Origin: Gracilaria domingensis | Taxonomy: Eukaryota; Rhodophyta; Florideophyceae; Gracilariales; Gracilariaceae | Reading direction: 5' to 3' | DNA: 36,545 bases | Assembly: GCA_022539475.1 (NCBI GenBank) | Contig: VCMS01000417.1 | Coordinates: 1-36,545, forward strand | Shown here: positions 1 through 36,545 of the stretch, one piece after another | Position numbering within the stretch: the first letter of the stretch is position 1 | Layout of the letters: each line of letters opens with the position of its first letter | Translations under genes and position numbers: made by a program | The notes under the pieces: generated by a model | Databases searched by the model: none | What the model saw: only the letters and a program-made list of their open reading frames with translations | What the model was told of the DNA's origin: nothing

Positions 1-94
1 GCGTAACTCTGGCTGGCCTACTTCCTCATTTGCGCCACCATCATGCGGTATCCACCTTGTCGCGCCATCACTCTACCTTCCGTTCTACACAGCC

Positions 95-1100
95 GTGCGC
101 CACGCTTGTCTCCGCCCATACCCGATCAACGCGCGACCGGCATTCGCATGTCCTCGGCACAAGTCCTTCTCCGCTAGTGGAGCAAGCCGGAAACCTTTGC
201 TTGAACATCCTCACCCATGTTCAGTACAAACGCAAAACGACGTGTGGCGCTACCGTCAGGTACACGCTCACACATGTTGTCGCCAGGGCGATGTCTCGGA
301 ATTCCACGCTCGTTCTGCTGCACGGATGGGGCGCTGGGCTTCGCGTTTTTTCGGAGTAACATACGCGGGTTTGGCTCCCTTTTTACCGCTTCATTGCTGG
401 ACTGCAGGATTTCGCGGCGTTCGCGTCCGTACCACTTCGACCTGCTTCGCGTTGATCATCGCGAGGCCTACTTTTGGACGCCTTCGTATGGAATGGGTGG
501 CAGCACATGCGGCAACAAGACATAACTTCAACGCTTCATATTGTTTGCCATTCATGGGCGCATACTTGCGCTGTTATGCTCTAACGAAGTCCCGCAAAAA
601 CGTGTTGAGCTCACGCTTGCGAGTCCAGTTGGTCTGCATGCTGCTCAAACGCCGAAGATCCGAGAGGGTTGCTGCGTCGCGCTATTTTCTGGATAGTGTA
701 TCCGCATGTGGGAACTCGGGGCTTTACGCGCAGTACTTTATCCGTCAGGCAGGGTACAAGTCTTGGGCGGAAAATGGCAAAGCGTTTCTTGAGCACGCTT
801 AGTTTTCAGTCACAGGCAGCAAGGATGCTTTCATCGAGTATTTCTATCAGATCTCAGTCGCGGTACGCAGCTGGAGCATTCACTCTGTAACTATCTGGAG
901 AGCGTGCGTATGCTAGGAAACGCTTGCTGAACGCGATGGTTAAACTTGAACCTACTCATTCTGTACGGCGATGGCGACTGGATGAGCTTAAGTAGCTGAA
1001 AGATATGCGAGGAATGAAGCTCCGGCCCACGGTAGCACATTGTCGACAGGGCAGGTACTCACGTCTAATCGACAAATGTCGATGTTACAAACTCATTTTG
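95..1100 (+). pseudogene. ABHD4/ABHD5-like alpha/beta-hydrolase, frame-disrupted
   Basis: Fragments in all three plus frames read in order as one alpha/beta-hydrolase of the ABHD4/ABHD5 (CGI-58) and plant At4g24160-type family. These enzymes are lipases or lysophospholipid acyltransferases. Seen: an oxyanion-type segment LVLLHGWGAGL (309-341), then FFRNIRG in the next frame; YHFDLL near 430-450; a nucleophile-elbow-like segment LHIVCHSWAHT (534-566; Ser 552-554, where the family usually has GHS); RVELTLASPVGL (601-636); ILYGDGDWM (958-984), the usual segment before the catalytic His; and AGTH/LIDK near 1045-1075. No single frame carries more than about a quarter of the domain, so as read here no functional protein is made. 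The pattern is either a pseudogene or a real gene hit by base-loss errors. The N-terminus is not resolved and may begin left of the window. Family assignment rests on recalled motifs, not on a search. Confidence 0.6.
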
Positions 1101-1231
1101 GAAAGCTGTGGTCGGTGAGTGAGGAGGATGCCGAAATCTTTCGTCGTTTCTCACCGATTTCGAGGAACCAGCACTACAATTGCTCAACCCTGAACAGAGT
1201 CCGAGTTTTCATCAACACATTCCAGGGGTAG

Positions 1232-2186
1232 CATGGGGTAAGCACTTGGGGTATTTATCGTGCCCCTTAATCCATTTCCTATTCTCGAGTTTGAACTAGA
1301 ATTGTCTATAAGCAATTACTCATCCAAACGCGTATTGTAGCAGTGATATAGAGATCAATTTACACAACTAATTCTAGCTCCTGAGCAGCAGTTCCCGGAC
1401 TTAAAAGGCACCAACTGCTACGTGATGGGGCTTAGATTCAATCCGCAAGGCACCGAGTAAACATAGATGACGGGGCAAACCACTCTCACGTCATGACAAG
1501 GATGCTTTTGTTCGACTGCTACTGTACGAAGGTACTTGCTCAGACACTTGGTGTTTGTCTTGACTGTGATACTAATTCCTTACTGCTCTGCTCTGTAATG
1601 TCGAGAGTATTGTAGGACTTCTCTCGAGCTGATCTACATCAAGATGGAAATTGTATCTCGCACCGAGGTTTCAATTTCCATCTTTGCTTTCAAAACTTCG
1701 ATACGCTATAATGTCTATGCGGGCGGAACTATCTTCGACTATCCGGGCAAACCAGGATTTGCGAGTTGGAACGCAGAAACCGGGCCCACACACAATTCAG
1801 CATTGATTTATGATCTGACAGAAGCTTCTTTTGCGGGTCTGTTTTGTTGGACAAACCGAAGCACAAGTGGAGACGTTTGCGGCTTTTATGTGTGTCGCAT
1901 GCATGCTTATAAATCTGTTCCCTATCTCTTAAGAAAAGAAGAGACCTGGCATTCAAGAAGATGCCGCTAGAGATGCGTTGCAAAACTTTTGTCCTATATA
2001 TTAAAATTCTACGTGAATCGAGTTGGGGATCACTCTCATCTCGGTGCATTGTGTACTCATTTTCAGTCGGTGGTAGTGGTAGCACATACCGTAGTGACTC
2101 CAGATAAAGCAGCTGAGTGTCCATGTGCATCCATGAGCAAACCATCATCATATCGGCTGTATCTCGGATAGTGAATGGGATCAACA
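1232..2186. other. Gap with no recognisable gene
   Basis: About 950 bases between the hydrolase and EndoU remnants. The longest open frames (108 aa on +, 1644-1970; 152 aa on -, 1729-2187) overlap each other on opposite strands, show no domain I recognise, and have no conserved-looking motif. I see no tRNA, tandem repeat or terminal repeat here. Confidence 0.5.
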
Positions 2187-3181
2187 TTAGCCCAATGGTG
2201 GGAACTCTTCTGAATCATTCAAAGCTGCGGCATCAACTTGCTCAAGCTGATCGCCCTCCGCTTCACCTCCATCGTATTGATCCTCATTCTTCTGCTTTTG
2301 GTAATAAAGGTCCTCCTCTAAAGATTCCGTATCGACCCCTTTCAAGCATGGGAGGCAGTAGTCATGTTAGAGCGGAAGGAATATATACGAAACTGGACCA
2401 AGTAGCGCCCAAACGAATATTCCGCCTCATCTGATCACTCCCATCCCTACTAAACCAAAGCAAAGTATACAGGGCTATCTCGTATTCCGGAGAAGTGCAA
2501 TAAACATAGACGAAACACTCTTTAGACAACCAAACCACTCAAAACGAATAATCAAAGCGTGTTGGTTCTCCACGGGGGCACCGCAAAGATCCCCGGCGAA
2601 GTCGACGTATCCCATGTAATCAAAGTTACCTCGCTGCTCCTCAATGTACACCTGAATGTAGTTGTGAAGACCTTTCACATCATCTCCATCTATCTCCCCA
2701 CAAAACACATGCTCAAATGCGACGAATCTTTGTCACGGCCGCGATCGTACATTCCAAACCATAAGTCCGCTAAGACTTCTTTGAATTCATCCATAGAAGA
2801 AGCTACTCCATACCCGTTCTCTCTCAGCCAGTCGTACACAACCTAACACAATCAGACTCACAAATACATTCCAAGAATCGCTCCTCTTCCTCTTTTCCTC
2901 TTCCGAAACGCGTTCCGGGACACCTTGGTTCACAACATAATTATCCAGCAAACATCTGAAGAGTCTGTATGAATCAATCTCCAGACATCATCCGAAATAA
3001 AGTCGAACAGCGGGACTCGCGCAGCGTCATCAGAGCGATTTTCGGTTTGACTTTGCGGGGAGATCCTGTAATGCTTCTCAGGGACCAGCCTATTGGTATC
3101 TAACTCCCACAAGAACGAGATTGCCTCACCCAACGACTGAGAGGATCTTGCAAGCGCGTCTTCAACGGAAAGTCGGGTCAT
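2187..3181 (-). pseudogene. EndoU (XendoU) family endoribonuclease, frame-disrupted
   Basis: The minus strand reads in order as a eukaryotic XendoU/EndoU domain, a uridylate-preferring RNase. The start ATG at 3181 begins MTRLSVEDALA, then FLWELDTNRLVPEKHY and PLFDFISDDVW (the typical EndoU N-lobe). Next come LLDNYVV and FLECICESD, then DEFKEVLADLWFGMYDRG and FEHVFCGEID (first catalytic His), GLHNYIQVYIEE (second catalytic His), GNFDYMGYVD, and FEWFGCLKSVSSMFI (catalytic Lys), then SPEYEIALYTLLW. An acidic tail ends in EEFPPLG with TAA at 2187-2189. All three expected catalytic residues are present, but the frame changes at about 2965-2980, 2881-2898, 2834-2848, 2714-2725 and 2490-2503, each time as if one base were missing, and once more near 2375-2390. 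As read it is broken. Whether this is decay or base-loss error is open. Confidence 0.8.
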
Positions 3182-3753
3182 ATCGCTTACGGTGAACTCA
3201 GAAGTTTGCCTTCAATACGGGTGGGCCACAAGTTTGGGATGCTCGCAGATCACGCACAACTTCGAACATCCGCTGATCGGGTGCTCGATCCTAGTGGGAT
3301 GCCTTCATTCCTTCCCATGTTAACATTCAACAAAAATATCGAAAGTTCCACTAGAATGCATGGCGAAGGTAATCTACTCTCAATAGGGTATATCGGGTGA
3401 TCATGATGATGATGTACCCATACACGTGCTGAAACGGGAGGCTATTCGTGGGCTTCTGGAGATTAAGTTAAAACACCGGAAAACCTCATACGCAGCTCCA
3501 CAGGACGGGCAGTTTGGGATTCATGGACTGAGAATTTGGCGAGTTTTAAACTGCTGGGCCACAGGGCGTCAAAGCGCAAACTGCGCTGATATCACAATAC
3601 TGTCGCAGAATCTGCGTGGGTAAGCTTTGAACCAAGGGTAGGTCTGTCACAGATGCGAAGTATCTTTGATATATACACTATCGGATGCCGACCAAAAGGA
3701 AAGCCTCCACGCGTAGCGTCGTTATGTATATTTAGGAGGCGATGCAAAGCAGA
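3182..3753. other. Gap upstream of EndoU; no gene recognised
   Basis: This is the 5' flank of the EndoU remnant up to the hAT target site. Two short plus-strand frames (3206-3400, 3426-3623) show no domain I know. A broken gene fragment around 3390-3610 is possible but unsupported. Confidence 0.4.
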
Positions 3754-3761
3754 CTTCAACC
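3754..3761. repeat. hAT target-site duplication, left copy (CTTCAACC)
   Basis: The 8 bases CTTCAACC directly precede the left inverted repeat and are repeated exactly at 18389-18396 after the right one. Eight-base duplications are the hallmark of hAT insertion. This fixes both ends of the transposon. Confidence 0.95.
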
Positions 3762-3786
3762 CAGGCCCGTATTTCTGACTGACTAC
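3762..3786 (+). repeat. hAT left terminal inverted repeat
   Basis: Starts CAGGCCCGTATTTCTGACTG and matches the reverse complement of 18360-18388, apart from one substitution and one extra GACT unit in the right copy. The CAGG start is typical of hAT ends. Confidence 0.93.
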
Positions 3787-3950
3787 TTTTACGAAGTGGT
3801 CAGTCAGAAGTCATCTATTTTTGATCGAAGTCAGTCAGATTAGTCATGATGTAGTCATCAAACAAACAGAGACACAAACCCAAGCATTAGAACCCATGAT
3901 CATCGCGACACACCTGTTGCATTAGATGTCATCAATCCTACGACACACTT

Positions 3951-4894
3951 TCACGATAACACGACAAAACCAGCTGCCTTCGGATGCAACACGGCATTTT
4001 GCACGCCCTGAAAGCTTTCAACTTCCGAATGAACAAAGGAGCGGATAATTTCTGCCATCTCCAACGTTCCCGTTAGCAAAGAGGTCCTGATAGAACATTC
4101 TGTCCGGACAAGATCACTAAAAAGACACTCAGCAGGAGCAGATGATGCCTGAGCGGAGAGCACAGCAAGTGCAACGCGATTAAACGGAACTGGACTGACA
4201 AAACCATGACGGTCGTTCACCTTTTTCCAGTATCTTAAAGCTATTCCAGGATCCCGGCGTCCCTTTTGCACTAGATCGGTAATCATAGCACGATGAAAGA
4301 TGCTAAAAACTGCTCTTAAATCATCTGAATGAGCTGATAGATCTTCGTCCAACTCTACAGCTTCCCTGATAACAGACGTAATTAAAAGCCGTATGTACAC
4401 CTCTTTCTCCGTCTGTGTGGCTTTCAGAAAGTCGAGAGTACGTTCGTTAACATCCAAAAGTGCTGCTAAATGAAACAACAGCACTCTGCGTGACCTTCGC
4501 AACTCTATCGGTGGGGAATACTGCAAAGGTAGAGCCCTAATATTGTCATAATTCACTGGTTGATCTGGAGCCCATGTGGCTCTGTTCTCTTCCATCACAT
4601 TCCAAACATGTCCCAAGCGTTCCTTGACATGTTGTGCTAAATTCAAAGCTAAACTCTTTGCATAGGGAACAAGCGATGTTATAGAACGTGCCTCATCTCT
4701 CTTAAAAGCAGCCAATGCACTGCTCTGGCGACTTGGCAGCGCAGTTCCGACGTTAACGTCAGTAGCTCCATCAAATTCGATGTCAAGTGTTGCAGCCTGA
4801 GCTAGTTCATTTTCATGGGCTGACATACTCCCACCCATTATACACAATGTCTCATAAAGTTCTCTCAGCAATCGCGGTGCTCTAGATAGTGTCA
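3951..4894 (-). pseudogene. hAT transposase, C-terminal half
   Basis: This is the 3' half of the hAT transposase, ending with TGA at 3951-3953. It holds the end of the catalytic region (SRAPRLLRELYETL, as in the usual segment before the dimerisation domain). The C-terminal hAT dimerisation domain follows (RYWKKVNDRHGFVSPVPFNR, then APAECLFSDLVRTECSIRTS). The reading frame extends rightward into the LTR of element A, which adds about 35 foreign residues from an unrelated ATG. The true upstream exon-like half is at 16624-18049. Counting one target duplication only once, the two halves are in the same frame and sum to 790 codons including the stop. The gene is now split by 11.7 kb and should not give a full transposase. 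Confidence 0.9.
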
Positions 4895-4899
4895 CTTTT
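4895..4899. repeat. Element A target-site duplication, left copy (CTTTT)
   Basis: CTTTT abuts the left LTR and recurs at 16624-16628 just after the right LTR. A 5-bp duplication is normal for Ty3/gypsy integrases. Confidence 0.93.
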
Positions 4900-5471
4900 T
4901 GTGGTATAGCCGATCGGTGCGAGCTGCTAGTGGGGAGCCCTGCGTGGGCTCGACCCGGCAGAGGAGTGAAACACGTGACACCTAATAGGTCGGCAACACC
5001 CACCGTTGCCTATAGTGCACGGTGACCAAGTGGTAAATACGCCTGCACTGGTGTGCGGCAGGCACGTATAACCCTCAAGGTCAGCAAAACTATTAGAAAA
5101 CTACTAGACTTACCAATTGGTGACTGTAGAACCGAACTGGTGTCAAATTAGCCTAGTTGGTGCTTGACTTTACCATTTGGTGTGGGAGGTTAGCGTCTCG
5201 GGGGTTTAGTACACCCGAGCGCCCCTCCGGCTCTCACGGGCCTAGTGCCACGTGGGCCACCTGGAGGTGCATTTGTGGTGCACCACCCCGGCCACATATC
5301 TATACTACCTAGTAATTATTAATTCTAAATCATCGAGAATAGACTAATTAGTCCTGTCCAAGCCTGCGCTGGCGCGTCCCACGTGGTACAGTAAACACAC
5401 GTGCCCGGGAGCCCGTGACGTCACCACTTGGTCTTGTAGAGCCCCCGTTGATCTGGCCGAGCTATACTACA
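4900..5471 (-). repeat. Element A LTR (3' LTR in element sense)
   Basis: 572 bp, TG...CA ends, matching 16052-16623 except for 9 substitutions. It contains a perfect CRE palindrome TGACGTCA (5416-5423), four CACGTG G-box/E-box cores (4972, 5249, 5380, 5398), and copies of the element's own CCANNTGG motif (5026, 5113, 5173, 5248, 5257, 5379, 5424). The density of bZIP/bHLH-type palindromes suggests stress- or signal-responsive transcription, but no factor is shown. Confidence 0.95.
5416..5423. promoter_or_regulatory. CRE-type palindrome TGACGTCA in LTR
   Basis: An exact CREB/ATF bZIP consensus in the left LTR, repeated at 16568-16575 in the right LTR. It directly adjoins a CCACTTGG motif, with which it shares sequence (TGACGTCACCACTTGG). 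In element sense it lies in the first 60 bases of the LTR (U3), where enhancer sites are expected. Confidence 0.55.
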
Positions 5472-5473
5472 GA

Positions 5474-5483
5474 CCCCCCTCCT
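5474..5483 (-). other. Polypurine tract of element A
   Basis: On the minus strand AGGAGGGGGG is followed by TC and then the LTR start TG. Element B has AAGGAGGGGA-TC-TG at the same place (36128-36137). Position and composition fit the plus-strand DNA primer of LTR elements and confirm the minus-sense orientation. Confidence 0.85.
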
Positions 5484-6469
5484 ACCGACAGGCACGCCCC
5501 GTGGCTGCGAAGTTCCCACGGCGTTTGCCGCCTTTTCGCCAAACGGTCGTCGGCGCGCATCGCCTGGCGCACGGCGCGTCTCGCGATGACGCGAAGACGG
5601 CGCGGTGCACGGCGCGGTTCGCCATATGCACTGCACCGCCATTACCCATGTCGCCGTACCCCCTGTGGTAGGTGCGACCGTACCTTACATCCCTCGTGGT
5701 ATTGGAACGCGAAACCGCGAACCGCGACCATTCAGGTTGATCTTGTCGCGCGCCTGGTACCACGTGGTTGTCTTCGCCTCTTCAGTCCCTCCCGGAGGAG
5801 TCCGCCACTCCATCTTCCCCTGTCCGTCCTCCCCCTGGGCGGGTTAGTCCCGGCTTACCAGTTGGTTTCGAGCCCCCCGTCGGTGGGGTTCGCAGTTGTC
5901 AACCGATCGGCACACCGCCCCCTCGTGGTGTCGCTCCTATTCTTTGTTGGCCACTTGGTCTTGTGCCGTACTGAGGTGATACCTCGTTGGTTCCGACACG
6001 TACTGTTTCTCTGCTTGAGTGAGGGCGCCACTGGGGTGTCGTTGCCTTGGGCGGCGGCGTCGAGGGTGAGGAGACTCCTGCCCGTGGCTCTTCAGACTTC
6101 GTGACCGTACCGGTGCTGACGCCGCTTCTACCTAGTGGTCTGCCTCATCGTGGTGTTCAGGCTTGATTCAGGTCCAGCCGAGGGGTTTACCCGACTGCGC
6201 GGCGTTCAGCGCCCCTCCACCTGGTTCCTCGCGGTCTCCTTCCGTCCCTCAGGTTCCCTCTGGGGTGGTTGTGACCCCCCTTGTTCACGGAACCCGTCCA
6301 GCCGGCTTACAACCCTGGTCATTTTCACGGTGTGTCAGCTCGCTCGAGCGGCGTGCCCGTTCTCTGTGACCCCTCAGGTTTCATCTAGTCATCCAATTGG
6401 TGGTGTTCCCCCTCTCGGTTGGTATCCTCCGTGGCACGCTCTCGCTCCAACTCGCGCCTTTTATACCTC
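5484..6469 (+). other. Leader region upstream of the antisense gene of element A
   Basis: About 1 kb between the 3' LTR and the antisense gene, with no ORF I believe in; the 229-aa frame at 5415-6104 starts in the LTR and has no recognised domain. It is pyrimidine-rich and carries CCANNTGG motifs (5760, 5858, 5951, 6217, 6393). Element B has a leader of similar length (35273-36127) at the same place. It is the natural location for the antisense promoter and 5' UTR. A TATA-like TTTTATA sits at about 6457-6463, close to the first two in-frame ATGs (6470, 6506). Confidence 0.5.
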
Positions 6470-8404
6470 ATGGGTGATCAACCCGCTTCCCCAACAGGGT
6501 GGTCGATGACGTTCGAGCGCCGTGAAGACGGTGCCGAGGAGGGCATCGCGCGCGCCCTTCCCGTTGTGGTGGACCCCGGGGGTGAGACGGCGCCGTTTCA
6601 ATCGAATTACCACGTGGTTGACTCTTCGCAGCCCTGTCTGCCGTCCCAGACCGGTACACCTGTGTCCTTTCCATCGGGCGCCGAGGCTCCCGTGGAGGCC
6701 AACCACTTGGTATTGGAGGAGCCGCACTTCGACCCTATAAAGGGATATTCGGCTTCTGAAGTCTCCCCCTCGGCGGAGGTCAACCGTTCGGTTCGCGAAA
6801 CTGTTGCCTCCCGGTCGAGGATGTCTGGCAAGACCCCTGGGGTAGCGCGCGGCCGCGGAGGTGGCATCTTCAAGCCTAACACGCGGTCGAGTACGCGTTC
6901 TCGTCAAGACCCTTACGGTCGCGGTGGGTATGATCCCTACGCAGCCGCCGCGGGCCCGAGCAACGTTAACCCTCTTGCGGTGGCCGGTACGGTGGAGGCT
7001 CAACAGCTGAATCCTCATGACACTAATAGGACGCACGGGCAGCCGCATGCCCATTATGGTGCACGCTTTGCCGATATCTCCGCCGAATTGGTTGCCCTGG
7101 GGAACTGGCCTTTCCACATCAGTTCCTCACTCTGTCCCTTGCGGTTCCGCCACATGGGTCTCACGCAGTATACCGCAATTGCCCGTTGGGATTGTCGCCG
7201 GTTGGAGGCGGTGCCTATGGCACCTGCTCCACCACGCAAGGGCGAGAAGCAGAGCCGGTTCGGTCGACAACAGTGTTTCCATGCGCGGCAGCGACACACG
7301 AAGTTTCTATACTACATCCCCGTGGCCGTAGCGTCGGATCTCCCCTTCATCCGCTGCGATGGGGAGGTCCACTACTTCCGCCGTTTGGTAGATATCCTTC
7401 ACCGCTTGGACGAACCTGCTACGCACATCGAGGTCGATCTGGAGTACGTCGCGTTTGAGCGCCCTTTAGATACCAATTATTGGACTGACCGTGGGAGGTG
7501 GGCGACCGATGCGATGGCTGAGAACCGTGTTCGTCATCGTAACAACCGTACGCGGACCATGTTCCTGTTCCACAACGTTGAGTATTGGTCGCAGAGCGAC
7601 CACAACCGCCGGACATGGTATGTCAATCGACCCTCTTGGTGGGACCACTATGAAGTATGTCAGTGGCTGGAAGTGCCGACCCCGCCGGTCCTTGCGTACT
7701 TTGGTAGTAGCATCTCCCTCGAGAGGAACAACGCATATGCCGTTTGGTCGGTCGCGCGCAGCGAGTGGGCCGTCATGGTGGCTATCCTCGCCCTTCAGGC
7801 TTCCGTGGAAGGTGTGACTTGGGACACGCGCTGCCCTGACAAGTCTGTCGGGATCAGCGGAACTCAACCAGTTGGTCGTATCTTCAATATTCCCAACGAT
7901 GTGGTCGGCGACATTCGTGCCATGGGGCTCTCCAACATCGTGGAGGGCACCAAATATACTGCGCAGCAGTTGGATGGCTACCTCACTGCGGTAAGTAACC
8001 ACAATTGGGGGCCTGAACAGGGTTGGGATGTCTACGACCCGGAGGTTCATAGCATCGTGCCTCTCCAACAGCAGCACATGGCTGGCGAAGACCCATTTGG
8101 TAATGACGATACCGTGATGGTGGCTGCCGAGAACTATGAGTCCCCCGCATTGCCTCCGTCGGCACCTGTACAGGCTACTCCTCCGACCAGCGTGGCTGCG
8201 CCTGTTCCAAGTGGTCCGGCGAACCCTCAGGCGGCTGCTCACCCTCCCGGACGGGCTGCCCAGGGGCCTCTTCGGGTTGGTTTCCAGTCGCTTCCGGTGA
8301 ATCCGGTGCCCCCTGGTGGTGATAGTGGCGCGATACGGAGCGCTCTGGCTCGTCTCAACCACGCCTCGATGGTGCACTTCAACCGTCCTGGTCTCAATGA
8401 ATGA
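6470..8404 (+). CDS. Antisense ORF of element A, main part (novel conserved protein)
   Basis: I do not recognise this protein. It reads against gag-pol and begins at ATG 6470 (MGDQPAS); ATG 6506 (MTFERRED) is an alternative, and the open frame upstream of 6470 lacks an ATG. Residues 1-170 are low-complexity with an RG patch (GVARGRGGGIF). The rest is a folded-looking domain with matches in order to the antisense ORF of element B: PFIRCDGEVHYFRRL (A, from 7343) with PYLRCPEEREYQRRL (B); FHNVEYW (7568) with WHNVEYF; VPTPPVLAYF with VPTPSVVAYH; SEWAVMVAILALQAS with AEWAVFAFMAFLQAA; MGLSNIVEGTKY with MGLQNILRGTSY. The frame ends at TGA 8402-8404, overlapping an ATG at 8397. Coding similarity continues in the next frame to about 8587, then returns to this frame. 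Function is unknown; a nucleic-acid-binding role is inferred from the RG-rich ends. Confidence 0.8.
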   Translation: MGDQPASPTGWSMTFERREDGAEEGIARALPVVVDPGGETAPFQSNYHVVDSSQPCLPSQTGTPVSFPSGAEAPVEANHLVLEEPHFDPIKGYSASEVSPSAEVNRSVRETVASRSRMSGKTPGVARGRGGGIFKPNTRSSTRSRQDPYGRGGYDPYAAAAGPSNVNPLAVAGTVEAQQLNPHDTNRTHGQPHAHYGARFADISAELVALGNWPFHISSSLCPLRFRHMGLTQYTAIARWDCRRLEAVPMAPAPPRKGEKQSRFGRQQCFHARQRHTKFLYYIPVAVASDLPFIRCDGEVHYFRRLVDILHRLDEPATHIEVDLEYVAFERPLDTNYWTDRGRWATDAMAENRVRHRNNRTRTMFLFHNVEYWSQSDHNRRTWYVNRPSWWDHYEVCQWLEVPTPPVLAYFGSSISLERNNAYAVWSVARSEWAVMVAILALQASVEGVTWDTRCPDKSVGISGTQPVGRIFNIPNDVVGDIRAMGLSNIVEGTKYTAQQLDGYLTAVSNHNWGPEQGWDVYDPEVHSIVPLQQQHMAGEDPFGNDDTVMVAAENYESPALPPSAPVQATPPTSVAAPVPSGPANPQAAAHPPGRAAQGPLRVGFQSLPVNPVPPGGDSGAIRSALARLNHASMVHFNRPGLNE

Positions 8405-8587
8405 CATCCTCACCGCTGTGGATACTCTTACCAACTTGCTCCCCGTGGTTGCTCACCACGAGCGGCGCACTTCTGAGCTGCGACAGTTCCGCGACTACTT
8501 CCAGCGCAATCTCTACCGTGAGGTGACAGCCTATGTTGGTCAGTTGAGCAACCTTGTGGAAGGCCACGCGCCGTTACATCGACCCCT
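8397..8587 (+). CDS. Antisense ORF of element A, helical middle segment in +1 frame
   Basis: The frame starting at ATG 8397 overlaps the TGA that ends the upstream ORF and reads ILTAVDTLTNLL, then REVTAYVGQLSNLVEGHAP. It is leucine/valine-spaced and helix-like. It corresponds to the segment of the element B antisense protein that reads ENQVNQIVQNLRRARASMFD. After about 8587 the similarity passes to the original frame (8588-9199, same frame as 6470-8404). Two compensating frame changes, or reinitiation at the ATGA overlap, would both explain this. Confidence 0.5.
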
Positions 8588-9199
8588 GTGGACAGTTTCA
8601 ACCCGTACGCTCCTGCGTCACAGCAACCTGCGACCCCAATGGTAGGCTTTGGTGGCCTTGGTACGTATCAACTCCCTGGTGGACCTCCTGGTGGTGATCC
8701 TGCGGCACCTTTCCATACTCCGCTTGGTCCTCACAACGTTCCTCTTCCTCTAGCAAGTACTGGGACAGGAGCACCAAGTGGTTTCTCAACTGGTTTCCGT
8801 TCGGCTCCGCTTCCGCCGACGTCCGGTGCTTCTAGGCCGCCTACTGGTCTGACCCCCGGTGCAGGGCCGTCTAGTGGTCTTGCTCCTCCGACCTCTGGTG
8901 GCATCCCTCCGTCTAGCTTACCGCCTTCCTTCCATCCACCCACTGGTCCTGCGAATACCATGCCGGTAGTCAGCAGCGGTACCCCTGCGGGACCTGCTGG
9001 TACTTCTGCTCCCTTACCAAGCGGTGGTGCGCCACCGAGCGCGGCTAGCGGCGGGGGCGGAAGCTCCGCCGGACCTATGTCGGTGTCCTCTGGTCGTGGA
9101 GGTTCCGCTTCATCTCGCGGGACCTCCCGTGGACGTGGTCGCGGTCGTGGAACCAGTCGTGGACGCGGACGTGGCCGTGGGTCCTCCAAGGCCTCCTAA
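8588..9199 (+). CDS. Antisense ORF of element A, Pro/Gly/Ser-rich segment with RG-box tail
   Basis: Open in the same frame as 6470-8404. The nominal start is GTG, so it is a continuation, not a separate gene. About 150 residues are rich in Pro, Gly, Ser and Thr. The last 35 are dense in Arg-Gly (SRGRGRGRGTSRGRGRGRG), an RGG/RG box of the kind found in RNA- and chromatin-binding proteins. The element B antisense protein has the same layout and a similar tail (GGRGRGGTRGRGRG). Stop TAA at 9197-9199, with a poly(A) signal 39 bases on. Confidence 0.75.
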   Translation: MDSFNPYAPASQQPATPMVGFGGLGTYQLPGGPPGGDPAAPFHTPLGPHNVPLPLASTGTGAPSGFSTGFRSAPLPPTSGASRPPTGLTPGAGPSSGLAPPTSGGIPPSSLPPSFHPPTGPANTMPVVSSGTPAGPAGTSAPLPSGGAPPSAASGGGGSSAGPMSVSSGRGGSASSRGTSRGRGRGRGTSRGRGRGRGSSKAS

Positions 9200-9237
9200 G
9201 TCACCTCGTGGTTCCCTCTCGTGGATTCTTCTCGACT

Positions 9238-9243
9238 AATAAA
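9238..9243 (+). terminator. Poly(A) signal AATAAA for the antisense gene
   Basis: AATAAA 39 bases after the antisense stop, followed by a GT/T-rich run (GTGTCTTGCATTGTGTTC) as expected of a cleavage site. It lies between the antisense stop and the pol stop at 9352, so the two genes converge here. This supports real plus-strand transcription of the antisense gene. Confidence 0.65.
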
Positions 9244-9351
9244 GTGTCTTGCATTGTGTTCTCTGATCTTCTTTTGTTTTCCTGTTAGGTTAGTTAGTTA
9301 GCTTTTCGTGTAGCGTGGCGTTCAACAGCTTCGATAACCCCCCCCCTTTCC

Positions 9352-10842
9352 TTAGCGACGCGTACCACGCGAAGCAATACCAGTTGGTGGGGGCGTTCGC
9401 CCTTGTTTGCGCCAGTATCGGATGATGAAGTTGTTAGGGATATGACCAGGTGGTTCCATAGAGTCGTGCTCGGGCGACCATCCATACCATCTTACCCGGT
9501 AGCGCATACCCTTTGTGGTGTGTTCGTGACCTACAATGGTGTCAATAGCGCACTCCTGAGCGTCTACTTGAGGGTGTGACTCTTCCATTTGGTCATGGGG
9601 TGCGTGGCTCCCCGTGGGTGGTGTGACCCGTTGGTCTTGCCGAGGCTCGATCTCCTGTGCCGCTTGGGTCGTGGGGTCAGCCGTTACGGCTCTGGTGGAA
9701 GGTTGACCGCTCGGCTGACTCATCATAGGAGGGGGTATGGGAGACGTTTGCTCCCTCTCCGCTTCCTGCTGCGTTGGCTCACCTATTGGTTGTGCATTCG
9801 CTGTCGTCGGTTGTGCGGCCTTGACAATCCTGTCGATGGAGACCGTGTTCTCCAAACCTTCCATTATGACCGTAGCGGTATGCTCGTCGGAGCGAATCAC
9901 CTTGTATGGTCCCGTGGACTTGGGTAGTAGTTTAGAATTGATATCCTCCTCAAGGCGGATGTCCTCTTCCATCTCCGCTGGGGTTGGTCGCTTACCTTTT
10001 GGTGGCACGTCAAGGAAGACCATGTCTCCTGCTACCACTTTGGTCACTTTGCTCACCGTTCGGTCATAGTCCGCTTTATACCGTTCTTGGGCTGCTGTCA
10101 TCTTAACTTTGGCAGCAGCCAAAGCGGCGCGTAACTTCTGGAGTATGTCTCTCTTGACCTTCGCCGGTGTGAGTGTCCCGGCCGCTTCCGAGCGGTCAGG
10201 TCCAGGCTGGACGATAATACCATGTGGTGTTCGCGAAAGTACCAGGTCGAATGGGGTTGTTTGAGTGACCCTGTGGACCTGGAGGTTGTACGCATATGTC
10301 AATGGTTGGACATACTCCGACCATGTGGTTTGGTGCTCTTCGACATAGTGCCGTAGGCGTGCCACTAGGGTCTTATTGAAGCGTTCCACTTGGCCGTTTG
10401 TTTGAGGATGATAGGCCGTGGTAAAGTAGTGCTTGACCCCTAGCATTGTACAAACCGCCTCGAAGAACTTAGAAGCTAGGTTCGAACCGTTATCGGTCAG
10501 TAGGTACATGGGAGCACCGTACGGGTAGACCCAATTCTCCAGGAAGGCTGTCGCTAGTGTCGTTGCCGTTTGGTTCTTCAGAGGTATGGCTCTGGTGAGC
10601 TTTGTGAACCTGTCGGTTATGACTACTACAAAGCGATAACCCTCTGAGGTCTTGGGCAGGGGCCCCAGTATGTCGATTGCTACGAATTCCAGGGGCCCCG
10701 CCGCCGGGAATAGCTTTAGGTACTTCCTGTGCTTCGCCACACCACCTCGGGTCTTAATGCACGAATTGCATTGCGCCACATAGGTATATACATCGTTAGC
10801 CATATGCGGCCAGTAGAATTGCCTCCGAAGGGTATAGTACAA
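9352..10842 (-). CDS. Element A pol, integrase and chromodomain
   Basis: C-terminal part of pol. It inserts cDNA into chromosomes. It holds the end of the HHCC zinc region (FYWPHMAND, then CNSC) and a DD35E core with Asp at 10672-10674, Asp at 10492-10494 and Glu at 10384-10386 (spacing 60 and 36 codons). A chromodomain at the end (YRVRWYGWSPEHDSMEPP, about 9400-9560) is expected to steer integration toward modified histones. The listed start is a TTG, not a start codon: this is the continuation of pol after a single-base loss near 10870. The integrase motif usually read GQAER is GQVER here, because a CCAAGTGG motif occupies those codons (10386-10393). Confidence 0.9.
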   Translation of the reverse strand: MYYTLRRQFYWPHMANDVYTYVAQCNSCIKTRGGVAKHRKYLKLFPAAGPLEFVAIDILGPLPKTSEGYRFVVVITDRFTKLTRAIPLKNQTATTLATAFLENWVYPYGAPMYLLTDNGSNLASKFFEAVCTMLGVKHYFTTAYHPQTNGQVERFNKTLVARLRHYVEEHQTTWSEYVQPLTYAYNLQVHRVTQTTPFDLVLSRTPHGIIVQPGPDRSEAAGTLTPAKVKRDILQKLRAALAAAKVKMTAAQERYKADYDRTVSKVTKVVAGDMVFLDVPPKGKRPTPAEMEEDIRLEEDINSKLLPKSTGPYKVIRSDEHTATVIMEGLENTVSIDRIVKAAQPTTANAQPIGEPTQQEAEREQTSPIPPPMMSQPSGQPSTRAVTADPTTQAAQEIEPRQDQRVTPPTGSHAPHDQMEESHPQVDAQECAIDTIVGHEHTTKGMRYRVRWYGWSPEHDSMEPPGHIPNNFIIRYWRKQGRTPPPTGIASRGTRR

Positions 10843-10864
10843 CCGCGTGGCTCCAGGGTGCCCG

Positions 10865-11060
10865 AAAGCCGTGGATTGTGTGACAGATATAACACCCTTT
10901 GTCTTAATGACTCAGGTACGACCTTCTGGAGAGCTCCGTCTAAAGGTGAGCGTCTGATGAGGTACCCATTGTGGTCGACGTCGAAATGAGAATCCTTCCT
11001 TCCAAGTACGTCAGCGAGCGTCTTGCACAACCTATCGGTCGATTGTTCGCGTAAGATTCC
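10865..11060 (-). pseudogene. Element A pol, integrase N-terminal bridge in a third frame
   Basis: Between the RT/RNase H frame and the main integrase frame the coding similarity runs in a third frame: CKTLADVLGRKDSHFDVDHN, then LIRRSPLDGALQKVVPESL and VLYLSHNPRL. Element B reads the same region in one frame (LIRRSRLDGALQKVVPESL, then LAHYPRLVGHPGATR). The frame changes near 11050-11060 and near 10870 each look like loss of one base. They separate integrase from the rest of pol in this copy. Confidence 0.8.
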
Positions 11061-13864
11061 TCACGGGTGATTGGAGCGTGTTCCCCTTCCTCCACAGGAA
11101 GGAGGGTCTCCACTACCACTTGGTACGTACTGTCATCATGCCAGTATCCCTTCAGAACTTCATTGACCTCGTGGTTAGCTGGTTCTATAGTAAAGCATGG
11201 GATGTCGTCGTCCACTGGGTCAGTGTCCAATCCTTCGGTATTCAACCGGGACAATGCATCCGCCACTCGGTGCTTGACCCCGGGGCGGTACTGCACATCG
11301 TACTCAAACTCCGAGAGTCTCAGACGCCATCGGGCCAGACGACCCGATGCGTCCGCCAAGCCTAATATCCACCTCAAGGAGTCGTGATCCGTTCGGAGCG
11401 TGAAGCGCACACCATATAGGTAAGGACGTAGCATGAGCATGCTCCAAACAACCGCTAGGCATTCCTTCTCCGTTACGGTGTAGTTCTGCTCCGCTTGGTT
11501 AAGAGCTCTACTCCAATACCCAATTGGTGCGAGCTTGCCGTCCTCCTGTTCCTGCATTAGGCAGCAACCTATTTGGGCGTCCGACGCATCCGTGTCCAGT
11601 GTATACGGGAGTCCCGTTTTGGGCAATGCCAGTACCGGTGGGGAGAGAAGCGCTGCTTTCAATGTATAGAACGCCTCTACCTCGTCCTCTTCCAGGTGGT
11701 CAAAGTGTGTGGGCTGCCCCTTCTGCAACCTCCGGTTCAGGGGTGCGGCTATCTTTGCAAAACCCTTGATGAACCGCCGGTAGACGTTGCATAGACCTAT
11801 AAAGGATCGTATGTCCGTCTGCGACGTAGGGAGCTTCGCTTCCTGTACCGCTCGGATATTCCGTTTGGTCACTTCGAGTTTCCCGGGGCTTATTGTATGC
11901 CCTAGGTACTCTACCTCTTGGTTGAAGAACATACACTTTCGTAGTTTGAGGGTCACGCCTGCCTCTTGTAGCAACTGCAGTACCACTTGGACGTGTGAGA
12001 AGTGCTTCTCTATGGACCTCGAGTAGATGACTACGTCATCTATGTATACCAATGCGGTTGTCCACTTCACTTTAGACAGTATAATGTCTAACGCCCTTTG
12101 GAAGGTAGCGGGGGCGTTTCTTAAACCAAACGGCATGCGTAAGAAGCGATACAGGCCTGCGTGGCATGTAAACGCAGTCTTATCACGGTCACCCTCTGGT
12201 ATTTCGATCTGCCAATACCCGCAGTTGGCGTCCAGTGTGGTAAAGATGTTCGCATCTCCTAGGGAGTCGATGCATTCATCCATCCTCGGGATGGGGTACG
12301 AGTCCCTTACCGTTACGGCATTAAGTTTTCTGTAGTCAATACAGAACCTCATACGGGTCTCTCCTCGTTTTTGGACTAGCACTACAGGGCTAGCCCATTC
12401 CGAGTTTGCCGGTTCTATAACCCCCTCGCGGAGCATCCGCTCTACCTCCTCCAGCTCTACCTCACGGGCCTTATGTCCCGCACGGTATGGCTGTTGGTGG
12501 ATGGGACGGGAGTCCGGTTTGAGGTCAATCCTGTGCTGGGTGGCCTTAATGGCTCCCAGCTTACCCGACCACATGGTACTGAATGGCTCCAGGAGTCCAA
12601 GGATCCGAGCTCTGAGCTCTTCCCCTTCAAGTCCTATATTCACCTCCGTCTTCCAATTGGTCACTGGGTCGAGCTCCAGTTTCTGGTCTTCTCGCTCAGC
12701 TAGTCGCTGCACCATATGGTCTGTTCGCGACGAATTCAACGAATTGACACTGCCCCCCCCTTCCTTAGCATCCACGACCTCGTGGGACCATTGTGGTATA
12801 ATCGTAAAGATCGTACGGGGAGCCGGTAAGGCAAGACCAATTACGGTGTGTTTTGGCAACTTGACCGGGCGGTTGCTGAAGTTACTCAGGTAGACCTGAA
12901 ACGGTTTTGTCGGTATGTTGTCGACTATACCATTCGCCATTAAGGTCATGTGTCGTTCGGCCAACCGTGAATGGTTCTGAACGGATAACAGGCCAGGTTG
13001 TTGGCATGTGACCTTCACTACCAAGTGGTTCATAGGCGGTATTGTTACCGCCTTTGCCAATCGCACCTTGTTGGAGAGTGTGTTTTCCGGGACCGGTTGG
13101 TGTCGAGTGCGGTTCTCTTTCGGAGAGGCACCCTTGTGGTTACCAATAATGGCGATCCGGGGGCCATTATGGAACAGAACTGTCTTAGAACGTGGAAAAA
13201 TTGCCCTGACATGCTGGTCTATAAAGGTTGTGCCGAGGATACAGTCTGTTGCCAGTTGGTTAACGACTATGAAGCGAACTCGGACCCTCATGGTGTCAAT
13301 CAATACCATTATGGTAAGCGCTCCCATGACGGTTAGTGGTCTGTTGTTGGCGTCAACCAGTGGGTTAGTTAATGTACATGGCTGAAGCTTATTAAGTTGT
13401 CTGTTAGTTAATAGTTTGGCATTCACCAGATTAGGTCCTGCCCCGGTGTCCAGGACAGTGACGCATGGTACCAAGTGGTTAGAAGTAAACCCGAGGGTGA
13501 CGTTTACCTTATAGTTACTATGCTTGAGAAAGCATATCGGTTCGGTGCCGTCCATGAGGCTCTCCTCCCCTGTAACCAATGGGTAATTGTCTATACTTGC
13601 ACCACTTGGTTCTGGAAGGCCTTCCGTCTTCGGACAGTTGGGGAAGGCCTCTATCCCAACTGTTCGGCGTTTTCCGCCTGCGGGGCGGGATCCGTTTGGT
13701 CCTGCTCCGTGACGAGGTGTACCTGATGAGGTGTGGCTGCATTGGGTCGCGCATTTGCGTGTCCCGTGCCTGCGCTCCGTGCCGGGGGCCCAAATATATC
13801 CTGGTGGTTCTGCTGGCGAGCAGTCAGGAGAGCGTTCCTGTTCTGCGGAGCCACACTTGGGCAC
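10940..13864 (-). CDS. Element A pol, protease, reverse transcriptase and RNase H
   Basis: Copies the element RNA into DNA. Protease active site LDTGAG (DTG at 13442-13450) is intact. RT follows with FCIDYRKLNAVTVRDSYP, MPFGLRNAPATFQRALD and the catalytic box YIDD (12035-12046). RNase H follows with TDASDAQIG (about 11570-11600) and later VADALSRL. The frame is -1 relative to gag and overlaps its end (13651-13864); the nominal start codon is GTG, so expression probably depends on gag-pol frameshifting. CCANNTGG motifs sit inside protease and RT codons, e.g. NHLV at 13471-13478 and VQVV at 11983-11990. Confidence 0.93.
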   Translation of the reverse strand: MPKCGSAEQERSPDCSPAEPPGYIWAPGTERRHGTRKCATQCSHTSSGTPRHGAGPNGSRPAGGKRRTVGIEAFPNCPKTEGLPEPSGASIDNYPLVTGEESLMDGTEPICFLKHSNYKVNVTLGFTSNHLVPCVTVLDTGAGPNLVNAKLLTNRQLNKLQPCTLTNPLVDANNRPLTVMGALTIMVLIDTMRVRVRFIVVNQLATDCILGTTFIDQHVRAIFPRSKTVLFHNGPRIAIIGNHKGASPKENRTRHQPVPENTLSNKVRLAKAVTIPPMNHLVVKVTCQQPGLLSVQNHSRLAERHMTLMANGIVDNIPTKPFQVYLSNFSNRPVKLPKHTVIGLALPAPRTIFTIIPQWSHEVVDAKEGGGSVNSLNSSRTDHMVQRLAEREDQKLELDPVTNWKTEVNIGLEGEELRARILGLLEPFSTMWSGKLGAIKATQHRIDLKPDSRPIHQQPYRAGHKAREVELEEVERMLREGVIEPANSEWASPVVLVQKRGETRMRFCIDYRKLNAVTVRDSYPIPRMDECIDSLGDANIFTTLDANCGYWQIEIPEGDRDKTAFTCHAGLYRFLRMPFGLRNAPATFQRALDIILSKVKWTTALVYIDDVVIYSRSIEKHFSHVQVVLQLLQEAGVTLKLRKCMFFNQEVEYLGHTISPGKLEVTKRNIRAVQEAKLPTSQTDIRSFIGLCNVYRRFIKGFAKIAAPLNRRLQKGQPTHFDHLEEDEVEAFYTLKAALLSPPVLALPKTGLPYTLDTDASDAQIGCCLMQEQEDGKLAPIGYWSRALNQAEQNYTVTEKECLAVVWSMLMLRPYLYGVRFTLRTDHDSLRWILGLADASGRLARWRLRLSEFEYDVQYRPGVKHRVADALSRLNTEGLDTDPVDDDIPCFTIEPANHEVNEVLKGYWHDDSTYQVVVETLLPVEEGEHAPITREESYANNRPIGCARRSLTYLEGRILISTSTTMGTSSDAHL

Positions 13865-15918
13865 GCTGTTGCCAAGTGGTGGGGCGACAAACAGAACCCA
13901 CAGAGGAGATTGCCGGTTGTGGGGTCCTTCATCGCGAGCGACGACGCGCGCGATGGGGGACGGCCTCCAGTAGGTACTGCACTCCGTTGCTGCGGGTATG
14001 GTCCTTGTTCACCATATTGCTTGAATGGTACCGCTAGGACCGGGCTGACCGGTACGGATACCTGTGATGGTGGAGCTGAGGTTTGTCTCGAGGGTGGCTC
14101 GCTGGATAGCGAGCTGGACCAAGAGGTATTACCGTGCGATCGAGTTGTCGGTTGTGCATGCACCAAGTGGACTGGGTGACCCTGGGAGGCGTATTGTGTG
14201 GACGCCTCCCCCGTAGTGGTCTCCTCTTCCTCTACGTCAAACACTGACCGCCTGGTTTTTCCTTTCTCCTTCGATGGTTTGCCAAGTGGTGCGGAGTCTT
14301 TCCTGGCCCCTGACCGAACGGTGTCGCCTAGTCCCTGTGCATGGCGGGCTAGTGCGTTGTAGTCGACCGTGCGGTTGGTAGCTAGGTAGTTACGAACCTG
14401 TGATCGGATAGACTTCGCCACGTTGTCGGCGTACATCGATTTCAACCTTTTGGTAGTAAAGACGCTTCCACAGCGGGAGGCTAATGCCCATAAGGAGCGA
14501 GCGAATTCCAATTCGGTTTGTCCCGCGCGCTGGCGGTACGCAAGCACCTCTGCGTACGCCTCCTGGATTACCTCATCGGTCGCGTAGGTTTCCAGTAGGA
14601 AGTTAACCACCTGTGGGTATGTCGTCAACATTTCCGTTTGGTCTTCGTCCACCGCCATGGTGTTTCCTTCGAGGCGGCTGTGGAGCAACGCTCCAGCCTG
14701 ACCGGTTAGGTAAAATTGAAACAGCCACATGGCTGCTGCCTCTGAAAACCCATTCTGATCACAAGCGATCTTGAACCTTTGAAGGAAATCAATGATCGCA
14801 ATAGGGTCATCCCCGCTAAAGCGAGTTTCACCCAGTTGGAAACGAAGCTTCCTATGATGCTTCGTTATCTTCTGAGCTACCTCTTTGGTATACTCAGCCT
14901 GTCTGTTCTCTAACCTATAGGTACGATAGTCAACCGCTTTGGTGAATAAATCATTGAGTGGCGTAAGCACCTCTAGGTCAGTCTCCTCGTCAGAAGTTGA
15001 GTCCGAATCGTTATACCTTTTGGTCTTACCCTTGCGGGGATTCTTTCCTTTCTTCTTGCGAGAGTCCTTCCTCTTGCGTCGTGAACCTGTACGGTCGTCG
15101 TCTCCTGACGAATCCGAATCGGTGTCTGAGGACGAAGAGTCCGAGTCCGACCGGCGACTCTTTCTCTTTCCCCTTTTGGTTTTCTTCTTCTTACCATTTG
15201 GTTTACGTCGACGCTCGTCTCCTGAGCTCGACGAATCTCCATCAGGGTCTCCACCACTTGGTCCTGACGGAGCTACACCAGTAGGTTGGGGGAGGTAAAC
15301 GTACCTCGGGCCCTCCATCCCTGGAGGCTCTGCCCCTTTCCCCATACGGTCGATATATCCTTCACCAGTCGGTTGTGTAGGAAGGTTAGGGTGGAGAATA
15401 CCAAGTGGTTTGGTGGCGTCTACTGCAGGCGGGGGAGCTTGCTTCATGAGCGCGGCCTGGGCCACCATCTCAGGTTGAAGCTTAGCCCCCTGCTGCTACA
15501 GAGCCAGCATAACCAATCGGTCGATGTGTCCTCGCACCTCGTTTTCGAGGTACTGTAACACCACCACAGGTACCTTGTCGAGGACCTCCTGGGAGGCTCG
15601 ATCAACTACCACTCGGGTGACCTCGTCCAAGTCCAGTCGCGGTCCGACTGGCACCTCCATTTGGTCTACCACTGGGGTTGTTACAGGAGCGGGCTCCGCC
15701 CTTGCGGAGCCTGCTCCTCCGTCCACTTGGTCAGCCCGGGGAAGGGTCGAGGGGCCCCCAGCCTCTCGGTCTACCTTCTTCCCCCTCGGTGGGCGTTTCT
15801 TCCGAATCAGGTCCTCCGGGTTATCCAACACCGGATAGGACACTGAACCCCGTATGAGGTGACCACTTGGTGGAGCGCTCGGCGCCCTATTTGGGTAGCG
15901 CGCGCCCCGTTTCTCCAT
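13651..15918 (-). CDS. Element A gag, with one in-frame TAG
   Basis: Capsid/nucleocapsid polyprotein. ATG at 15918 (MEKRGARYPN) opens 140 codons, then TAG at 15496-15498, then the same frame runs on (next ATG 15468) for 605 codons to TAG 13651-13653. With the stop read through, the length is about 756, close to the 732 aa of the uninterrupted gag of element B. Domains in order: a variable N-terminus; a Ser/Asp/Arg/Lys-rich tract (15060-15240); the capsid-like core (FSGDDPIAIIDFLQRFKIA); and one CCHC knuckle CGFCLSPHHLATAC (about 13861-13902). The TAG most simply derives from CAG. I treat it as a nonsense mutation, though TAG-CAG-CAG could allow some readthrough. Confidence 0.85.
13669..13675 (-). 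promoter_or_regulatory. Candidate -1 frameshift site G GAA AAC in element A
   Basis: In gag frame the heptamer reads G-GAA-AAC and lies exactly five codons before the gag stop; pol is in the -1 frame. Element B has the same heptamer at the same place (28485-28491). It departs from the strict X XXY YYZ rule in the P site but is similar in kind to the G GAU UUA site of retroviral pro-pol. No clear downstream pseudoknot was worked out. Confidence 0.45.
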
Positions 15919-16028
15919 TTAGGTAACTGGCGTCGGAGCCAATTGCTTCGGCAACGGGAACCAAACCACTCGGGTATCTCGTGACTTCCAAATCCTCCCT
16001 TCCCAAAACCACTTGGTAATCCACAGAT

Positions 16029-16046
16029 TTCTAAGTCGGGAGACCA
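16029..16046 (-). other. Primer binding site of element A
   Basis: TGGTCTCCCGACTTAGAA on the minus strand, five bases inside the 5' LTR. The identical 18 bases are at 26237-26254 in element B. The implied tRNA 3' end (...TCGGGAGACCA) has discriminator A73 and G72, implying a C1-G72 pair. That is the eukaryotic tRNA-Tyr signature, and yeast tRNA-Tyr ends CGGGAGACCA. Assignment to tRNA-Tyr is inference. Confidence 0.8.
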
Positions 16047-16051
16047 AAATA

Positions 16052-16623
16052 TGTGGTATAGCCGATCGGTGCGAGCTGCTAGTGGGGAGCCCTGCGTGGG
16101 CTCGACCCGGCGGAGGAGTGAAACACGTGACACCTAATAGGTCGGCAGCACCCACCGTTGCCTATAGTGCACGGTGACCAAGTGGTAAATACGCCTGCAC
16201 TGGTGTGCGGCAGGCACGTATAACCCTCGAGGTCAGCAAAACTATTAGAAGACTACTAGACTTACCAATTGGTGACTGTAGAACCGAACTGGTGTCAAAT
16301 TAGACTAGTTGGTGCTTGACTTTACCATTTGGTGTGGGAGGTTGGCGTCTCGGGGGTTTAGTACACCCGAGCGCCCCTCCGGCTCTCACGGGCCTAGTGC
16401 CACGTGGGCCACCGGGAGGTACATTTGTGGTGCACCACCCCGGCCACATATCTATACTACCTAGTAATTATTAATTCTAAATCATCGAGAATAGACTAAT
16501 TAGTCCTGTCCAAGCCTGCGCTGGCGCGTCCCACGTGGTACAGTAGACACACGTGCCCGGGAGCCCGTGACGTCACCACTTGGTCTTGTAGAGCCCCCGT
16601 TGATCTGGCCGAGCTATACTACA
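16052..16623 (-). repeat. Element A LTR (5' LTR in element sense)
   Basis: 572-bp partner of 4900-5471 (9 substitutions, no indels), with TG...CA ends and the same CRE palindrome at 16568-16575. In element sense the R/U5 end faces the primer site. The region 15919-16028 between primer site and gag ATG is a short leader of about 110 bases that also carries a CCACTTGG (16009-16016). Confidence 0.95.
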
Positions 16624-16628
16624 CTTTT
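16624..16628. repeat. Element A target-site duplication, right copy (CTTTT)
   Basis: Second copy of CTTTT from 4895-4899, placed directly after the right LTR and inside the hAT transposase codons. Confidence 0.93.
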
Positions 16629-18049
16629 CTGTCGGCTTCCAACTGCCTTGCTACACGCCGCATTTCAGCAAGAACATAAATGAACTCCGCCAGGGTGTTC
16701 TTTTGCTCATTTGACAAGTGCGGAAGATCTGAGCTGCTGATATGCATCTCACTAGCCACCTCTGCAATATTATTCATTCGAGTAAAGTATGTAAGCATCG
16801 CGCTAAGCTTCGAATGCCATCTAGTTGGGATGTCGTGCTTAAGCTTCTGTATCCGATCGTTCGTTATTCCTTCGTCTAATTGCTTCTGTATTAGAAGCTG
16901 AGAAGCTTTTGGGTGCTGATTGAAGTAAGATGTGATCTTGTTAACATGGGCCATCATCTTCTGCCAAGGTGTTCCATTTTGAAATGTGTCCTTGACTGCC
17001 AATGCCAGAGTATGACAAACGCATCGAACTGACCCCACGTAATTCGTTAACAAATCGACGGCTAGTGCTGTAGCTCCTTCGTTATCGCTTGTCGCTGTAG
17101 AAACATGAATATCGTCTCCACCTACAATTGGGTTTTGATCCAAAATCTCCTCCATTATAGCTCTCATCTGCTCTCCATTCTTTGATGTGTCTCCAATGTT
17201 AAGAACAGATATTGGCACATTTCGCAAGACCCAATTAGAATCGATGAAGTGCCATGTCATTCCAAGAATCGGTGCTCCGAGAGCAGCGCTCCAGCCGTCC
17301 ACTGTTAGACTGCCCGTTTTAGCTTCGTTCACTGACGCCCGTAAAATAGAACAGACGGCTTTGTATGTGCTCAAAAGATGACGCTCAACTGGTGTTTTGC
17401 TCGCAAATGTAAGCCGTCCACCACAGATATCTACAAATCCTTGCATTAGCGGCGACCCTACTTCGGATAGAGGAGACTCTGTTGCACAAGCAAGCAGAAC
17501 AGATCCAACTGTTTGAAGTAGTTTTGGATCTATTTCAATTCTCTTCGATGACGCCGCTGTTGCTGAAGATGTTTGATTTGGAAAGAAGCTTCGTGACGAT
17601 CTTAGCGCGTTTCGCTTTTTCCAGCGCTTTCGTTCTTGACGAATAACAGTGTCAATAGAATCCGAAGAAGCTTTTGAGACGTTCATTTGTTGCAATAAGT
17701 CGTGTAGCGGTTTATGCTTGTTGCTGTAGTGGGCAATAATATTTGAAGTTGACATGCTACTGTTAACGGATCCAACATGATTACACACAGAACATGAGAA
17801 TGTACTTTTTGCTCCAGTTTTGTGCAGCGCTGCGGCATGAGTGCTCCAGATCGACGTTTTTGCGTGAGAAGAGTGTGCCCGTTTTGTCTTTCTCCTTCTT
17901 TTCTGGTTCTCTGCTTGTAGAGACAGTAAGTTTTGAGCGTGTTGGTGGAGCTGGGTTGTCTCTTCTACGCTTTCCGTGGGATTGTTTGCTTCTTGTTCTT
18001 GCACATGACCAGCAATATTGGCGTTTGCCGCTGCTTTTCGTTTTGGCAT
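16624..18049 (-). pseudogene. hAT transposase, N-terminal half with BED zinc finger
   Basis: 5' half of the transposase that moves the hAT element. I start it at ATG 18049 (MPKRKAAANANIAG, basic and NLS-like); the open frame to 18082 begins with TTG. A BED-type zinc finger follows (CSVCNHVG, then HYSNKH), the usual terminal-repeat DNA-binding module. The hAT RNase-H-like catalytic core follows: LTVDGWSAALG (first Asp), TSDNEGATALAVDLL (second Asp) and RCVCHTLALAVKD (the family CxxH motif). The frame is cut at 16624 by the LTR of element A and picks up one residue and a stop from it. The rest is at 3951-4894. All visible catalytic motifs are intact. Confidence 0.92.
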
Positions 18050-18359
18050 AATGAAAATTGTATGGATGAATGGGAATGACAAAGCTTAAGAAAGTGTGTC
18101 AGGTCACGGTTAAGTTTGGTACTTATTGAGAAACTGCAGTCTTGTCGTCGTCGACTACGGAGGTTTACTTGGATGGAGTTTCAGGATCAAAACCACGATT
18201 TGTTCAGTGTTTTGTGGTTCGGAGCTTGAGGAAGATCAGCTCACGGTGCATTTTATGCCCTAAGACTGTGAAAAAGGTCTCTAGTCGCTCATGACTAACC
18301 TGACTTGACTACATTCATATTTCTGTAGTCACTCAGTCATGACTACGTTTTTTTTCACT

Positions 18360-18388
18360 GTAGTCAGTCAGTCAGAAGTACGGGCCTG
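18360..18388 (-). repeat. hAT right terminal inverted repeat
   Basis: Ends ...AAGTACGGGCCTG, the reverse complement of the left end, with one extra GACT repeat. Its inner side continues into more AGTCA/TGACT repeats (18265-18360). Confidence 0.93.
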
Positions 18389-18396
18389 CTTCAACC
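18389..18396. repeat. hAT target-site duplication, right copy (CTTCAACC)
   Basis: Exact copy of 3754-3761 directly outside the right inverted repeat. Confidence 0.95.
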
Positions 18397-19800
18397 TGAG
18401 ATGACCCTTCTCACTTGTAACCATTATAGCAGTTTGTGGTGTGACGTTTTTCTTTTGGATTAGTATCAAGTTTGCGAAGTGTAGATACACGAGAGTTATG
18501 TACGTGTACAATACAGATATTCACAGTATAATACAAAAGCAGAGGAAATCTGAAATAGACCGGGTCAAAGATGAACGCATTGTTTCGGCATTGATCTCAT
18601 TGCAAAGACTTACGAACAGCTGACAAGGTGAAGTTAAGCGAGTTTCTCTAGCAAATCTATTCAGTCGCGAAAAAGGCATGTAGGCCAATTTGAAATAGAA
18701 GTGCAGGATGATTTGGTTAGCATTGATGTGAAGTGGAACGATGATGATGATATTGAAAGATATTACATAGACTGATAAACTAAGCGGAAGTTTTGAGTAA
18801 ACAAATCTGTTCTCAACGAGACACGCAGAATGGAAATACTGTATGTAGGGCGCATAAAAGTGTATTTGTCAAAGCTTTTGGCATTGCGTGGAATCATGAA
18901 ATGCGAGAACACTGTCGTACGTAGTACGCGTGAGGCGCCTTGAGAAGTTACGACTTACGCATGAAGGTGTTATAACAATTAGATTGGCCTAAGGCCAGAC
19001 AAGAAAGAAATATGCTAACTGAAAGTTCAAGATTCTACATAGTTTTACCTAGAGGTTCTAGACAAAACTTTCTCTAAAGACAATTCTCCTCATTTGGAAG
19101 GCAAACATCCAATTTAAATACGGTAGAACTCCCTATCTCAACCTCTACAAGGAATGAGAGGTCGTTGTCCCCGTCAAAGAAGATTAGGTGCTTGGGCCAT
19201 CAAATCGATTGGGCACAGAAGGCGACTGGAATAAATAAAACCCTCTGGTCAGCACTGCCAGTGGGAACATGAAGTTGACAGACTTCCAGATTAAGTATTG
19301 AGCAGGCAGTATGGCAGGGAAGGGGGGCGAAGTTGCGCGGGGGAAGCCGGCTTTTATACCAATTCGAAGCGATACATGTATGAGAAAAGAGGGGCCTGAG
19401 TCTCTCTTGCTGCGGATCCCTTCCTGCGCATGCGTCAGCTTCCGCAGTTAAGAGTCCTATAGTTCTTGTACTGCGTGTTCGCTCTAAACCTCTGCTTGAA
19501 ATGAATTCATGTACGGAAAGCTTCGCGAATTCGGCGGTTCAACCCGGCAGGTCGTTAAACTCTTCCGAGCGATCGGTCAGCTCGCTGGTCGCCCTCATGA
19601 ACCTAGGTGGCACGTCGCTAAAATGCCCTTGTTTAGCTGCACGTAAGTAGTAGGTCACGAGCTGGTCATTGGAGCAAGATTATACAGCCGTTTCCTTGAA
19701 TTTTTCCCTCTGAAGGAAGAGCTCCAACGGGGCGCTGGAAGGGTTTTTTCCCAGGGGTTTCTCGGACGGACTACACTAGGGTTGGATTACGGTGAAAGGC
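18397..19800. other. Gap with no recognisable gene
   Basis: 1.4 kb, A/T-richer than the retroelements around it. The longest frame (18441-18623, 60 aa) shows nothing. I saw no terminal repeats, tRNA or protein motif. Short frames near 19130-19260 look slightly coding-like but match no family I know. Confidence 0.45.
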
Positions 19801-19803
19801 TAA
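19801..19803. repeat. MITE target duplication TAA, left copy
   Basis: TAA before the left inverted repeat, repeated at 20018-20020. TWA duplications are characteristic of PIF/Harbinger and Tourist elements. Confidence 0.6.
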
Positions 19804-20017
19804 GGCCTTTTCCACACCGGGACATGGACACGCAAATCTGGCACACGTGTACCATAAAAATTAAAAGCAAATCAACCTTGCCGGCAGAAAAATTAAAAAC
19901 AAATCTGACAGAACGATTTTTGAAGTGTCGCTGCAGTGGGGTCGCTCAAGAAGCGACCCCAAATTTGTGGACAATAGACAGCTGCAAATCTGTCCATGTC
20001 CCAGTGTAGAAAGGGCC
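19804..20017. mobile_element. Tourist-like (PIF/Harbinger) MITE, 214 bp
   Basis: Small non-coding element with imperfect inverted ends of about 27 bp. The left end begins GGCCTTTTCCACACCGGGAC and the right end, read inward, begins GGCCCTTTCTACACTGGGAC; both then continue ATGGACA. It is flanked by TAA on both sides. GGCC-starting ends plus a TAA duplication fit Tourist MITEs mobilised by PIF/Harbinger transposases. The 75-aa frame across it is not a gene. An internal hairpin (19938-19960, GGGGTCGCT with AGCGACCCC) sits near the centre. A second copy elsewhere in the genome would settle it. Confidence 0.75.
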
Positions 20018-20441
20018 TAAAGACTGGTTCTTGCACCTGGTTTCGCCTATGATACGAGGATCGGGTGGAAAGAACGTCGCTTGTGGTTTTTTGAGTGGCC
20101 AATGTGGTACATGCGGAGCGCCTAGCCGTGGTGTGCTCCTCTGCCGACGGTCTTTAGAGGATGAATGAAGAGAGTAGTGGGAGGAAGGAGGCGATAAGCG
20201 TCGATAGCGAAACGCCCGCGGTCGGAAACACCTAAGATATCTAATATTTCTCATCGTAGTCCAGTAAGTGTAGTACGGCTACTTCGTTGTGATCAGAGGT
20301 TGCGATGTAGAGGTATAATAGGTCGTTGGGTCTTGAGCAAACCCACGCGTAGGAGCGGAATTAGCTCTACCGTTTCCATAAATGAGAGAGAGAGAGAATT
20401 TGGCGGTGATCGCTGAACTGTGAAGGTGTAAGGTTAGTGTC

Positions 20442-20476
20442 AGCCACGTGTAGTGCGCGCGGCACCACACGTGGCT
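20442..20476. repeat. 35-base near-perfect inverted repeat
   Basis: 15-base arms (AGCCACGTGTAGTGC with GCACCACACGTGGCT, one mismatch) around a 5-base loop GCGCG. It lies about 115 bases before the gag-pol ATG and includes two CACGTG cores. It could be an RNA structure in the leader or a palindromic protein site. Confidence 0.7.
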
Positions 20477-20497
20477 GGGGAGCTCACTTAAGCCGCC

Positions 20498-20519
20498 GCC
20501 GTCGCTTCGGAGCGACGGC
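20498..20519. repeat. GC-rich hairpin with TCGG loop
   Basis: Perfect 9-bp stem GCCGTCGCT with AGCGACGGC around TCGG, 71 bases before the gag-pol ATG and 21 bases after the preceding hairpin. A tandem of strong hairpins just ahead of gag resembles a packaging or translation-control leader, but this is inference. Confidence 0.7.
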
Positions 20520-20590
20520 GACTGGAGGAAGAGAACAGAAAAGCAAGAAGTAAAAAAGGGTAGCTGGCCCTAGTTTGTTGTGCAGCTTTC

Positions 20591-23500
20591 ATGGTACTCT
20601 CGAGGAGGGCCGTTTCATCGTCATCTTCGTGCAGTTCAATTGATTCTTTTCATTCTAGCATGTCGTCAGATGCTATAGCCGCGTCGTCTAGCACTACTCG
20701 CGTGGTGTTTGACGGCAAGTCGTCTTCGGATGTTGGCCGTTTCTTCTTCGCGTATGAGAATGTAGTCATGCGAGGAAAATCGGACTCTGAAAAGGCTCTG
20801 CAGCTCCTCTGTCATCTTGAGGGGGCAGCATTCGACTTCTACTATGAGACCTTTGCTACCGAGGGCAGCCTCACCGAAGAGGCTGGTCGCTACTCGGATG
20901 TAAAGGCTCGCTTTATGGCACAGTTTTCGCATAAAACGCCGCCTGAAGAGGATGTAAGGATCGCCGTCGCGGCTGGATTGGACCCCAAGGACGTGACGGG
21001 ATCTCTTGGAAAACTGGACTCGTTGTACACCCGCGCTGGGTTCAACGACAAGGCTTCGTTCGGTCTTCTTCGCACTCGTGTGGCGAAAATTCCGGACATG
21101 GCTCGCTTTGTGATGTATCGTTCGCCGAGTGACTACACGTCGCTCAAGAAGGCGATAATGGAGTACGAGATTGGACGCAAGGCTTTCTTCACCGCCACGG
21201 AGACGATGCAGGGAGGCGAACCTTCTCATGTTAGGATCCTTTCGAGGCCCGACGCTCGTTCTGGGACCGCTCAGCAGTTGGAGAGCAAGGTCGACCAGTT
21301 GGCGGGGCAGTTTGCGGAGTTGACTCTGCTGGTGAAGAAGAAGTTCCAGTCGTCCGACGTGGGCGACAAGCCGAAGGAACGTACATGCAGTTATTGCAGT
21401 AAGCCTGGACACGGCGCCAGTCGTTGTCCAGCTAACCCGCATCGTGACACGAAGTGTCCGCGTTGTGGTAAGTTTGGTCATTCGGAGGCTACTTGTTGGT
21501 CGAAACCAAACCCGGAAGGAGTTCGCTCTGGACTGGAGGACGCCAAGTCCGAGTCTGGCGAAGAACTGAAGTTGAAGAATGAGAACCGGGGCGACCATGT
21601 TGCTCTGGTTCAGGAACAGGGTGAGGTAGATGTCGTCGCTGCCGCGAAGAGGAATGCGGATGGTGAGGCACTACCTAAACAGGCCCGTCAGGGCGTGATG
21701 GACATCGATGTCCTTACTGGGAAGTCCCCTCGCCCTCTCGTCCGTGCGAAGCCGAAGAAGAAGAGCCGCAGGAGCAGGAAGAGCCGAAAGCCGTCGGCGA
21801 CTATCCAGGACCAGGTTGGGAAGTACAACCTCCTGGCCGAGCTGGCGACAGCTCCTTGTGGGCTAACCTTTGGACAACTTCTCCGGGGCGATGCCGAGGA
21901 GGCAAGGAAGCTGCTGAGGCGTCTACTCGCCGGTAGCCTTCCTGCGAGTCATGCCTCTGTCATCCAGGGTAGGAACCTCCCCCGTCGGTTGAAGGTTGTC
22001 CCCGTTAAGCTGTACGGAACGCAGACGAATGCTTTGTTAGATTCAGGAGCAGTGCCTAACATCATGTCTACAAGGATGTGCGACATGTTGACCTTAGCTC
22101 CGTCTCCGACGAGCAGGAGAGTCACAGTCGCTGATGGAAGTTCGGCGACGGTTCTTGGTTGTGTCAAGGATGTTCCAGTCGCATTCGGTGAGAACGGCAC
22201 ACCGGTGGACTTCCTTGTGGTGGAGAACACGCCGTTCGACGTAATCATAGGGTGCCCGACGTTGGAATCCCTTCGAGCTCGCCTCGATCTTGGACGCCAA
22301 CAGGTACACATGACCGTTGGTGAAGAGGAGGTTGTGCTCGAGTTGTCTAACGAGCCACCGAGAGTGGATGGTGCGCTCACCGACAGTGAGGATTTCACGT
22401 CGCCAGATGAGTCTGCGGAAGAAGCTTTCCCGCAAGACAGCTCTTCATCGTCTTCCGATGATGAATCGAGTGAGGACTCGGGGTTGGTTCTGGCCATCAT
22501 GGACGATGACCCGTACGAACCGGACCTCGAGGGTATGGGAGAAGTTGAGAACCCTCCCACCGAAGAGGTTGAAGACCGAGAAGCAGCGCAGTCGGCCCTT
22601 CTGGCGGCAAAGATGAGGCATCTTCCCGCTGGGATACAGGAAGGCCTGACGGAATCGTTGAAGGAGACGAATATCATCGCCTGGAACATCAATGAGTTGC
22701 GCCCAGCCGATGTACCGGTTGCTCACTCGTTCGAGCTGACCGACGACGCCCCTATTCACTCCCGTGCTCGTCGTATGCCTCCTAGGCACAACGAGGTCGT
22801 AAGAAAAGAAGTGGATGAGCTCTTGGAGACTGGTATAATTACCCCTTCGGCGTCAGCCTGGTCCTTTCCAGTGGTCATTGCGACCAAGAAGAACGGCAGG
22901 CCAAGGTTCTGCGTTGACTATCGTCAGCTGAACCGCGTGATGAAGCCCGATCGCTGGCCTCTCCCCCGAATTGAGGAGATATTCGATGACTTGGGTGGTG
23001 CGAAGGTCTTCACTACCCTTGATCTGTTCTGTGGATACTGGCAGGTCCGTATGGCGGAAGAGTGCAAAGAGATGACAACATTCACTTGCCGATACGGGAC
23101 CTATAAGTTTGAGGTAATGCCTTTTGGCCTCATGAACGCCCCGTCGACATTCCAGAGGATGATGGATGAAGTTCTCCGTGACCTCCCGTTCGTCAGAGTC
23201 TACATTGACGACGTGGTAATCTTCTCGAAGACTATGGAAGGTCACCTGGAACATTGTCGGGCGGTGTTCGAGCGCATTCGCGAAGCTGGTCTCAAGGTTA
23301 AGGTGACCAAGTGCAGCTTTGCACAGTCGAAGATTAAGTTGCTAGGACACGTTTTGGACGGAGAGGGTATCTACGCCGATGAAGAGAAGGTTTCGGCGAT
23401 CTTGAAGGCCCCTGTACCAAGAAACGCGTCCGAGTTGAGGAGCTTTTTGGGCTTAGCTGGATACTACCGCAGATTCATCAAGAACTTCGCCGAGAGCTCA

Positions 23501-25294
23501 GCTACATTGCACGTGGCGACCTCGACGAAGCGCGGGAAGTTCGTGTGGACAGAAGAGATGCAGGATGCTTTCGAGGATCTGAAGATGAAGCTAACAACTC
23601 CACCAGTGTTGGCCTATCCGGACTTCGCGGAGCCTTTCGTCGTCGAGACGGATGCGTCTTCCGTGTCCCTTGGGGCGGTTCTCTGTCAGAAGAAAGAGGA
23701 TGGGAAGGTACATCCCATCCACTACGCCTCACGCACGATGACTGAGGCAGAGAGGAAGTACAGCACCTGCGAAAGGGAAGCCCTTGCAGTGGTGTTTGCG
23801 TTCAAGAAGTTCCGCGTGTACCTCCTCTCCGAGAACATATTCGAAGTAATCACGGACCACCAGGCTTTGCAGTATGCGTTCAGGAAAAGGGACATCCATG
23901 GGCGCTTGGCCCGCTGGATGGACTTCATGGCGGAGTACAACTACCGCGTCCGGTACCGCCCTGGTCCAGAGAACAAAGGACCCGATTATCTGTCGAGGAT
24001 TGAGATTGAGGGAGGTGGCGAGCCGCTGGACAGTGCGGAGGAGTTTGTCACCGCCGTGTTGTGGGAAGACCCGAACCTGTCGGAGTTGGAGCCGTATTTG
24101 TTGAACATCGCAAGGTTCTTGGCCGGTGTGCCTATCCAGGAGCACAACATCATGCTCCGTCAGGCGATCCGGCGCAATGCCAAGAAGTTCATGTTGTGGA
24201 ACAACACGTTGTTTCGTCGAGAGCCGGCCGGGTTGACCGCGGTTCCTTCGAAAGACGGACGTTTGGAGGCACTGAAGATGCTTCACGATGACATAGGGCA
24301 CTGGGACGAAGGAGCAACGAGGAAGTTGGTCCGCGAAAGGTTCTGGTGGCCGTCGGTATATGATGACGTCAAGGATTACGTTCGAGGGTGTGACGAGTGT
24401 CAACGCGCCGCCAATCCTGCGGTGTATCGCACCATCCTCAGAACCCCAGTGACCGGACTGTTCGAAACCTTTTCGATGGACTTCGCTGGGCCCTTGCCGC
24501 GTTCACGTACGGGGAAGAGGTTCGTACTGATTGCGGTGGAACATCTCACAGGATGGCCTATCGCTGTTGCCACGGAGAACTCGGTCTCCGACACCGTCAT
24601 CAAGTTCATCGAGGAAGAGATTATTCGTCCGTTCGGTCTTCCGAGGACGATCGTGTCTGATAACGCGAACGCGTTCGTTTCGCGGGCTGTCGACGACTAC
24701 TTGAAGAAGAAGGAGATCCATAGGAGGCCAGTCTTGCCGTACGCGCCGATGTCGAACGGTAGGGCTGAGCGTATGGTCGGAACGGTGAAGAAGGCCATCA
24801 AGAAGACGGTGATGCGCCCTGGGATAGACTGGGAAGAGGCGTTGCCGAAGGTCGTGTATGGCTATCGAAGGCGTCCCCGTGGAGTTGTAGCCTCACCGTT
24901 CGAGTTGATGTATGGAGTGAAGCCACGCATGATGGCGAACGATGCCATGGCCCTTCTCACAGACGCCACGCCTGAACAGCGAACGCTGGAATTGCTGGGC
25001 GTTGCAGGGAAGAGAGCCATGCAAGTCGCGCGGGGCTTCGTCCCCAGGGAGGAGAAGAAGCAAGTAAGGACGTTCAACGTCGGGGACGAGGTGCTTGTGG
25101 CGCATGGACAAGCGCTGAACCCGAAGAAGAAGTGGCCGGCATTCGAGTCCTTCTTCTATGGTCCGTGTAAGGTGACGAAGGCCCAGCATCCTCGTTACGA
25201 ACTGGTGTCTTCGCACGGAAGGGTGACGAGAAATGCAGTACACGCCCGTAGGTTGGTGTTGTACAAGCGTCGCCCCATCCACCTTCGAGCCTAA
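20591..25294 (+). CDS. Element C: intact single-ORF Ty3/gypsy Gag-Pol (1567 aa)
   Basis: One uninterrupted frame with every retrotransposon domain, so gag and pol are fused without a frameshift. Ser-rich start; capsid-like region (about 30-200). Two CCHC knuckles at residues 266 (CSYCSKPGHGASRC) and 289 (CPRCGKFGHSEATC). A basic KPKKKSRRSRKSRK tract follows, then protease LLDSGA (Asp 484). RT has FCVDYRQLNR, MPFGLMNAPSTFQRMMD and YIDD (871-874); RNase H has TDASS (Asp 1021). Integrase has HHCC (His 1232, His 1237, Cys 1267, Cys 1270) and a DD35E core (Asp 1297, Asp 1357, Glu 1393). I see no chromodomain. All catalytic residues are present, so the protein looks functional, yet I found no LTRs. 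It is a different lineage from A and B. Confidence 0.95.
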   Translation: MVLSRRAVSSSSSCSSIDSFHSSMSSDAIAASSSTTRVVFDGKSSSDVGRFFFAYENVVMRGKSDSEKALQLLCHLEGAAFDFYYETFATEGSLTEEAGRYSDVKARFMAQFSHKTPPEEDVRIAVAAGLDPKDVTGSLGKLDSLYTRAGFNDKASFGLLRTRVAKIPDMARFVMYRSPSDYTSLKKAIMEYEIGRKAFFTATETMQGGEPSHVRILSRPDARSGTAQQLESKVDQLAGQFAELTLLVKKKFQSSDVGDKPKERTCSYCSKPGHGASRCPANPHRDTKCPRCGKFGHSEATCWSKPNPEGVRSGLEDAKSESGEELKLKNENRGDHVALVQEQGEVDVVAAAKRNADGEALPKQARQGVMDIDVLTGKSPRPLVRAKPKKKSRRSRKSRKPSATIQDQVGKYNLLAELATAPCGLTFGQLLRGDAEEARKLLRRLLAGSLPASHASVIQGRNLPRRLKVVPVKLYGTQTNALLDSGAVPNIMSTRMCDMLTLAPSPTSRRVTVADGSSATVLGCVKDVPVAFGENGTPVDFLVVENTPFDVIIGCPTLESLRARLDLGRQQVHMTVGEEEVVLELSNEPPRVDGALTDSEDFTSPDESAEEAFPQDSSSSSSDDESSEDSGLVLAIMDDDPYEPDLEGMGEVENPPTEEVEDREAAQSALLAAKMRHLPAGIQEGLTESLKETNIIAWNINELRPADVPVAHSFELTDDAPIHSRARRMPPRHNEVVRKEVDELLETGIITPSASAWSFPVVIATKKNGRPRFCVDYRQLNRVMKPDRWPLPRIEEIFDDLGGAKVFTTLDLFCGYWQVRMAEECKEMTTFTCRYGTYKFEVMPFGLMNAPSTFQRMMDEVLRDLPFVRVYIDDVVIFSKTMEGHLEHCRAVFERIREAGLKVKVTKCSFAQSKIKLLGHVLDGEGIYADEEKVSAILKAPVPRNASELRSFLGLAGYYRRFIKNFAESSATLHVATSTKRGKFVWTEEMQDAFEDLKMKLTTPPVLAYPDFAEPFVVETDASSVSLGAVLCQKKEDGKVHPIHYASRTMTEAERKYSTCEREALAVVFAFKKFRVYLLSENIFEVITDHQALQYAFRKRDIHGRLARWMDFMAEYNYRVRYRPGPENKGPDYLSRIEIEGGGEPLDSAEEFVTAVLWEDPNLSELEPYLLNIARFLAGVPIQEHNIMLRQAIRRNAKKFMLWNNTLFRREPAGLTAVPSKDGRLEALKMLHDDIGHWDEGATRKLVRERFWWPSVYDDVKDYVRGCDECQRAANPAVYRTILRTPVTGLFETFSMDFAGPLPRSRTGKRFVLIAVEHLTGWPIAVATENSVSDTVIKFIEEEIIRPFGLPRTIVSDNANAFVSRAVDDYLKKKEIHRRPVLPYAPMSNGRAERMVGTVKKAIKKTVMRPGIDWEEALPKVVYGYRRRPRGVVASPFELMYGVKPRMMANDAMALLTDATPEQRTLELLGVAGKRAMQVARGFVPREEKKQVRTFNVGDEVLVAHGQALNPKKKWPAFESFFYGPCKVTKAQHPRYELVSSHGRVTRNAVHARRLVLYKRRPIHLRA

Positions 25295-25689
25295 GTCCTG
25301 TGGTTGAACTGGTTTCAGAACAGACGGTAGGTCTTTTAGTCGCTGAGCGGGGGCGCACCAGAGGTTGTGTGCCCCGTCGCGCAGTTGAGGAAACATCGCC
25401 GTCGAAAGTCAAAGGAAATAAGCGAAGTAAATGGAAGGCGAAGAGCGTGGAGATAAACGTTAAAAACAAGGGGAATGTTCTCAAGTTTACGCATTTGGGA
25501 TGTCTACTTACGTACGCTGCTAAGTCGAGACCTAATCATTAGCCATGATGGCTCTGGGTGAAGAACACCTCCCGAACCTCAGTCACCTTGGGGTTCCCAC
25601 CTCCACCGCAAAGGGCCAAGCTCTCCGGGCAAAGGTGCAGAGGCTGTTCTTCGACCCCATCCAGAATCATGAGACTTGCAGAATCCACC
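25295..25689. other. 3' flank of element C up to element B
   Basis: 400 bases without a gene. A purine run (about 25466-25480, AAAAACAAGGGGAA) followed by TG could be the polypurine tract and LTR start of element C. If so, element B has inserted inside the 3' LTR of C, and the rest of that LTR would lie right of this window. I could not match this stretch to anything upstream of element C. Confidence 0.35.
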
Positions 25690-25694
25690 CCGAC

Positions 25695-26235
25695 TGTCGT
25701 ATAGCACGATCTGGCTGACCGCACGGACGGAGTGGATTGAGAGGAGTGCCGTGTCGTACGTGTCGGGCTGGCCCGAGCGGATAGTTGTACGCGTGATTGT
25801 CCCCGCATCGGATATCGGTCCCAAACGTACGTAGGACACGTGTGCCGGTCGGACGGTGACAGGCGTAATATAGTACTGTAAGTTGCTACCTAGAGGCTGC
25901 ACAGAGGCGGGTTTACCCGATATTTAGGTAGACCCCAACCTCGCCATGACCTCACGTTGTAAACACCAAGCACCCTTTGCCGTACGTCTTGCTCGTCAAG
26001 TAGCGCTACCGACAGGCCGTTAAGCTAAGTACTACAAGGTTTATTAGGCCGTTCGTACCCTTTTGCACGCTCCTGAACGTGCTTGGTGATACCAACCGCC
26101 CACTCTCCCCGCTGACCGCCCGGTGCTTCCTCCTTACTCCCCGTACGGATTCATTACAGTCGCTCCCTCGAGCCGCAGCTAACTCCGTCGCCTCAAGACC
26201 GCTTCGGGTTTTCTCCCGATACGTACTATATCACA
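25695..26235 (+). repeat. Element B 5' LTR
   Basis: 541 bp from TGTCGTATAG to ATATCACA, ending one base before the primer site. Its first 406 or so bases recur at 36140-36545. It contains CGTACG at 25755, 25826, 25981 and 26142 (the last within CCGTACGG), the motif that recurs through element B. Confidence 0.93.
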
Positions 26236-26236
26236 C

Positions 26237-26254
26237 TGGTCTCCCGACTTAGAA
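26237..26254 (+). other. Primer binding site of element B
   Basis: TGGTCTCCCGACTTAGAA, one base after the LTR, identical over 18 bases to the primer site of element A (16029-16046). It is compatible with a tRNA having C1-G72 and A73, i.e. tRNA-Tyr-like. Confidence 0.85.
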
Positions 26255-26310
26255 GTGGAATTCGAGACCGCACGGAGTTTACAGCACCGAATTGGAAACG
26301 ATACTCGAAG

Positions 26311-28509
26311 ATGAGCTCGAACGTCCCACACGGAGATCAAGGAGAACGGCAGGTCGCAGAAGACAATGCTGAGTCCACTTTGGCCGCCCCTCGCGCCGCT
26401 TCGGACCATGCCTCGGTAGGCCGCCGGAGCACCCGAAGTACCGCGACGGCCTACGTGACCCCCTCAGAAGAGCCCGAACGGGTAATCCGTGAAGGCAACT
26501 TGCAAACCAAATCGGACCGAAGGAAGAAAGAGAGGAGTAAGAACTCCGGGCCCCCTTTGAGAACTGAGATTGTACCACCTGGGACGGCGGCACTCCCGCC
26601 TATACCTCAGACCGGACGGAGACCACCCCACGAACTATGGGCCGAAATAGCCCCGTACGCCCTGGAGGGACTTCGCACGGAGATCGAGGTTCATGTACCC
26701 ATGGCGATCAAATTATATCTCAAGGACCGTATCCCGGAATTGATGCGTCGTGACATCACACCGATCATACACCGCATCGTGAACGATGCGCTGGGATCCA
26801 GACGTACCGAAAGCGGAATGCAAGAGAATCTGAGTAACACCTTGGCCGCTTTGGTAGCTAAGCTACCACCCCAACCCCCAAAGTTTGACACTGACCAAAC
26901 GGACAACGCACCTAGTCGCGGTGAGAGACAGGGACCGGAAATGGAGAAGGATCCGCAGAGGGATCCGACCGGTGTCTATCTCCCACCAGTACCCCCTCAG
27001 GGTGACCCGGACGGAAGCTCGAGCGATTCCTCCGACGACGGGAGGAATCACCGCAAACGAGGCGGTAAACCGGGCAAGCATTCCGATTCGGACAGTTCCG
27101 TACGTAGACGGAAGAATCGTCGCCGCCGCAGAGGGCGACGACATTCAGATACTGACTCCGCGTCCTCGCGCTCATCATCAGAGGATGAGCAGACCGACTC
27201 GGATGACTCTGGGGACTCTCAAAGCCCCCGAAGAAAACGCAAGTCCGAACGGCGACGTTCCCGATCGGACAAGTTGACGCTTAAGCGCCTCCGACCTCTG
27301 AACGTCAAGTTCACCAAGGTTGTGGACTACCGTACGTACCGGCTCATTCGGCGCAGCCATAAGTACGACTCGAAGGTAGCACGCAAGATCGCGCGCTATC
27401 AAAAGAAATTGAACGTCCAGATGAAAGGACATTCATTTTCCGGAACGGATCCCATCTCCGTTCTCAATTTCTTGCAGCGGTTCAAAACCGCTTGCAACCA
27501 TAACGGACTGACAGAAGGAGCGGCACTGTGGTGCTTCCAGTTCTACCTAACCGGGCCCGCACACGCTCTGGTCCAATCCCGCCTCATCGGTGAGTCGGGA
27601 GCGGTCGACAGGCCTCGCGATGAAGCGCTCCATACGTACGAAGAGGTGGTAAATTTCTTACTGACCACCTACGCCACGGATGAAGTCATCGCCACGGCGT
27701 CCGCAGAGGTGACGTTTTACACCCAGTCGTCAGGGATGTCCGAAACGGAATTCGCCCAGAAGCTCTGGACGAAAGCCCTCCGCTGTGGTAACGTATACAC
27801 CGATCGGGACTTGAAGGGCTTATTTGTCCAAGGACTTTTGCCCGCCATACGGTCAAAGGTGCGGAATCACCTCACCACCCATCCCAGTATCGGATACGAC
27901 GCGCTCGCCCGTTATGCGGAATCGTACGGCGATACTCACCGCCCCTCACGCCGCCAGTCCGTTCGGGTGGACACGCAGACTACGTCTGCTCGGCCTCGTG
28001 CCACTCGTACGATAAGGAAGGTGCACCAGGTCGAGTCCCCCTCGGCCTCGACGTATTCCCTGTCGGACGACGACGGCAAAGATGTCCTCATCGTTTCCCA
28101 GGGGTCTTCCATGCCGTCACCACCCACCACACCAAGTGCAACCACCCCAGCGACTTCCGCACGGTCATTCCCCAGTACGCCCGGCCAAAGATCGAGCAAC
28201 CCCCCTGGCGCGGCGTCAAGGGACCGTCCGTGCAGGATTTGCCTCTCGCGAGAGCCGAACTGCTGTCAACTTCTCCCACCGGACGTTAAAGCTAAACTCC
28301 TCGCAATCCGCGAGCAAAACTACCAACGCCGGCGCGACGAAGGGTACTACGGCACCGGCATATCCACACGGAGAAACACGCCACCGCCATCCAATATCGG
28401 TTTCCGTAAAATTGGCCCGACTCGTACCTCTTACGCCCAGCCTCGGCAGGCAGCCATGCTGGTGGAAGAGACCGTTTCGGAACAGGAAAACGAGCCGGAG
28501 GATGCGTAG
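26311..28509 (+). CDS. Element B gag
   Basis: Intact 732-aa gag from ATG 26311 to TAG 28507-28509. N-terminal region, then an acidic/serine run followed by an Arg-rich tract (about 27000-27270; RRKNRRRRRGRRHSD). The capsid-like core (FSGTDPISVLNFLQRFKTA, near 27436) matches that of element A. The zinc-knuckle position reads CRICLSREPNCC: the two leading Cys remain, but the His and last Cys of the CCHC pattern are not where expected, unlike the CCHC in element A. RNA packaging may depend on the Arg-rich tract or on another copy. Confidence 0.92.
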   Translation: MSSNVPHGDQGERQVAEDNAESTLAAPRAASDHASVGRRSTRSTATAYVTPSEEPERVIREGNLQTKSDRRKKERSKNSGPPLRTEIVPPGTAALPPIPQTGRRPPHELWAEIAPYALEGLRTEIEVHVPMAIKLYLKDRIPELMRRDITPIIHRIVNDALGSRRTESGMQENLSNTLAALVAKLPPQPPKFDTDQTDNAPSRGERQGPEMEKDPQRDPTGVYLPPVPPQGDPDGSSSDSSDDGRNHRKRGGKPGKHSDSDSSVRRRKNRRRRRGRRHSDTDSASSRSSSEDEQTDSDDSGDSQSPRRKRKSERRRSRSDKLTLKRLRPLNVKFTKVVDYRTYRLIRRSHKYDSKVARKIARYQKKLNVQMKGHSFSGTDPISVLNFLQRFKTACNHNGLTEGAALWCFQFYLTGPAHALVQSRLIGESGAVDRPRDEALHTYEEVVNFLLTTYATDEVIATASAEVTFYTQSSGMSETEFAQKLWTKALRCGNVYTDRDLKGLFVQGLLPAIRSKVRNHLTTHPSIGYDALARYAESYGDTHRPSRRQSVRVDTQTTSARPRATRTIRKVHQVESPSASTYSLSDDDGKDVLIVSQGSSMPSPPTTPSATTPATSARSFPSTPGQRSSNPPGAASRDRPCRICLSREPNCCQLLPPDVKAKLLAIREQNYQRRRDEGYYGTGISTRRNTPPPSNIGFRKIGPTRTSYAQPRQAAMLVEETVSEQENEPEDA
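28485..28491 (+). promoter_or_regulatory. Candidate -1 frameshift site G GAA AAC in element B
   Basis: The heptamer is in gag frame exactly five codons before the gag stop, as in element A. The -1 frame is open from here into pol (its first ATG is 28527). Conservation of both sequence and distance in two diverged elements favours function, though conserved Glu-Asn residues would look the same. Confidence 0.5.
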
Positions 28510-28526
28510 GGGCGTCGTCTCCTCCG

Positions 28527-31500
28527 ATGCCGGATAGCCTCGCCACACCGGGCGACAAGCCCAAACCAACCAGTGCGGACAGAACAGAACTGACTCTCGA
28601 CACCCCAGAACGTATGGACGACACTGTTTTATTCGCGAGTGCAAATTACAAAGTTCACCTTTCCGTGGGCCTCACATCTACCCTAATGTATCCGCTCACG
28701 GGTGTTCTAGATACCAGAGCCGGTCCTTGTCTGATCCACGAGCGGCACCTTCCACCGCGATGGCAATCTCGTCTCCGAACGGACGTAAAGCCACGCATTA
28801 CGGACGCTTCACGCAACCGTATGGAGGTCGTGGGTGTTCTCCCGCTTGCTGTCCGCATTGGAGACCTTCACGTACGAGTACAATTCCTTGTGGTATCGAA
28901 CCTCGCCACAAGCGTCCTACTCGGCACGTCCTTTATCGATCGATACGTATTGGGAATCTTACCCCCAAAACGGACGATCCTCCTGCGCCATTCACGGCCT
29001 GTCTCGATATTGTCCCACGCGTACGGTCCCCACACGCCCACGTCCGTACGGAAATACCCAGTCCAACCGGAGCGGAATGTGCCCTCTAACAAGATACACG
29101 TCGCCCGACCTGTTACGTTACCCCCCATGTCCGAAACCAGGGTACAAGTAACAACCAAGGCGTCCGGTCTGGTATTTCTACAATCACACCACCGCACGGG
29201 CAGTTCGTTAGAGCTAACACTGCTCGCGAACGGCGTCATGGATCTACGTCCGGACGTTCCCTTCTTCGTTCAAGTTGCTAACGTCTCGGACCGACCGGTG
29301 CACCTCCACAAACGTACCGTCATCGGTCTCGCCCTCCCGTCCCCTATAGCACTAATCACCCCCCTTCACCCAGCTAGGCCGCGGAGCGACGACTCTCAGG
29401 AGGGGGAGGATACCGCTTTAGAAGATACCGCTTTGGACCAACCTCCACGGCGTTCTGACCAGCCCGATTGGCCCCAACGCGTTCAAATCAGCCCCGAGTA
29501 TGAGAAAGAACGCGACACAGTCATTGAACTCCTCCGACCGTTCAAGGACATGTGGGATGGCCATTTAGGCAAGATCTCCGCCGCAAAGCATCGGATACAG
29601 CTGGAACCCGGCACCAAGCCGATATTCCAGATGCCTTACCGTGCAGGACCCGCCCGACGGGAACTTGAACGTAAGGAGATAACCCAACAGCTGGCAGCAG
29701 GGGTGATAGAACCATCGTCCGCAGAATGGGTCAGTCCGGTCGTCTTTGCACAGAAGAAAGATGGAAGCCTACGTTTTTGCGTCGACTACCGCCGTTGAAA
29801 TGCCGTGACCGTACGGGATACATACCCTCTGCCAAGAATGGACGAGTGCATAGACTCGTTAGGAGACGCACGGATATTCTCCACACTGGACGCCAATAGC
29901 GGATACTGGCAGACCGAAGTGGACGAAGCCGACCGGGACAAGACAGCCTTCACGTCCCACATGGGCCTCTACCGCTACGTACGGATGCCTTTTGGACTCA
30001 AGAACGCCCCGGCTACGTTCCAGAGGGCTCTGGACATCATCCTATCACGTGTTAAGTGGCAGTACGCACTGGTTTACCTGGATGACGTGATCATCTACTC
30101 CAGAACGATAGAAGAACACTACGAACACGTACGGACAATCCTCGACATGCTACGTTCCGCAGGAATTACCCTACGACTAGACAAATGTCATTTCTTTAGT
30201 GGAACGGTCGACTACCTCGGCCATATCATCCGTCCAGGCAAGCTACAGGTGTCTACGAAGACGCAGGAGGCCATCAAGCAGGCGAAGCCGCCCACTACGC
30301 AAACGGAACTCCGCTCGTTCCTGGGTCTTTGCAACGTCTTCCGCCGGTTCGTACAGAACTTCGCACGGATAGCGGCTCCCCTGAATCAGAAACTGGAAAA
30401 GGGGCAGCCTACTAGCTTCGAAACCCTGACCGATACGGAATACGAGGCATTCGACGAACTTCGTCAACGCCTGGTACGGCCCCCGATACTGGCTATCCCG
30501 AAACAAGGATATCCATACGTACTGGACACCGACGCGTGTGACCGTCAGGTTGGCTGTGCCCTCCTCCAGAGGCAACCCGATGGGGACCTTCTCCCAATCG
30601 GATACTGGAGCCGCTCGCTAACCAAGACCGAGCGAAAGTATTCAACGACCGAACGGGAATGCCTCGCTGTAGTATGGGCTATCCTGCACCTCCGACCGTA
30701 TTTGGAAGGACAGAAGTTCACTGTTCGCACGGATCACCACTCGTTGAGGTGGATACTGAACCTAGCGGACGCCTCAGGGCGACTCGCACGGTGGCGCCTA
30801 CGCCTGATGGAGTACGACTTCGACGTCATTCACCGACCGGGTATCAAACACCGAGCGGCAGATGCACTCTCACGAATCCAAACGGACGGAGAGGACACTT
30901 CACCGCTAGACGACGAGGTCCCCTGTTTCCTCATCGACGACCGTCCGGACGACGGCCTCGTTATAGCCAACATCACCGTAGACGGACAAGAATATACGAA
31001 CGTCTGCATAGATTGGCCAAGACCCGAACGGGAATCACCAGGAATACCGGAAGTGCTGGCACTGCCCACGGAAGAAACCGAAATCGTACCCATCACGCTC
31101 GAGGAACTCGTACGAGCTCAGGCGCAGGACCCTTTCTGCCAATCCGTACGGAGAGATGTCGGCAACGGGGTTACCTTGTTCGATGTCGACCGAAACGGAG
31201 TACTCATACGACGCTCACGCTTGGACGGCGCCCTACAGAAGGTGGTCCCCGAGTCCCTGCAGGCACGCGTTCTTTACCTGGCGCACTATCCCCGCTTGGT
31301 CGGACACCCTGGTGCCACCAGAATGTACGAAACACTACGGAGGGACTTCTATTGGCCCCACATGGCCAACGACGTCTTCCAGACCGTACGGGATTGTCGG
31401 TCATGCCCAGCCGTCAAAGGAACCCGTTATCGGTCCCAGAAGCTGCTGAAGCTCTTCCCAGCAGCTGGTCCGCTCGAGTTTATTGCCATGGACATAGTGG

Positions 31501-32714
31501 GACCCTTTACCAGATCCCTTAACGGATGCCAGTATATCCTGGTAATGACCGATCGGTTTAGCAAGCTCTCGCGAGCCATACCGCTGCGGTCAACCACCGC
31601 CCCAGTGGTAGCCAAAACGTTCTTGGAACATTGGGTTTACCCGTACGGCATCCCGAACTGCCTACTAACCGACAACGGACCGCAGTTCACGTCGAAGTTT
31701 TTCGAGGCCGTCTGCTCCGCACTGGGCACGAAGCACGTTTCGACCACTGCGTATCACCCCCAGACAAACGGGCAGGCCGAACGGTTCAACAAGACGCTGG
31801 TGGAGCGCCTCCGCCACTACGTAGCAGACCACCAAAGGACGTGGCACGCATATGTCCAACCCCTTACGTACGGATATAACCTCCAGGTCCATAGGTCTAT
31901 CGGAACCACCCCGTTCGCGGTCGCACTAACGAGGACACCCCCCAGCGTCCTCATCGACGAACCCAGTACGTCCTTGGACCCTGCAACACCGACTCAGCCG
32001 TCCGCAGCCCAGTTGAAGCGATACACACTCAAACTCCTACAGGCGACGCTTCGGACCGCGCGGACAAAGCTGACACGCGCACAGCAGCGCTACAAGGACG
32101 ACTTCGATAGGACCGTCCGGTTTCGCCCTACGTTCGCGGAAGGCGAGGAAGTGTACATTGACCGACCCAATTACAAAAGCACGGAAGAGGACCTAACGGA
32201 ACAGGAACGAACTCTTCGGAAACTACTGCCGAAGACCACCGGTCCGTTCAAGGTCAAAGCCACAACGGACACTACCGTTACTATCGATGAAAACGGTATC
32301 GAACACACCGTCTCCATTGATCGCGTCACACGCGCCCCGTCCGCACGGCCTACGAGTAGCCCCGTTACCACCGAACGTACACGGGAGGAACCCGTCGCTG
32401 ACCCGGAGGGACCATTCGCGGACGACGTCGTCGACCGCGACGATTTACCGCCACCCGATACGGTTCCTTGCGTCGTGGAACGCGTCGTAGCGCACCGCGA
32501 TAGGCCGGACGGAGTCCAATACCGCGTACGCTGGTACGGCTACACCGCCGAATCCGACACCTACGAACCCCCTTCCAACATCCCGCAGCACTTTGTCGCA
32601 CGATACTGGCGTCGCCGAAGTCGTACGACATCGGCAACACCCTTAAGGAGGGGGAGAGAAGCAGACGGAAGTCCGTCGGCCGGACAAAACGCCACCTACT
32701 CCCCAAGCACGTGA
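28527..32714 (+). CDS. Element B pol (protease, RT, RNase H, integrase, chromodomain) with one in-frame TGA
   Basis: Pol is in the -1 frame relative to gag. Protease motif reads LDTRAG (28710-28718) where the active site should be DTG; the Gly-to-Arg change is expected to kill the protease. RT has RFCVDYRR, then TGA at 29799-29801 in place of the Leu of the RKLNAV motif, then NAVTVRDTYP, MPFGLKNAPATFQRALD and YLDD (30075-30086). RNase H: TDACDRQVG. Integrase: HYPRLVGH...CRSC zinc region and DD35E (Asp 31491-31493, Asp 31671-31673, Glu 31779-31781; GQAERFNKTL). A C-terminal chromodomain follows (YRVRWYGYTAESDTYEPP, near 32519-32572). Apart from the TGA and DTR the 1.4-kaa frame is open throughout. 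Confidence 0.93.
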
Positions 32715-32906
32715 CGGGCTCCAACCGACACGGATACGACCACTGACGCGCGACGGTTGGCCGGATATTCGCCCTAACCGTACGCTCATTGGCTCACCCC
32801 CTTTTTTCGATCTAGTGAAACGCCGCCTTTTCCGATATCGGCACTTTACGTCAACGGATTCAACCTGACGTACGCAAAGGAAGAATGCACACAACAACAC
32901 AAGTTT

Positions 32907-32912
32907 ACTCAA
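32907..32912 (-). terminator. Variant poly(A) signal AGTAAA for element B antisense gene
   Basis: AGTAAA on the minus strand about 25 bases after the antisense stop (32937-32939), followed by a GT-rich run CTTGTGTTGTTGTGTGC. The layout matches AATAAA plus GT-rich sequence after the element A antisense gene. Weak alone, stronger as a pair. Confidence 0.4.
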
Positions 32913-32936
32913 GGACACGCACGACATTGGAACCGT

Positions 32937-35272
32937 CTACGCACCACCCGGTCCCTTCTTCTGGATACTCTTCACTGCCGGCAACGTCTTGGATACGCCA
33001 CGACCACGGCCACGCGTACCACCACGACCACGCCCCCCACGAGGTGTCGGAATGCCCGAACGGTAGGCCGACGCCGAGCCCCCTCGGGAACTGACCGGCT
33101 GGAACGGACTTGAAGTACCCGGCCAAGGAGCGTTGGCTACCACGACCCTCACGGATGACTGCGGCTGACTAGGCGCGCTCGCCGCCGGAACGTCACTGGC
33201 AACCACGCCTGACGCACCCGCACCGGTACCTGGCGTCACCGGAGCAGGAGCGCTAGGAGCTTCCACACCGGACGCAACTTCCGCCATTGGGGTATCCCCG
33301 GGCTCCACGTCGTCACCAACTGCTACAGCACCGCCACCGGACGCTTGAGCGCCACCGTCCCCCGTCGCAGCGACACCTTCCGTACCGGCGACAGCCTCAC
33401 CACCGTCTCCCCCAGCTCCTTCCGGACTCACCGGAGGTGCTGGAGGGTTCAGAGTGACCCCGTCAAACATGGACGCACGCGCCCGTCTCAGGTTCTGAAC
33501 GATCTGGTTGACCTGATTCTCCACCGTGGCCTGGTCGTGCAACCCTTGATAGGACTCACCGACCAACTCGTCCAACGTCGGAGCCTGCGTCTCCATAACC
33601 TGTCCGTCCGGCGCAGTACCCTCCCCGAAACCGGCCAGCATACCCTGCTCGTACGAACCGAGAACGCGCAGGCTGTGTTCGCGAAGGTAACCGAGTAGGT
33701 CCAACATGCCCTGAGCCTGCTCACGCAGGCACGCTTCGGAGTTCGCCGCGCGACGCACCCAAGTACGTGCAGCCGTCAGGGCGCCCGGCACGTCAGTCGG
33801 CTCCGGAATCCCACGCGGAACGCATACAGCCCGCAAGGCGTTGAGCAACGTCTGGAGGCGCTCGCCAGAGACTTCGACACCCATTGCGTCCAATTGGCGG
33901 CCTGGGAGCCCGACCTGGACCTCTCGCTCCGTACGCACAGGTACCTCCACGATCTCCGGATCAGGCTCCGGCTCGGCCGCAGAGGATAACTGAGGCAGAC
34001 CGGCTTGGACCCCGCTCTCACGCCTCGGCACTGGAGGAGCGGCTTCGAAGTCTTCTTCCATGTACCCATGCGGGAAGTAGTTCGGCCTATCCGCGAATGG
34101 CCAAGGCGGAAGCTGTCCCGTTGGCAATAGCACTCGGTCGATCGGCAACGCGCCCGTACCGGATGCGGGCATAGTAGGGAACGAGTACTCAAAGTAATCG
34201 TACCGAGGAACCCCGGCGTCTGCGACCAGTCCGTCTCCAAAGAGTACTGAAGGAGCTTCTCACCGACCGCAGGGGGGTAAGAGGTCCCCCGCAGGATGTT
34301 CTGCAACCCCATTTCGGCCAAGATGCATACCAATTTGTACGGGAGAGGGAACAACCGTCCGTACTGCGGCGAATCGTCCGTGTTGTACAGGCGCTGATCG
34401 CCCGCACGGGTGAAGACTTCCACACCGTCGCTGGCCGCCTGGAGGAACGCCATGAAAGCGAAAACTGCCCACTCGGCGTACAGGATCTGCAAGACCGCAC
34501 GGCTCAACGCTCCTTGGGATAGCAGTTCCCGCGAATGGTATGCCACCACGGACGGCGTCGGTACGGAAAGGTTGCGTTCGACCTCCACAGACTTCCACGC
34601 CTCGGTCATACCGTAGTATACCGTCGTACGGTCGTTCTTCGCGACGTCGAAGTACTCGACGTTGTGCCAGGAGTAGAAGAAACGGTGTGAACCCGGATGC
34701 GGGCTTCCGTCGCGGCGTTGCTCCCCAATGCTCGCGGTCTAACCAGTACAGCTGGTCGTACGGCGGTTCGAACATCACCAACGCGAGAGGGTTACCGTTT
34801 TCGGGCGGAAAGTTCGCGTCGGAATTGAGCCGGTGCATCAGGCTCTGAAGTCGGCGTTGATACTCGCGCTCCTCGGGGCACCTTAAGTACGGCATATCGG
34901 CTATCCCGAACGTCCTTTCGTCCGCACGACCGACGATTCCAGGAAGGTGATTCCAACGTGCCTGCCAAGCTTCCATTCGCGTACGCTTTGGGTTACGGCT
35001 CGCCACCTCACGTAATGGGAGCGAGACCGGAATGGCTGCGAAGCGACGCGCATCGAAGTACTCCGCATTGTCCTGAATGTACTCGTTGACCGTGATCGGA
35101 ACCTGCTTCGACCGACGCGGGCCTGGCTCGTACGACGACTACGATGGTCGAAGTGCTGACCAGGAAGCGGCATAGACCGAAACGGACCGCCGCCACCGGA
35201 CACACTCGGTTGATTCGGATTACTCGCCATCGCAGACGGCGAGGCGGACGACTGGCTTGATTGCGAACCCAT
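32937..35272 (-). CDS. Antisense ORF of element B (novel conserved protein, frame-broken copy)
   Basis: Homologue of the element A antisense gene, convergent with pol; function unknown. ATG 35272 (MGSQSSQSS) starts a low-complexity segment. The frame changes near 35130-35150 (to ITVNEYIQDNAEYFDARRF), near 34700-34725 (to WHNVEYFDVAKNDRTTVYY) and near 34205 (to YDYFEYSFPTMPASG). The last frame runs 411 codons to TAG 32937-32939. Conserved blocks shared with A: PYLRCPEEREYQRRL, VPTPSVVAYH, AEWAVFAFMAFLQAA, MGLQNILRGTSY. A helical region (ENQVNQIVQNLRRARASMFD), a Pro/Gly/Ala-rich stretch and an RG-box tail (GGRGRGGTRGRGRG) follow. Two of the three breaks look like loss of one base, so they may be sequence error in a young element. 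A TATA-like CTATAAGAG lies about 35 bases upstream of the ATG. Confidence 0.75.
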
Positions 35273-36127
35273 CGGGGGCAACGGATGACGGGTGGAAGGG
35301 AGCTCTTATAGCCGCGAGGTACGACACGGAGATGCACGGGCTAAGACGGACGGCGTTCGGGACCTCGCGAAAAGCGATATCGCTCGTACCGATACGTACA
35401 CTTTGAGGCCTCATACACCTCAATTTATTTCCGAGCGGGCATGATCACTGTACATCCACCCCTTTCCGTGACGGCTAAAGCCCATTCCCGCTCGGAACGC
35501 ATCCGACGTGGTAGTCGCCGCGCCGCGAGCGCAGTCGCATAGCCAGTACGCGCACAACCTCGCTATCGGCCTTCGCTGTCGTCGCCACTATCGTCGGAAG
35601 GTCGCAAGGCGGGACAGTGTCCGCCGCGGCGCGCGCACCGCGCGTACCACACGGTACCGACCCGAAACGGACATGAGCGCGTCTCACCGGCCGCGAACGC
35701 GCCGTAGCGTGCGAAGGAGGAGGATTCGTGCGCCCCCGTGACCGCTCGGTTGCACACCATCGGGCGCTTCCGTCGCTTCGCGAATTGGACGCGGAAGTGT
35801 CAGTTCTGACCGCGTACCTACCACCATGGTGGTCGGTGTCCCTCATAGTCGGGCGCAGCCGCCTTCACGCGAGCTTTTCCCTCGGTCGCCGCATTGGCGG
35901 TTCCATGAACGGACACGGGCCACGCGCCACCCATAGCGCCCTTGTCGCCAGCGGTCTGTTTCAGTTCTACTAGCTCCGCCGCTCCCCCACGCCACGCGTG
36001 TAATTCTCACATGGCTTCGCCCCGCCCGTGGCGGCACTTTCTGTGAAAGAAACGATCGGTGGCTTCTTCTCAGCCGAACGGACTTGGGCGCAGCACTGGG
36101 CTGCACTCCGAGGACGGAGTGCAATCT
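35273..36127 (-). other. Leader region upstream of the antisense gene of element B
   Basis: About 850 bases between the antisense start and the polypurine tract, matching the leader of element A in place and size. Short overlapping frames on both strands look like shadows. Probable promoter/5' UTR of the antisense transcript; TATAAGAG sits near 35306-35313 on the minus strand. Confidence 0.45.
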
Positions 36128-36137
36128 AAGGAGGGGA
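36128..36137 (+). other. Polypurine tract of element B
   Basis: AAGGAGGGGA followed by TC and the LTR start TG; the same layout as in element A (5474-5483). Confidence 0.85.
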
Positions 36138-36139
36138 TC

Positions 36140-36545
36140 TGTCGTATAGCACGATCTGGCTGACCGCACGGACGGAGTGGATTGAGAGGAGTGCCGTGTC
36201 GTACGTGTCGGGCTGGCCCGAGCGGATAGTTGTACGCGTGATTGTCCCCGCATCGGATATCGGTCCCAAACGTACGTAGGACACGTGTGCCGGTCGGACG
36301 GGACAGGCGTAATATAGTACTGTAAGTTGCTACCTAGAGGCTGCACAGAGGCGGGTTTACCCGATATTTAGGTAGACCCCAACCTCGCCATGACCTCACG
36401 TTGTAAACACCAAGCACCCTTTGCCGTACGTCTTGCTCGTCAAGTAGCGCTACCGACAGGCCGTTAAGCTAAGTACTACAAGGTTTATTAGGCCGTTCGT
36501 ACCCTTTGCACCTCCGAACGTGCTTGGTGAACCAACCGCCCACTC
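36140..36545 (+). repeat. Element B 3' LTR, truncated by the window end
   Basis: Matches 25695 onward with no substitutions but five one-base losses: one near 36300 and four in the last 45 or so bases. About 130 bases of the LTR and the right target duplication lie beyond the window. Confidence 0.93.

Follow-up and report, generated by a model that had tools for sequence, protein, structure and literature searches.

The window analyzed here, namely the whole stretch of 36,545 nucleotides from the red alga Gracilaria domingensis, contains an 11.7-kb element (element A, 4900–16623) that is classified as a Ty3/Gypsy chromovirus, i.e., an LTR retrotransposon with a chromodomain, by its reverse transcriptase, RNase H, and integrase in the Gypsy order, its C-terminal chromodomain, and its flanking LTRs. 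The gag and pol genes are carried on the minus strand, and the element is saturated with dyads of the ACCANNTGGT type. Its two LTRs of 572 bp each (4900–5471 and 16052–16623) show nine differences from one another, its termini are TG..CA, and a 5-bp target-site duplication, CTTTT, is found at 4895–4899 and again at 16624–16628. The gag ORF (13651–15468, minus strand, 605 aa) is called by position; it has no Pfam match, and a zinc-knuckle-like motif, CX2CX4HX4C, was spotted in it by eye. The pol gene is divided into a first part with the reverse transcriptase and RNase H (10940–13864, minus strand; PF00078, PF17917, and PF17919) and a second part with the integrase and chromodomain (9352–10842, minus strand; PF00665, PF17921, and PF00385). 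An additional gene, antisense to gag and pol, is situated on the plus strand between the pol end and the LTR; its first part (6389–8404, 671 aa from stop to stop) is interrupted after 8404, and its second part (8522–9199, plus strand), recognized by comparison with the L005 frame, lies in a different frame and ends in an RG-rich tail. The gene interrupted by element A is represented by the minus-strand frames 3951–5003 and 16619–18082, which are hAT transposase-like by eye and have no Pfam match.

A related chromovirus (element B, 25694–36507, plus strand), whose outer borders are taken from a repeat match only, encodes a pol with reverse transcriptase, RNase H, integrase, and chromodomain according to domain matches (29805–32714, plus strand). 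Its antisense gene, homologous to that of element A, is broken into several frames on the minus strand, i.e., an upstream piece (34260–35006) and a middle piece (33776–34609) that match the antisense protein of element A with E values of 7e-11 and 8e-16, respectively, and a downstream piece with an RG-rich tail (32937–34172) that is assigned by position and composition. A further Gypsy element (20591–25294), in which neither a chromodomain nor an antisense homologue was found, shows no excess of the dyads described below.

The original prediction was that 22 exact copies of one 8-bp word are confined to element A within the window, and the recount agrees: CCAAGTGG occurs 10 times and CCACTTGG 12 times, all within 4900–16623, and the remaining 24.8 kb contain no copy of either. 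Two of the 22 lie in each LTR, leaving 20 independent copies. The predicted expectation of about 0.4 copies was slightly too low, as an order-3 Markov model gives 1.25 for element A; the excess itself stands. What was overlooked is that the 8-mer belongs, as one of several forms, to a palindromic dyad, and that element B carries its own variant of this dyad; the underlying unit in element A is the gapped double-strand palindrome ACCANNTGGT. Its commonest 10-mer is ACCAAGTGGT (14 copies vs. 0.2 expected under the order-3 model), and CCANNTGG is found 54 times inside the element vs. 7 times in the rest of the window. With a single LTR counted, CCA-N2-TGG occurs 48 times vs. 5.9 expected and ACC-N4-GGT 62 times vs. 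7.9 expected; A precedes CC in 70% of the CCA-N2-TGG sites, the outer positions are nearly uninformative, and one extra base in the spacer is tolerated (ACC-N5-GGT, 37 vs. 8).

The union of CCA-N2-TGG and ACC-N4-GGT amounts to 85 sites in element A with a mean gap of 131 bp, or to 122 sites with a mean gap of 91 bp once the N5 form is included. These dyads occupy the LTR, the leaders, and all ORFs, and the per-region densities bear out the predicted spread over LTRs, leaders, gag, pol, and the antisense gene: per kilobase, CCANNTGG reaches 12.2 in the LTR (7 sites in the 572 bp of 4900–5471), which is the densest part, followed by 4.4 in gag, 3.8 in pol, and 3.0 and 1.3 in the first and second parts of the antisense ORF; gag by itself holds five exact 8-mers and 14 ACC-N4-GGT sites. 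A search for a pattern of two motifs at a fixed distance returned no match, a result that carries no weight. In the whole genome (77.9 Mb in 680 contigs), CCAAGTGG is present 5369 times vs. 2453 times for a reversed control word, and, among the matches listed, a further family-A copy on contig C4 is visible as a cluster of CCAAGTGG.

The coding parts of element A were compared with a null in which synonymous codons were shuffled within each ORF, so that the proteins and the codon usage stayed fixed. The exact word was observed 14 times vs. a shuffle mean of 1.14, and none of 2000 shuffles reached 14; similarly, CCANNTGG was observed 32 times vs. 9.4, and ACC-N4-GGT 49 times vs. 12.7. Taken singly, the four larger ORFs gave values of CCANNTGG that were reached by 0–4 of 1000 shuffles, and the weakest single-ORF result came from the integrase part, where the exact word has one copy, a number reached by 90 of 1000 shuffles. 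The 14 of 22 exact copies that lie within codons fall in phase 0 (six copies) and phase 2 (eight copies), and the encoded peptides include NHLV, PSG-, QVV, and PLG; the claim that the copies use different reading frames therefore stands for two of the three frames, phase 1 being empty. Codon bias and repeated peptides are rejected as the cause on the basis of these shuffles and of the two frames in use, in keeping with what had been predicted. The same null was exceeded in element B (CCG-N2-CGG, 33 vs. 10.8, 0 of 1000 shuffles), and for the pol of the control Gypsy element at 20591–25294 it gave 1 vs. 1.5 for CCA-N2-TGG and 2 vs. 2.1 for CCG-N2-CGG.

The dyad takes different versions in related elements. 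In element B, CCG-N2-CGG is found 43 times vs. 8.9 expected, and CCA-N2-TGG, with four copies, is not enriched. Twelve loci were compared, i.e., elements A and B and ten further genomic loci belonging to eight lineages; nine of the latter (eight loci of 4 kb and one of 3 kb) were drawn from at least 146 antisense matches, and the tenth was chosen from at least 175 integrase matches for having no antisense match nearby. C390 and C398 fall outside this sample, and L050–L052 are copies of one family that are 93–95% identical over the compared stretch. Across the ten further loci the dyads are CCG-N2-CGG, CCG-N4-CGG, ACC-N2-TGG, or CCC-N3..5-GGG, with P values Bonferroni-corrected over 36 patterns. 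CCG-N2-CGG prevails in L050–L052 (18–27 vs. 2.6–3.5, P of 1.5e-8 or less) and L053 (11 vs. 1.2, P = 1.6e-6), CCG-N4-CGG in L056 (14 vs. 1.7, P = 1.3e-7) and L057 (23 vs. 2.8, P = 2.2e-12), and CCC-N4-GGG in L059 (18 vs. 1.9, P = 1.3e-10). The locus on C227 that comprises L059 and L060 has 14, 18, and 14 copies of CCC-N3-GGG, CCC-N4-GGG, and CCC-N5-GGG, respectively, together with 68 of CC-N5-GG vs. 22. For L055 the best description is ACC-N2-TGG (18 vs. 2.8), and CC-N3-GG is also in excess (52 vs. 23, P = 2.5e-6). Altogether the excess is clear in ten of the 12 loci and borderline in two, namely L054 (CC-N3-GG, P = 0.022, a value obtained with two statistics tried and uncounted), whose antisense frame of 782 aa is intact, and L058 (CC-N6-GG, P = 0.014). 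Codon shuffling gave 15 vs. 2.6 in L051, 10 vs. 1.5 in L053, and, for CCG-N4-CGG, 8 vs. 1.7 in L056 and 14 vs. 3.3 in L057, each reached by none of 1000 shuffles; ACC-N2-TGG in L055 (7 vs. 3.1) was reached by 15 of 1000, and in L054 none of the four tested patterns exceeded the null.

A chromodomain or pol end is present in L055, L056, L057, and L059, an integrase match adjoins L052 and L053, and L050, L051, L054, and L058 are probably chromoviruses as well, judging from the antisense gene they share. At C227, which has a chromodomain pol end, the sites become sparser past about position 500 of L060, where we take the element to end. No excess is seen in any of the four control stretches (the Gypsy element that lacks an antisense homologue, the hAT side, the stretch between, and the DNA past the C227 sites), with the reservation that control stretches C (18500–25600) and mid (16624–20000) share 1.5 kb. 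The reversed orientation, GG..CC, is flat in all 16 stretches, as are most other spacings. These results bear upon the notion that codon bias, tandem repeats, or biased replication or editing has produced the sites as a mutational or compositional artefact, for which it can be said that element A is richer in GC than its direct surroundings. Such an origin is extremely improbable, given that shuffles preserving codon usage and the order-3 Markov model both fail to reproduce the counts, that the mirror orientation and most spacings are flat, and that the dyad varies between families within one genome; moreover, element A contains no tandem array, by which duplication of a motif-bearing unit is also rejected.

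Conservation and turnover of the sites were followed in ten diverged copies (19 pieces, a 20th lying beyond a contig end) out of at least 87 family-A antisense matches; these copies share ancestry, and the tests on them are accordingly non-independent. Core positions of CCA-N2-TGG have fewer changes than their flanks in 10 of 10 copies, and in 7 of 10 they also change less than CCA/TGG triplets located elsewhere. With the fate of these triplets outside the dyads taken as the expectation, whole ACC-N4-GGT dyads show excess retention in all ten copies (P < 0.05 in eight), and the stricter CCA-N2-TGG form in seven, with P < 0.05 in only three. Sites that are absent from element A and present in the copies number 0–8 per copy and pattern. 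Within the aligned pol of elements A and B, 2 of 28 sites coincide vs. 0.6 expected; most sites of the two sets therefore arose separately rather than being inherited in place, and ancestral positions common to A and B are rejected. The predicted DNA-level selection is supported: that it maintains the dyads against the pull of protein coding is shown by their count and supported by their retention.

A palindrome of this kind may act as double-stranded DNA or as RNA, and one alternative is that stem-loops along the genomic RNA bind Gag for packaging, multi-site packaging being a feature of some RNA viruses. ACC-N4-GGT could indeed fold into a 3-bp hairpin whose loop has four bases, and wobble forms are raised about twofold in L051 (14 vs. 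7.1) and L059 (8 vs. 4.1); in L059, non-wobble variants are equally raised (2.04). The sense-strand spacers of A and B, moreover, favor A over T, a bias that a perfectly symmetric site would not require. Against this stand G-T wobble variants of ACC-N4-GGT in element A at exactly the expected level (10 vs. 10.0, ratio 1.00) and wobble ratios of 1.15 in element B and 0.89 in L057, as well as ratios of 0.82–1.17 for other complementary triplets placed at that spacing in the six sets tested. For CCA-N2-TGG in element A the wobble ratio is 1.34, and non-wobble variants are higher (1.53). In addition, the exact word in element A is strand-balanced (10 vs. 12). Packaging by RNA stem-loops is therefore considered very unlikely, and an RNA signal is disfavored relative to a double-stranded DNA site in elements A and B.

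The antisense gene is a natural place to look for a protein that reads such a site. A homologue, whole or broken, is found in 11 of the 12 loci, the exception being the C227 locus (L059/L060), where the 5.2 kb examined past pol contain none. At least 87 genomic matches to the family-A protein were obtained; of the 30 best, 19 have a frame of 935–946 aa, the element A copy being interrupted, and the family displays invariant residues across eight sequences as well as extended open frames at many loci. No known domain was detected in Pfam for the eight antisense proteins tested, with matches considered up to an E value of 1, and DUF1985, DUF287, and PF04195 were not among the matches; a search for solved structural relatives returned nothing below an E value of 0.09. 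An AlphaFold model built on a seven-row alignment had a mean pLDDT of 35 and was discarded as meaningless. A first profile search for wider relatives gave none, low-complexity words having probably filled its candidate list, and further searches retrieved four proteins from outside the genome, one with the core and three with a core profile, the latter including two hypothetical proteins of Gracilariopsis chorda; this short list is in keeping with a red-algal host of the Gracilariales.

Trees of the antisense cores were computed with FastTree from two alignments, element B being represented by its middle piece. Element B groups with L053 and L050–L052 (support of 0.947 and 0.901), which carry CCG-N2-CGG; L054 groups with L055 (0.999 and 0.986), with CC-N3-GG, borderline in L054; and L056, L057, and L058 form a third group (1.000 and 0.995), with CCG-N4-CGG, borderline in L058. 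Element A, with CCA-N2-TGG, stands apart together with the protein P0001. Dyad version and antisense-protein phylogeny thus run in parallel; this co-variation does not single out the antisense gene, because gag and pol travel along with it and the tree is one of antisense proteins only.

A short palindromic word recurring about every hundred letters in family-specific versions resembles a tag for self-recognition by a putative DNA-binding protein. Our leading proposal, to which we give a little less than an even chance, is that chromoviruses here carry a family-specific double-stranded DNA site as a label of their own DNA, putatively read by the antisense protein of the element. The earlier suggestion of binding by an element-encoded protein is accordingly kept as plausible, with 11 of 12 loci having the antisense gene and L059/L060 being without it. 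The antisense protein would be the likeliest binder because its gene occurs in 11 of 12 loci and the clades differ in motif version; the evidence against it comprises the site-dense C227 element that lacks the gene and L054, in which the frame is intact and the dyads are nearly absent.

Alternatively, another protein common to chromoviruses, such as Gag or the integrase with its chromodomain, may bind the sites, be it on the cDNA of its element or on integrated copies, with packaging, nuclear import, or self-targeting as conceivable purposes, leaving the antisense protein another role. L059, which combines dyads and a chromodomain pol end with no antisense gene in the stretch read, is what such a binder would predict, and the Gypsy element at 20591–25294, with no chromodomain found, has no dyad excess; the latter also lacks an antisense homologue and is hence non-discriminating. 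This explanation is nevertheless rather unlikely, as a single locus in the sample is without the antisense gene and, to our knowledge, neither Gag nor integrases recognize dense internal double-strand palindromes. About equally doubtful is binding by host proteins, i.e., exploited transcription factors or silencing or centromere factors. The CC..GG half-site logic is common to all 12 loci (weakly in two), as if one protein family, possibly that of the host, were involved, and the absence of the antisense gene from L059 and the concentration of sites in the LTR would also suit a host factor. However, the third base and the spacing vary by family, so that a matching host protein would be needed for each group; sites of a silencer should vanish from active elements, yet ACC-N4-GGT is kept; and the tested host and hAT stretches have no excess.

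In the proposed marking by an element-made protein, each site would pair the half-sites CC(x) and (x')GG, everted and separated by a spacer of favored length; in element A the sites recur every ~90–130 bp over LTRs, leaders, and coding sequence. The reader would be made by the element, probably acting as a homodimer, and most likely would be the conserved antisense-strand protein. By coating the integrated DNA, the LTRs above all, it may keep the family transcriptionally active or shield it from host silencing; the multitude of sites would provide specificity by density, and host genes would be left untouched by the coating protein. Its target would be histone-based silencing or transcription control; no cytosine-5 methylase (PF00145) was found in a six-frame search of the assembly, for which the named controls were prokaryotes. 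That the sites are bound, by which protein, and with what result is inferred here, and the simplest use, by analogy with VANC of Arabidopsis (PMC5735166), would be self-specific protection from silencing or self-specific activation. A more far-reaching version, put forward tentatively and with somewhat less confidence, is that red-algal chromoviruses possess a self/non-self code of family-specific half-site and spacer, which selection would have written through the coding sequence of each family, read by a matching antisense protein of an undescribed fold; the code would diverge as families split, and members such as that at C227 would ride in trans.

If the proposal is true, dense family-specific self-marking, known to us from one plant DNA transposon group, would extend to LTR retrotransposons of a red alga, and self-marking could be written through protein-coding sequence. 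Protein variants, each matched to a version of half-site and spacer, would also form a natural series in which the evolution of DNA-binding specificity is testable. Searches of the PMC open-licence library turned up no account of motifs of this kind in retrotransposons of red algae. In layout, the antisense gene can be likened to that of HBZ, the antisense protein of HTLV-1, in that a regulatory protein is encoded antisense in the 3' part of an LTR element; we know of no binding of HBZ to sites scattered over the provirus. HTLV antisense genes come up in the excerpted text of one account of plant elements (PMC11963269).

A closer counterpart in gene order is offered by the plant Gypsy elements Retand, Grande, and RIRE2, which, in the available excerpts, carry an antisense extra ORF with a TRP28 domain (Transposase_28, PF04195), whose product in Retand is suspected of DNA binding (PMC11963269; PMC7264820). 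As in the Retand type, the algal gene lies between pol and the 3' LTR, is antisense to gag-pol, and is conserved in its lineage; unlike Retand, a non-chromovirus of flowering plants, the elements here are chromoviruses, and their antisense proteins have no PF04195 match. The excerpts of the Retand accounts report no element-wide binding motif (PMC11963269; PMC7264820). The proposed marking, if true, would give the antisense genes found in LTR retrotransposons a possible role; their functions in plants are called unknown in such an excerpt (PMC7264820).

The nearest known system is the VANC/VANDAL anti-silencing of Arabidopsis, which differs in protein, motif layout, and host. According to the excerpts available, these Mutator-like elements carry a dense, short, family-specific motif that is sporadic elsewhere, e.g., YAGTATTAY for VANC21 and AGTTGTCC/AGTTGTAC for VANC6; the motifs are mainly non-coding, have one orientation, and often form tandem repeats, and VANC removes DNA methylation as a means of anti-silencing (PMC5735166; PMC10398659). 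The algal elements resemble VANDAL in having a dense family-specific motif that is sporadic elsewhere, the genome-wide basis for this being the word counts and one cluster (C4), and they resemble VANC in that related element proteins accompany different motifs. In contrast, the marked elements here are LTR retrotransposons rather than DNA transposons, and their antisense proteins match neither DUF1985 nor DUF287. Removal of DNA methylation in the manner of VANC is, moreover, unlikely in this alga because no cytosine-5 methylase was found in its genome. Unlike those of VANDAL, finally, the algal motifs are palindromic, dispersed, present in both orientations, and dense in coding sequence.

Element A, a chromovirus on the minus strand, interrupts a gene that lies on the same strand at positions 3951-5003 and 16619-18082 of the window and that, judged by eye, looks like a hAT transposase; a Pfam search of the frames in these two intervals returned no match. 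A third Gypsy element is located at window positions 20591-25294 on the plus strand, where a gag-pol-like ORF of 1567 aa extends from protease to integrase, and within this element no chromodomain, no antisense homologue and no dyad excess were found.

L053, a further chromovirus locus of the same genome, belongs to a family with the CCG-N2-CGG dyad. Adjoining its antisense gene is an ORF on the minus strand (L053:1-963, i.e., C26:169055-170017 on its contig) that matches PF01555, the N6/N4 DNA methylase domain, at E 6.8e-17. Because the stretch 1-700 of L053 contains no CCG-N2-CGG, this ORF may lie outside the element. A six-frame search of the whole genome assembly for cytosine-5 DNA methylase (PF00145) found none.

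In the coding parts of the related chromovirus element B (window 25694-36138), a further palindrome, CGTACG, is in excess, with 24 copies against 7.4 in codon shuffles, and is possibly a second site or a portion of CCGTACGG. The dyad spacers of both chromoviruses, read on the gag-pol sense strand, prefer A over T, as seen in element A (AA 5, TT 0; AC 5, GT 0) and in element B (AA 8, TT 1; CA 7, TG 0); a rough comparison suggests that this bias exceeds what base composition alone would give.
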